Positions 1 to 48,643 of a stretch of DNA of 48,643 nt are shown here, piece after piece. The DNA is from a virus. The stretch spans positions 1-48,643 of the IMG/VR virus record IMGVR_UViG_3300003873_000380, one strand, 5' to 3'. The position numbers were made by a program, and so were the translations under genes. Below the pieces are notes generated by a model. That model was not told the DNA's origin. It saw only the letters and a program-made list of their open reading frames with translations, and made no database searches. Every line of letters starts with the position of its first letter. Within the stretch, counting starts at the first letter, position 1.

Positions 1-2
1 AA

Positions 3-305
3 GCTAAACAGCGATTAGCTCAATATAAGTTAGAGATTGGTAAACCTGCTCAACCTATTTATGAGCAACAGCCAGACCCTAAGACAGGTACAATAGTTGA
101 TGTAAAAGTAGGTATGACTCAAGAGGTAATGCCTTTAGATTTGTTAGTGACTGAAACGACAACAGACCCAATCACTGATAAAACAACAACTAAGCAAGTG
201 ACTAATCCTGAGATTGTAAAAGATAGAACAGAACGAGCGAGTGCGAATGCAATAGTAAAAGCTGCTACTCCTAAGATTTTATCAAATTATACAAAGAGGT
301 TGTAA
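3..305 (+). CDS. C-terminal end of an unidentified phage protein (cut by window edge)
   Basis: The frame is open from base 3 to a TAA at 303-305, giving at least 100 residues of a longer protein whose start lies to the left. A methionine at base 114 is internal and the upstream frame reads as good coding sequence, so the gene is treated as 5'-truncated. The piece is polar and rich in Thr, Lys, Gln and Val, with no membrane segment and no motif I recognise. Its stop overlaps the start of the next small gene (TAATG), so it belongs to the same operon as the RCC1-repeat protein. A tail or tail-fibre component is a guess from position only. Confidence 0.6.
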   Translation, partial: AKQRLAQYKLEIGKPAQPIYEQQPDPKTGTIVDVKVGMTQEVMPLDLLVTETTTDPITDKTTTKQVTNPEIVKDRTERASANAIVKAATPKILSNYTKRL

Positions 306-433
306 TGTACATAAGCAAAAAAAGCATAAATCGAGAGATAAGGATAAATATTAGAAACAATAATATAGACTATTTTATTGAGTTGTTATTTAATTATTTT
401 AATAAACTTTTGCCTAACTACAAGATATTATAA
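305..433 (+). CDS. 42-aa basic small protein, translationally coupled
   Basis: The ATG overlaps the preceding stop codon (TAATG at 303-307), and its own TAA at 431-433 is followed at once by the ATG of the RCC1-repeat gene. This stop/start chaining on both sides is the main support. The peptide starts MYISKKSINREIRINIR, is rich in Ile, Asn, Lys and Arg, and ends in an aromatic, Leu-rich half (about residues 23-42) that could form an amphipathic helix. No signal peptide or clear membrane span is seen. It may be a small accessory protein, or it may mainly couple translation between its neighbours. Function unknown. Confidence 0.5.
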   Translation: MYISKKSINREIRINIRNNNIDYFIELLFNYFNKLLPNYKIL

Positions 434-3400
434 ATGGCTATTGGCGCGTTTTCGGTTTCGAGTAAATCAGTTGCAAGCACATCTATTTTTGATGGAACTT
501 TAAAAGCTAATGTCTTATCTAATGCTTCGATAATAGCTAATATAACAACTGAGATAAGATTATCTGCTTCATTACTTAGCTATTCAAGTTTTAACTCTCA
601 ACTATTGATAGGCGATTTATTTAAAGCTAACGCGACAGCAATCGCAACGATTAGCGCGTCATTATCAACTTCAATAACGATTAGATGCGCATTAAAATCA
701 TCATCAAAAATAAATGCATTTCTTACTGATAAGCCGCTATTAATTGGCAATAAAAAAGAGGGGTACATTTTATCTAACGAGGTTAAAAAACTATTTAGCA
801 ACATAACCTACCCTGCTTTATTTTATATTAAAAACCTAACATCAACAGGTGTATCATTTCCTGAAATAACAGGGCTATATATTCAAAGTAGCAATAATTC
901 AGGTGATGGATTAACTATTGAAATAACTAATTTTGACGCGCTATTAAGACTTTCGGCAAGTATAGAATTATCAAGCATTGATTATTATAAAATACAGATA
1001 ACGCTTATTAAAGAGGGATTATATTATAAAGATACATCCCTTGATATGACCTCGCCACTAATAAAGCTAAACGGAAACACACAATATACAGTCATAAAAG
1101 GTGGACAGTATATAGAGCTAGGTGCTTATGCTATTGATGATAGAGATGGAACGCTCCCTGTATTAATTACGGGTCGAGTCAATAACAAAAAAATAGGCAA
1201 TTACCCACTTACTTATACAGCAACAGATAAATCAGGGAATACATCATCCGTAAATAGGATGGTAGACATTATCAGCGCAACATTAACAAGTAATTTATTT
1301 TCGTGGGGAAATGGCGGTGAAAATAAGTTATTAACAAGCAATAATATTGATATTTTTACGCCTACGCCAACAAATACGCAAGACAATTATATTATTGTAG
1401 ACTCAGGTATTAATTTCTCTATTGCAATTAAATCAGACGGCACACTATGGGGTATAGGAGTCAATGATTTAGGGCAATGTGGGGTAGGGCATACAAAGAA
1501 AGTTACTGTAAAAACTCAGATAGGAATAAAAACGGACTGGGTAAGCGTGTCGTGCGGAAAAGCACATACTTTAGCACTAGACAGCCAAGGGGTAGTATAT
1601 TCTTGGGGAGATGGCTCGTTAGGTCAGTTAGGTACAGGGGATTTTTATAATAAAGATGCTCCCGTAAAAATATCAATAAACGCGCTATCGGTATCGGCTG
1701 GGTTTTTACACTCAGTTATACTAAATAAAAATCATTCAATATCAGTTTTCGGTGATAATTATTATGGTCAATTAGGTAACGGAATTACTGATAAAAAACC
1801 AGTAAACAAACTGATAAAATTAACTAAGTCATGGTTAAAAGTTGGAGTAGGTGAAAATTTCACAATAACTTTAGACTCAAAAAACGTTGTTTATGGAGTA
1901 GGGAGCGGAGCAAGCGGTCAATTAGGCTATGATAATAACGCCAATCCGCACGGGAACTATGCGCTTTATCCATTAACAGACTCAAATATAAACGACCCAG
2001 CAATTAACCCCAATTTAGATGGATGGAAAGATTTAGCGGCAGGTAGGCGGTTTTGTGTTATTTTGCATAAAACTACTGGGTTAGCTTATGTGACGGGTCA
2101 AAACACATACGGACAAGCAACTGCACCAACTGGAACGGATAAAACATTATTTACCCTCGCAGGGGGTGTGGTATTTAAAAATATCTTTGCTGGTGTTGAT
2201 TACTGGTTTGGGCTAACTGATACGGGTGTTCTTTACGGGATAGGTCGTAATTCAAATAGACAGTTATCTTTAGGAAACAATGTCAATACAGATATTCTAT
2301 TGCCATGTACAGCACCAACAATAGGCGTATGGTCTAAGGTCGCTTGTGCATATAAACATACCTTAGCATTGTCAACCAATGGCGATATTTACGTTACTGG
2401 AAGCGCGGCACAGGCTACAACTTTCGGAACATCAAAAGCATCATTTACACAAATAGGACTAGCAGGTGGATGGACAGATATTAGTGCAGGTCGGACGCAT
2501 TCACTCGGCATAAGAAATGGAAAAGTCTATGCTTGGGGTGATAATCTTTACGGTGAGTGTTCAGATGTAATCCCTGTCACTGGAACAAGTATTATTACTG
2601 AGATAATGACAGCCATAACATTAAACTCAACGCCTTTAAGTGTTCATGCTGGTACATACGTTTCATACGTATTAATGACTAACGGAGCTGTTTATTCTTT
2701 TGGTAGTAACGTGGTTTACAATACCGTGCTAGATGCAACGCCTTTATCGTGTGGCAAATTGGGTCGAATTATAACTGGTGATTTTGATGCAGTGCCAACA
2801 ACTATTATTGGTAAATATAAAGATATTTCTGTTTTATATGACTCTATTTATGCGATTGACTCATCAAGGCAGCTATCGTCATGGGGATATAACAGGAATT
2901 TCCAGCTTAATACAGGGAGAGTTTATAGCACAGTAGCAGGTCATACGACCGAGGGAGAAAACCAGAATATCCCACTAATAGCCTATTCAGATTACAACTG
3001 GTTAAAAATATCGGCTGGAATTTATCACACAATGGGTATTAGATACTCACACGTTGGAGATGCGCACGGTAGTATATGGGGTTTTGGCGATAACTCAAGG
3101 AGACAGATTTATAAAGCTGTTGTAAAAAAATATAACGAACCAGTAAAAATAGGCGGCTCTAATAACTGGATTAATATATCTTGTAGTTTACATAATTTAG
3201 CAATTCAATCGGACGGGATTAATAATAATCAAGGCGTATTGTATGCGTGGGGCTACTCATACTTTAATCAGTTAGGATTAATCGGGATAACCGATAAATC
3301 TACACCGCAATTAATAAGCAGTGATTTATTTAACAAAGTCAGTGCAGGTTATCATCATTCATTAGTTGAAAGAAGCGATAACGCGGTTCTTGCTTGTGGT

Positions 3401-4687
3401 CAAAATATTTACGGTCAAACAGGTGTTTATATATCGCCAGCGGAAAAAACAGTACCGACAAAACAATATATGGATGTAGCAGGAATAGTTAATACTAACG
3501 CAACTAATTTTGCTTTCTTTGAAACAAATAGATTGATGATTAGTAATGGTGGTTTATTTGTATCTGGGACTAACGAATGGGGACAGTTAGGGCTAGGGTA
3601 TTTTTATGACCTTAATGATGGATTAGTATCATTTTCATCTTTTACTGGTCAATATTTAAACAGCTATAATTATTCATCATCTAGTGTAGATGGAACAGTG
3701 ACTAATAATTATACAGTTACATTGCCAAGCGTTAATATAGTAAAAGTAGATATAGGCTTTAGTCACAGCGTATATTTAGATAGTTTAGGTGGATTATACA
3801 GTGCTGGTGACAATACCTACAATCCACTAGGGGATGCAGTAGGCGGTAAAGTTATCGCTGGAACAAATGAACCAGCGAATACCGCTCACTCTAACCTGCA
3901 AGTTTATTTATACGATTTAATGGTTACAGGTAGCGCGATTAAGTTTATTGATTTTGCTTGTTCATATTATGGGACAGTAGCAATATCAACGCTTGGAGAA
4001 TTATACGGTTCAGGATTAAATGCCACGCCTAGTGGTGGTAAAAACATAAAAATCGGGACTGCTACTAATTGGATTAAGGTTTTTGCAAAAGAAGCGCAAT
4101 TTTCCGCTATTAATTCGATTAATGAGTTATGGGTTTGGGGTTGGGGGAAAGATGGACAGTTAGGGCTAGGAATAACTAACAGCGTAGATATTCCAACAAA
4201 AACAAGTATTTTAGCAAAAAAAGCATCACATAGCCGCTATACATCCTTTGCTATCGGGATGAATGGCGAATTATACGGAACAGGGCATAATGATGTAGGG
4301 CAATTAGGCTTAGGCACATTATCAACCATACCAACAACTAGCTTTACTAAAATAGGAAATGATGCGGACTGGATGGATGTTGCTAATTCTAGAACAGTAA
4401 CGCTTGCATTGAAAAATAATGGTACGTTATGGATATGTGGAGATATTGGAACGGGATATACTGGAAACCCGTTATTATTTCAAAATGCAATAAACGGAAA
4501 TACATGGAGCGCGGTTTTTAGTGACGGGCATAATTTCTATGCAATGCAACAAGACGGTACAATTTGGTTCTTTGAACAATTAAACGCGAGTGCATTATCA
4601 AATGTAACTAAATTCAGTAAAATAGGCACAACGGAAATATTCACAGATATAAATGCAGGCTACTTTACTTCTTTTGGTATTAAATAA
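434..4687 (+). CDS. RCC1-repeat (beta-propeller) tail or receptor-binding protein, 1417 aa
   Basis: This is a very large protein. Residues about 1-210 are Ser/Ala/Ile-rich with no clear family. Residues about 214-282 form an Ig-like module of the DUF5011/HYR type (GGQYIELGAYAIDDRDG, then NYPLTYTATDKSGN). From about residue 290 to the end there are many RCC1-type repeats of roughly 50-60 residues, marked by GxNxxGQLG-like turns (for example GDGSLGQLGTGD and GTNEWGQLGLGYF) and by SAGxxHSLxL and W-G strands. RCC1 repeats fold as seven-bladed propellers, so there is room for two or more. It is followed, with a TAATG overlap, by a glycosidase-like protein and sits beside the capsid/tail genes. Inference: a virion surface protein for adhesion or receptor binding. 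The ATG follows the previous stop with no spacer and there is no strong ribosome-binding site, so coupled translation is likely. Confidence 0.8.
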   Translation: MAIGAFSVSSKSVASTSIFDGTLKANVLSNASIIANITTEIRLSASLLSYSSFNSQLLIGDLFKANATAIATISASLSTSITIRCALKSSSKINAFLTDKPLLIGNKKEGYILSNEVKKLFSNITYPALFYIKNLTSTGVSFPEITGLYIQSSNNSGDGLTIEITNFDALLRLSASIELSSIDYYKIQITLIKEGLYYKDTSLDMTSPLIKLNGNTQYTVIKGGQYIELGAYAIDDRDGTLPVLITGRVNNKKIGNYPLTYTATDKSGNTSSVNRMVDIISATLTSNLFSWGNGGENKLLTSNNIDIFTPTPTNTQDNYIIVDSGINFSIAIKSDGTLWGIGVNDLGQCGVGHTKKVTVKTQIGIKTDWVSVSCGKAHTLALDSQGVVYSWGDGSLGQLGTGDFYNKDAPVKISINALSVSAGFLHSVILNKNHSISVFGDNYYGQLGNGITDKKPVNKLIKLTKSWLKVGVGENFTITLDSKNVVYGVGSGASGQLGYDNNANPHGNYALYPLTDSNINDPAINPNLDGWKDLAAGRRFCVILHKTTGLAYVTGQNTYGQATAPTGTDKTLFTLAGGVVFKNIFAGVDYWFGLTDTGVLYGIGRNSNRQLSLGNNVNTDILLPCTAPTIGVWSKVACAYKHTLALSTNGDIYVTGSAAQATTFGTSKASFTQIGLAGGWTDISAGRTHSLGIRNGKVYAWGDNLYGECSDVIPVTGTSIITEIMTAITLNSTPLSVHAGTYVSYVLMTNGAVYSFGSNVVYNTVLDATPLSCGKLGRIITGDFDAVPTTIIGKYKDISVLYDSIYAIDSSRQLSSWGYNRNFQLNTGRVYSTVAGHTTEGENQNIPLIAYSDYNWLKISAGIYHTMGIRYSHVGDAHGSIWGFGDNSRRQIYKAVVKKYNEPVKIGGSNNWINISCSLHNLAIQSDGINNNQGVLYAWGYSYFNQLGLIGITDKSTPQLISSDLFNKVSAGYHHSLVERSDNAVLACGQNIYGQTGVYISPAEKTVPTKQYMDVAGIVNTNATNFAFFETNRLMISNGGLFVSGTNEWGQLGLGYFYDLNDGLVSFSSFTGQYLNSYNYSSSSVDGTVTNNYTVTLPSVNIVKVDIGFSHSVYLDSLGGLYSAGDNTYNPLGDAVGGKVIAGTNEPANTAHSNLQVYLYDLMVTGSAIKFIDFACSYYGTVAISTLGELYGSGLNATPSGGKNIKIGTATNWIKVFAKEAQFSAINSINELWVWGWGKDGQLGLGITNSVDIPTKTSILAKKASHSRYTSFAIGMNGELYGTGHNDVGQLGLGTLSTIPTTSFTKIGNDADWMDVANSRTVTLALKNNGTLWICGDIGTGYTGNPLLFQNAINGNTWSAVFSDGHNFYAMQQDGTIWFFEQLNASALSNVTKFSKIGTTEIFTDINAGYFTSFGIK

Positions 4688-6993
4688 TGATAGCACCTAA
4701 ACGCCTTTTAACTTATTACGGCTACCCTATAGACTATAAGGGTATATGGGATACAAATTTAGTAATAGATGCCATTAGCTTAAACTATGATATTTATATT
4801 TGCGGTGATACATATCAAAAAATAACACATCCTGAATATGCAAGCACAGCCAAGATAATAAACGGATTAAGAGCGAAAGGCGTTGAAGTATGGGGGTATA
4901 TCCCTATCGGTGTTACTACTTCAAACTTACCTTTATCAGAAATAACAGCAAGAATTACAGAATGGAATAATATAGGTGTAGATGGTATATTTCTTGATGA
5001 ATTTGGATTTGATTATGGCGTAACTAGACAGCGGCAAATTGATGTTGTAAATGCCGTTTACGCAGCATCATTAAATTACATAGCTAATTCATGGGAGTGG
5101 GAATGGGTATCAATTGATACATTAACAGAGCTTAGCAAAAAATATCAAGCTGGTGATTGGGTTTACGATCAATTTGTTATCGGAAACCCGACTAATTTAA
5201 CATTACCGCGAACCAGTAAAGATGGCTATATGCTTGAGAATTTCGGCATTTCAAACACAGGACTAAATACATTTAGCGAATACTTCTTAAGATTATTAAA
5301 TGTAACGGATAACAACCCTATTGATATGCGGTTATGGGGGTTAGGGGTATTGCCAGAATTGCCAGAGGGGACACTAAATACCGCATTATCCACTCCATTC
5401 TCAACAGCTCAAGAATTGGCAGATTATACGAGAGCAACCGCTTATTCATGGAATTTAGATGCCAGTGGGGTTAATGGTTATAGTTTTGGTTCAGCAGGTA
5501 ATACGACTTTTGAAACGACAGGGATAATATTAGATGTCTATGGTAACGCGACAGAAAATGGAATAGTTTATGAAACTCATGCCTCAGTAGCTAATTTTTC
5601 AAATCAAAAACACGTTATCATTGGCATGAACCCGTATTATTATCAAGTTGTTGATGCTTATAATTACGATAGGTTTTATGATAATTACCCCGTAAATAGA
5701 AAGACTGGTATTATTGGCAATTCAATGCCAGGTACTTGGCGACCATTTAGTTTGAATAGTCCTTATAATTTACCTATACCGCATAATGTAAGACTATTTG
5801 ATAGTGCAAATATACAAGGTGTTTATCCTAAATTCTCAACAACATACCCTAATTCAAATAACCTAGTTGATTATTTTGTCCGTATTGAAAAAACAGTTCG
5901 CTTTGTACGTTCATTCACGCCTAGTATTTGGGTGATAGACTCATCAATCACACCATTAACAAGTGTTTACAGAAAAAAAGGCATTAGCGTAGGGGGTAAT
6001 GATGACTGGGTTCGACCATTAGACCCTAATAACCAATTTGAAACACTAGCACTGGCTCAAGGCTATTTAACTGTCACTGAAAATGTACCTGTATTGCCTG
6101 AAATGTGGAGCGAGGGGACTGGAGACGGTCATCAAATAATAATCGACCCATTTAAAAATGTATTATGGGAAATGTCACGGTTTAATTGGGTATATTTATC
6201 AGGCAAACAAATAGCCACTTGTTCAACTTTTAATATCTGGTTGCTAAAAGGCAGTAAAAATGAATTAAATATAAAAAAAGGAGATTTAGTTAATCGACCA
6301 ATGATAGATAACGGGCAAGGTGGGCTTATTGAGATTAATCCATACGATAGCGGTAAGGGAGTTGCAACAGTCGAATTGGATAAATTATGGGTTAATAGAG
6401 GAAGTCGAGGCGGTGGTGCGACATCAATCGCTGGAATGATACGACCTGAAGAGATAGAACACGCACTTAAAAGTCAATATGGTTATATTCATCACGCTTT
6501 AACTTTTACGATTGACTCAATAAGAGCAGGTAAAAATGTAAATGGATTGCCAACTAAAATTTTCGACTCTTCTTTGTGCGCCAGAAGTGACGGGCAAGGT
6601 CGGTCAGGCGACTTATTAAGCGAGCAAGAAAAATTACCTTATTACGGTATGCGTGTACAGCTTGATCCAACTTTAACGGAAACTACATTTGATGAATGGG
6701 GATTAACGAGAGAGTGTAGAATTGTAGCAAGGACTCTACAGAAATATGGAATGATTTTATCAGACAGTGGGGGAGATTTTGCAATAGATATTCAATTGTT
6801 GAACTCAGACCCCGTAAAGCACTGGAACGAATGGGAGCGTCATTTTCCATTGATTTATAAATCATCAAGCGATATAAAAATAGGTGCTTTTGATTTACTT
6901 GGAAACGTAGCTTTTAAGTATATGAGAGTAGTGGATATGGGTATTAATTTAGTCGGTTATGATGAAGCGACAAATTTACCTGTTACTTCTTAA
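4687..6993 (+). CDS. Glycosidase-like tail protein (TIM-barrel N-terminal domain), 768 aa
   Basis: The start overlaps the stop of the RCC1 gene (TAATG). Residues about 1-270 look like a glycoside-hydrolase TIM barrel of the GH114/endo-polygalactosaminidase-like or DUF4434-like kind: LLTYYGYPIDYKG at the first strand, VEVWGYIPIG, then GVDGIFLDEFGFDYG, where the Asp-Glu pair on a strand end is the likely acidic active site. The remainder is rich in aromatic residues, Asn and Gly and has no family I can name; it may bind glycans or the virion. No signal peptide. Lying in one operon with the RCC1 protein and just before the capsid gene, it is probably a tail-spike or fibre-associated enzyme that degrades surface polysaccharide. 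The enzyme class is inferred from motif shape only. Confidence 0.6.
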   Translation: MIAPKRLLTYYGYPIDYKGIWDTNLVIDAISLNYDIYICGDTYQKITHPEYASTAKIINGLRAKGVEVWGYIPIGVTTSNLPLSEITARITEWNNIGVDGIFLDEFGFDYGVTRQRQIDVVNAVYAASLNYIANSWEWEWVSIDTLTELSKKYQAGDWVYDQFVIGNPTNLTLPRTSKDGYMLENFGISNTGLNTFSEYFLRLLNVTDNNPIDMRLWGLGVLPELPEGTLNTALSTPFSTAQELADYTRATAYSWNLDASGVNGYSFGSAGNTTFETTGIILDVYGNATENGIVYETHASVANFSNQKHVIIGMNPYYYQVVDAYNYDRFYDNYPVNRKTGIIGNSMPGTWRPFSLNSPYNLPIPHNVRLFDSANIQGVYPKFSTTYPNSNNLVDYFVRIEKTVRFVRSFTPSIWVIDSSITPLTSVYRKKGISVGGNDDWVRPLDPNNQFETLALAQGYLTVTENVPVLPEMWSEGTGDGHQIIIDPFKNVLWEMSRFNWVYLSGKQIATCSTFNIWLLKGSKNELNIKKGDLVNRPMIDNGQGGLIEINPYDSGKGVATVELDKLWVNRGSRGGGATSIAGMIRPEEIEHALKSQYGYIHHALTFTIDSIRAGKNVNGLPTKIFDSSLCARSDGQGRSGDLLSEQEKLPYYGMRVQLDPTLTETTFDEWGLTRECRIVARTLQKYGMILSDSGGDFAIDIQLLNSDPVKHWNEWERHFPLIYKSSSDIKIGAFDLLGNVAFKYMRVVDMGINLVGYDEATNLPVTS

Positions 6994-7009
6994 AAAAATG
7001 ATACAATAC

Positions 7010-7049
7010 AGCCGTATGCCGATTGTTTATCGAAACGCGGCTATTTTTT
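7010..7049 (+). terminator. Rho-independent terminator between tail-spike operon and capsid gene
   Basis: The stem AGCCG (7010-7014) pairs with CGGCT (7038-7042); an inner CGAT/ATCG hairpin lies between them, and a run of six T follows (7044-7049). It lies between the stop of the glycosidase-like gene at 6993 and the capsid gene start at 7075, so it would end the surface-protein transcript. Confidence 0.65.
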
Positions 7050-7074
7050 AAATATATAGCTAAAGGCTAAGAAT

Positions 7075-8769
7075 ATGACTAATATGTTACAGCGTCAATA
7101 TCACAATAAAAACACTAAGGAAATGGATAATTTTGTTCATTCTTTAGAAAGCGTTGCTGCTACTGAAAACGGTGGCACTTTTGACTCAACAGCGGCAACA
7201 GAATTTATGGTATCAGGATTAAGCCAAGGAGCGGCTATCCCTGAAAAACTACAAATTATTTTAGATGAAGCGGATGCACAAGGACAAGCAGCTTTAGCCA
7301 ATGCGATTTTAGACGGTATCGCATCTTATAAGTTAAAACATGGTGAAGCCCCTGCATCGGACGTTATCGAGAGCGCGGTAGCTCTTGGTTATTCAACAAC
7401 CGACCACGCTCACGCACAGCATGGTCATCGTAGCCTTGCATTGGATAGTATCGCATCGACTAACGCATCAGCAGCTACAGGGTTACAACCAAACCGTGCT
7501 GCGGTCTCAATTATTCACACTATTACAAGTGCTATTCCTTTCGCTCATTACTTGCCAGCCGATATAGGTTCTAATGAAGCGCGTTTAGCCATTCTAACAC
7601 ACCAAGCAGGTAATGAGTACGGTTCTTATTTAGTTAGTGATTTAATGGATGGAGTCGCATCAGGTGATGCTTATATTTCATCTTCTCGCACACACGCGAC
7701 AACTAACGCGGCTGGCGCACATTCTGGTCAGCTAACATCAGTACAAGCAACCCCTGATACTTGTGCGGCAGTTGGCGGAAATGTAGTTGCGGTTAATTTA
7801 TTACGTGGTCGGTCTAATGTTTTTGTTAATGGTCAATTAGTAGCACAAGAAGTTAGCAGCACAGGTACAGGAGCATCAACCGTTTCAGGGGCAGTTACAA
7901 TTTTAGGTGTTACCTATCAAATTGGCGGCACAATTAATACTGATACTGGTGTTATTGCACTAACATCTACACCTGCTTTAGCTAATTCCGTACCTGTTAT
8001 TGTTGAGGGTTTTATTGATTATGAGCGTATGCCAACTCTAACGCCTACTATCGTATCAAGCGTTGAAGTATTTAGCCTTTACGCTAAGCCGTGGCGTGTC
8101 ACTACTACTCAGACTATTGATAGCCGTACACAAATGAGTAATGAACTGGGAATTGATCCTTATAGTGAGGGAATTAGAGCAGTTCAGGTTCAATTTGCAA
8201 ACGAACGTCATTATGAAGTATTGCGTAAAGCAATGCGTTTGGCTGCAAACAATACCGCTACTTTTGATTTTAACTGGGCTGCACTAGGCACATATAAAAA
8301 ACGTGCCGATATTTGGCAGGATTTTAACTCAGTTATTGGTGCTATTTCACAGCAAATGGCAAACGATACATTGGGTTTTGGTGTAAGTCATATCTATGTT
8401 GGTCAACACGTAGCTTCTCAATTATTATCATTACCTAGCAATTTATTTGTGCAAAGCGGAACTAGCGAGCGAGCTGGTATTTATCGCTTAGGGTTACTAT
8501 TTGGTCGTTATCAAGTGTACTTTACTCCTAAAGGGCTTACCGATGGCGTTGCTAGTTCACAAATTCTATGTATTGGTCGTTCTCAAGACGTATCGCGCAA
8601 CCCTTTTGTACTAGGTGACGCAGTAGCTCCTATGGTTGTTCCATTGGCTACTAATGCAGATTTACAACAAGGTGCTGGATTTTACGCCCGTAATTTTACA
8701 GACGTAAATAAATATACTCCATCATCTAAAGCGTGTGCATTAATCACTGTTATTAACATGGGCTTATAA
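7075..8769 (+). CDS. Probable major capsid protein, 564 aa
   Basis: A large soluble protein in G/C-richer codons than its neighbours, which suits a highly expressed gene. The N-terminal third is helical and charged and may be a scaffold-like arm. The middle (about residues 220-325) is Gly/Thr/Val-rich with TGTGASTVSGAVTILG and looks like an inserted beta domain. After it comes a segment with MSNELGIDPYSEGIRA and long helical stretches, as in HK97-fold shell proteins. It has its own transcript start region after a terminator and is followed by a small gene and the tail sheath. Ribosome-binding site TAAAGG lies about 8 nt before the ATG. The call rests on size, position and composition, not on a diagnostic motif. 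No prohead protease is seen next to it. Confidence 0.6.
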   Translation: MTNMLQRQYHNKNTKEMDNFVHSLESVAATENGGTFDSTAATEFMVSGLSQGAAIPEKLQIILDEADAQGQAALANAILDGIASYKLKHGEAPASDVIESAVALGYSTTDHAHAQHGHRSLALDSIASTNASAATGLQPNRAAVSIIHTITSAIPFAHYLPADIGSNEARLAILTHQAGNEYGSYLVSDLMDGVASGDAYISSSRTHATTNAAGAHSGQLTSVQATPDTCAAVGGNVVAVNLLRGRSNVFVNGQLVAQEVSSTGTGASTVSGAVTILGVTYQIGGTINTDTGVIALTSTPALANSVPVIVEGFIDYERMPTLTPTIVSSVEVFSLYAKPWRVTTTQTIDSRTQMSNELGIDPYSEGIRAVQVQFANERHYEVLRKAMRLAANNTATFDFNWAALGTYKKRADIWQDFNSVIGAISQQMANDTLGFGVSHIYVGQHVASQLLSLPSNLFVQSGTSERAGIYRLGLLFGRYQVYFTPKGLTDGVASSQILCIGRSQDVSRNPFVLGDAVAPMVVPLATNADLQQGAGFYARNFTDVNKYTPSSKACALITVINMGL

Positions 8770-8796
8770 TAGCTTTTAACCAGACAAGGAACACTA

Positions 8797-9135
8797 ATGG
8801 ATAAGATTACCGTTAGCGTTCCTCGCTCTAGTGGCGAGGACGCAGTACAATATTTTGATAAAGACGACAAAGGCGAATATAAACCCTTAAAATTAAGACT
8901 AACAAACAAGGTACATCGTGATATTGGTTTGCCCGAAGTTGGTTTGACGCTGGGAAGCTGCCTAGATGATGCAAACTGTTCTAAAGATATTACATTAAAG
9001 CATCCAGACGAGCTAATTAGCTTAATGTCAAGTATCAGCCAGATTGCAAAAGTTAATGGTTATGATGATTTAGTCGATATTGAGTTTGAAGCTAAACAGG
9101 CTAAAAAGCCAGTAACAAGAAAGCCTAAAGCGTAA
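8797..9135 (+). CDS. Small virion-region protein, 112 aa, unknown
   Basis: An acidic-then-basic soluble protein (MDKITVSVPRSSGEDAVQYF at the start, KKPVTRKPKA at the end) with two Cys near residues 55-61. AAGGAA stands about 7 nt before the ATG. It lies between the probable capsid gene and the tail sheath gene, where head-completion, decoration or neck proteins are common, but no motif identifies it. The Lys/Arg/Pro tail suggests contact with DNA or an acidic partner. Transcribed with the sheath gene (12 bp gap). Confidence 0.55.
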   Translation: MDKITVSVPRSSGEDAVQYFDKDDKGEYKPLKLRLTNKVHRDIGLPEVGLTLGSCLDDANCSKDITLKHPDELISLMSSISQIAKVNGYDDLVDIEFEAKQAKKPVTRKPKA

Positions 9136-9147
9136 GGAGCTTAGATT

Positions 9148-10992
9148 ATGTCAGTAGCATTTACAAGACAACTTGGCAGTCAGCCAGGTGTACAGTTAAA
9201 CCCTTTAGCCGATAACTCCAATATTCAATACACTGGGACAACCGATCAGTATTTTGGAATTGCTATGCGACTTAATCAAGGGCGTATTGATAAGCCGTTT
9301 TTAGTTTCGCGTGGCAATATAAACAAAAAACTAGGGGCTGGCGAAACAATGCGCTCATCATTATTAAATGAAGCGTATGTTCACGCAGTTGAAGCATTAA
9401 ATAATGGCGCGGCTGGTGCAGTAGTTCAGCGATTATCAGTAGCAAGCGCAGCGATTAGTTACGCGGTTGCGCGTGTAGGTACAGGAGCGGTTTTAACTCC
9501 TGTACTAACTGCTGGTATTATTACAGGTATTACCGTGACCAGTGGCGGCACAAACTATCCTAATGGAACGCTACCCGTTATTATTTCAGGTGATGGAACG
9601 GGCGCGTTAGCCACTGCGACCGTGGCGGCTGGTATTATCACATCAATTACAGTAGATAATGGCGGTACTGGATATGTCACGGCAACCGCTATCGTGCATG
9701 ATGAGATTGATTTTACAGTTGAAACAGTAGCACCGACCACACCTTATATGTTCTCGCTATATCATTTAGCTTGTCATAATAATGGCATTAAAATTTCAGT
9801 TCATGCGAATGAAAAACGCGCGAATGGTATTCAAGTTGCTAATGATGTTTTAACAATCACATTAACCGACCATTTAGACGTTGTTTTAAATACTTTTACA
9901 GGGTCACTTGATCCAACCGCTAAGGATGATTATGGAAACTCGTATTACTTACCAGATATTATCGCAGGAATTACGGATGATGTAACTTTAACCACTGGAA
10001 CAATGAATACAGTTAGCGTTAATTCCAATGCTTATGCGTATAATGTCAATGGATCATCTAATGTTATTACTTCAAGTGTTTTAAACTGCTTTACTGAGGG
10101 CGGAACAGGTTATACAACCGCAGACTATGTAAGCGCAATGAACAAGTTGGAAACAACAACATTAAATTACTCTTATTTAAGTTCAGGCGGCAGTAAATCT
10201 TCTGCTTTAATTTTGCAATTAGCAGATTTAGCTTATCGAACTAACCGACAATTCCGATTTGATATTGATGGCAGTTTAAATGTTGATGCAGCAATTACTT
10301 TTGTTGAGCAGTTAAATTTAGGGGCTAAAACAAGCCCAGAATTATTTCATGCGTATTGGTCGCCATTAAGAAGTAATGACCCAACTGGTATTAACGGGAA
10401 TAGATATATTGGCGTTGCTACCTTAAATATAGCGTATTCATGTGGTCGTAATGCGTTGGTTAATTCTAAAGGGTTCGCGCCTAAGAATTACCCTATTGCC
10501 GGGAAGAATTACCCCGTCGCACGTAGTGGAATAACTCAAACTTATAACCCTACTGATAGCGAACTAAGTCGATTAGATGATGCTAAAATTAACCCTGTTA
10601 TTTTCTCTGAATTTAGCACAGGTGGCGCGTATGTATTTACCAATTCATTAACAAGCGCACCTGTTAATAACAGTCTTAAAAAATTAATCAGTGTTGCAGA
10701 AATGCACACGCATATCGACAAGGAAATTACTGTTTTTGCTAAAGATGCCTTGCAGTTACCTATTGAGATTGCAATTAAGAAAACCTCCGATTTTATATAT
10801 AATCTGTTAGAGGGAGCAACTGGGGCAAAATGGCTTGTTCCATCTCAAGACCCTAGCATGGCTGGACTGCCATATCGTTTTGAAGTCGTAGCGAATGCGG
10901 CTAGACCGTATGATACTATTGATATTAACGGGTGGGTACATTATGACGGTACAGCATTACAATATTACATTACACAAACTTTAAGTAAGTAG
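9148..10992 (+). CDS. Contractile tail sheath protein, 614 aa
   Basis: The N-terminus (AFTRQLGSQPGVQLNPLADN) and the following segment (IRLNQGRIDKPF-like, then GETMRSSLLNEAYVHAVEALNNGAAGAVVQRL) match myovirus tail sheath proteins, as does the C-terminal part with VAEMHTHIDKEI and PYDTIDINGWVHYDG, which fits the inner sheath domain that contacts the tube. Length is within the usual range for sheaths. Residues about 115-190 carry an inserted beta-repeat with two copies of a GIIT-x-ITV-xx-GGT-x-Y unit, probably a surface module. GGAG lies 8-9 nt upstream of the ATG. Its presence, with tube and baseplate genes downstream, makes the particle a myovirus. Confidence 0.88.
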   Translation: MSVAFTRQLGSQPGVQLNPLADNSNIQYTGTTDQYFGIAMRLNQGRIDKPFLVSRGNINKKLGAGETMRSSLLNEAYVHAVEALNNGAAGAVVQRLSVASAAISYAVARVGTGAVLTPVLTAGIITGITVTSGGTNYPNGTLPVIISGDGTGALATATVAAGIITSITVDNGGTGYVTATAIVHDEIDFTVETVAPTTPYMFSLYHLACHNNGIKISVHANEKRANGIQVANDVLTITLTDHLDVVLNTFTGSLDPTAKDDYGNSYYLPDIIAGITDDVTLTTGTMNTVSVNSNAYAYNVNGSSNVITSSVLNCFTEGGTGYTTADYVSAMNKLETTTLNYSYLSSGGSKSSALILQLADLAYRTNRQFRFDIDGSLNVDAAITFVEQLNLGAKTSPELFHAYWSPLRSNDPTGINGNRYIGVATLNIAYSCGRNALVNSKGFAPKNYPIAGKNYPVARSGITQTYNPTDSELSRLDDAKINPVIFSEFSTGGAYVFTNSLTSAPVNNSLKKLISVAEMHTHIDKEITVFAKDALQLPIEIAIKKTSDFIYNLLEGATGAKWLVPSQDPSMAGLPYRFEVVANAARPYDTIDINGWVHYDGTALQYYITQTLSK

Positions 10993-11000
10993 GTTAAATT

Positions 11001-11654
11001 ATGAATGATGACGATTTAATTATGGGCTTATTAAGCGGTAAACCAACGCTTGATAGTGCAAACATGAATAAAATGGATGATGACGCTATGGATGAAGCGG
11101 CATTGCGTGAAGTTAAATTGAAAGCTATGTCCGCGTTTGAAACATGGGAAGAAACGGAAGAAGAAGATCTTTCAGGTGGCGAGGGTTATGCAGATAGATT
11201 GCAAGCGTTGTTACTTGGTATCTGGTCGCCAGATAAAGACGATGACGTAGACGATGACGAGCAATACATGGTTGACGTTGCTTGTGATTTTGTCGAGGGG
11301 TGGATGGAGGATCGAGGCGTTAGTGAAGAGGATGCCAAGGCAATTTTAGATGACTGGGATAATGAAGCCGCAGAACGTGTTATTGATTATCTACAGGCAA
11401 AAGATAAAGGAACTTTTGATGATATTTATGGCGGTGCTTATAGCTCAATGCCTACTTTAGATGCAACTTATAAGAAGAAAGTAGTGTTTAAAAACGGTCA
11501 AAAAGTCATCAAGCGTAAGCGTGTATCAGGTCATTTTAAGATGACACCTGCTCAAAAAATGGCAATTAAAAAAGCACAGCGCAAAAGCCATAATGCAACC
11601 GCGAACCGTAAAAGAATGAAGTCTAAAACGGCACGTAAAAGAGCTGGTAAATAA
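11001..11654 (+). CDS. Bipolar acidic/basic virion-associated protein, 217 aa
   Basis: Residues 1-150 are strongly acidic and helical (WEETEEEDLSGGEGYADR, then DKDDDVDDDEQY). The last 60 or so residues are strongly basic and end with repeated Lys/Arg-Ser-Ala patterns (AQKMAIKKAQRKSHN, then KRMKSKTARKRAGK), like the tails of nucleic-acid-binding or histone-like phage head proteins. No enzyme motif. It sits between sheath and tube-region genes and its stop overlaps the next ATG (TAATG). It could be a DNA-condensing internal protein or an assembly factor with a detachable tail. Function unknown. Confidence 0.65.
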   Translation: MNDDDLIMGLLSGKPTLDSANMNKMDDDAMDEAALREVKLKAMSAFETWEETEEEDLSGGEGYADRLQALLLGIWSPDKDDDVDDDEQYMVDVACDFVEGWMEDRGVSEEDAKAILDDWDNEAAERVIDYLQAKDKGTFDDIYGGAYSSMPTLDATYKKKVVFKNGQKVIKRKRVSGHFKMTPAQKMAIKKAQRKSHNATANRKRMKSKTARKRAGK

Positions 11655-12433
11655 TGGCTTTATCATCAATATGGGACGGATTAAATCCTAATTTAATTGC
11701 TTCATTTTATGAAGTGAATAGAGATGGAACAAAAGCAACCAATAGCGATATATTGGTTCAATCCCCCCTTGTTGATGGTAGTTTAGATTTACGTTTAAAC
11801 TGGAATAGTCCCTTTGAGGGTGCAGGTGCGGAGGGGCTTATTCCAACCTTGTCAGCAATGGTTCAATCAGGGCAAGCACAGCCGATAATTGACCTATTAG
11901 GTAAATATGATATTACCAACAAAGAAGCAACAAAGGCATTAACAGAGCAATCTAAAAATGCTATCGGAAAAACAGGGATTACTAAGTTAAATTCAACACA
12001 GGTATTTTCTGGGATGCCCCCTATTAAATTTAGTACAACGCTATTATTTAGGGCGTGGGGTGATGCAAAAAAAGAAGTTGAAGAGCCTGTAAATCAGTTT
12101 ATACAATGGGCTTTACCTAAGCGGTTAGCGGCTCAAAGTACGATTGTTGCAAGGGCTGTAGATAGCTTTGTTTCTGATATTAATTCTAAGAACTTTAATG
12201 CAAACAAATCTACATCTAACCTATTAAATTCACTCTTTCCCTCGGACTCGCCTACACTTATTGCTATGAAGTACAAAGGAAAGACTTACTCCCCGTTAGT
12301 GATTGAGTCCGTTAATTATCCATTAACTACTCCTATTGATAGCAATGGAAACATGACAAACGTATCAGTATCGGTATCTTTATCAACTTTAACCGCTATG
12401 TCAGCGACAGACTGGCAGAATATATCAAAATAA
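11654..12433 (+). CDS. Tail/baseplate structural protein, 259 aa
   Basis: Its start overlaps the previous stop. The central segment (QVFSGMPPIKFSTTLLFRAW, then WALPKRLA) and the end (YSPLVIESVNYPLTTPIDSNG, then VSVSLSTLTAMSATDW) resemble a class of myovirus baseplate or tube-end proteins that hold a beta-sandwich with an 'FRA(W/Y)xD' strand. I recognise the pattern but cannot name the family with certainty. No signal peptide or membrane segment. It lies in the run sheath - this gene - chaperone-like gene - tube. Confidence 0.55.
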   Translation: MALSSIWDGLNPNLIASFYEVNRDGTKATNSDILVQSPLVDGSLDLRLNWNSPFEGAGAEGLIPTLSAMVQSGQAQPIIDLLGKYDITNKEATKALTEQSKNAIGKTGITKLNSTQVFSGMPPIKFSTTLLFRAWGDAKKEVEEPVNQFIQWALPKRLAAQSTIVARAVDSFVSDINSKNFNANKSTSNLLNSLFPSDSPTLIAMKYKGKTYSPLVIESVNYPLTTPIDSNGNMTNVSVSVSLSTLTAMSATDWQNISK

Positions 12434-12434
12434 T

Positions 12435-13166
12435 ATGCCTTACTTTCCTGAACTAAGAACAAGTAGACGCACTATACAGCTAAAAGAGCTAACGATAGGA
12501 GCAGCAATAAGACTTGCTCAATCTCCATCAAATTTACAAGAAAAAAATACGACTGATTTTATTAATGAAGTTGTTAATGAAGCAGATAGCACATTATGGA
12601 CAGTACAAGAACGCACTTTATCTATTGCTCATTATCTAGCCAGTGTATTAGATGACGCGCCAGATTTTTCTATAGGAAATGGTCATTATTCTGATTATTT
12701 CGATGGGTCAATAGATGAAACAAAACAAGAAGTAGAGTTAGGCACTATTTCAGAGGATAACTGGAAAATCACGCATTTACGCGGTTATATGGTTGAGTCG
12801 ATAGAACGCATACAAGGTGAAATAAATGGGGTTTCTGGTCGGTATCACTGGTTGCTTGGCGTATTATCAACTCAATTAATAAAAGGTGATGATATTGATA
12901 TTCCCGATCACAAAGAGAAAGATGCTTATGACAAGTGGCTAATTACGCGGATGAGTATCTTTAATTCATACCCAGAAAGCAATTTTGAAGAACTTATTAA
13001 TGCGTTTTATAACAAACGGACTGAATTAGACCATTTTTTTAAAATAGATTTTGACGAAACAGGCATTATCAACTTACCGATTAAGGAGGAGGATAACAGT
13101 TTGTTTCCTGCCCGATTTCCAGTTAATACCTGTTTGTCCAGTTTCGCGGTTGGAATGGCTCAATAA
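12435..13166 (+). CDS. Possible tail assembly chaperone or baseplate assembly protein, 243 aa
   Basis: A mostly helical, acidic protein (LRTSRRTIQLKELTIGAAIR at the start) lying just upstream of a 70-aa gene and the tube gene, where tail assembly chaperones usually sit; T4 gp26-like baseplate assembly chaperones also have this look. Near its 3' end there is a strong internal Shine-Dalgarno-like stretch at 13083-13091 with no start at the right distance. The overlapping +1 frame is open from 13048 and runs into the next gene, so a frameshifted extension cannot be ruled out. ATG begins 2 nt after the previous stop. Confidence 0.5.
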   Translation: MPYFPELRTSRRTIQLKELTIGAAIRLAQSPSNLQEKNTTDFINEVVNEADSTLWTVQERTLSIAHYLASVLDDAPDFSIGNGHYSDYFDGSIDETKQEVELGTISEDNWKITHLRGYMVESIERIQGEINGVSGRYHWLLGVLSTQLIKGDDIDIPDHKEKDAYDKWLITRMSIFNSYPESNFEELINAFYNKRTELDHFFKIDFDETGIINLPIKEEDNSLFPARFPVNTCLSSFAVGMAQ

Positions 13167-13167
13167 T

Positions 13168-13380
13168 ATGACTGATTTATATTATAATGTATCTCATTAT
13201 TCCAACACCTCATTAATTGATGCGTTAAAATTGCCTATTAGTATTGCTAATGGTTTTTTGGAGTCGTCGACTTTTGATATGATGACAAAAAAAGAAGAGA
13301 ATAAATATAAATTATTTATCGCAATTATAGAGCGTCTAAACAGTGTGATAAGTGGTTTATTTTCAATAGCTAAAAGATAG
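13168..13380 (+). CDS. 70-aa protein, partner of the preceding chaperone-like gene
   Basis: The ATG at 13168 follows the preceding TAA by one base, which points to coupled translation and is preferred to the longer upstream start in the same frame at 13051, which lies inside the preceding gene. The protein (MTDLYYNVSHYSNTSLIDAL...) is helical with a hydrophobic C-terminal half. It may be the second part of a two-gene tail assembly chaperone pair; the frame is +1 relative to the preceding gene. Function not established. Confidence 0.5.
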   Translation: MTDLYYNVSHYSNTSLIDALKLPISIANGFLESSTFDMMTKKEENKYKLFIAIIERLNSVISGLFSIAKR

Positions 13381-13390
13381 GATTAAGAGC

Positions 13391-13873
13391 ATGACAATTA
13401 GTAGCGCAACATATTTAAAAACATTTCATGATGAAACTAGAGCTTTAGGGCGTAAAGCTATTTCAAGTGATTTTACTTTTGAAATTGAAGGTTTTGAAAC
13501 ATCGTATTTAATGTGCAAGCAAGCACCTTGGGTAGAATTATCCAGTGGTGGTTCAATCGAAGTTCCCGGTTTGTTAGGCACGGTTTCATTTGAACCTGAA
13601 CAAGTTAAAACAAACTTTGAAAGCCCTGTATCTTTTCAAGAAACGGTAACAGGCTCAGTATCTAAAATGTTATATGACCTATTAGCGTCTGGTGGTGTAT
13701 TTAATGCCAAAGTTTACGAGGGAACACCTAATAATTATAAGCGATATAAACGCTTACATGATTGTTTTTTTGTTATGGAAGCGGCAGACCGTGACGCAGA
13801 AAGCCGTTCACAAGTTCTAGTTATTTCTGGTACTCTCTCATATCATTATTTTGGTGAGGATGTTTACGCTTAA
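13391..13873 (+). CDS. Tail tube protein, 160 aa
   Basis: Size and pattern fit a myovirus tail tube monomer: a compact beta-rich protein with FTFEIEGFETSYLMCKQAPW near residues 29-48, a Gly-Ser-rich loop (SSGGSIEVPGLLG), a central helix (VTGSVSKMLYDLLASGG) and a final strand (VLVISGTLSYHYFGED). It lies downstream of the sheath gene and upstream of the hub and spike genes. The tube forms the channel inside the sheath through which DNA passes. A ribosome-binding site (AGGATTAAGAGC) lies directly upstream. Confidence 0.7.
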   Translation: MTISSATYLKTFHDETRALGRKAISSDFTFEIEGFETSYLMCKQAPWVELSSGGSIEVPGLLGTVSFEPEQVKTNFESPVSFQETVTGSVSKMLYDLLASGGVFNAKVYEGTPNNYKRYKRLHDCFFVMEAADRDAESRSQVLVISGTLSYHYFGEDVYA

Positions 13874-13875
13874 TT

Positions 13876-14265
13876 ATGCTTATTCAAGATTTGGTATCAA
13901 GGTATTCAAATAATGAGCGACCTATTGGTAATGTAATTGACTCATTAACAATGGAGGCGCAATGTATCGCGGCTGTTTCTTTTTTTGCTGGATATGCTGT
14001 ACTTGATACTAACGCGCTTCTTTTGCCTACCGATCCAGTCCCTGATATAACATTATTAACGGATATAACCATTTCAGAATGGGCGATTATTAGACCGCTA
14101 TTTATCCTTTATGTAGAGCGTGAAAACGCATTACACCTCGAAGCTTCACGCGGAATGGGTGTTGATGTATTCGGACGTACTACAAGTGAAATATCAAGCG
14201 ATATTCAGCAATTAGAAGAGAAAATCCCTTTTTTAGCATTTAGTCAGCCAGTTGTTACGGTCTAA
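13876..14265 (+). CDS. Tail/neck-region protein, 129 aa, unknown
   Basis: A mixed helical protein between the tube and hub genes, 2 bp after the tube stop and overlapping the hub start by TAATG. It contains TISEWAIIRPLFILYVERENAL followed by an acidic helix, and ends in a hydrophobic strand. The size and look are those of small neck, terminator or head-completion proteins, but there is no decisive motif. Expected to be a virion component from tight packing within the tail operon. Confidence 0.5.
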   Translation: MLIQDLVSRYSNNERPIGNVIDSLTMEAQCIAAVSFFAGYAVLDTNALLLPTDPVPDITLLTDITISEWAIIRPLFILYVERENALHLEASRGMGVDVFGRTTSEISSDIQQLEEKIPFLAFSQPVVTV

Positions 14266-15125
14266 TGTTTGTAACCCTTACTGATAATTCAATTATTCAG
14301 GGCGATTTATTAAAATCAGTCGTGCTTAGGTATGATTTATCCCCTATCCCTGCAACGGTAGAACTTGAGATAAGAACAGATAATCACCTACAAAAAGCAT
14401 TGGTTGAAGGTGAGAGTATTTATGTTAATGGCGATAGGTTTTATATCGTTAAAACAGTAGGGATTAATCAGAAAGGTGTGCAAGGGGATAACGCGATAAC
14501 AGGGGTAAAAATAACCGCGTTATTGTATGATTGCTATCAAGTAAGCTTTATTAGAAAGACAGCCGTTATAAAATACGATACCACGCTTAACAGTGTTTAT
14601 CGTGCGTGTGGTGCAAACGTGGCTAATGTGCAGAATGACTGCCATATTAAACGGTTTTCTTGTTTAATCGGGGACGTTCCTACTTTTGCTATTACCCGTG
14701 CTTTACAAGAAAACGGGGGCGTTATTCAACTAAAGAAGAATAAAATCGAGTTTGTGAGGATAGATGATTTATTCACACAAAAGCCAGTTTTAAATATCCC
14801 AAATATTGCCAGTGAGGAATTAAACAGTAATTTCTTAACTAAGCATGAAGTGCCGCTGTATATCTCAGTTGATGGCAATAATACGGTAATTTCTGGCAAT
14901 AATCTTGGTGCAGTTAAATTATCTCAGTTTAAAGATGTTCAGACGCTTAATAAAATGGCTAAGGCATTAATCCAAGTATCACCCGTAAAGATTAGCTTAA
15001 ATCCAACTTTACAGGCTGGTAACTTGGTTATTTTAGGGAATAAAGAATTGGTTATTCTCACAGTGGCTCATGTCTTTGAGCCGCAGTCACAATATAGCCG
15101 CTTATGGTTGGCTAAGAAAGGCTAA
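14265..15125 (+). CDS. Baseplate hub protein (gp27/gpD-like), 286 aa
   Basis: The beta-rich N-terminus (MFVTLTDNSIIQGDLLKSVV, LSPIPATVELEIRTD) and the later part (LQAGNLVILGNKELVI, then VAHVFEPQSQYSR) fit tail hub proteins of the gp27/gpD superfamily, whose trimer sits on the spike and connects it to the tube. The order hub then gpV-like spike is classical, but here a regulatory cassette of about 1.2 kb separates the two. The start overlaps the preceding stop. Confidence 0.68.
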   Translation: MFVTLTDNSIIQGDLLKSVVLRYDLSPIPATVELEIRTDNHLQKALVEGESIYVNGDRFYIVKTVGINQKGVQGDNAITGVKITALLYDCYQVSFIRKTAVIKYDTTLNSVYRACGANVANVQNDCHIKRFSCLIGDVPTFAITRALQENGGVIQLKKNKIEFVRIDDLFTQKPVLNIPNIASEELNSNFLTKHEVPLYISVDGNNTVISGNNLGAVKLSQFKDVQTLNKMAKALIQVSPVKISLNPTLQAGNLVILGNKELVILTVAHVFEPQSQYSRLWLAKKG

Positions 15126-15127
15126 TT

Positions 15128-15378
15128 TTTTGTTTAATTAATTCCAATAATTCTGAAAAATTATCAACAAAGCCGCAGACTCGGCAAGATGCAACCAAGT
15201 TCCGCCACCATTGTCAGAAGAACTTTTTTTGACTATAACTTATTGTTGAATCAGACTTAAGATAATCTTCTGGACGCTTATTGAATTTTTTGGCAATAGC
15301 TGTAGCATTAAGAAGCGCATCAGACTGAAAAAATACAGGGGTATCTTGAAATGAATGTTGGATTATTGAAGTGATCAT
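15128..15378 (-). pseudogene. Decayed KilA-N-domain gene (frameshifted antirepressor-type gene)
   Basis: Read on the minus strand from ATG at 15378, a 54-codon frame (MITSIIQHSFQDTPVFFQSD, then ALLNATAIAKKFNKRPEDYL) matches the start of a KilA-N DNA-binding domain with its NATAIAKKF core, then stops at 15214-15216. Right after the stop a shifted frame resumes with DNGGGTWLH, which corresponds to the GxGGxTW-(V/L)-HP motif expected next in KilA-N, and another shift restores a plausible C-terminal helix (VDNFSELLELIKQKI). At least two frame changes are therefore needed. The gene abuts the hub stop, so its 3' end was probably lost. AAAGG stands about 9 nt before the ATG. KilA-N proteins are often phage antirepressors. 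Confidence 0.7.
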
Positions 15379-15395
15379 GATAGTAACCTTTTTCT

Positions 15396-15499
15396 AAAAA
15401 AACGTTATTGGTTTATGCGCTTTAGAAGCGGGGAACAAGTACCCCAGCGCATAACCAATAACGGCTAAATCCTGTTTTTAAGTGTGGCAGGCTTCTAAA
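15396..15499 (-). ncRNA. Structured RNA with pseudoknot and U-tract upstream of KilA-N remnant (copy A)
   Basis: On the minus strand, in order: TTTAGAAGC (15499-15491); a spacer containing TGCCACA; a 17-nt stem strand (15463-15447); an inner hairpin with GGGG (15445-15442) and CCCC (15433-15430); GCTTCTAAA (15429-15421), the perfect complement of the first element; the other stem strand (15420-15403, one bulged base); and seven U (15402-15396). The loop element pairing back upstream makes a pseudoknot. It acts at least as a Rho-independent terminator for the Rha gene and ends 18 nt before the KilA-N start, so it may be an attenuator or a C4-type antisense RNA. A related copy lies at 46790-46895. 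Confidence 0.65.
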
Positions 15500-15529
15500 A
15501 CTGTTTTATCCACGTTTTAAATAATACGC

Positions 15530-16231
15530 CTACTGTTTTTTTTGTGTCAACTTTAGGCTGTTAGCAAAAATAATTAAATCTTCTTTAACTGAGCTATAAA
15601 TATCCTTATAGTTACGCCCTAAATCCATATATTTTTTTATGTTATTTGCTGCAAGCCTTTCTGCAAGCATTAACTCACTCAGCTCATAAATACCCATTTC
15701 ATCTCTGATTTTAGGGTCTTTTTGAGCCATCAATCCAAGTGCTTTATATGATGCGTTAGTAATATGCTTATAATAAAACTTAGCAGATTTACTGCCTTGT
15801 TTTGTAGCGTATTCTACAAAGTCTTTTATTGCGTCCGTCTCTTCTTTTCTTGCAGTTTTTCCAATAAGCCGTGTAGAGTTCCATTCAATGTCGCTTGCAT
15901 TGGTTTCTACTTTTAACAATCGCCTTTCCATCTCATAAAAAGCTGCATTAAACTTAACTTGCCATTCAAAAGCTTTCTTGCTTTTTAATCGCATAGACAC
16001 TAATGAGAAAAATTCACGACTCATTATATAGACATCATAATCAGTTCCTCGATAGTGCCGTTTTTCTTTATAGTATTTAGGAGGGACGGCATCCCCTGTT
16101 AAATTATCAAGCTTATCAATAACTTTTTTAGCTGTATTCATAAAGTCTTTATGCTGCATTTCAAACTTCTTAGCGACAATATGACTATCAACCCAAACTT
16201 CATTATTTTTTACCTCTACTAACTTATTCAT
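15530..16231 (-). CDS. Rha-family phage regulatory protein, 233 aa
   Basis: The N-terminal domain (residues 1-100) matches Phage_pRha: VEVKNNEVWVDSHIVAKKFE, HKDFMNTAKKVIDKL, YDVYIMSREFFSLVSMRLKSKKAFEWQVKFNAAFYEMERRL. The second half is helical and ends with a Lys-rich tail, of the kind attached as a C-terminal domain in antirepressor-type proteins. Rha proteins are DNA-binding regulators found mainly in temperate lambdoid and P22-like phages. The gene is on the strand opposite to the tail genes around it and splits hub from spike, so it is an inserted cassette. AGAGGT lies 7 nt before the ATG, inside or next to a perfect 12-bp inverted repeat (16243-16278). A strong terminator-type RNA follows. 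Confidence 0.8.
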   Translation of the reverse strand: MNKLVEVKNNEVWVDSHIVAKKFEMQHKDFMNTAKKVIDKLDNLTGDAVPPKYYKEKRHYRGTDYDVYIMSREFFSLVSMRLKSKKAFEWQVKFNAAFYEMERRLLKVETNASDIEWNSTRLIGKTARKEETDAIKDFVEYATKQGSKSAKFYYKHITNASYKALGLMAQKDPKIRDEMGIYELSELMLAERLAANNIKKYMDLGRNYKDIYSSVKEDLIIFANSLKLTQKKQ

Positions 16232-16242
16232 TTTTTTACCTC

Positions 16243-16278
16243 TTTATTTAATGAGTGGTAATCATATCATTAAATAAA
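16243..16278. promoter_or_regulatory. Perfect 12-bp inverted repeat before the Rha gene (operator or RNA hairpin)
   Basis: TTTATTTAATGA (16243-16254) and its exact reverse complement (16267-16278) flank a 12-bp spacer. The repeat ends 12 bp before the Rha start and touches its ribosome-binding site. It could be an operator for Rha or another regulator, or an mRNA hairpin that controls translation of Rha. A weak TTGACG -35-like box for the minus strand lies at 16310-16315 with a poor -10 (TAGTTT, 16289-16294). Confidence 0.55.
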
Positions 16279-16344
16279 CGCATACTTCAAACTATCATCA
16301 AAAATAACTCGTCAACTATTGCCCCAACCATAAACCACCTGTAA

Positions 16345-16350
16345 TATAAT
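16345..16350 (+). promoter_or_regulatory. Probable -10 box (TATAAT) for the spike operon
   Basis: A consensus TATAAT lies 27 bp before the spike ATG. No good -35 is present at 17 bp; TTGCCC at 16319-16324 is 20 bp away. A promoter here makes sense because the minus-strand Rha cassette and its structured RNA separate the spike gene from the hub transcript. Confidence 0.4.
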
Positions 16351-16376
16351 GATTTTAATTAAAAAACATTATCATT

Positions 16377-16916
16377 ATGCAAGGTAGATACCCAGCAATA
16401 ATTACATCCTATGACCAAGTTACGCGGCTATGTAAGGTAAAATTACCGTTTTTAACAGACGGCAGTAGTGATGATTTAACCGCTGAAATAGAGTATTCAA
16501 TCGGTGACGGTCTTAATACCGAAATACACATAAAGCCAAACGATGCAGTTTGGGTATCATTTATTGGCGGTGACGCAAGCTATCCAATTATTACAGGCTA
16601 TCGAAACCCACATACACACAACCAGATTGATTGGCGTAGGTGGTATCACGAAAATATTGAGTTAAAGGCAAACAACACGCTTATACTTGATGCTAAAGAA
16701 ACGATTACTGAAACGACTAAAATAAGCAGTTTAACCGCTCAAAAGCGTATAATTAAAGCAGATGTAGAAATAACGGGTAATGTTATAATAACAGGCAACT
16801 TATCCACCATTGGAACACTTACCAATAACGGAACAAATACAGGCAGCACGCATATACATCCTCAAGGCTCAGACTCTCACGGGGACTCCCAACAAAATAC
16901 AGGTACACCGCAATGA
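16377..16916 (+). CDS. Baseplate spike protein (gpV-like), 179 aa
   Basis: Starts MQGRYPAIITSYDQVTRLCK, typical of the OB-fold of gpV/VgrG-like spikes; GDAVWVSFIGGDASYP-type residues follow (NDAVWVSFIGGDASYPIITG). A repetitive beta-helix (residues about 100-155, with TAQKRIIKADVEITGNVI and GTLTNNGTNTG) leads to the tip, where STHIHPQGSDSHGD provides His residues that in P2 gpV and phi92 gp138 bind the apical iron. The trimer pierces the outer membrane at contraction, which implies a Gram-negative host. No clear Shine-Dalgarno is seen; the stop overlaps the next start. Confidence 0.85.
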   Translation: MQGRYPAIITSYDQVTRLCKVKLPFLTDGSSDDLTAEIEYSIGDGLNTEIHIKPNDAVWVSFIGGDASYPIITGYRNPHTHNQIDWRRWYHENIELKANNTLILDAKETITETTKISSLTAQKRIIKADVEITGNVIITGNLSTIGTLTNNGTNTGSTHIHPQGSDSHGDSQQNTGTPQ

Positions 16917-17398
16917 ACAAAAATCTATTATTTTCTTACAGTGATATGTCAAACAAAGACAAAGCCACTAAAGCCGTTACGCGGTATTTTACTCGTGCAG
17001 GGGTTAAGGTTGTATCGAGTGAAGTATCAAACAAGGAAAAAACAACGTCAGGCGTAAAATACAAAGAAATGACTTTAGCTTTTAGTGACTCGCAAACTGT
17101 TACACTAAAAATTAAATCAAGTGGCGATATTTTTAATGTATTAATTAATAAAAAATTAGTCCCCATTAAAAACCAAGATAACCACATTAAAGCGATTGCA
17201 GAAATTACAAAGATTTTAAACAGTGGGCGTGATAAATTCACATCAAAGCAAGCTAAATTAAAAGTTGCTATCCCTGCAAGTGCAAGAACAGCAAGAAAAA
17301 ATATTTATAAAGTATTGGTTGAACAACGCGATACACTGAAAGAATTGGTCGCAGAAAAAAGAACTGAATTAGAAACACTAAAAGGCGCAGGAGCTTAA
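16913..17398 (+). CDS. Dar-block associated protein, 161 aa
   Basis: Overlaps the spike stop by 4 bp (ATGA) and precedes the DarA-like gene by 2 bp. The protein begins MNKNLLFSYSDMSNKDKATK, has a beta-rich middle (YKEMTLAFSDSQTVTLKIKS, then VLINKKLVPIKNQDNHIKAI) and a coiled-coil-like C-terminus (LVEQRDTLKELVAEKRTELE). In my recollection such proteins travel next to DarA-type genes in phages, but I cannot name a family. The tight spacing suggests that it is made and possibly packaged with the Dar-like proteins. Confidence 0.6.
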   Translation: MNKNLLFSYSDMSNKDKATKAVTRYFTRAGVKVVSSEVSNKEKTTSGVKYKEMTLAFSDSQTVTLKIKSSGDIFNVLINKKLVPIKNQDNHIKAIAEITKILNSGRDKFTSKQAKLKVAIPASARTARKNIYKVLVEQRDTLKELVAEKRTELETLKGAGA

Positions 17399-17400
17399 TA

Positions 17401-20400
17401 ATGAAACGTATTTACTGGAACAAGAATAACGACCCAATTAAACACGACATTGCATCGGTTTTATACAGCATTAAGAGCCATGATGGAAAAGACGGGTTAA
17501 TAATGGACTCAATTACTGTCAATGAAATTATGGCGGATAGTGATGGTCTTATTGCATTTGACTCTTTAATTGTGCCTTACGCACGATTAGAAAAGCGAAT
17601 GAAAGTAATTGCTCGTGTTATGGATAGATCCAGTAAAGAATTAGATGTAAACGAAGTAAACCTAACCGCGCCTTTCAAGCGTAACGGCACAACTCAAGTT
17701 GCGGCTGTATTTGATTTATCAGACGGTCAGACTATTACCATTTTCTTTCATAACCCAGATGTAAACCCTAAGAAACTACAAGCAGGTGATGATTTAGTAA
17801 GTTGGAAATGGTTACTTAATAAGAAAGACATTACTATCGTTGTTGCCCCTGAAAAAGGAAAGGATTTAGATGTCCATTCAGTATCACAGCGCATTATGAA
17901 GCTTGCGGAAAAGAACAGCGCGGCTTTTGCTAAGGCGAACGCCAATAAAGCAGAAAAAGCAAAACAGGTAGATGATATTAAGGTTGAAATAGAAGACCTT
18001 AAAACAGAATTAACAGCACTTGATAAGGAGATTGAGCAAGCTAAGGCAGAAGCGGAAACAGCTAAAACAGCAGAAACAGCGGAAAACGAAGTAAAAGTAT
18101 ACGATAAGATTGACTCTATTACCTTGCTATCAAGTGAAAGTAATCTTGATGAAAATATCAAACTAAATAGTTTTAATGAATTGCAGAAATTAATGCTTAC
18201 TCAGTACCCTACTGAAGCTGATCTTCCAAGTAATCATTATGATAAATACCGTTTAGATGTTGTAGTTAAGGATAGTAACGGGGATAAGAAAGGGCTGGCA
18301 GTTGGTGGTACTGGGCGCATAGATGTTGGTGCCAGTGCAGGAGATTTTAACCCATTTATTAAAAACCTATCGGCATATATTTCTAATTTTTATCAAGGAG
18401 AAAAAGAACAGGATGGAGAGCGTTATATTGTAAATATTCCTATTGAGCCAGACTTTAATAAAAATGAAGATCCACTTATTGAAGATGAAGTACAGCCAGA
18501 GGGAATAGAAAGCACAGTAAAGACAGCTAAGGGAACAAAGGTTAAAACTGGATTTTCTGTTATTGAAGCGGATAATTTAATTGCTTCACATGACGCGCAA
18601 GGTAATGTAAACCCAGATTATCCGCAGGAATTACAGCCACGAGATAGAAGTCGAGAAACATCTCAAGCATGGGTAATAAAAACATCTAAAAACTTAGACC
18701 CAGACAGTTTAGGCAAAACTACACGCGCGGATAGTGGCGCGCCTATTATTGGTACTGATAGAGTAGTTGAGTCTGGTAACGGGCGCACTATTGCCATTAA
18801 AGAAGCGTATCGCACAGGTAATGCAACCGAATATAAAGACTGGCTGATTGAAGAAGCGAGTTATTTTGGTTTAAATGCGGATAAAATAAAGGCAATGAAA
18901 AAGCCTGTTTTAGTCCGTATTAGAACGGATGAAGTAGACCGCTTTAAGTTTGCAGTTGAAGCTAATCAAGATGATAAGTTAGCCATGACAGCAACAGAGA
19001 AAGCCGCATCAGACGCAAACAGACTAGATGTCGATATGCTATCTAATTTATCAGAAAATGGCGATTTATTATCAAGCAGTAACAGCCAATTTGTAAGTAA
19101 GTTCTTACAGTCGTTAGGTGACACGGAAGCAGCTCAATATATGACTTCAAGCGGCAAGCCTACTTCTTCATTAATCGCCCGTATGCAAGCGGCTATATTC
19201 GCTAAGGCTTACAATGACGATAGACTATTAGAATTAACCGCTGATAGCGCAAAGCCTGAAATTGCCAATATTCTAAACGCATTAAATACCGCTGCTCCTG
19301 ATTTCGTTTTAGCGGCAGAATATAACAAGGATGAACACGAGAAAGCCACACGCGATTTAACAACAAGCATAAAAACATCATTAAGCAAGCAGTCAACGAA
19401 TGCAATTATTGAAGCAATTAATGTTTTAAACGATGCTAACAACCACAAAATGACCGTTGAAGAATTTATTAATCAAAATGATTTGTTTGGTGGTGTTAGT
19501 CCTGATGTAGCGGCAATGGCATTATTTATTAAAAACAATAACCGCAGTGCCAAAAGAATGGGCGTAGCGTTTAAGGAAATGGCTGATTTTATCAAGCGAG
19601 AGGGTGAACATAGTCAATCGGATGATTTGTTTGGTGATAATAACCCTGCTGAATTTAAAGATATTATTACAGCCGTTAATCGTAAATTAGAAAAAGAATA
19701 TGGAGAGGGTGAATTTTTAATTAAGAATGATGATTTATTTGATTTAAAAAGAGAGCCAGAGCCAACGCCAGAAAATGCACCTATCGACCCAGACGCAACT
19801 AAATATAATGACAAAGAATTAAAGCCGCCTCGTAACAAATATGCAGAAAGTTTACTTAAAAAATTAAAAAAAGCTCAAGATGATTTTGAATTAGTCAATA
19901 ATGATGGAAGAGGACGTAATATTGCATTTACTGGAACAAGTAAAAAATCATCAAAAAATTATCTTAATTCATGGCGTGAAAAATTAGGAAAAGCTGCTGA
20001 AAAATCATCTAATCTTGGTGCTATCTATAAATTTGTTAATGGAAAAGTTATTAATCGTGACAATATAACAGAATTAGCAAGAACTATTGACCCTACAGAT
20101 AATAACGGGTGGGTAAATGATATAAATCAGGTATATAGAAACGGATATTTAAGCGATGACCTAGATATTGTTATGAGAAAAATTGTATATTCTGTAAGCA
20201 AAAACTCTTCAAAAGCAGATTTTGTATACACGAGTCCACGAGGTGATTATACAAAGATAAGCAATGATAAAAGTTTTTCTTATGAAGAGCAAGATACTGA
20301 ACATAATGGATATTCAAAGCCAATAGATAAAACCGATCAATTTATCGACCCTATCGACCCAGTAGCCAAACAAAACGTAAGCAATGCAGGTCTAAGTAAA

Positions 20401-21390
20401 GCACTGGAAAAAACTGTATTAAAACACCTAACTGAAAACCCAGATAGCAAAACATTACCAAGTCCTAAAGCATTAAGAATTATTGGGGAAAACACTACTA
20501 AGGCGTTAGGAGCAGAGCTTGAAAGTAACGGGTTTACGCAAATATTAGACGCTGATAAAATAAAAGTATGGGCTAATAAGTCGGTAGAAATAGAGGTAAG
20601 AAAAAACACACCTCATAGTACAGGTTTTTCATTGAGAATTACTATTGAAGACTATTATAGGCATACATCCAAACCAATTTTAGACTCTACAGCAACCATA
20701 GAAGAGGCTAAGTCATGGAAAGGTGCTTTGCCGTTTGATTTAGAGGTTAAGCCGTTTGTTATGGATGTTATGAGTACGGTTGTTAATAATAAAATCATAA
20801 ATAAAGACAAACAAATAACAATATCTGAATTTGATGATGCTATTCATGCTTTATGGCGGATTATTTCTAATAAAATTGAATCTGCAACAGATAACTATAA
20901 TATAAGTTATCAAGATGGCGGTATTGTTTTGGTTTTTAGTTATAGACATGGCGATAAAACAGGGGAAGCATTAAAATTATCGTTCTCTGGTATTTTTAGA
21001 AAAGGTAAAAAATCATATTCTATATTAAACCTTACCTCTCATCCTAATGAATACGATAAAGTATATAACGGAAAGATAAAGAAACATAAAAAAGTGTTTT
21101 TTGATGAAACTCTCAATGGTTTTATTTCTTCTTATTCTGAAATTGAAAATAAAGTATTATCTTGGTTAGGTATTGATAAAATAAAGCAAGATGAACCTGA
21201 ACCAGTGGAAACCACAGACTTTAAGCCTGAAATTGAAGTGTTATTAAAAGAGAATGACTCGGAAATTTTAGATAAAAAAGTGGATGATATTTTTGAGCGT
21301 GTAGAAAAAGCTGGTTTGATGAGCGAATATGAAGCTGATTTAGACAAAGTGCTTAATCATTTAGACGAGTTACTAAATGAGATAGGATAG
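17401..21390 (+). CDS. DarA/DdrB-like antirestriction virion protein with ParB-like domain, 1329 aa
   Basis: Residues about 1-180 fit the N-terminal domain of DarA-type 'defence against restriction' proteins (ITIFFHNPDVNPKKLQAGDD, LVSWKWLLNKKDITIVVAPE, VSQRIMKLAEKNSAAFAKAN), followed by a Lys/Glu coiled coil (about 185-225). Residues about 410-560 hold a DdrB-like ParB domain: PRDRSRETSQAWV, then RVVESGNGRTIAIKEAYRTG. The last 500 residues have no family I recognise. In P1, DarA and related proteins are carried in the head and are needed to package and use DarB, which shields incoming DNA from type I restriction. Here the gene lies between spike and portal, directly before the DarB-like gene, with a terminator between. 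P1 spreads these functions over several genes, so this may be a fusion. Confidence 0.75.
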   Translation: MKRIYWNKNNDPIKHDIASVLYSIKSHDGKDGLIMDSITVNEIMADSDGLIAFDSLIVPYARLEKRMKVIARVMDRSSKELDVNEVNLTAPFKRNGTTQVAAVFDLSDGQTITIFFHNPDVNPKKLQAGDDLVSWKWLLNKKDITIVVAPEKGKDLDVHSVSQRIMKLAEKNSAAFAKANANKAEKAKQVDDIKVEIEDLKTELTALDKEIEQAKAEAETAKTAETAENEVKVYDKIDSITLLSSESNLDENIKLNSFNELQKLMLTQYPTEADLPSNHYDKYRLDVVVKDSNGDKKGLAVGGTGRIDVGASAGDFNPFIKNLSAYISNFYQGEKEQDGERYIVNIPIEPDFNKNEDPLIEDEVQPEGIESTVKTAKGTKVKTGFSVIEADNLIASHDAQGNVNPDYPQELQPRDRSRETSQAWVIKTSKNLDPDSLGKTTRADSGAPIIGTDRVVESGNGRTIAIKEAYRTGNATEYKDWLIEEASYFGLNADKIKAMKKPVLVRIRTDEVDRFKFAVEANQDDKLAMTATEKAASDANRLDVDMLSNLSENGDLLSSSNSQFVSKFLQSLGDTEAAQYMTSSGKPTSSLIARMQAAIFAKAYNDDRLLELTADSAKPEIANILNALNTAAPDFVLAAEYNKDEHEKATRDLTTSIKTSLSKQSTNAIIEAINVLNDANNHKMTVEEFINQNDLFGGVSPDVAAMALFIKNNNRSAKRMGVAFKEMADFIKREGEHSQSDDLFGDNNPAEFKDIITAVNRKLEKEYGEGEFLIKNDDLFDLKREPEPTPENAPIDPDATKYNDKELKPPRNKYAESLLKKLKKAQDDFELVNNDGRGRNIAFTGTSKKSSKNYLNSWREKLGKAAEKSSNLGAIYKFVNGKVINRDNITELARTIDPTDNNGWVNDINQVYRNGYLSDDLDIVMRKIVYSVSKNSSKADFVYTSPRGDYTKISNDKSFSYEEQDTEHNGYSKPIDKTDQFIDPIDPVAKQNVSNAGLSKALEKTVLKHLTENPDSKTLPSPKALRIIGENTTKALGAELESNGFTQILDADKIKVWANKSVEIEVRKNTPHSTGFSLRITIEDYYRHTSKPILDSTATIEEAKSWKGALPFDLEVKPFVMDVMSTVVNNKIINKDKQITISEFDDAIHALWRIISNKIESATDNYNISYQDGGIVLVFSYRHGDKTGEALKLSFSGIFRKGKKSYSILNLTSHPNEYDKVYNGKIKKHKKVFFDETLNGFISSYSEIENKVLSWLGIDKIKQDEPEPVETTDFKPEIEVLLKENDSEILDKKVDDIFERVEKAGLMSEYEADLDKVLNHLDELLNEIG

Positions 21391-21406
21391 GCAATAATAA
21401 TAACCA

Positions 21407-21436
21407 CACAAAGCCCTTTTAACGGGGCTTTGTTTT
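21407..21436 (+). terminator. Rho-independent terminator after the DarA-like gene
   Basis: CAAAGCCC pairs with GGGCTTTG around a short TTTTAACG loop and is followed by TTTT. It lies between the DarA-like stop at 21390 and the DarB-like start and would limit read-through. A TATAAT at 21445-21450 overlaps the next ATG and could be a chance match. Confidence 0.75.
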
Positions 21437-21448
21437 AAGTGGTGTATA

Positions 21449-24400
21449 ATGCAAGCAAGTTACTTTTACGGAATACCTATGATTGATTTTAAAACAAGAC
21501 GACTACATCAAAAAAACATAATTAAGCAGAATAAATTATTAAAAACTGATTTATCGCTTATGGAAAAACGAAAGGCGTTAAAGTCTAAGTTTGAGTCTTT
21601 TAAATTGCTTGGTCTAGTTGCCAAGAAAGACACTAGCGGAATTGGTCTTAAATCAAGCGGAAAAGTTACCCGTGAAACGATTAACGCAAAAACAAAAGAA
21701 ATAACAGATCAAATTATCGCTGGAAAATCACCAGAAAGCCTTACTCAAGAAGAGCTTGATACCTTAAAGCAATATTCAGGCAAAGGCGGTTTAACTGATA
21801 ATAGTCAATATGAATACTATACGCCTACACCCATTGCTGAGGGGGTATGGGATTTACTCAAAGAAAACGGATTTAAAAACGGTAATGTACTAGAGCCATC
21901 CGCAGGGGCAGGGGTGTTTTTATCAACTAAAACAGACGGGGTTAAGATGACAGGGGTTGAAGTCGACCCTATCGGTGCAACGGTTAATCAGGTTTTGCAC
22001 AAAGATGATGATATTCTTAATCAATCGTTTGAAAAATTAGCCGTTGAAGCACCAGATAACCATTTTGACGCAGTCATTGGTAATGTACCTTTTGGAAAAG
22101 CCCGTGGCGCGTATGCTAATGATGACCCTGAACATAAAAATGAGAAACAAATTGAGCGATATTTTATTGATAGAATTATTGATAAAACACGAGAGGGCGG
22201 ATTAATTACCCTTGTTGTTCCTATTGGGGTTATCGGTAATACTCAAGCAGTATGGAAGAAGTGGAGAGCTAAAATAAGTCGTAAAGCCGAATTTTTAGGT
22301 GGTCATAAATTGCCATCTAAAACATTTGGAAAACAAGGTACTGATACGGTAACGGATATTATCGTATTGCGTAAACACTCGCATAACCTACTTGATAAAA
22401 TTGACGGCTTAGACAGCGATTTATTGAAAGAAAGTAATGTTTTATGGGATGAGTTTATACAAGGTAAATACTGGAAAGGGGAAGGGAAGCGATATATTAA
22501 AGGGGAATACATCCCTAAAGAAAAAGGCGATAGATTTAGCCATGAGCAAGTTATCCCTAAAAATGGTGAAACAAACGAAACCATTAAAAAGCAGTTGGCA
22601 GTTAAATTCAATTCACGCATTAACTGGGGGCTTGTTGATGCCGCAGAACCAGTTATTAATTATTATGCAACGGGCGATAGAAGAGCAATTAATGGGGTAC
22701 TGCATGAATTTGACGGTGAACATTGGGACGCAGTTAATTATGAAGTAGAAGAAAATGTAATTAATCAGGACAAATACGGTGCAGAAAGTATTGAAGCACT
22801 GGAAAGTATTTTATCTAATCCTGAAAGTATGCTTAGTCTCAGTGCTAAGCAGGCATTGAGTATTTATGAAAATTATCCTAATTTATTAAGTAAGAAACAA
22901 AAAGATATTATCCAGTTTGCTAACTCTCAAAAAGAAACCGCTATTGAACAGGCATATAGAGGTAGCTTGGTTGGTGGGATTATTACTGATTATAGAAAAA
23001 ATAAAGATACCAATGAAACAGACAGAGTTACCGCGCTAATAGAGAAAGAGTTGTCAATATACGGAAACCCTCGGCATAACAAGGGTATTGCTCTAAATGG
23101 TGCTGTATCTCGTGACTTAGGCGTGTTTATCGGGGTTGTTGATGACAAGGGAGAAATCAAGCAACGACTAACAGAGCAAGAAACGGATGCAACAGGTTTT
23201 AAAGATAATAATATTCTATCAATTATTGAGCACCAATTAAAAAAATCAAAAGACGATGTTATATCGCTAGATGATATTAAGGCATTGTATAAAGGTGAAC
23301 GTGAAATAAGTAACTTTAGCGATATAGTTGATATTAAAAACTTAGCTATTACACCTAGCGGATTTATTACCACTACTGAAAAGTATTGTTCAGGTGATAT
23401 TTATAAAAAGATGAGTGAATTATCGGCTGTAATGGCAGGTGAAAAAAATAATAATGTAAGGCAGAAATTACAACAACAAATTGATTTAATGTTATCTAAA
23501 GTAAAGAAAGAAAAAATAGAAAACATTAATTTTGGTTTGCGTGATAAATGGATAGATGCAAAATATAAAGAAGAGTTTTTAGAATTATCTGAGTATTCTG
23601 GTTTTTACTTTGATACTAATGTTACAGAGTGGAATTATAACGAAGCAGGTATTTTTAATCGTGACTCTTTTAAAACAAAACAACTAAACTATTATATGAA
23701 CGGTCACTCTATTGGCTTTAATGTAAGGGAAAATAAAAACGAAACAAAAGAGGAGCGCATAGCAAAACTTAGGGTTTTTATTAATGAGCTAGAGGATAGT
23801 TTTAAGTCATTTATGCAATCTCATGTTGATAGTGATAGCTTAGAAAATACTTACAATATGACTTTTAACGGTTATGTTGAGCCAGATTATGACGATAGTG
23901 ACTTAGATTTAAAAGAAACGTCTGGGGCGATACCCCCACATTGGTATCAAAATCAAGCCGTGCGTAAATTATCTATTGAGGGTAGCGGAATTTTAGGGCT
24001 GGATGTCGGACTTGGAAAGACAGCAACAACCCTTGCATATAGTGCTTATGATAGACAAATGGGACGTTCTAACAAGCATTGTATCGTAGTACCTAATTCT
24101 GTACTGGCTAATTGGTACAATGAAGCTAAGAATTTTTATGGGAATACAGACAATATCTTGTTTGTAGGGTTTAGTCCTAAACGTGATAAAAAGACCAATG
24201 AAATAATAAACGAGCCTATTCTTGATGAGAACGGAGAACACCAAGAAAACCCACATACAGGTAAAAAAGAGTACCAGGATATTCTAGTTAAAGACAGTAA
24301 GGCAGTTTGGATAAAGAAAATGCAAGAAATACCTTTTACTGATGCTCAAGTCGTGATTATGACTGAACAAAAGTATGAGGTTATCCCATTGAAAAGCGAG

Positions 24401-27400
24401 TTTATCAATAAATACGCGCAACAATGGGTTGATAAAAGCATGATTAGCAATGCTAATTTTGAGAAGATGAAAAAGGGATATGATGAAGCTGTTGAAAAAA
24501 ACAAATTAGAGGGGCAATTTTCAGATACGGGCATAGAAAAAAATGAAGCTATTCCATTTTTTGAAGATATGAACTTTGATCGTGTTATTGTTGACGAGGG
24601 GCATCGCTTCAGGAATAGCTTTAAAATTCAAGACGGTGACACCGCTAAATTAGCTTACTTACCTAATCCAGCCATTGCGAAAAGAGCCACAAATATGGCT
24701 ATGAAGTCCGCTTATTTAAGAGATAAGTACAATGGAAAGGGGACTATTTTATTAACTGCAACGCCTGTTTCAAATAGCCCTATTGAAATTTTCAATATGC
24801 TATCCCTTGTTGTTGATCAATCAGAATTTGAAAAGATTGGAATTTATACAGCGGATGACTTTGTGCGCCAATTTAGTGATATTGGAATGGTTGATAAAAT
24901 CACTGTAAAAGGTGATATTGAAGTAAGAGAGGGGATTGTCGGGTTTAAAAATCTAAACGCATTGCGTAGTTTGTTCCATAAATACGCAAATATGAAAGAT
25001 GCGAAAGATGTAGACCCTAACGGGGACAAAATGCGCTTACCTAACTCTATTGAGATGTTGGATAACGTAGATATGACCGCAGAACAAGCTGCCTTATATG
25101 ATGATTTAAGGTCAGAAGCTAAATTGTCATCCAACCCTAATAATATAAAAGAGGGTAATGCTAGACCGTTATTCGCAGTTATTCGTGATATGGACAGGGT
25201 TACTGCGGATTTAGATATGTATCATGGTATAACCACCTTTATTTTCAAAAAAGATGATAAAGATAAAGTTAGGAAAATGGTAGATAGTTTGCCTAGTAGC
25301 ATTACCGAGAAAGGGATAGATGAGTACGGTGAAAAATATAACTTTGAAGTAGCTAAAGAAAGCGAAATAATCGAGGAAAAAGAAGCGGTTATTTATAAGG
25401 CGATTAATGGCTTTGAAAAAGCAGTAATGAGCAGCCTTAAAAAGTTTGGGATTGATTATGTAAACCATATTTTATCACCTAAATACGCAAAGATGATCGT
25501 AAATATGCAAAAAGAGCTGGATAGCAACGGAAAGCAGATTGCATTTACCGAAGAAAAGTCACAGCACGTAAAAATTCAAAATATTATTAAAAATCATCTA
25601 CCTGTCAATATCGAGCAAGTGGGCATTATTAATGCTGAAACGGCTGAGGGCGAGAAATTACAGCAAATAGCAGATAAATATAATCGTGGTGATTTTAGAA
25701 TTATCGTTGCTAATAAAAAAGCAGAAGTAGGCGTAAATCTACAAAAAGGTACGTCCGCAATTCATCACTTAACGCTTCCGTGGAACCCTGCAAGTTTACA
25801 ACAACGTAACGGACGAGGGGTAAGACAAGGGAATAAACGCGAAAATGTGAGTGTGTATTATTATCAAGCTAAAGGCTCTTTTGATGAGTTTAGATTAGAC
25901 TTATTGAAAAACAAAGGTAACTGGATCGCTAATCTAATGGATAAAAATAGCGATAATGACAAAGCAGAAAACAGCGAGGCAATGGGAGCTATCGACCAAG
26001 CCGCTTTATTATCTGATAATAAAGAAGAGTTCTTAAAGAAAATTAACCAACAAAAAGCGGATAAAGCTAAAAAAGAAAAGGAAGAGAAGAAAAAACGCGC
26101 CATCATTAAGTTTAAATCTTTACAGAATTTAAGTAGGCAGTTAAAAAAGTATGAGCATGATAATGATAATAAAAAGATAGATGAAATTAAAAAGCGCATT
26201 GAAGCTACAAAGTTAAATTTAAAAGGAATTGCACGGAGTGATGACGCGTCTCTTACTGTTGATATGATAGATAATGTTGAAAACATTTATTTTAATAAAA
26301 AGAATACGCCTATTTATGTTGGTGGTTTTTATAAAGATGGAAACCGTGTATTTGTTATAAATAAAGGTAATTTAAGGGATGGATATTATGTGTTTTATCT
26401 TGGCTCTTTTAGGTCTAGTGATAGTTACCTCGGAGGAACATCAGATAATATAAAAGATGCCATACAATTAGAAATAGAACCAAGTGATTTAGAAAAATAT
26501 AAGATAATTTCTGGGGTAAGTGGCGTATTAAATTACACGGATATACCTAAAAAAATAGATAAAGACTTTTTCTTGGAGCATCTAAATATTTTAAGACTTG
26601 ATGCTTATGATAATGTTATTTTTAAAAAAGAAGATAATTACTACATTGAGATGGCTGGAAGTTTAACACCAGACAAATCAAAAGGATTGGTATACCCTGA
26701 TAAGAACGATAAAAAAGTTATTGAGTTCTTAAAAGATGAGTATATAAAAACGAGCAAAAGTAGTAGGGATGCACATATGAGTATTTTTATGCATTTTTTT
26801 GGCAATGATTATGCAAAAGTAATATTAGAGGGGCAAAAATTATCACGAAAAGAGGATGTTACCGCCAAAGTTACTGAGATTATTAACAATAAACTAAAAG
26901 AAGATAAAGCATCTATTGAGTTTATTGATGACCTTAAAAAAGCTAAAAACGCGCTTTTTTTAATAATTAATAGCCGTAATACTGTTCAACGCTTATTAAA
27001 TGAATGGTGGAAGCAGGAAGAATTTGTTGATAACGTCGATGACTCATACTATCTTATTCATGCCATTATTGATTTAAAAAAAATAGAGGTTAAAGATTTA
27101 ATTAGAAAATATGAAGATGAAGCGGCTAATAAAAAGAAAGAAGAAATAAAGCAAAGCCCTAACTATAAAGAGCTATCAAAAGATATAATTGAAGCCTATG
27201 CTGAACATAGTATTAAGATATTTTTTAACGATGAAGAGGTTAAAACAGAACCTAAAGGACGGTTTAAAAGCCAGACTTACGCGCCATTTGAACGTGTTTT
27301 TATGAAAGATAACGAGGGTTTTAGTGGTCTTTTGTATGGCGATAGACCAACAATTAAGGATTTTGGTGCTAAATTTTGCAGTGGGGTAGTTCAGGGAGAT

Positions 27401-27475
27401 GATAAATACGGAGATAGCACTTGGCACTTCCCAGCCAATACTAAATTATCTGAAATGCTACAAGAAATAAGTTAA
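21449..27475 (+). CDS. DarB-like antirestriction protein: N6-adenine methylase plus SNF2/SF2 helicase, 2008 aa
   Basis: Residues about 125-230 form an adenine methyltransferase: YYTPTPIAEGVWDLL, motif I VLEPSAGAGVFLS (about 147-159), and the catalytic NVPFG (about 212-216, the NPPY-type motif). A helicase follows: Walker A ILGLDVGLGKTATTL (about 850), DEGH box VIVDEGHRFRNSF (about 1048), TATPVSNSP (about 1105) and a C-terminal helicase lobe with QQRNGRGVRQGN (about 1452). The last 450 residues are Lys-rich and unassigned. The layout and length resemble P1 DarB (about 2250 aa), which acts in cis on injected DNA against type I restriction. The start is uncertain: the first ATG has a poor ribosome-binding site, and ATG at 21479 (MIDFKTRR) with GGAA upstream is a good alternative. 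Confidence 0.85.
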   Translation: MQASYFYGIPMIDFKTRRLHQKNIIKQNKLLKTDLSLMEKRKALKSKFESFKLLGLVAKKDTSGIGLKSSGKVTRETINAKTKEITDQIIAGKSPESLTQEELDTLKQYSGKGGLTDNSQYEYYTPTPIAEGVWDLLKENGFKNGNVLEPSAGAGVFLSTKTDGVKMTGVEVDPIGATVNQVLHKDDDILNQSFEKLAVEAPDNHFDAVIGNVPFGKARGAYANDDPEHKNEKQIERYFIDRIIDKTREGGLITLVVPIGVIGNTQAVWKKWRAKISRKAEFLGGHKLPSKTFGKQGTDTVTDIIVLRKHSHNLLDKIDGLDSDLLKESNVLWDEFIQGKYWKGEGKRYIKGEYIPKEKGDRFSHEQVIPKNGETNETIKKQLAVKFNSRINWGLVDAAEPVINYYATGDRRAINGVLHEFDGEHWDAVNYEVEENVINQDKYGAESIEALESILSNPESMLSLSAKQALSIYENYPNLLSKKQKDIIQFANSQKETAIEQAYRGSLVGGIITDYRKNKDTNETDRVTALIEKELSIYGNPRHNKGIALNGAVSRDLGVFIGVVDDKGEIKQRLTEQETDATGFKDNNILSIIEHQLKKSKDDVISLDDIKALYKGEREISNFSDIVDIKNLAITPSGFITTTEKYCSGDIYKKMSELSAVMAGEKNNNVRQKLQQQIDLMLSKVKKEKIENINFGLRDKWIDAKYKEEFLELSEYSGFYFDTNVTEWNYNEAGIFNRDSFKTKQLNYYMNGHSIGFNVRENKNETKEERIAKLRVFINELEDSFKSFMQSHVDSDSLENTYNMTFNGYVEPDYDDSDLDLKETSGAIPPHWYQNQAVRKLSIEGSGILGLDVGLGKTATTLAYSAYDRQMGRSNKHCIVVPNSVLANWYNEAKNFYGNTDNILFVGFSPKRDKKTNEIINEPILDENGEHQENPHTGKKEYQDILVKDSKAVWIKKMQEIPFTDAQVVIMTEQKYEVIPLKSEFINKYAQQWVDKSMISNANFEKMKKGYDEAVEKNKLEGQFSDTGIEKNEAIPFFEDMNFDRVIVDEGHRFRNSFKIQDGDTAKLAYLPNPAIAKRATNMAMKSAYLRDKYNGKGTILLTATPVSNSPIEIFNMLSLVVDQSEFEKIGIYTADDFVRQFSDIGMVDKITVKGDIEVREGIVGFKNLNALRSLFHKYANMKDAKDVDPNGDKMRLPNSIEMLDNVDMTAEQAALYDDLRSEAKLSSNPNNIKEGNARPLFAVIRDMDRVTADLDMYHGITTFIFKKDDKDKVRKMVDSLPSSITEKGIDEYGEKYNFEVAKESEIIEEKEAVIYKAINGFEKAVMSSLKKFGIDYVNHILSPKYAKMIVNMQKELDSNGKQIAFTEEKSQHVKIQNIIKNHLPVNIEQVGIINAETAEGEKLQQIADKYNRGDFRIIVANKKAEVGVNLQKGTSAIHHLTLPWNPASLQQRNGRGVRQGNKRENVSVYYYQAKGSFDEFRLDLLKNKGNWIANLMDKNSDNDKAENSEAMGAIDQAALLSDNKEEFLKKINQQKADKAKKEKEEKKKRAIIKFKSLQNLSRQLKKYEHDNDNKKIDEIKKRIEATKLNLKGIARSDDASLTVDMIDNVENIYFNKKNTPIYVGGFYKDGNRVFVINKGNLRDGYYVFYLGSFRSSDSYLGGTSDNIKDAIQLEIEPSDLEKYKIISGVSGVLNYTDIPKKIDKDFFLEHLNILRLDAYDNVIFKKEDNYYIEMAGSLTPDKSKGLVYPDKNDKKVIEFLKDEYIKTSKSSRDAHMSIFMHFFGNDYAKVILEGQKLSRKEDVTAKVTEIINNKLKEDKASIEFIDDLKKAKNALFLIINSRNTVQRLLNEWWKQEEFVDNVDDSYYLIHAIIDLKKIEVKDLIRKYEDEAANKKKEEIKQSPNYKELSKDIIEAYAEHSIKIFFNDEEVKTEPKGRFKSQTYAPFERVFMKDNEGFSGLLYGDRPTIKDFGAKFCSGVVQGDDKYGDSTWHFPANTKLSEMLQEIS

Positions 27476-27485
27476 GGGGTTTAAT

Positions 27486-27905
27486 GTGAAATATTACTAT
27501 TTTAAAGAAGAAGATTTAAAGCCGCTCATTAAAGAGGGGGTAGCATTATCCCCTAATAAGCATCAATGGATGATAAGCGTATTAACGTCAATGCGTGACA
27601 TGGTGACTAAAGACCCTATTAATTATCGCTCTTTCGGTATGTATTGGTGGTCTATTAAGTCTTTAATGATTAATCAAGGGCTACTTAGTAATCAATATAC
27701 TGTTGATAACGATATTGTTAAAGAGGTATCGCTAGGTAGTGAATTGCTTGATGTTGCAGCCGCGTTATCGTTCCATCAGCAATCATTCGACAGTCAATCA
27801 TCTAAAAATAACTCAAGTTCCGTTTTTAATAAAGACGGGGAAAGTATGGATTATATGTTATTAGATGATGATTTTGAGATGATGATTTTTATTAACAATA
27901 AGTAG
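27486..27905 (+). CDS. 139-aa protein upstream of portal, unknown
   Basis: A GTG start at 27486 has AAGGGG 7 nt upstream, overlapping the DarB-like stop. The protein is aromatic-rich at first (MKYYYFKEEDLKPLIKEG), then WMISVLTSMRDMVTKDPINY and a Ser-rich linker, and ends acidic (YMLLDDDFEMMIF). No membrane segment is clear. Immediately before the portal gene (6 bp gap), so a head or packaging accessory role is possible, but nothing in the sequence proves it. Confidence 0.55.
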   Translation: MKYYYFKEEDLKPLIKEGVALSPNKHQWMISVLTSMRDMVTKDPINYRSFGMYWWSIKSLMINQGLLSNQYTVDNDIVKEVSLGSELLDVAAALSFHQQSFDSQSSKNNSSSVFNKDGESMDYMLLDDDFEMMIFINNK

Positions 27906-27911
27906 GACAAT

Positions 27912-29429
27912 ATGGGTATTTTTAGCCAGCTTGGAACGTCAAAGAAAAAGTGGAATAAAAAAAACATTGAACCTGCAAATGGCATTACGCCTGAAATAGC
28001 CTTTGATTTTGGATCAAGCCCTACAACTATTGCTACCTTATTAGGGCAAGGAAAGAAACAAGCTAAGGCGAGGCAAGTTGTCTATCAAAAATGGTCACAA
28101 ATGGAGTCGGACGCTATTTGCTCCAATGCTCTTTCGCTGCTTGTAACATCGGCACTGGGGGGGCATGAAACCACGGGCGATATTGTTTTTATTGAAAAAA
28201 CATCATTAGCTGATAAAGATAAGAAGCTAGGTAATATAGTTGATGAAATTAATGCGGATTTATCTGAATTACTTAATAAAAATGCTTTTAGCCTTGCTTA
28301 CACAGGGGCTGCTTTTGGTGATGCTTATGCGAGGATTTACGCTAATAAACAAGATGGAGTTATTGATTTATATACGGATGAATTAGTTCGACCGCCACTT
28401 ATACAGCCTTATGAGCAAGGCAGTAAAACTATTGGGTTTGCGGTCTATACAGGAACAGATAATTTTGAGCGTTTAACTATTGAACAAATGGCACGTTTAA
28501 AAATGCCACGTACTCAATGGATACCTCAAATTGGAGTTGTTGAGAAATCAATACGCCTTGCAATTACTGAAGATGATTTATCAAAAATCCCTATCATGCC
28601 AGCAATGGCTGGAGGTTCTTTGCTATACCCTGCCGAAGATGCTTATGATAATCTATCATCGGCTCTTATGGGTATTGTAGGTCAACGGTGGATGGACTCT
28701 ATAGACGAGCAAATGATAACATTAAATATGCAGGGGATGAGCTTAGACCAGCAAAAAGCGTTTTCTACATCTATTGCAACTATGCTTAAAAAGTCTAAAG
28801 ACCTATCGGCTTTAGCGGTAAAAGATGGTGTACCAATTATGGAGCGAATACGCCATATTATCCCTATCAATAATGAAAAGCAATTAACTCAAGTTGCAGG
28901 TAATGCAGGGCAAACGGGGAGAAACGCAACTATTAGCATCGAGGATATTATGTTTCATGCTAAGTTGTTATCTGGTGCAATAGGTGTTGATTTATCTATG
29001 CTTGGCTTTTCTGAAATCCTAAGCGGTGGACTTGGGGAGGGTGGATTTTTTAGAACGTCTGCACAAGCGGCTGAAAGGGCGCGTGTGATTAGAAGTTCAC
29101 TTGCAGAATGTATTAATCATATCATTGATATTCATACGTTAAACAAATATGGTTATGTGTTTACTAAAAAAGAAAGACCGTTTAGGATTAATTTTTATGG
29201 GTCAATTTCTGCTTTAGAAGCAGAAAAAGAAGAAACTAAGCAATCAACTATGAACTCAGGGTTATTGCTTGTCCAAGCTATGCAAGCAATGAAAGAAGCA
29301 GGAGCAGACAGTGATATGATGAAACAGTTTTTAAGTAAGCAAATGATGATTGATGAAGAAGAAGCCGAATTGTATTCTAAGATAGCAGAAAAAGAAGAAG
29401 AGCCGCAAGAGCAGGAAGAGCAAGAATAA
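27912..29429 (+). CDS. Portal protein, 505 aa
   Basis: Length and layout fit a phage portal: an N-terminal wing (VVYQKWSQMESDAICSNALS), a central segment with FSLAYTGAAFGDAYARIYAN and VDLYTDELVRPPLIQPY-like sequence, a helical region after residue 240, a stem/crown with AEAARARVIRSSLAE-like helices (QAAERARVIRSSLAECINH), FGSISALEAEKEE-type motif (FYGSISALEAEKEETKQS), and an acidic Glu-rich tail. The portal is the dodecameric DNA gate of the head. Unusually, it lies about 19 kb from the capsid gene, behind the Dar-like block, and no terminase is next to it in the window. The stop overlaps the next ATG. Confidence 0.8.
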   Translation: MGIFSQLGTSKKKWNKKNIEPANGITPEIAFDFGSSPTTIATLLGQGKKQAKARQVVYQKWSQMESDAICSNALSLLVTSALGGHETTGDIVFIEKTSLADKDKKLGNIVDEINADLSELLNKNAFSLAYTGAAFGDAYARIYANKQDGVIDLYTDELVRPPLIQPYEQGSKTIGFAVYTGTDNFERLTIEQMARLKMPRTQWIPQIGVVEKSIRLAITEDDLSKIPIMPAMAGGSLLYPAEDAYDNLSSALMGIVGQRWMDSIDEQMITLNMQGMSLDQQKAFSTSIATMLKKSKDLSALAVKDGVPIMERIRHIIPINNEKQLTQVAGNAGQTGRNATISIEDIMFHAKLLSGAIGVDLSMLGFSEILSGGLGEGGFFRTSAQAAERARVIRSSLAECINHIIDIHTLNKYGYVFTKKERPFRINFYGSISALEAEKEETKQSTMNSGLLLVQAMQAMKEAGADSDMMKQFLSKQMMIDEEEAELYSKIAEKEEEPQEQEEQE

Positions 29430-30118
29430 TGTCATTATTTAATAATATAGCCGTCACAAAGGCAAAGCAAGGACTATCGCAGCTTACAAACTTAATACCT
29501 GATAATGTATTGAAGTACGAAAAGATATTATTGGATTGGTATAATGGTAATAGCTTAACTACTGGGAATAATGACAAATTTCTAAACAAAAAAAACAAGC
29601 TATTTGGAGGAATAACGCCTAATGAGGCAATTAAAATCCATAAGGATATGCAAGGGTTAAATCTTGCTAAGAAGAATTTGTTTTTAATAAATGTAACCAG
29701 TAACTTATTGGGCGAAGCTGAGGGGTTTAATATGTTTATTACAAGCCTTGATTATTCGCCTTTGACTATGACAGGGGATAAAATACAAATTGGGTCTGCA
29801 AGTGTTGATACGGTTAAATCTGGTGAGCCAGTAGAAATGAAAATGACTACTATGGATGACGAAGATGGAACAGTAAAAAAGTGGTTTACAGCACAAAGCG
29901 CGGCAACTACTCATCAAGATGGAACAGTTGGCGTTCCATTTGAGTATGCAATTAAAATAGATGTATTACACGCATTTATTAAGGACAATAATAAGGGTTA
30001 TCGTGATACAGGTATTTATAGACCTGCAAATATGGATGTAAGCCTCTCTAGGCAAGATAAGGGGTTATCTGAGCTTACATTAACTTTTAATCAATTAGAC
30101 ACCTTTATGAAGCCTTAA
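29429..30118 (+). CDS. Tube-like baseplate/tail protein, 229 aa
   Basis: The N-terminal 75 residues are helical (NIAVTKAKQGLSQLTNLIPD). Residues about 85-229 have a tube-like beta pattern: NLFLINVTSNLLGEAEGFNM, LDYSPLTMTGDKIQIG, and at the end VSLSRQDKGLSELTLTFNQL. Such proteins resemble T4 gp54/gp48-type tube initiators that cap the baseplate and start the tube. It is placed before the tape-measure gene and overlaps the portal stop by one base. Function inferred from pattern and position. Confidence 0.55.
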   Translation: MSLFNNIAVTKAKQGLSQLTNLIPDNVLKYEKILLDWYNGNSLTTGNNDKFLNKKNKLFGGITPNEAIKIHKDMQGLNLAKKNLFLINVTSNLLGEAEGFNMFITSLDYSPLTMTGDKIQIGSASVDTVKSGEPVEMKMTTMDDEDGTVKKWFTAQSAATTHQDGTVGVPFEYAIKIDVLHAFIKDNNKGYRDTGIYRPANMDVSLSRQDKGLSELTLTFNQLDTFMKP

Positions 30119-30119
30119 A

Positions 30120-32126
30120 ATGAATACATTACAGCACGATAAAGATGGTTTTTTGATTGGTCAGGTAATTAATGAGATTAAGCGGTCGGACGAAGAGTTA
30201 ATTAAGATTAGCTCAGATATAAAGACGATCAAGAATTTTCTTATCAAAAAACAGAGAACAGCGTTTAAATCAGTTAGTAAACCAGCATCAAGAAATTCAA
30301 AGAATAAAAGCAATCCAACCAATAAATCGGTAAGCTCAAAAACAAAAAACATATCTACAAGCCGCAATAATACCATATCAACTGAAAAAACAGATAAAAG
30401 CATTGCTAAATCAGTCGAAAAAATAAATAAGGCAGTGAGTAAGAAAACGACTGTATATCCTAGAAGCAAAACAAATAACGAAGCCATAGGAAACACTGGT
30501 AGAGATGCGCTAGGGCGTTTTGTAAGCGGTGGTAGTAAATCTTCTAAAAAATCAGATAGTGCAATAATTGGTAAAAATATCGCTTCAAATATTAACAACA
30601 CATTACAAGCTACAAGTTCAGGGCTTGAAAATGTAGACCCGTCTGTAAAGGCATTTAAAGAAATAAGCGAGCCTTTAAAGCGTGGTTTCGGGTTGTTATT
30701 TAATAAAGATAAAGGCGGCACACCTATCTTAAAGAAGATTTTTAGAACGCTATCTTTATCAAGAAAAGAAAATTCATTATTTAATAAAGCGACTAAAAAA
30801 TCACTAGAAGAAATCGAGGACAACACCGACAGAATAACATCAAGTAGGAAAGGTGTTTTAGGCTCAATATTAGGCTCTATAATGTCTCTGTTTTTAAAAG
30901 GGAAGAAAGGGCTATTAACGGCACTTGCCGCTGGAGCGGCTGGGATAGGTGGTGCGGTTGCTAGTCGAGGTGGTTCAAGTAGAACTAGACCTAGACCAAG
31001 CGTAAGAGGTACGCAAAATAGAGCAAGAAGAAGTCCTCAACCTAATATTCGAGCTAATTTACTTTCTAAAGCAAAGAATATAGCAGTTTCAGGTATTAAT
31101 TTACTATTTGGAACTAAAGTTAAAGCGTTAATGACATCCGCTATCGGCACAGTCGCTTATGCCTATTCTAAACTAAAAACCGATAAAGACGGAACAACAA
31201 GCAAAAAGGTAGATAAAGTACAAAATAGTATTATGAATTCTGTTTTTTCTGCTTTAGGCTCTTTTGCTGGAACAGTGGATAAAGCGGCTAATCTATTTAA
31301 AGGCGGTGAAAACTCAGGGATTAAAGATAACAGATTAGGAGCGGTAAGCCGCAGTTATGAGTCTGGGAACTTAGGGGCGAGTGCTATATCGAGCGGTAAA
31401 GGCGATAAAGGCGGAAAGTCTTATGGGGCATATCAGCTTTCTTCTAAATCGGGAACTCTCGACAACTTTTTATCTGGAAGTAAGTTTAAACAAGCATTTG
31501 CAGGGTTAAAGGTTGGAAGTAAAGGTTTTGATAAAAAATGGCGTGAACTATCAAAAAACAAGGAATTTAATGACGAGCAATACCAGTTTATTAAAAAAAC
31601 TCATTATGATAAACAATTAAATAAATTAAAGAATGACGGGATAGATTTATCTGGAAGAAGTAGAGCAGTTCAAGAGGCAGTATGGAGTACAGCGGTTCAG
31701 TTTGGCGGAAATACAAAGCTAATTAACAACGCACTAGAAGACAAGGATGTAAAAAAACTAAGTGATAGTGATATTATCAAAGCTATTCAAGACCATAAGA
31801 TAAAAAACAATAGCACCTTATTTAAAAGTTCACCCAGCTTACAAAAAGCTACAAAAAACAGAGCTATAATGGAAAAACAAGCTCTTTTAGGCATAAATAG
31901 CCGTAGCAATAAGGCAATGAATACAGCTGTTGCAAGTGTTAAACCACCGCCAACTATGCCAAGTTATAAACCGCCTAGTATCCCTAAAAACCAAGAGAAT
32001 AATTCGCAACAATTAAATAAAAAAGAAGATAAAACGCCTATAATAGTCAGCGTGGATAAAGGTGACGTAAATCAAGATTTAAGCGATAGAAAAATAGCGC
32101 ATATTGCAACTGGTGGATATTCATGA
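30120..32126 (+). CDS. Tail tape-measure / tail lysozyme protein, 668 aa
   Basis: Residues 1-120 are Ser/Lys/Asn-rich with predicted coiled coil. Two hydrophobic stretches (about 245-280, LGSILGSIMSLFL then LTALAAGAAGIGGAV; and about 340-352) are as expected in tape measures. Residues about 410-590 form a lysozyme-like domain: SRSYESGNLGASAISSGKGD, GGKSYGAYQLSSKSG, with the Glu of YESG as likely catalytic acid; EAVWSTAVQFGGN follows. Such domains occur in tail-tip hydrolases that thin peptidoglycan during DNA entry. It is the only tape-measure candidate here. Overlaps the next start by ATGA. Confidence 0.7.
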   Translation: MNTLQHDKDGFLIGQVINEIKRSDEELIKISSDIKTIKNFLIKKQRTAFKSVSKPASRNSKNKSNPTNKSVSSKTKNISTSRNNTISTEKTDKSIAKSVEKINKAVSKKTTVYPRSKTNNEAIGNTGRDALGRFVSGGSKSSKKSDSAIIGKNIASNINNTLQATSSGLENVDPSVKAFKEISEPLKRGFGLLFNKDKGGTPILKKIFRTLSLSRKENSLFNKATKKSLEEIEDNTDRITSSRKGVLGSILGSIMSLFLKGKKGLLTALAAGAAGIGGAVASRGGSSRTRPRPSVRGTQNRARRSPQPNIRANLLSKAKNIAVSGINLLFGTKVKALMTSAIGTVAYAYSKLKTDKDGTTSKKVDKVQNSIMNSVFSALGSFAGTVDKAANLFKGGENSGIKDNRLGAVSRSYESGNLGASAISSGKGDKGGKSYGAYQLSSKSGTLDNFLSGSKFKQAFAGLKVGSKGFDKKWRELSKNKEFNDEQYQFIKKTHYDKQLNKLKNDGIDLSGRSRAVQEAVWSTAVQFGGNTKLINNALEDKDVKKLSDSDIIKAIQDHKIKNNSTLFKSSPSLQKATKNRAIMEKQALLGINSRSNKAMNTAVASVKPPPTMPSYKPPSIPKNQENNSQQLNKKEDKTPIIVSVDKGDVNQDLSDRKIAHIATGGYS

Positions 32127-32431
32127 ATAATATAAACAAGATAAGTATAAATGAAATTCATAATATGGTATCGCATTGGCTAACTACTCCTACAAACGGA
32201 TATTTAGGTAGTGAATACGGTCAAAATGCCAATGACTTATTACAAAATCCTCTAAGTTTTTCAGCCGATGACTTTATTATAAAATTAAAAAATGATTTAC
32301 CTATTTTAGATTCTTTACCACAGAATAGTGTTAATATTTATAAAGTAGACAACGGCATTGATAAAGCAACTATTTACTTGAACGTATCAGGTAAGGACTT
32401 TACATTGAAAGGGGATTATTTTGCTAACTAA
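32123..32431 (+). CDS. Small baseplate wedge-region protein, 102 aa
   Basis: Start overlaps the preceding stop (ATGA). Contains HWLTTPTNGYLGSEYGQNAN, a pattern common in baseplate wedge proteins of myoviruses at the gp25/W position, upstream of the J-like gene. No cysteine, no membrane span. The call depends on position and the TPxNGYLGSxYG motif, which I recognise as recurring in such operons but cannot assign to a named family. Confidence 0.5.
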   Translation: MNNINKISINEIHNMVSHWLTTPTNGYLGSEYGQNANDLLQNPLSFSADDFIIKLKNDLPILDSLPQNSVNIYKVDNGIDKATIYLNVSGKDFTLKGDYFAN

Positions 32432-33911
32432 ACAAGATTTTAAAAACGAAATTGATAATAGCATAACAAATTATCCAGCGATTGAAGCGAGATATAAGAT
32501 AAGTGACCCTGTTATTATGCAGGGGCTGGACGCTATAGCAACAATGCTTTCCATGCTTTCTATGCAGTTAGAGCTTTCTACAGGTGAAGTTTTTAATAAA
32601 ACAAAAAAATCTACAGTTTTGGCGGATGCTGCATTGCGTGGAATAGTTAATCATAGTACGCCTTTACGGGTTAGTTTGTTAGTTAATAACACTGGAGCAA
32701 ATGATGTTAATATCCAGCTTGGACGTGTTTTAATTGACGATAACGGATATAACTATAAGGTTGTTACTGCTGCTACCGTGTTGGCAAGTAAAACTGCTTA
32801 TATTGAAGCAATACAAGTTTTTGAAGATGTTATAACGCACACAGTAACTAATGCCACGCCTTTCTACTCTATAAATGTTCCCGTTAAAAAAGAAGTTGGC
32901 AGCATATCTGGTATTGTTTTATCTGATACACAGTATATTTATACTTATTCCGATAGCTATATGAATGTTTTTAGCGGTGATCATGTTTTTAATATTGAAA
33001 CAGACGATAAGGAAAATATTTACATTCGCTTAGGTAGTGATGGAGTTATTGGTGTGCAGCCTGTTAATGGCGAATTGTTTAAAATTACAGTCAGTTATAG
33101 CTTTGGCAATATTTCACTAAAAAACAATTCTGTTTTTAGTTTTGAATATATTAATAACATCAATGAACCATTGCTTAAAATATCACTTGATAAAGTAGTT
33201 AGTAATGGTGTTAATCCATTATCTATTAATGAAATTAAAGACCTGATTAAATATCCATCAATCTATAGTTCTAACGCTGTATTGCTAGGTGATTTTGAGT
33301 TTTTAATCAGAAAGAATATTTTTAATATTGTATTTTTATCAATATGGAATGAAGCACAGGAAGAGAAAGTAAGGGGGGCGGATGTTAAAAATATTAATAC
33401 GCTATTTGTTGCTTGTTTTTCTAGCAATGAACAGGTATTAATTGAAGATAAGCCTTACACCGTAACACCGCCTACCGTGATAGATAATGCGAATTTATCA
33501 ACTTTTCAAGATAATATATTGAGTGTTATTAATAAAGCAGATAGCAGTTATAAGGTTGTATTTTATACCCCAGTTCAATCTTTAATTTATATTGATATAA
33601 AGGCGACTGTTTCAGCATCTTATTCGATAACTGATATTAACAATAAAATATCATCAATTATTTTAGATAATTACGGACTTAATTCTGTAAACTATCGTAA
33701 AAAATCATCTATACCGCTTAATAAAGATATTTTTAACCTGCTAAAGCAAGGAATAACTGAATTAAATGAGGGTATAGCAGATATTTCTATATCAATAAAA
33801 GATACTTTACTCGTAAATAGACCTGAATTATGGATTTATGTATCATCAAGTAGTTTATCTGTAAGCGTTGTATCATCAAGCGTCAATGTTTCATCGTGGG
33901 GGCAAGCGTAA
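32421..33911 (+). CDS. Baseplate J/gp6-like wedge protein, 496 aa
   Basis: The start is TTG at 32421 with AAAGGGG 6 nt upstream; it overlaps the preceding gene. The N-terminus (SITNYPAIEARYKISDPVIM, then MLSMQLELSTGEVFNKTKKS) and a following beta domain fit Baseplate_J proteins, which form the ring of the wedge. GADVKNINTLFVACF and later YTPVQSLIYIDIKATVSAS resemble the conserved C-terminal half. Downstream is a gpI/gp7-like gene, giving the J-I order. Confidence 0.7.
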   Translation: MLTKQDFKNEIDNSITNYPAIEARYKISDPVIMQGLDAIATMLSMLSMQLELSTGEVFNKTKKSTVLADAALRGIVNHSTPLRVSLLVNNTGANDVNIQLGRVLIDDNGYNYKVVTAATVLASKTAYIEAIQVFEDVITHTVTNATPFYSINVPVKKEVGSISGIVLSDTQYIYTYSDSYMNVFSGDHVFNIETDDKENIYIRLGSDGVIGVQPVNGELFKITVSYSFGNISLKNNSVFSFEYINNINEPLLKISLDKVVSNGVNPLSINEIKDLIKYPSIYSSNAVLLGDFEFLIRKNIFNIVFLSIWNEAQEEKVRGADVKNINTLFVACFSSNEQVLIEDKPYTVTPPTVIDNANLSTFQDNILSVINKADSSYKVVFYTPVQSLIYIDIKATVSASYSITDINNKISSIILDNYGLNSVNYRKKSSIPLNKDIFNLLKQGITELNEGIADISISIKDTLLVNRPELWIYVSSSSLSVSVVSSSVNVSSWGQA

Positions 33912-34738
33912 TGCCATTCCCAACCGATAAGTCGGTAAAGCTAAATCCTTTATCTAATAGTTATGAAAACAATGAGATAGAGAAAGAATTTAAGCAGATT
34001 TTTATAGCTCTTTTCTCAAAGATAGAAGGCAATTATTTTGACGCGTCGGTTATGGCTAACCCTCAATTAGGGTCTCTATTTTTAGCAAAAAAGATGCTTG
34101 CTTATAATGGATTATCAGTATTAAATAGTTCAGCAACCGAGGATGAATTAAAGTACATTTTAAAAATGTGGCTTGGTCGTAATAGCGCAAAGCGTGGTTT
34201 AGAGTTAGTTAGGTCATATTTACAGGTCTTATATCCAAATAGCGTTGAAATAAACCAGCTTATGCAGGATATTAATTCGCCTTATACTCAAAACACATTT
34301 TATGCAACAGATTTAAACAAGAATGATATAGATAAGTACCTAACAAGTCGCGTTGAATTTAATTTAGATAATGCAAATACTGAAAATATACAATCCTATT
34401 TAGCACGTGTTTTTACTGATATCCTCCCTGCTAGAATTGTTCCTGTTTTTAAGACTTTTGGTAATTTTGATGTTATCGCGGGAACGATTGAAACCCTTGC
34501 GCCAAATATTGAAAGAAAGATACGCGACATTAACGCATTAGTAATAAATGAACTAAATCCTTTTATGTTGTTTTATGAGCATGATACGCTACCTGCTTAT
34601 TCGTTGATTAATGGCTTGATTATTTATAACAACGTGGTTCTGGACGCTATAGACACAGGGCGATTGATTTTAGATGGTAGCTGGACGATTAAAAATATAG
34701 GGCAATTACCTGATTTTACATTAACTGTTTCAAATTAA
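33911..34738 (+). CDS. Baseplate wedge protein (gpI-like), 275 aa
   Basis: The ATG at 33911 overlaps the J-like stop (TAATG) and has GGGGG about 8 nt upstream, so it is preferred to the GTG at 33896. Contains FLAKKMLAYNGLSVLNSSAT, YILKMWLGRNSAKRGLELV and VFTDILPARIVPVFKTFGNF; the last resembles the conserved 'iLP.ri.p' end of tail protein I-type wedge proteins. It would link the J ring to the fibres. Confidence 0.6.
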   Translation: MPFPTDKSVKLNPLSNSYENNEIEKEFKQIFIALFSKIEGNYFDASVMANPQLGSLFLAKKMLAYNGLSVLNSSATEDELKYILKMWLGRNSAKRGLELVRSYLQVLYPNSVEINQLMQDINSPYTQNTFYATDLNKNDIDKYLTSRVEFNLDNANTENIQSYLARVFTDILPARIVPVFKTFGNFDVIAGTIETLAPNIERKIRDINALVINELNPFMLFYEHDTLPAYSLINGLIIYNNVVLDAIDTGRLILDGSWTIKNIGQLPDFTLTVSN

Positions 34739-34745
34739 AAAAATT

Positions 34746-35123
34746 ATGCCAAACGCTCAAATGATGAACTCTTATAGGGTAAAATTATCACGCCACTATG
34801 CCGATGGATTTACCCTAAAGCCTATAAAATATTTTGCTTTTGGTGATGGAGGGCATGATGCTAATAATCAAGCAACTTTGCCAGATAAAACAGCTATTGC
34901 ATTAAATAACGAACTTCTACGAAAACAAGTAGTAAGTCATGTTTTTGAAGATGCTTTTTCATGTACTTTTTCAGGCGTAATTGATGTTACTGAAATAGTG
35001 GGTGGTGTTATTTCTGAAATAGGTTTGCTGGACGAGTTGGGAGAGTTGGTAGCTGTGAAGCATATTCAACCCAAGACTAAAACTAACCAACGCCTAACAT
35101 TTACTATAAAATTGAGGTTTTAA
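34746..35123 (+). CDS. Tail-fibre attachment protein (collar/H-type N-terminal domain), 125 aa
   Basis: The pattern YFAFGDGGHDANNQ, then ALNNELLRKQVVSHVFED, and a closing IGLLDELGELVAVKHIQP matches the N-terminal fibre-joining domain found on many phage tail fibres (P2 gpH-like, DUF3751-like). Here it is a free-standing protein and the fibre shaft is the next gene, 1 bp downstream, so the two may act as an adaptor and fibre. No good Shine-Dalgarno is seen before the ATG. Confidence 0.6.
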   Translation: MPNAQMMNSYRVKLSRHYADGFTLKPIKYFAFGDGGHDANNQATLPDKTAIALNNELLRKQVVSHVFEDAFSCTFSGVIDVTEIVGGVISEIGLLDELGELVAVKHIQPKTKTNQRLTFTIKLRF

Positions 35124-35124
35124 T

Positions 35125-36249
35125 ATGGCTTTACCTACATCGACAATTCCCGTTATTTCAAATAATTCAGACGCAACACCTAGTTTGTGGAACACACGAT
35201 ATTCTTTAATTGATGATAATTTCGCATACTTAGAAAATAAAACAGACACACTACTGCAAGGGATTAACAGGATTATTAATGGTGATTTTTCTATCTGGCA
35301 GCGCGGATTATCAAAAGTATATGGAGCAGGGCAATTTAGTTATCTTGCAGATAGATTTCTTAATGTAAATCAGTCTAACGGGCAATTTACGACTTCAAGA
35401 AATATTTTTAACGGTTCATATTCTATGAGAACCGTAGTTGATGTTCCTTGCACTACTCTCAGTGCTAGTTATTTTGTACAGCCAATTCTTTATATTTTTG
35501 ACGGTAATCATTTATATGATTTAATTATTAATAATAAACAGGTTACGCTTTCATTTTCTTTTGTAAGTAATGTTACCGGTAATTTTTCAGTTTCTTTAAG
35601 AAATATACTTGATTTATCGGGAGCATATAATAATACAGCTTATGACTCCTATGTTACTGATTTTAATTATACAACGCCAAATGTTTCACAAAAAATATCA
35701 ATTACAATACAAATGCCTAATGGAATGAATGGCGGTGTTTTTGATGATAATTCAGGTGGTATTATTTTGTCTATCGGTTCATTAAATCAAGGTAATCATC
35801 AAACAGCACAAACTGATACATGGATAGCTGGAAACTTTATCTCTTCAAATAATGCCGTTAATTGGGCGGCAACAACGGGTAATTATATTGACGTTACGCA
35901 AATACAGTTAGAAGAGGGTAATCTAGCAACTAAATATGAATATATGACTAATGATATTCAATTATTGCGATGTCAGCGTTATTATGAAAAATGGACATCT
36001 CATTTTACTACGCATAATTTAGCTGGCACGGCTGGTAATACAGTGTACTTTAAAACAACCAAAGTTAGACCTGCGACCATCACTTTAACTACAGCTAATA
36101 CAGGTTCAGCAGTTGCTATTCCAACAGCCATTGATAATTCCGCTAATGGTATAGGTGAGTTTTTTATTTTTAATAATGCCCCCGTAGGCGGAACTAATAA
36201 CTCTTTCCATTTTACGGGATACGCAGAGTCTGAGCTATTTCGTTATTAA
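35125..36249 (+). CDS. Tail fibre protein, 374 aa
   Basis: Residues 1-50 resemble a virion-attachment start (SLWNTRYSLIDDNFAYLENK). Then RIINGDFSIWQRG, a motif common in phage tail-fibre carbohydrate-binding domains, begins a beta-sandwich. ITQIQLEEGNLATKYEY-type sequence (DVTQIQLEEGNLATKYEYMT) follows and LLRCQRYYEKW marks the classical end of that module. The C-terminal 80 residues are a separate beta domain that may bind the receptor. Followed by a 137-aa gene that could be a chaperone. Confidence 0.75.
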   Translation: MALPTSTIPVISNNSDATPSLWNTRYSLIDDNFAYLENKTDTLLQGINRIINGDFSIWQRGLSKVYGAGQFSYLADRFLNVNQSNGQFTTSRNIFNGSYSMRTVVDVPCTTLSASYFVQPILYIFDGNHLYDLIINNKQVTLSFSFVSNVTGNFSVSLRNILDLSGAYNNTAYDSYVTDFNYTTPNVSQKISITIQMPNGMNGGVFDDNSGGIILSIGSLNQGNHQTAQTDTWIAGNFISSNNAVNWAATTGNYIDVTQIQLEEGNLATKYEYMTNDIQLLRCQRYYEKWTSHFTTHNLAGTAGNTVYFKTTKVRPATITLTTANTGSAVAIPTAIDNSANGIGEFFIFNNAPVGGTNNSFHFTGYAESELFRY

Positions 36250-36263
36250 ATTAAGGTAAAAAC

Positions 36264-36677
36264 ATGATTAAATCAGTTAGAAAGGTAGGCAATAATTTTG
36301 TTATAAATGAGAATATGACTGTTCCAAACAATAAAGATAATGGTCATTTTGAAATGATCGAAAAATGGGTAAAAGATGGCGGTGTGATTGATGAGTCGGT
36401 TGATGATATAGCTAAAATAGATGACATCTATAAAGATGAGATTAACACCGATATTAAATTTAAGAAAATGTCATTTAAGACCGATAAAAATAGCGTTGAT
36501 ATGCTTGCTAAAGTTGTTTTATTAAAATCTCTTAAACCTGATTTTTACTGGTTAGATGCGAACGGTGACAAGGTATTTATGTCTATTGATGAATTGCGAT
36601 TACTCTATGAGTTGATTATTAATCGAGTTATAGACTCTTTTCAAAATAAGATTGAAAGTAAAAGTAAGCTAGTTTAG
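36264..36677 (+). CDS. Tail-fibre associated protein, 137 aa
   Basis: Last gene of the late operon. Helical with FEMIEKWVKDGGVIDESVDD and, near the end, KPDFYWLDANGDKVFMSIDE followed by LRLLYELIINRVIDSFQNK, similar in outline to DUF4376-type proteins encoded after tail fibres, which may help fibre assembly. TAAGGTAAAAAC precedes the ATG. Family assignment is tentative. Confidence 0.5.
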   Translation: MIKSVRKVGNNFVINENMTVPNNKDNGHFEMIEKWVKDGGVIDESVDDIAKIDDIYKDEINTDIKFKKMSFKTDKNSVDMLAKVVLLKSLKPDFYWLDANGDKVFMSIDELRLLYELIINRVIDSFQNKIESKSKLV

Positions 36678-36682
36678 AGACT

Positions 36683-36712
36683 AAACCGCGCATAGTGATA
36701 TGCGCGGTTTTT
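36683..36712 (+). terminator. Strong terminator between converging operons
   Basis: AAACCGCGCATA and its exact reverse complement (12-bp stem) flank a GTGA loop at 36695-36698 and are followed by TT. It lies between the fibre-associated gene on the plus strand and the last gene of the minus-strand cluster and could stop both, though the T-run is better on the plus strand. Confidence 0.85.
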
Positions 36713-36713
36713 G

Positions 36714-37007
36714 TTATAAATGTTTTGCTATAACTAATACAAAGGTGAATATTAAAGCAATAGTAACGATTTTTAGGTTACGTTTTAGACTTTTAATTTC
36801 TGATTTTAATACATAATTATTCCTTTCATAGTATCGCTTAGACATATAAGTTGTATTGTTATTTTTTCTTTCAAAACGCTCAAGTCTTTCAACTATTTCA
36901 AGATAATCACTCGATCTTACCCATTCACCTTTGTTGTATTGTTTTATAATGCCCCATTTTCCAAATGTTAATATGTATCGTGCTGGGTTGTCGTGGTTGT
37001 TTTTCAT
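36714..37007 (-). CDS. 97-aa protein with C-terminal membrane segment
   Basis: Last gene of the minus-strand cluster. Charged N-terminal part (ILTFGKWGIIKQYNKGEWVR, YLEIVERLERFERKNNN), then a single hydrophobic C-terminal span (IVTIALIFTFVLVIA) followed by HL. The body would face the cytoplasm as a tail-anchored protein. Start overlaps the preceding gene by 4 bp (ATGA). Function unknown. Confidence 0.6.
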   Translation of the reverse strand: MKNNHDNPARYILTFGKWGIIKQYNKGEWVRSSDYLEIVERLERFERKNNNTTYMSKRYYERNNYVLKSEIKSLKRNLKIVTIALIFTFVLVIAKHL

Positions 37008-37252
37008 TTTATTACCTCTGCTCTTACATTAAAAGCATCACGTAAATCTTTGTTTTTTGCCTTACGTAACGCAGTGTATATTTTCTTTAATTTACCAGTG
37101 CTTGTCTTAGCTAGTTTCGAAAAATGAAGCTGGGCTTTTTTGCCATTCAAGTCGACTAATTCCGCATCAACAATAGCAAAATGTAACTCTTTTTGCCGTT
37201 CCGGTGCTAGTGAGTAGACCATACTTTGAAGTGTTGTTTCTTGTTTTTTCAT
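37004..37252 (-). CDS. 82-aa basic protein, unknown
   Basis: A Lys/Ala-rich helical protein (TTLQSMVYSLAPERQKELHF, AKTSTGKLKKIYTALRKAKN). The start overlaps the HNH gene's stop by one base, and the stop overlaps the next start, so it is firmly in the operon. No motif recognised; the charge suggests nucleic-acid contact. Confidence 0.55.
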   Translation of the reverse strand: MKKQETTLQSMVYSLAPERQKELHFAIVDAELVDLNGKKAQLHFSKLAKTSTGKLKKIYTALRKAKNKDLRDAFNVRAEVIK

Positions 37253-37842
37253 TAATCCCTCACTCTCATTTTTATTTTTGCGATTAATAACGTAGCTTTT
37301 TTCTGTTCTGCCGTCATATCCCCAACCCCCTCATTCATTGTTGAGCCTAGTTCTTGTCGTGTTACACACATTAAATTATCTATTTGATAATTATTTACAT
37401 TACCGTCTAAATAACAAATGATTTCCCCTTTCTTCATCGGTGGATTGTGTTTTTCCCACTCTATATGTGATATTTCCCTCCAATGGGCTGGTTGTGATAC
37501 TTTAATTTGTATCGTTCCAGTTTTGCTGCTAATTCGTGTGCTACCAATAGGCTGACAGTTTGCTTTATGCCCTTTTTTAAAGCGTGATTTACTATGCCCT
37601 GTTGAATTTTTTACGCCTTTGTTCCACGGTATCATGCCTTTTTTAAATGCTGAATTACTGGGTTTGTGTGTTTTTTTTATGTCTTTGCGTCTACAATAAT
37701 TAGCCGCAAAAAAAACATCACGATTTGACTTAAACTTAATATTAAATGCTTCAACCATTTCTTGATAAGTTATACCGCCATCCGTAGCGGCTATCTTAAC
37801 TAAAAAATCATGTTGCTCTTTATTTACGTGTTTGTGCTTCAT
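37252..37842 (-). CDS. HNH homing-type endonuclease, 196 aa
   Basis: C-terminal half carries an HNH_3-like core: SHIEWEKHNPPMKKGEIICY, then DGNVNNYQIDNLMCVTR. The N-terminal 50 residues look like a helical DNA-binding piece (GGITYQEMVEAFNIKF), and the middle has NUMOD-like basic stretches (AFKKGMIPWNKGVKNSTGHS, RFKKGHKANCQPIG). Such enzymes are often mobile in phage genomes; some aid packaging next to terminase genes. Overlaps neighbours at both ends by one to four bases, so it is embedded in the operon. Confidence 0.8.
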   Translation of the reverse strand: MKHKHVNKEQHDFLVKIAATDGGITYQEMVEAFNIKFKSNRDVFFAANYCRRKDIKKTHKPSNSAFKKGMIPWNKGVKNSTGHSKSRFKKGHKANCQPIGSTRISSKTGTIQIKVSQPAHWREISHIEWEKHNPPMKKGEIICYLDGNVNNYQIDNLMCVTRQELGSTMNEGVGDMTAEQKKATLLIAKIKMRVRD

Positions 37843-38069
37843 TCCAGCATTTTAGGTATTTTATTAACATCAATATCTGATGACCCTTGGCGCGCTGCAT
37901 CAAGTGCTAGACGACCATTTGCAACGATATTTTTTGCCACATTTGACATTTCTTTGCTTCTTTTTACCTCTACATCTAGCATATCAAAGTTATCCGCGCT
38001 GTCTAACCGCTCCAGTTGTTTAAATAGCATATCGTTTAAATCTGATAGTGTGTTGTTTTTTTCTTTCAT
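37839..38069 (-). CDS. 76-aa phage protein, possible DNA-binding/regulatory
   Basis: A helical acidic protein (TLSDLNDMLFKQLERLDSAD, VEVKRSKEMSNVAKNIVANG). This pattern, a leucine-rich start then an 'eIkRakam..va..Ivan' helix, recurs in small phage proteins encoded near nucleases and packaging genes, but I know no function. ATGA overlaps with both neighbours. Confidence 0.55.
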   Translation of the reverse strand: MKEKNNTLSDLNDMLFKQLERLDSADNFDMLDVEVKRSKEMSNVAKNIVANGRLALDAARQGSSDIDVNKIPKMLE

Positions 38070-38251
38070 AATAACCTCTCAAGTTTCTTTAGTGACTCAA
38101 TGGCGTTTTTTACATCATTCTTTACTGTTCTTCGTGTATCTGCGCCATGAGTTCTATCTATATTACTCATGCCCGAAATGACGCACCTTATTATGCTTTC
38201 AGAGTTTTCTGCTAACTCCCATTCTTGCATCGTTATTTCTTCATCTTTCAT
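38066..38251 (-). CDS. 61-aa acidic protein, unknown
   Basis: Two short helices (EEITMQEWELAENSESIIRC; NDVKNAIESLKKLERLL). It lies 2 bp after the VRR-NUC gene's stop and overlaps the next gene by ATGA. An internal ATG at codon 8 is a possible alternative start. No recognisable motif. Confidence 0.5.
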   Translation of the reverse strand: MKDEEITMQEWELAENSESIIRCVISGMSNIDRTHGADTRRTVKNDVKNAIESLKKLERLL

Positions 38252-38253
38252 TA

Positions 38254-38766
38254 TTACACCTCGACTAATGTTTCTAAATATTTATTTCTTCCATCCTCAA
38301 ATCCTAACGCCAAGATCCATTTATCGCTACATTCGCTTGTCACATAATCCCTAAATTCTGCCTGTTTATCGCTTAATACGCCACCTTTCTGCCGTTTAAA
38401 CTCTATCCATGTATGTGTATGCGGAATGTATATATCTGCCGCACCAGCACATAGTCCCATTTGTATTTGTTGCGTTTTTTCTGCCGTTGTACGTGTCCCA
38501 TCGTTGCGTATCATTACGATTTTATGACGTGGGTATGTTGCTTTAAACCATGCAACGAACGCGCATTGCTCCTCAGTTTCCGTTGGTATTCTTTCGTTTT
38601 TTTTATAGTCCTCACTTTGTTTTTTAAGTTTATCTAAAAAGCTGTTGCGATCAATAGACCGGTTTTTTAACCATAATCCTATTTTTTCATTACGCTCTTT
38701 CTTTTTTATTTTCATTGCTTTAAGCAATGCGTCCGCTTCACTTCTAAAAACTATATCGCTAATCAT
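38254..38766 (-). CDS. VRR-NUC-type nuclease, 170 aa
   Basis: The C-terminal half has the VRR-NUC (PD-(D/E)xK) layout: EEQCAFVAWFKATYP near residue 63, then IRNDGTRTTAEKTQQIQMGL, GAADIYIPHTHTWIEFKRQK (the D and ExK catalytic residues) and SDKQAEFRDYVTS. Such nucleases act on branched or recombining DNA (Holliday junction-like roles in phages). The N-terminal 60 residues are basic coiled coil. Overlaps the upstream gene by ATGA. Confidence 0.85.
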   Translation of the reverse strand: MISDIVFRSEADALLKAMKIKKKERNEKIGLWLKNRSIDRNSFLDKLKKQSEDYKKNERIPTETEEQCAFVAWFKATYPRHKIVMIRNDGTRTTAEKTQQIQMGLCAGAADIYIPHTHTWIEFKRQKGGVLSDKQAEFRDYVTSECSDKWILALGFEDGRNKYLETLVEV

Positions 38767-38960
38767 TGTGTACCTTCATTTTTAAAGTAATTTAATAGCC
38801 AGTCCCATTTTTCTTTATGCTCAAAAAGACAATCTTCTATTGTTTCATCATCACAACCTAGATACTTTAATTCTCGCTTAAAAGTTTCATAAGTAAGCTG
38901 TGGCAATGGCTGTTCTTTTTTTTCTTCTTCCAGCTTCTCTAATACGTCTAATATATCCAT
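38763..38960 (-). CDS. 65-aa acidic protein, first gene of the minus-strand operon
   Basis: ATG at 38960 is chosen because GAGG lies 5 nt upstream; an earlier ATG at 39005 in the same frame lies beyond the palindrome in the promoter region and has no ribosome-binding site. The protein (MDILDVLEKLEEEKKEQPLP ...) is acidic and helical with two Cys (LGCDDETIEDCLFEHKEKW). No motif recognised. Confidence 0.55.
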   Translation of the reverse strand: MDILDVLEKLEEEKKEQPLPQLTYETFKRELKYLGCDDETIEDCLFEHKEKWDWLLNYFKNEGTQ

Positions 38961-38988
38961 ACATCCTCGGTATTCAAGATATTTAACA

Positions 38989-39002
38989 CTACTATATAGT
39001 AG
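38989..39002. promoter_or_regulatory. 14-bp palindrome, likely operator
   Basis: CTACTATATAGTAG is a perfect palindrome about 30 bp before the first minus-strand gene. It contains a TATA(T/G) core that could be the -10 of the minus-strand promoter. A ribbon-helix-helix protein encoded 130 bp away is a candidate binder. Confidence 0.55.
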
Positions 39003-39027
39003 CAAAAAACATATTTCCTGTATATTT

Positions 39028-39067
39028 ATTTTTTTATTTTTTTATTTTTTTATTTTTTTATTTTTTT
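39028..39067. repeat. Five exact copies of ATTTTTTT in tandem
   Basis: An 8-bp unit (A followed by seven T) repeats five times in perfect register, with a partial sixth. It lies directly upstream of the plus-strand promoter at 39069-39096 and may act as an A/T-rich UP-type element or a bending tract. Confidence 0.8.
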
Positions 39068-39068
39068 A

Positions 39069-39096
39069 TTTACAAGTCAAAAAAAACAAGTAAGAT
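39069..39096 (+). promoter_or_regulatory. Sigma70-like promoter for the recombination operon
   Basis: TTTACA (39069-39074), 16-bp spacer, TAAGAT (39091-39096). The tandem A/T repeats lie just upstream. It would start a transcript about 25 bp before the RHH gene, whose Shine-Dalgarno is AGGAGGAAA at 39119-39126. Confidence 0.65.
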
Positions 39097-39128
39097 AGCC
39101 ATGTGTTAAAAATTTTTAGGAGGAAAGC

Positions 39129-39290
39129 ATGGCAACAATTGTCTCTGTTACCATAAAGTTAAGTGAAGCAGTAAAAAAGCGGTTGGCTATTTATGCAATC
39201 AATAACAATGTTAATCAAAGTGCAGTAGTTGAAAGCGCGTTGATTGAGTTTTTAGATAATAAAGAAAAGAAAAAGGAGTGGAAGCAATGA
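39129..39290 (+). CDS. Ribbon-helix-helix (CopG/Arc-like) regulator, 53 aa
   Basis: AGGAGG lies 5 nt before the ATG. The protein reads MATIVSVTIKLSEAVKKRLA, IYAINNNVNQSAVVESALIE, FLDNKEKKKEWKQ: a basic beta strand, a helix, a turn with NNVNQS, and a second helix, the RHH fold of small dimeric repressors. It is the first gene of the operon next to a divergent control region that contains a 14-bp palindrome, so autoregulation and switching of the two operons are likely. Stop and next start overlap (ATGA). Too short for ordinary ORF cut-offs. Confidence 0.8.
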   Translation: MATIVSVTIKLSEAVKKRLAIYAINNNVNQSAVVESALIEFLDNKEKKKEWKQ

Positions 39291-40141
39291 GTTTTTTAGA
39301 TAACATCGAGTCATCAACCGAGGTGGTTAAATCCCCACCTTATATTATTTTGTACGGTCAAGCTGGGTGTGGTAAGTCTTGGTTGTGTCGTTTTTTAGAT
39401 AAACCGCACTACATCGCACTAGAGCATGGCGTTGACAAAGTGCCTAATATTGGTCGTTTTTTAACGACTAATAAAGACGGGCAGAAAGAAATTAAACTAC
39501 CTAAAAATTCAGATGAGTTTTTTCAGGCTTTTGGGTATTTTTGCACTGCACAGCACGATTATAAAACAGTCGTTATCGACAGTGGTACGTTTTTAGAGAA
39601 GCTATTTATAGCAGATATTATCGCTAAAAATCCAACTGAAACAATTAGGAAAAAGGAGGTAAAAGTAACAAGCATTGGGGATTATAATTTCGGTCGCGGT
39701 TATGAGAAGTTAAAAGCGTATTGGGATCGTTTCCATGCTGGTGTTGACGTTTTAAAAAGCAAAGGTATTGGCGTGACTATTATTTGCCACAGCTCTCAAA
39801 GAACAGTAACAACTTTAGGAGGTGATGAGTATAAAAAAAATCAGATCGGTTTATCAAAGTTTGGTCAAACCGACATAGGAGCTTTACTTTATGCTAAAGC
39901 AGATCATTGCTTGTATATGCAAAGCGAGATTATGACGCAAAGCATTAAAAATAATTTTGGAGCCGAGAAAACAATAGCAATGCAAGGCGCAACGCCTGAT
40001 ATTGTTGTTTACACACGATCACAAGCTGCTTTTGACGCAAAAGCAAGAACTGAAAATATTAATAACGTGCAAGACAATTATGTTATTGATATTTCTGATG
40101 ATGAAACGAGTAAGATTTTATTTGCTGATTTAATGAAGTAA
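39287..40141 (+). CDS. Sak4-like RecA/RAD51-type ATPase, 284 aa
   Basis: ATG at 39287 overlaps the previous stop (ATGA) with GGAG 8 nt upstream, so it is preferred to the GTG at 39278. Walker A near residue 25 (ILYGQAGCGKSWLCRFL), Walker B-like YKTVVIDSGTFLEKL near residue 95, and a VTIICHSSQRTV strand fit the P-loop NTPases of the Sak4 type, which promote single-strand annealing and recombination in phages. Next to it is an SSB-like gene, the usual partner of Sak4. Confidence 0.8.
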   Translation: MSFLDNIESSTEVVKSPPYIILYGQAGCGKSWLCRFLDKPHYIALEHGVDKVPNIGRFLTTNKDGQKEIKLPKNSDEFFQAFGYFCTAQHDYKTVVIDSGTFLEKLFIADIIAKNPTETIRKKEVKVTSIGDYNFGRGYEKLKAYWDRFHAGVDVLKSKGIGVTIICHSSQRTVTTLGGDEYKKNQIGLSKFGQTDIGALLYAKADHCLYMQSEIMTQSIKNNFGAEKTIAMQGATPDIVVYTRSQAAFDAKARTENINNVQDNYVIDISDDETSKILFADLMK

Positions 40142-40200
40142 TGAATTAGTGAGTTAATTGTTGTATTTTTTTATTTTTATTTAATTTTTGGAGATATGTT

Positions 40201-40731
40201 ATGGGTTTTTTCGCAGGGAAAACAGCAAGCAAAGAAGTTGAGTCAAACAAAATCGTTTTAATTCCCGATGGAACAAAGCTAAATTGTGCGATTGCAGAAG
40301 TGAAGATGCTTAACTCAGATAACTTTAACGACAACAAGCGCGTCGAGGTGGGCTTGCATATTACCCAAGGGGAATTTAAGGGTAATATGTTGTCACACAA
40401 GTTAAAAGTCTTTGATGATAAAAAGAAAACGGCTGATAAAGCGATTGATTTTTTATTGGCTTATGATAGCAACGCGAAAGGCGAGTTGATGGCACAGGAC
40501 AGTAAAGGTGTTGATATTATGCAGGACAGGGTTTTAGCCCGTGCGTTATGCGGTGCTAAAGTTGCAGTTGAGGTTAGCGTCTGGAAAATGACCGACAAAG
40601 AAACAAAAGAAGAGCGTAGCGGTAATTATGTAAGTAAAGTCATGCCCACTTTAAATAATGAAGCACTTAAAAAAGCAGTGATTGAAGAGCATGCAAGTGA
40701 TACCACTGATTATGATGATGTACCGTTCTAA
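40201..40731 (+). CDS. Single-strand DNA-binding protein with SSB-type C-terminal tip, 176 aa
   Basis: A beta-rich core (KIVLIPDGTKLNCAIAEVKM, VGLHITQGEFKGNMLSHKLK) of a DUF669-like OB-fold type follows MGFFAGKTASKEVESN. The C-terminus ends TTDYDDVPF, matching the acidic DDxPF tip by which bacterial SSB recruits its partners. Paired with the Sak4-like ATPase upstream, it would coat single strands and recruit replication or recombination enzymes. A Shine-Dalgarno (GGAG) lies 8-9 nt before the ATG. Confidence 0.75.
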   Translation: MGFFAGKTASKEVESNKIVLIPDGTKLNCAIAEVKMLNSDNFNDNKRVEVGLHITQGEFKGNMLSHKLKVFDDKKKTADKAIDFLLAYDSNAKGELMAQDSKGVDIMQDRVLARALCGAKVAVEVSVWKMTDKETKEERSGNYVSKVMPTLNNEALKKAVIEEHASDTTDYDDVPF

Positions 40732-40795
40732 ATAAGTAAAAAAAACAAGCCAAGGACGGCTATTTTTAATTAAAACACAATAGGCAATAAAAAAA

Positions 40796-41311
40796 ATGGC
40801 AACAATACACGAATTAACAGAGCAACAAAGAAACGCAATTAATACGCTTGATTTTGTGGGTGATGATGAAGAGCAGCGAGCTACTTTGCAAGCTATTATC
40901 GACCAAGCGCAAGGTGATATTAAGCATAAACTAACCTGGCTTTCTGATATTTTAATCGAACAAAAAGCACACGCTGAAATTATTGATTTACGCGCCAAAG
41001 AGCTTGCGGCTCGTGCTAAAACAGCTAAAAATAAGTATGAAAATACCAAGGAGTTTATCAAGCAATCCATGTTTAATGCTGTTATTAATAAAATTGAGGG
41101 TGAATTATGCACAATATCAAGAAGAAAAGGCGTTGAGTCTGTTTTTATTGATGCGGATGTGGATATTAAAGGGCTGCCCCCTGAATTTGTAACCGTTGTT
41201 CCTGAAAAATACACACCAATAAAAACAGCTCTTAAAAAAGCATTGAAAGATGGCGTGGAGATAAAAGGGGTTGAGTTGTTGCGTGGTGAAGATAGTGTGA
41301 CTGTTAAATAA
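40796..41311 (+). CDS. Gp157-family protein, 171 aa
   Basis: The sequence fits the Siphovirus Gp157 family: an N-terminal helical half (LTEQQRNAINTLDFVGDDEE; LIEQKAHAEIIDLRAKELAA, with long coiled-coil) and a C-terminal beta/helix half (ESVFIDADVDIKGLPPEFVT, VVPEKYTPIKTALKKALKDG, then EIKGVELLRGEDSVTVK). Family members are common in phage recombination operons beside SSB/Sak-type genes and have been linked to phage resistance when expressed in streptococci. A weak hairpin (AGCC/GGCT then five T) at 40749-40767 precedes it. No strong Shine-Dalgarno. Confidence 0.8.
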   Translation: MATIHELTEQQRNAINTLDFVGDDEEQRATLQAIIDQAQGDIKHKLTWLSDILIEQKAHAEIIDLRAKELAARAKTAKNKYENTKEFIKQSMFNAVINKIEGELCTISRRKGVESVFIDADVDIKGLPPEFVTVVPEKYTPIKTALKKALKDGVEIKGVELLRGEDSVTVK

Positions 41312-41328
41312 TAAACGAGGATAAATAA

Positions 41329-41514
41329 ATGACAAAACAAAAAAGAAAAATTATACAGGTGAGTGTTTCAAGGTCTCACGGGATTGATGATATTGCTGAA
41401 ATATCAGTTATAGCATTATGTAATGATGGATCAGTTTATGCTACAAGCAGACCTGATGCATTTAATTATAATTTTGAAGACTGGGAAAAACTCCCAGATA
41501 TTCCCCAGAATTAA
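41329..41514 (+). CDS. 61-aa hypothetical protein
   Basis: AACGAGGATAAATA precedes the ATG with GAGG 8 nt upstream; this leader resembles those of two later genes (47531 and 48417). The protein has a beta-strand pattern (RKIIQVSVSRSHG, AEISVIALCNDGSVYATSRP) followed by FEDWEKLPDIPQN, reminiscent of short phage proteins that carry a single WD/kelch-like strand pair. No function known. Stop is 2 bp before the next start. Confidence 0.6.
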   Translation: MTKQKRKIIQVSVSRSHGIDDIAEISVIALCNDGSVYATSRPDAFNYNFEDWEKLPDIPQN

Positions 41515-41516
41515 CT

Positions 41517-41816
41517 ATGCACACACGTTTAGTATTAACTAAACACGCACAGGAGCGCATGAAAATGCGCTTTCCTGAGTGCGATGTTGAGCAATGTTGG
41601 CGTGATGCAGTGAAAATGACTAACGCACAGCTAAAAATGATTAATATTAATAAAAAAATAGCAAGGAGGAATAATGCAGAATATTTTATATCTGGTGATT
41701 ATGTGGTTTTTTGTGGGCGTTTTTTACCTGATTGTTTTCTGGTTTTTACTGTTCTTAAATATGATGATAAGAGCTTTTACAAGGCTAAAAATTTACGTGT
41801 TAGGTCTAAAAAATGA
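41517..41816 (+). CDS. DUF4258/BrnT-like small protein, 99 aa
   Basis: MHTRLVLTKHAQERMKMRFP matches the start of DUF4258/RelE-like small proteins ('hAxeRm..R'), and the end (NAEYFISGDYVVFCGRFLPD, CFLVFTVLKYDDKSFYKAKN) fits their beta sheet. A toxin-like RNase role is possible but no antitoxin gene is recognised. The 3' half overlaps, in another frame, a 48-codon ORF with a strong ribosome-binding site. The stop overlaps the helicase start. Confidence 0.55.
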   Translation: MHTRLVLTKHAQERMKMRFPECDVEQCWRDAVKMTNAQLKMININKKIARRNNAEYFISGDYVVFCGRFLPDCFLVFTVLKYDDKSFYKAKNLRVRSKK

Positions 41817-41820
41817 GTGA
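41674..41820 (+). CDS. Nested 48-aa membrane protein ORF (overlapping gene candidate)
   Basis: ATG at 41674 is preceded by AAGGAGGA with a 4-nt spacing, one of the best ribosome-binding sites in the window. It lies in the +1 frame of the 99-aa gene, overlaps its whole 3' half, and its TGA at 41818-41820 overlaps the helicase start. The peptide (MQNILYLVIMWFFVGVFYLI, VFWFLLFLNMMIRAFTRLKI, YVLGLKNE) has one long hydrophobic span (about 4-29) and then a positively charged C-terminus, so C-in topology. Size and shape recall small phage membrane proteins such as lysis or exclusion factors. It could still be a chance ORF. Confidence 0.5.
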   Translation: MQNILYLVIMWFFVGVFYLIVFWFLLFLNMMIRAFTRLKIYVLGLKNE

Positions 41821-43543
41821 AAAAAAACAACTAAGACAACACCAGCTTGACGCTAAAAAAGCGATACGAAACGCTTTAATAGCTGGTGAAGTGCCTTATG
41901 CTGATTGTTGTGTTTCGTTCGGCAAGTCTTTATTGCTTGCAGATATAGCACAAGATGCAGCAAAGAAAGGTAGGCGCGTGTTGATTATTACGCCAACAAA
42001 AGAGCTGTGCAAACAAAATTACGATGAGGCTTTTAATTATTTCGACAAAGAAAAAAAAGGTAGTATAGGCATTGTTTGCTCTGGGCTTAATAAAAATCAA
42101 TTTAACAGGAAAGTTATTATATGTACATATCAATCTTTTTTTAGTAAAAGGGCGACAGCAGGTCGTTTTGATTTGATCCTTGCTGATGAGTGTCATATTG
42201 TAAGTAACAATTCAGATACATCTATGCGTAAAATCATCATTGCTTTACAGCGCATTAATCCTAAAGTAATGATAGCAGGTGTTAGTGGCTCACCTTATAG
42301 GTTAGGGCAAGGCGTTCTTGAAAATGATAACATAGAGGGTAAGGCTTTATTTACGACGTGTTGTTATCAAAGTAATATTAAAGAGATGATGAAGCTAGGT
42401 TATCTTGCTCATATAACTTCTATCCAGTCTAACGTGCAAGTTGATTTGTCTGGTATCAGTCAATCGGGTAAAAGTGATTTTAATTCTAAATTAACTGAAG
42501 TTAAATTTAATGAAATTGCCTCACCTGCAACGAGCGACATGGCAGCAAAATTTAAAGAAAACGATATTCATACTGCTGTCATTTTTACTTCTTCAATCGC
42601 CAACGCTGAACACATAAAACAGTGCTGGATAGACCAAGGCAGTGATGCGAGCGAGATTAAGATTTTAACGGGCAAAACTCCTAGCGGTGAGCGTAAAAAG
42701 ATACTGAAATGGTTGGTTGATGACACGGGAAACCGTTATTTAATTAATATCGGTATTTTAACAACGGGGTTTAATTTTCCAGCATTAGATTGTGTTGTTT
42801 TGTTCCGTGCAACTGCAAGCCTTTCTTTATATTGCCAATGCGTTGGACGCGTTATACGCGCTCATAATCGCAATGGTGAGGATAAAATAGGGATTGTTAT
42901 TGACTATGGTACAAATATCGAGCGGCTGGGCGCAATAGATAATATTGAGCCGCCTAAGCCTAAGATAAAAAAGGATGTTGCACCACAAAAACTATGCGAT
43001 ATTGTTTTGGATGAAACAGTCATTGATAGACAAGGTATTACGCACAATGAGGGCGAGCCTTGCAATACTTTTAATATCTTAAGTGCGAAAAAATGCAAAA
43101 CGTGTGGCGCGCATTTTATTAGCGAAAATGAGGATGGCAAGTATTCTATGCGCTCTAAAGCTCAAATTTTAGAAGATAGCATTATTAATTATCACGTTGA
43201 TCATGTTGATTTTGATATTCACACGGGGCGCGATAGTGGGATTGATATGATTAAGATTGACTTTATTGATGCAGGGTTCGATAAAATTCACAGCCATTAT
43301 TTATGCTTAGATCATAACGGCATAGCTGGGACTTTAGCGCGTAAGTTTTTAATGAGTATGTTTAAAGATACTAGCAATTATTACAAGTTATCAACTAAAG
43401 GTATTTCGGTAAAATCGGTTTTTCCGATTTTAAACAGTGAAAAACATTATGATATGTTTTTTAAAAAAATATCAGGTGTATCGCTCAAACCTCAGAAAGA
43501 CAGTAAGTATATGACTGTTAGTAAAGTTATTTTTGAATATTGA
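41813..43543 (+). CDS. SF2 DEAD/DEAH-type helicase (UvsW/Ssl2-like), 576 aa
   Basis: Q-like RQHQLDAKKAIRNALIAGE, a P-loop in a reduced form (CCVSFGKSLLLADIA), Ia-like VLIITPTKELCKQ, DECH box near residue 124 (LILADECHIVSNN), motif III-like AGVSGSPYRLG, and motif VI CQCVGRVIRAHNRNGEDK. A short Cys-containing patch (CNTFNILSAKKCKTCG) lies in the C-terminal third and could bind zinc (CxxC). Such proteins remodel D-loops, R-loops or stalled forks. It overlaps the preceding genes and is the last of the operon. Confidence 0.85.
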   Translation: MSEKKQLRQHQLDAKKAIRNALIAGEVPYADCCVSFGKSLLLADIAQDAAKKGRRVLIITPTKELCKQNYDEAFNYFDKEKKGSIGIVCSGLNKNQFNRKVIICTYQSFFSKRATAGRFDLILADECHIVSNNSDTSMRKIIIALQRINPKVMIAGVSGSPYRLGQGVLENDNIEGKALFTTCCYQSNIKEMMKLGYLAHITSIQSNVQVDLSGISQSGKSDFNSKLTEVKFNEIASPATSDMAAKFKENDIHTAVIFTSSIANAEHIKQCWIDQGSDASEIKILTGKTPSGERKKILKWLVDDTGNRYLINIGILTTGFNFPALDCVVLFRATASLSLYCQCVGRVIRAHNRNGEDKIGIVIDYGTNIERLGAIDNIEPPKPKIKKDVAPQKLCDIVLDETVIDRQGITHNEGEPCNTFNILSAKKCKTCGAHFISENEDGKYSMRSKAQILEDSIINYHVDHVDFDIHTGRDSGIDMIKIDFIDAGFDKIHSHYLCLDHNGIAGTLARKFLMSMFKDTSNYYKLSTKGISVKSVFPILNSEKHYDMFFKKISGVSLKPQKDSKYMTVSKVIFEY

Positions 43544-43556
43544 TTGATTTTTAAGC

Positions 43557-43593
43557 AAAAAAAACCCTGAAAGAACGAGTAGAACTTTCAGGG
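43557..43593 (-). terminator. Terminator on the minus strand
   Basis: CCCTGAAAG (43565-43573) and CTTTCAGGG (43585-43593) form a perfect 9-bp stem; on the minus strand eight T follow (43564-43557). The plus strand has A-rich sequence after the stem, so it would stop leftward transcription, which fits the minus-strand ORF at 43652-43792. Confidence 0.75.
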
Positions 43594-43651
43594 AAAACAA
43601 CAAGATGGAAATAAAAATGAAAAAATTATTTCAATTTCAATATATCATATT

Positions 43652-43792
43652 TTAATCTAAATTCAAAACTGTTTGTAATTTTGTTAAATGTATTTGCTTC
43701 TCTTCCATTTCGTTTTGTTTAAATCTTAAATAGCGTTTGGCAATAGTTAGCTGTCCGCCCTTGATTTTGAAGAGCTTTCGCCTTACAGGCAA
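43652..43792 (-). pseudogene. Small minus-strand coding remnant, 46 codons, no standard start
   Basis: Read leftward, the frame LPVRRKLFKIKGGQ, LTIAKRYLRFKQNEMEEKQI, HLTKLQTVLNLD has a natural charged/Leu composition and is followed by a strong leftward terminator. The only start is TTG at 43792 with no Shine-Dalgarno, and an in-frame stop lies just before it, so it is probably the 3' remnant of a gene. The first 14 codons overlap, antiparallel, a plus-strand frame. Confidence 0.4.
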
Positions 43793-43933
43793 ATCGAGTT
43801 AAAGATGCTAAAAAAGAAAGGTGATAAAGTACATCGGGCGATTGAGTTTATTGTTTGTGAGTATAAAGATGATGTTGACGAGATCAATGCCGCTGTTTTG
43901 CTAGAAACTGGGAAGCCGTTATTTATTGATTGA
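43751..43933 (+). pseudogene. Small plus-strand coding remnant, 60 codons (42 from the first ATG)
   Basis: The frame is open from 43751, directly after a TAG, and reads LSALDFEELSPYRQIELK, then MLKKKGDKVHRAIEFIVCEY, KDDVDEINAAVLLETGKPLF, ID. The part upstream of the first ATG (43805) reads as good protein, but no ATG, GTG or Shine-Dalgarno serves it, so the 5' end is probably missing. A 42-aa product from 43805 remains possible. A terminator follows at 43971-44004. Confidence 0.45.
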
Positions 43934-43970
43934 TTGTTAATTATTGATTATTGATTGTTGATCGTTAATT
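43920..43970. repeat. Degenerate TTGATT/GTTAATT repeats
   Basis: The elements TTATTGATT, ATTGATTG and GTTAATT recur several times in about 50 bp, just before the terminator hairpin. A/T-rich repeats of this type may be slippage products; function unknown. Confidence 0.4.
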
Positions 43971-44004
43971 AAAGGCAGTGCCATTGTGGTGCTGCCTTTT
44001 TTTT
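43971..44004 (+). terminator. Rho-independent terminator
   Basis: AAAGGCAG pairs with CTGCCTTT, extended by further pairs into the loop (TGCCA/TGGTG), and the stem is followed by eight T. It separates the small remnant upstream from the XRE-primase-helicase operon. Confidence 0.85.
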
Positions 44005-44031
44005 GTGAATATATTGCTATTGTTCGCCTCG

Positions 44032-44037
44032 TATAAT
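44032..44037 (+). promoter_or_regulatory. Consensus -10 box before the XRE gene
   Basis: TATAAT lies 39 bp upstream of the XRE-regulator ATG, just after a terminator, so it likely starts the replication operon. The -35 region is poor (TTGCTA at 44014-44019 is only 12 bp away), which suggests activator dependence. Confidence 0.5.
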
Positions 44038-44075
44038 ACTATTACTAGCCCAAACAACAAAAAACAGGAAATAAT

Positions 44076-44249
44076 ATGATTTTAACTTTAGATGAGATAC
44101 TAGATAAATTATCAGATAGAAATTTAAAAGAAGTAGCAAGGCGTATAAATATGCACCACATTACATTGCTTAAAATCGTAAACGGCAAAACGCCCAATCC
44201 AAGCTGGCAGTCTATTAAGAAGTTAAGCGATTATTTAACAAGAGGGTGA
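44076..44249 (+). CDS. XRE/Cro-type HTH regulator, 57 aa
   Basis: MILTLDEILDKLSDRNLKEV, ARRINMHHITLLKIVNGKTP, NPSWQSIKKLSDYLTRG: the segment LKEVARRINMHHITLLKIVNG is a helix-turn-helix of the Cro/CI type and the rest fits the closing helix of a minimal Cro-like domain. CAGGAA lies 6 nt before the ATG. It is the first gene of the primase-helicase operon and is probably its autoregulator. Shorter than common ORF limits, but the motif is clear. Confidence 0.8.
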   Translation: MILTLDEILDKLSDRNLKEVARRINMHHITLLKIVNGKTPNPSWQSIKKLSDYLTRG

Positions 44250-44253
44250 TTGT

Positions 44254-44679
44254 ATGGCGAATATAGATATAATTTTATCAAGACTAGAAAAAGTAAAACC
44301 GCTAGGAAATAACAAGTATCGCGCTTTATGCCCTTGTCATGAAGAAAAAACCCCGTCATTTAATTTAAAACTACTTGATGATGATAGGGTGATTATGCAC
44401 TGTTTCGGCTGTGGATGTAATGGTATTGACGCGCTAAATGCGTTAGGAATTGAGTTAGATACCATGTTCCCTGAAAAAATAGACGGGGAAACGCGACACG
44501 GTTATAAAAAAGAGCGTAAACCGTTTTTAAATGATGAAAAACTAGCTTCATTAGCATTAGAAAGCACGATAATTATGTTGGCGGCTAATGATGTATTAAA
44601 AGGTAAAAAACTGAGTGTTGATGATTTTGAGCGTATCGAGTTAGCAAGTAATCGTTTTTATGAGGCGGTGAATTTATGA
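44254..44679 (+). CDS. Primase zinc-finger protein (CHC2-type), 141 aa
   Basis: Zinc-binding motif in residues about 25-65: YRALCPCHEEKTPSFNLKL and VIMHCFGCGCNGIDALNALG, that is CxCH...CxxC as in CHC2 primase fingers. No TOPRIM domain is present, so the polymerising part must lie elsewhere, for example in the next protein or in the host primase. The C-terminal 60 residues are helical. TAA/ATG region: it begins 4 bp after the XRE stop and overlaps the next start by ATGA. Confidence 0.85.
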   Translation: MANIDIILSRLEKVKPLGNNKYRALCPCHEEKTPSFNLKLLDDDRVIMHCFGCGCNGIDALNALGIELDTMFPEKIDGETRHGYKKERKPFLNDEKLASLALESTIIMLAANDVLKGKKLSVDDFERIELASNRFYEAVNL

Positions 44680-46007
44680 GCCTGGAAGATGATGCGGTCG
44701 ATATTGTTTTAAAAGAGGGTGTTGTTGTTCCGTTTAAACGCGGCAAGGGCTTTGTTGATAGTGAGGGAGAGCTAAACGCACCAGAAATCGCAGATTGGAA
44801 TGATAATTTATCTAAGGATATTGATTATATTATTCCTTTTGATTGTGTGGCGCGTGATATTCAACAGTGGATTTTATCTCAATCTATGTACCCACAACCT
44901 GGTCTTGCTTTCGCAGCCGCTTTGTCAGTCGTTGCCGTTGCTATTGGGCGTAATATTGCTTATGAAAACCTGAAAGGGAATTTGATGTTTATTGGACTGG
45001 CAGAGTCAGGGGAGGGTAAAGATTTTCCGTTAAAATGTGCATCGAGAGTGCTGGAAGCCGTGGGATTAGGCGGTGCGGTGGAAGATAGGCCAGCATCGGG
45101 AGCTGCACTTACTCAAGCAATGGAAGAAAATCCGTCTTTATTGTTGTCGATTGATGAGTTTGGACATTTTTTGAGTAGCATTAATGGGAAAGGAGCGAAT
45201 AATTTTGCAAAAGAAGTGGGCGATATTTTTACCAAGTCATATACAAGCGCGAACGATAAAATCACGGGCAAAAGAACGAAAGATAATGAACCTATTATCA
45301 TCAAAGAGCCAAACTTATGCTTGCTGGGTATGACAACAGAAAGACAGGTTTTTGATGGCTTAACCACTGCTGATATAGCAGACGGATCACTTGCTAGATA
45401 TATGATTATTTTTGGTGAGAGCGACGTTGAGCCGAGGCGGTTCAAGCGAGATAGTAAAGTGCCTGAAAAAATCATTGATAGATTAACGGCATTGATTGAT
45501 AAGCACAAAAAAGATCCGTTTTTATCTGCGACTCAATTAGACGTTTCCAATGATTTTGCGGATAGAAGTTGGTATTGGATGAAGGTGTTTTACAAAAAGA
45601 AAAAATCATTAAAAGCAAGTGAGAGGCAATTTAAGCCTTTTTGGGGTCGTGTTGTTGCGAGAGCTAAGCAGATGTCTTTATTGATTGACCAGTGCGATTC
45701 AATGGAGGTTTTAGACCATTATATTAATTTAGAAACAAAAGGAACTCAGGTTTTTATAAAAAAATACCTGCATTTGGGGGCAGATAATGAAAATGAGCGG
45801 TTGGCTAAATTGCTTGAAGCTAAGATAAAGGAGGCTGGCAGAAAGGGAATAACTGCAAAAAAGCTTGTGGCAGCAACGAGACAAATACAACCACACGTTA
45901 GAAAGGCATTACTTGAAGAATTGGTTGATAACGATAGTATATCAATTATACGTAAAAAAGTAGGTAACTCAAAAAGAGATAGTACGTTTTATTTTTGGAA
46001 TAAGTGA
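44676..46007 (+). CDS. DUF3987-like replicative helicase/ATPase, 443 aa
   Basis: Walker A near residue 112 (GLAESGEGKDFPLKCASRVL, GxxGxGKD form), Walker B-like LLLSIDEFGHFLSSINGKG near residue 158, and a sensor-like LLGMTTERQVFDGLTTADIA fit the RecA-like DUF3987 group of phage replication proteins. AATRQIQPHVRKALLEELVD near the end is a winged-helix-like tail. Partner of the primase zinc-finger gene (overlapping start), so the two probably act as a split primase-helicase. A terminator follows (46036-46070). Confidence 0.75.
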   Translation: MSLEDDAVDIVLKEGVVVPFKRGKGFVDSEGELNAPEIADWNDNLSKDIDYIIPFDCVARDIQQWILSQSMYPQPGLAFAAALSVVAVAIGRNIAYENLKGNLMFIGLAESGEGKDFPLKCASRVLEAVGLGGAVEDRPASGAALTQAMEENPSLLLSIDEFGHFLSSINGKGANNFAKEVGDIFTKSYTSANDKITGKRTKDNEPIIIKEPNLCLLGMTTERQVFDGLTTADIADGSLARYMIIFGESDVEPRRFKRDSKVPEKIIDRLTALIDKHKKDPFLSATQLDVSNDFADRSWYWMKVFYKKKKSLKASERQFKPFWGRVVARAKQMSLLIDQCDSMEVLDHYINLETKGTQVFIKKYLHLGADNENERLAKLLEAKIKEAGRKGITAKKLVAATRQIQPHVRKALLEELVDNDSISIIRKKVGNSKRDSTFYFWNK

Positions 46008-46035
46008 CTTATTTTTGTTCTTTTTTTGCCAGCTT

Positions 46036-46070
46036 AAAAGGGTGATATTTTCTTAATATTGCCCTTTTTT
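46036..46070 (+). terminator. Terminator after the replication operon
   Basis: GGGTGATATT (46040-46049) pairs with AATATTGCCC (46055-46064) over ten base pairs including two G-U, preceded by A and followed by six T. It is 30-60 bp after the helicase stop. Confidence 0.75.
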
Positions 46071-46205
46071 TCGCCCTTTTTTTACATTTTTACACCCTTT
46101 AAAACACCTGAATTTACACCTGAAACTCAACGAAGAACCTAGCAATAATGCGGGCTGTAGAGGATGTTTTTTTTCGGGTGTTGAGGTGTTTCAGGGTTAC
46201 TATCT

Positions 46206-46231
46206 AGGAGGATATAAATATGGGTAAATAA
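46206..46231 (+). promoter_or_regulatory. Strong Shine-Dalgarno with minimal ORF (M-G-K-stop)
   Basis: AGGAGG at 46206-46211 is 8 nt before an ATG (46220) that opens a three-codon ORF (ATG GGT AAA TAA). The same start-stop is repeated at 46266-46277 (ATG AGT AAA TAA) in the third 23-bp repeat. It may be a vestigial gene start or a ribosome-stalling leader. Confidence 0.4.
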
Positions 46232-46290
46232 AAGACATAAAAATAGGTAAATAAATGACATAAAAATGAGTAAATAAATAACATAAAAAA
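46222..46290. repeat. Three tandem 23-bp direct repeats (iteron-like)
   Basis: 46222-46244, 46245-46267 and 46268-46290 share the core GTAAATAA-(A/T)-(G/A)ACATAAAAA and differ at four to five positions. Exact 23-bp period, A/T-rich, adjacent to the replication operon and upstream of a long A/T tract. They resemble iterons that bind an initiator protein. Confidence 0.8.
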
Positions 46291-46633
46291 ATAACGTATA
46301 TTTATATTTTCTAATATTGCCTATATTAAATTTTCCTTATATATAATAATAAAAAAAATATACTACCCCCCCTATACACCTAACACCTAATATATATATT
46401 ATTATTTTTTTTTTTTTTTTTTTTATATAATATAAAGACTTACGTACATAGTCATTGATTCTTTCGGGTGTAATTGGGGTGTATTTCGTATGTTTTTTTA
46501 CGCACCTGAAATAAACTAATCACAAGCAATGCTTACGCATTATTAAAATACAGGGACGCATAATCATACAAAAAAAACAATTATCGTCCAGCCACGGGCG
46601 TTCTCGTAAGGATTTGGGGTATATTTTGGTAAT

Positions 46634-46711
46634 ATGCAGTATGCATTAATCACATTGTTGTTTATATTGCTCAATATTGGGTTATTATTATCTAACGTGC
46701 TTGGTTTTTGA
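46634..46711 (+). CDS. Possible 25-aa hydrophobic peptide
   Basis: MQYALITLLFILLNIGLLLS, NVLGF: one membrane span with no charged residue. It has no good ribosome-binding site, and lies in an otherwise non-coding region, so a chance ORF is likely. A short membrane toxin or a lysis-related peptide cannot be excluded. Confidence 0.2.
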   Translation: MQYALITLLFILLNIGLLLSNVLGF

Positions 46712-46789
46712 TTGGGCTGGGGGGGGGTAAAGGGGTTGTTTTTTTTTATGATGAGCGTATAGTGAGATGCAAGTTGGAAATAAACGGGA

Positions 46790-46895
46790 TTAGGACACCG
46801 CCAACAAAACGATAGAAATTAAAGCTGTTATTGATATGCACTGGTAGCTCTATCCTACCGTCCTAAAGTGCATAATCAATAGCAGCTTTTTTTTT
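46790..46895 (+). ncRNA. Structured RNA with pseudoknot and U-tract upstream of HNH/AP2 gene (copy B)
   Basis: In order: TTAGGAC (46790-46796); a spacer containing CGCCAACA; a stem strand (46821-46842); an inner hairpin GGTAG/CTACC (46843-46847, 46855-46859); GTCCTAA (46860-46866), the exact complement of the first element; the other stem strand (46867-46889); and a run of T to 46895. It ends 12 nt before the start of the next gene. The order, spacer length and parts of the stem sequence (TTATTG, ATGC, CTAAAG) match copy A at 15396-15499, so both belong to one RNA type. It works at least as a terminator and may be an attenuator or a C4-like antisense RNA. Confidence 0.65.
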
Positions 46896-46906
46896 GGACA
46901 AAACAA

Positions 46907-47515
46907 ATGAAAGAATTCATAGAAGTACCAGCAAGCAGGGCATCATTAGCGCAGAGAAAACCAGCATACGGAATTGGTATCAATGATGCTGACTACATGA
47001 CAGAGCAAAATATAAACGGAAAAAAAGTGCGCTGCCCTTATTATCGAAGATGGCGCGATATGCTAAAGCGTTGTTACTCAAAAAAATTCCATGAAAAATA
47101 CCCGACCTATAAAAACTGCACTGTATGCAAAGAATGGCTACTATTTTCCGCCTTTAAAGACTGGATGATACAGCAGGAATGGGAGGGAATGGAATTGGAT
47201 AAAGATATCAAAATTAAGGGAAATAAAATATATTCCCCTGATACTTGCTTGTTTATTCCCCACGCATTAAATTCATTGCTTACTGACAGTGCAGCCATCA
47301 GGGGGAAATACCCCGTTGGAGTTTGTTTTAACAAACAAGCTAAAAAATTTGTAGCGCATTTGAAATACAACAGCAAACTTAAACACCTAGGCTACTTCAC
47401 TACCCAAGAAGCAGCATCACAATGCTACCAAGCCGCACGCAAAGAAAAAACACTTCAAATAATCGAAGATAACATCTATCCACAGGTAACCCAATTTCTA
47501 GCACAGCATATTTGA
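46907..47515 (+). CDS. HNH-like/AP2-domain protein, 202 aa
   Basis: The N-terminal half has the phage HNH-like pattern: CPYYRRWRDMLKRCYSKKFH, YPTYKNCTVCKEWLLFSAFK, ELDKDIKIKGNKIYSPDTCL. The C-terminal half is an AP2-type DNA-binding domain: KYPVGVCFNKQAKKFVAHLK, HLGYFTTQEAASQCYQAARK. Such combined proteins are common in phages and are often mobile or regulatory; nuclease activity is unproven here. The gene follows the pseudoknot RNA by 12 nt, with only a weak GGAC as ribosome-binding site, and is 16 bp before the PP-loop gene. Confidence 0.8.
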   Translation: MKEFIEVPASRASLAQRKPAYGIGINDADYMTEQNINGKKVRCPYYRRWRDMLKRCYSKKFHEKYPTYKNCTVCKEWLLFSAFKDWMIQQEWEGMELDKDIKIKGNKIYSPDTCLFIPHALNSLLTDSAAIRGKYPVGVCFNKQAKKFVAHLKYNSKLKHLGYFTTQEAASQCYQAARKEKTLQIIEDNIYPQVTQFLAQHI

Positions 47516-47536
47516 AAACGAGGAATAAAAATGAAA
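47513..47536 (+). repeat. 24-bp direct repeat covering ribosome-binding site and start (copy 1)
   Basis: TGAAAACGAGGAATAAAAATG plus the following AAA occurs identically at 48399-48422. Each copy holds the GAGG site and the ATG of a gene (47531 and 48417). A diverged form (AAACGAGGATAAATAAATG) precedes the gene at 41329. Such shared gene starts may be recombination points that add small genes. Confidence 0.85.
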
Positions 47537-48337
47537 AACCTAAAACAAAAATTAATGGAACACGGTGTAAGCGCGGTTGGTGATATTAATCACAAATATA
47601 AAATTGTCGTTCCGTTTTCTGGTGGCAAAGACTCGCAAACTTGTTTAAAAATAGCGTGTAGAGAATACGGAAAAGACAATGTACTTGCGTTATTTTGTGA
47701 TACTGAATTTGAGCATCCTTTGACTTATGCGCACGTAAACCAAGTAACTAAAAAATACGGTTGTGATTTAATTACATTAAAAGCTGGTTCTGTAAAAGAA
47801 TTATGCTTAAAGTACAAAAGAACCCCTGGTAGCGGAGCAAGATTTTGTACTGACCGATTAAAAATAAGACCATCAAAATTCTTTTATAAAGCACTTGCAG
47901 AAAAGCAAGGTGGATTTGTAGTCTGGCTTGGGATGCGTAGCGATGAGTCTAAAGAAAGAGAAAAAAGATATAAAGGCAAGCTTTCAGAAGATGATTACGC
48001 GCCACATGATGTTTTAAAGGATTTTCCAAAATATCTTGAAAAAATGGGCGTGATGTTTAGATTGCCGATTATTGACTGGTCGAAAGAAGAGGTATTTGAC
48101 TACCTAAACAACGAACAAAATCCGTTATATTCGCAAGGATTTAGTCGTGTCGGATGTTTTCCCTGTTTAGCTGGTGGAGAGGGTGAACAATTAAGGGCAT
48201 TTATTCACGATGAAACAGGGAAAAAGCACTTTAAAATAGCTCAAGAAATTATTGATAATTGCGATAGAAAAGAAGTATTAATGAGCAAAAAATATTATGG
48301 ACAAGGTGGCGCAGGTTGTATGTTTTGCTCAATTTAA
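47531..48337 (+). CDS. PP-loop enzyme, PAPS reductase/DndC-like, 268 aa
   Basis: PP-loop near residue 30 (IVVPFSGGKDSQTCLKIACR) with SGGKDS, then LALFCDTEFEHPLTYAHVNQ and GSGARFCTDRLKIRPSKFFY, then WLGMRSDESKEREKRYKGKL. Cysteines recur in GCFPCLAGGEGEQL and at the very end (GGAGCMFCSI), as in DndC- or ThiI/TtcA-like sulfur-transfer enzymes where they may hold an iron-sulfur cluster. PAPS reductase itself has fewer Cys. It adenylates or reduces a sulfur-linked substrate; a role in modified nucleic acid is possible but no partner gene is seen. GAGG is 7 nt before the ATG. Confidence 0.7.
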   Translation: MKNLKQKLMEHGVSAVGDINHKYKIVVPFSGGKDSQTCLKIACREYGKDNVLALFCDTEFEHPLTYAHVNQVTKKYGCDLITLKAGSVKELCLKYKRTPGSGARFCTDRLKIRPSKFFYKALAEKQGGFVVWLGMRSDESKEREKRYKGKLSEDDYAPHDVLKDFPKYLEKMGVMFRLPIIDWSKEEVFDYLNNEQNPLYSQGFSRVGCFPCLAGGEGEQLRAFIHDETGKKHFKIAQEIIDNCDRKEVLMSKKYYGQGGAGCMFCSI

Positions 48338-48398
48338 GTGATAAAAAAAACACCGCAGGCAGTGGATGTTGATTTAAAAGTTGTATTAGATTTTTAGA

Positions 48399-48422
48399 TG
48401 AAAACGAGGAATAAAAATGAAA
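48399..48422 (+). repeat. 24-bp direct repeat covering ribosome-binding site and start (copy 2)
   Basis: Identical over 24 bp to 47513-47536 and in the same relation to a gene start (ATG at 48417). Confidence 0.85.
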
Positions 48423-48643
48423 GACACAAAACAAAACAAATACCCTGAAAGATGGGACGATATAGAATTCATTGAGGGCTACTATGTAAACAACAATTCA
48501 TTTATTGAATACCAAGGCTTCTTAGAGACAAGTATAAAACAAGAAAATGTATTTAAAACAGAAGAGCAAGCAAAAGCATCAATAGCATTAGCAAAGCTAA
48601 CGCAATTAGTTTACGTTTTTAATAAAGATTGCAAGCAAGATTA
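48417..48643 (+). CDS. Unidentified phage protein, 5' part (cut by window edge)
   Basis: Open from ATG at 48417 to the window end (75 codons). MKDTKQNKYPERWDDIEFIE, GYYVNNNSFIEYQGFLETSI, then VFKTEEQAKASIALAKLTQL. I recognise the type, a common phage hypothetical protein with a 'WdDiexI.GYyi...S.I' start and 'F.TeeqAkaalAlAqLsqL' helix, but know no function. GAGG lies 8 nt upstream within the duplicated 24-bp start cassette. 48338-48398 has no gene; a 19-codon GTG frame there is unsupported. Confidence 0.7.
   Translation, partial: MKDTKQNKYPERWDDIEFIEGYYVNNNSFIEYQGFLETSIKQENVFKTEEQAKASIALAKLTQLVYVFNKDCKQD

What the first reader, a model, noticed from the sequence alone, without database searches (positions are those of the whole stretch)
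16913..27475. About 10 kb devoted to a P1-like Dar antirestriction block in a different myovirus
A small protein, a 1329-aa protein joining a DarA-type N-terminus to a DdrB-like ParB domain, and a 2008-aa methylase-helicase like DarB form a compact set between spike and portal. In P1 the corresponding functions use more genes (DarA, DdrA, DdrB, Hdf, DarB). The compact fused layout and the placement among virion genes suggest a minimal, injected Dar system.
Basis: partly seen in the sequence, partly recalled or inferred. Interest (0 to 1): 0.65.

Follow-up and report, generated by a model that had tools for sequence, protein, structure and literature searches.

The report
P1-type antirestriction block, cargo inside DarA
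This phage carries the same kind of presumably injected anti-restriction kit as phage P1, but one kit protein (DdrB) is built into the middle of another (DarA), and about a hundred relatives suggest that DarA is a carrier with two fixed ends and an exchangeable middle, whose end piece also sits on other proteins of the kit.

Summary
DdrA and the DdrB metallopeptidase were not found. The virion is not unrelated to P1: capsid, sheath, portal, tube and baseplate genes have P1 or Xanthomonas phage Rb1 homologues. The layout is not unique; eleven further non-redundant loci have Hdf-DarA-DarB-Ulx in that order.

The new part is DarA itself. In 110 non-redundant DarA proteins the capsid-binding N-module is constant, nearly all end in a conserved ~60-residue C-terminal module, and the middle varies. 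Near-identical phages differ by a clean internal cassette. In the window the DdrB core lies between the two ends. The C-module also ends about 16 otherwise unrelated proteins of the same blocks; in 17 whole bacterial genomes its model matches nothing but DarA. No Pfam model was found on it. I read DarA as a carrier with exchangeable cargo and the C-module as a candidate loading or ejection tag. Packaging, injection and antirestriction are inferred from P1, not shown here.

The parts
16377..16916 (+). baseplate spike gene, left neighbour of the block
   Evidence: PHROG baseplate spike 2.7e-10
16913..17398 (+). Hdf homologue (161 aa)
   Evidence: phrog_1620 Hdf-like 1.2e-33, Pfam DarA_N 6.6e-18; phmmer to P1 Hdf 9ukm_H 1.1e-8; 54% to Rb1
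17401..21390 (+). DarA chassis protein carrying a DdrB core (1329 aa)
17569..18147 (+). DarA N-module (residues 57-249): hexon-binding domain plus long helix
   Evidence: AlphaFold2 model without P1 in the alignment; best PDB match P1 DarA 9ukm_I, Foldseek 2.7e-9, VIA Z 16.3, rmsd 6.8, 190 aligned, P1 residues 70-281
18499..19710 (+). DdrB core (residues 367-770) including ddrB-ParB 377-508
   Evidence: 43% to P1 DdrB, 46% to D6, 50% to ABMM1; Pfam 3.2e-35
19723..21192 (+). orphan cargo (residues 775-1264), no family; residues ~982-1131 shared with a few other DarA proteins (L058, L059, L068)
   Evidence: low-confidence model
21193..21384 (+). DarA C-terminal module (residues 1265-1328), predicted three-helix bundle
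   Evidence: HMM trained without the window, E 1.8e-13; pLDDT 91-98 over the helices
21449..27475 (+). DarB homologue (2008 aa), N6-adenine methylase plus SNF2 helicase
   Evidence: 32-33% overall identity to P1 and D6 DarB; NVPF, GLGKT, DEGH and QRNGRG motifs conserved; SNF2 5.8e-18, Helicase_C 5e-9
27486..27905 (+).
   Evidence: phrog_1629 Ulx-like 1.9e-22; P1 Ulx blastp 7.9e-10
27912..29429 (+). portal gene, right neighbour of the block
   Evidence: phrog_1497 3.1e-161; 29% to P1 Prt
7075..8769 (+). P1-type major capsid protein
   Evidence: 49% to Rb1 MCP, 24% to P1 gp23

Best explanation
The block encodes a P1-type Dar kit. Hdf and the DarA N-module would pair on the inner face of the capsid; DarA would carry a DdrB core as built-in cargo instead of recruiting DdrB as a separate protein; DarB and Ulx would be loaded after them. 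All would enter the next host with the DNA and shield it from type I restriction. DarA works as a chassis: an N-terminal capsid-binding module and a C-terminal three-helix module stay constant while the middle is swapped between phages. The C-module is likely a portable tag for loading into, retention in, or exit from the head, because unrelated proteins in the same blocks end in it. Shown here: gene content, architecture, constant ends, cassette exchange, tag specificity, and the P1 DarA fold of the N-module. Inferred from P1: packaging, order of loading, injection, antirestriction. Inferred by me: the tag function.
For: Homology of all four genes to P1 Hdf, DarA/DdrB, DarB, Ulx. The N-module model matches P1 DarA. 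P1 cryo-EM puts 55 DarA-Hdf pairs on the capsid wall (PMC12810830); six Dar proteins are virion proteins in P1 (PMC9024508). C-module: a type I model hits 86 of 110 DarA proteins, and a type II model built without the window hits it at 1.8e-13. Pairs with 75-94% identical N-modules have 150-1,200 unshared middle residues, most with shared C-ends. L075 and L077 have 93-95% identical flanking DNA around a non-homologous 987 against 882 bp cassette. About 16 non-DarA proteins end in the C-module, 0-12 residues from the stop, all 3' of DarA; none in shuffled or reversed ORFs. In 17 whole bacterial genomes the model hits once in 14 (at DarA) and nowhere in 3. Embedded DdrB cores form one clade, while the DarA tree needs 8 changes, at least 4 on well-supported branches.
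Against: No experiment on this phage; the host is unknown. In P1, Hdf, DdrB, DarB and Ulx are packaged although no C-module was detected on them, so it is not a general packaging signal in P1. Types I and II of the C-module are joined only through intermediates (the P1-group model hits L205 at 1.3e-6 and L185 at 1.4e-5); a direct profile comparison was weak. The penton-binding part of P1 DarA was not recognised in the window protein (residues 270-370 low confidence).
Confidence: 0.6

Rival explanations
1. Ordinary P1-type Dar block. The C-module is simply DarA's own tail domain with a structural role (oligomerisation, Hdf contact or DNA binding), and the neighbours that end in it are old DarA duplicates that lost the N-module.
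For: P1 DarA has the module too; all tagged neighbours lie next to DarA, as duplicates would.
Against: The tagged neighbours were recognised by the last ~60 residues only and several carry other domains (LPD3, DUF2958, DarA_C, DdrB). Some of these domains also occur in DarA middles, so duplication is not excluded.
Confidence: 0.3
2. The embedded DdrB core and variable middle are not antirestriction but injected effectors against other targets (nuclease or host take-over), as in the polyvalent proteins of Iyer et al.
For: Relatives carry PBECR RNase-like, MutS-I, InPase and LPD3 domains in the middle or front; Iyer et al. place DdrB-ParB among novel ParB-like DNases (PMC5512222).
Against: In P1, DdrB is listed as aiding DarB addition to the capsid (PMC9024508, Table 1); DarB is present in the window.
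Confidence: 0.3
3. The DarA-DdrB fusion is a sequencing or assembly artefact, or a degenerate block.
For: None found.
Against: Single 1329-codon frame, DarB motifs intact, and about 45 loci with DdrB inside DarA, 20 of them distinct at the core.
Confidence: 0.02

Closest known systems
Phage P1 Dar system (Hdf, DarA, DdrA, DdrB, DarB, Ulx)
   Same: Hdf, DarA N-module, DdrB core, DarB and Ulx homologues; DarB lies near the portal gene in both
   Different: DdrB core embedded in DarA; no DdrA found; no HEXXH metallopeptidase; one co-directional run instead of two separated gene groups
Xanthomonas phage Rb1 (PQ569993)
   Same: Closest named virion (MCP 49%) and same block order with Hdf, DarA, DarB, Ulx
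   Different: Rb1 DarA has an N-terminal InPase domain and another cargo, no DdrB; several genes lie between Hdf and DarA, and a separate HEXXH protein gene lies between DarA and DarB
Phage polyvalent proteins (Iyer et al. 2017, PMC5512222)
   Same: Large multidomain phage proteins with DarA-N, DdrB-ParB, InPase, LPD and methylase-helicase domains, variable architecture, presumed injected
   Different: The passages read there describe DarA-N as a domain but no constant C-terminal module and no two-ended DarA chassis
DarB N-terminal capsid targeting sequence of P1 (PMC9024508) and the T4 internal protein CTS cited there
   Same: Short terminal element that directs cargo to the head
   Different: The P1 DarB signal is N-terminal (first 30 residues); the module here is C-terminal, predicted as a folded helical bundle, and its function is untested

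Membership tests
P1 Dar system | Hdf and DarA homologues | tested here: met
P1 Dar system | DdrB homologue | tested here: met
   core residues 367-770, embedded in DarA; the C-terminal metallopeptidase part is absent, no HEXXH
P1 Dar system | DdrA homologue | tested here: not met
   no DdrA hit in the window with a P1/D6-based profile; a diverged one, or one elsewhere in the phage, cannot be excluded because the window is a fragment
P1 Dar system | DarB and Ulx homologues | tested here: met
P1 Dar system | Dar proteins incorporated in the virion and injected | not testable with these tools
   needs virion proteomics
P1 Dar system | protection against type I restriction | not testable with these tools
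   needs plating assays
P1 Dar system | DarA N-terminus cleaved by prohead protease Pro | tested here: inconclusive
   56 residues precede the position equivalent to P1 residue 70; no Pro homologue was seen in the window, which is a fragment
P1-type virion lineage | homologous MCP, sheath, tube, portal and baseplate proteins | tested here: met
Polyvalent proteins | several defence/effector domains in one large late-gene protein | tested here: met
   DarA_N plus ddrB-ParB in one 1329-aa protein among virion genes
Polyvalent proteins | metallopeptidase domain for self-processing (common, not universal, so not decisive) | tested here: not met
   no HEXXH in the four window Dar proteins

The most novel reading that the evidence does not exclude
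The ~60-residue C-terminal helical module is a portable head-loading or ejection tag: P1-type phages attach it to proteins that they inject, and DarA is the main carrier with an exchangeable middle.
Probability: 0.35. Interest if true: 0.8.

Novelty: new variant of a known kind. Interest (0 to 1): 0.6.

Why it matters
P1 DarA is known as a capsid-bound antirestriction protein, and the part of it that holds the C-module (within residues 383-639) is unresolved in the cryo-EM structure. If its relatives are two-ended carriers with exchangeable cargo, the catalogue of middles is a ready list of candidate injected phage effectors, and the C-module offers a direct test of how P1-type heads choose their internal proteins.

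Tried and rejected
Single-protein scan for close relatives of the 1329-aa protein in viral contigs: none. Relatives of the orphan cargo and C-end in viral contigs or phage records: none. Hypothesis that P1 DdrA ends in the C-module: not supported (hits at E 0.02-0.03 lie in its N-terminal half; profile comparison negative). Hypothesis that DarB, DdrB, Ulx or Hdf of P1 carry the module: not supported. Fold search of the cargo plus C-module: only common helical-bundle matches (best Z 6.8 over 57 residues, pieces of a tRNA synthetase and CorA) and no viral match with E below 0.001, so no function can be read from the fold; the cargo part had low confidence and was barely tested. Counting Hdf next to DarA by distance was too strict and was replaced by gene-order counting. 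Piya et al. 2017 (PMC6011833), the primary Dar loading study, was not held; its results are cited through later papers.

Full report
OBSERVATION. The three ORFs are intact at the stated coordinates. 16913-17398 is an Hdf homologue (PHROG 1.2e-33), and the solved P1 Hdf chain is its best PDB sequence match (1.1e-8). 17401-21390 has DarA_N (4.1e-41) and ddrB-ParB (3.2e-35), the latter inside a complete DdrB core of about 400 residues that is 43% identical to P1 DdrB, 46% to D6 and 50% to Acinetobacter phage ABMM1. 21449-27475 is DarB: methylase and SNF2-helicase motifs (NVPF as in P1 itself, GLGKT, DEGH, QRNGRG) are all conserved. So homologues of five of the six known P1 Dar proteins are present in four genes; DdrA was not found, and there is no HEXXH metallopeptidase.

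SURROUNDINGS. The rest of the window is a P1-type virion: MCP 49% to Xanthomonas phage Rb1 and 24% to P1 gp23; sheath, gp21, PmgG, tail tube, spike, portal, Tub and BplA have Rb1, P1, D6 or ABMM1 homologues. The phrase 'a different myovirus' is therefore right for the species and wrong for the lineage. The window is a 48,643-base virus record, 35.6% G+C, host unknown; terminase and prohead protease were not seen among the proteins scanned.

RELATIVES. Profile scans with the DarA N-module found 261 loci in IMG/VR (80 kept) and 45 in GTDB genomes; scans with the DdrB core found 461 (80 kept). The kept loci are the best-scoring ones, so the counts below are not natural frequencies. Records of the genome hits are named as Burkholderiales, Nitrosomonas, Halomonas, Pseudomonas, Moraxella, Psychrobacter, Acinetobacter, Avibacterium and a Desulfovibrio MAG, among others. 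Spike-Hdf-DarA is the common left part of the block (57 of 91 non-redundant loci with a labelled gene upstream); Hdf-DarA-DarB-Ulx in order occurs in 12 non-redundant loci including the window. About 45 fetched loci have DdrB inside DarA. The layout is thus typical of a large family.

DARA HAS TWO CONSTANT ENDS. An N-module model, predicted without P1 sequences, finds P1 DarA as its best PDB match (Foldseek 2.7e-9; VIA Z 16.3, rmsd 6.8, 190 residues; window 57-249 on P1 70-281), the next unrelated match being Z 6.8. P1 residue 70 is where the modelled part of P1 DarA starts; residues 1-69 are thought to be cut off (PMC12810830). At the other end, an iterative profile started from the last 90 residues of Rb1 DarA finds the same ~60-residue module in 86 of 110 DarA proteins of 400 to 2,060 residues, at the C-terminus in all but one. 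A second type, in the window, P1, D6 and about ten others, is recognised in the window at 1.8e-13 by a model that did not include it; a P1-group model reaches L205 (1.3e-6) and L185 (1.4e-5), the latter also a type I member, which joins the types. The direct profile-profile comparison of the two types was weak, so their unity rests on intermediates. The module of the window is predicted as a three-helix bundle with pLDDT 91-98. It is not Pfam DarA_C, which covers P1 411-472. Pfam scans of 64 DarA proteins and 10 other tagged proteins named no family that recurs in the way the module does.

THE MIDDLE IS EXCHANGED. DarA pairs whose N-modules are 75-94% identical differ by 150 to 1,200 middle residues with no detectable similarity, most with shared C-ends. 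The clearest case is L075 against L077: 92.8% and 95.4% identical DNA on both sides of a 987 or 882 bp stretch that shares nothing significant at protein level; one holds LPD3, the other does not. The InPase domain sits before the N-module in most of its carriers and towards the C-end in seven. DdrB cores inside DarA form one clade including the window (SH-aLRT 89), while on the DarA N-module tree presence of DdrB needs 8 changes, at least 4 across well-supported branches. That fits one entry of DdrB into DarA followed by exchange or repeated loss; both trees are quick searches without bootstrap. Other middles and fronts include LPD3, PBECR1/3, MutS-I, LPD1 and DUF2958.

THE C-MODULE IS ALSO ON OTHER PROTEINS. 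Among 11,218 ORFs of the fetched loci about 16 proteins without DarA_N carry it, always 0 to 12 residues from the stop and always 3' of DarA; shuffled and reversed ORFs give none (two further hits, L198 and L209, lie at masked or broken DarA genes and are not counted). L025 and L035 have three genes each that end in it, DarA included. Over 26 whole phage contigs there are 36 matches; those I compared with the loci fall in Dar blocks, and 8 contigs have two or three matches within a few kilobases (one across the contig's ends) (DarA members of the training set match by construction, the neighbours do not). Over 17 whole bacterial genomes the model matches exactly once in 14 and never in 3. One of the tagged neighbours is a separate DdrB-type protein (L113).

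MECHANISM. Known in P1: 55 DarA-Hdf pairs line the capsid, DarA is processed at its N-terminus, Hdf and DarA load first, then DdrA, DdrB, DarB and Ulx, and the Dar proteins are gone from heads that have lost their DNA (PMC12810830; PMC9024508). Inference for the window: the DdrB core, being part of DarA, needs no separate recruitment and goes in at DarA's copy number; DarB and Ulx follow as in P1. The C-module's confinement to Dar-block proteins, its terminal position and its appearance on otherwise unrelated proteins make a loading or ejection role the simplest reading, but P1 DdrB, DarB, Ulx and Hdf are packaged without a detectable copy, so it cannot be the only route.

VERDICT. A real P1-type Dar block in a P1-type phage, common in layout. 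The embedded DdrB is one instance of a wider rule about DarA that I did not find described. Cargo variation as such is established for polyvalent proteins (PMC5512222); the constant C-terminal module and its spread to neighbouring genes are what I could not find, within the open-access papers held here.

Noticed in passing
window 15530-16231 (-): Rha-type phage regulatory protein (Phage_pRha 6.3e-11) on the opposite strand, inserted in the virion gene run between a tail gene and the spike gene.
   Followed up: partly
window 47531-48337 (+): PAPS-reductase-family protein (6.3e-25) at the window's right end.
   Followed up: partly
window 434-6993 (+): 1417-aa RCC1-repeat protein with an Ig-like domain and a 768-aa protein without PHROG match, upstream of the capsid gene; possible tail or surface proteins.
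   Followed up: partly
L195 9947-14617 (DarA residues 1203-1335); L006 16802-20467 (DarA residues 28-159): The InPase domain occupies opposite ends of DarA in different phages: before the N-module, i.e. in the part that would be cut off if processing is as in P1, or towards the C-module.
   Followed up: partly
L084 11463-11771 (+); L032 12031-12441 (+): Small proteins that look by eye like the DdrA N-terminal ~50 residues followed by the C-module (weak in L084, 8e-11 in L032): DdrA-like proteins may be minimal tagged proteins.
   Followed up: partly
L007 and L008: DarB is split into two ORFs of 908 and 1246 aa.
   Followed up: no
L037 9419-12424 (DarA residues 736-803 of 1001): The only DarA found where the type I C-module is not at the C-terminus; about 200 residues follow it.
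   Followed up: no
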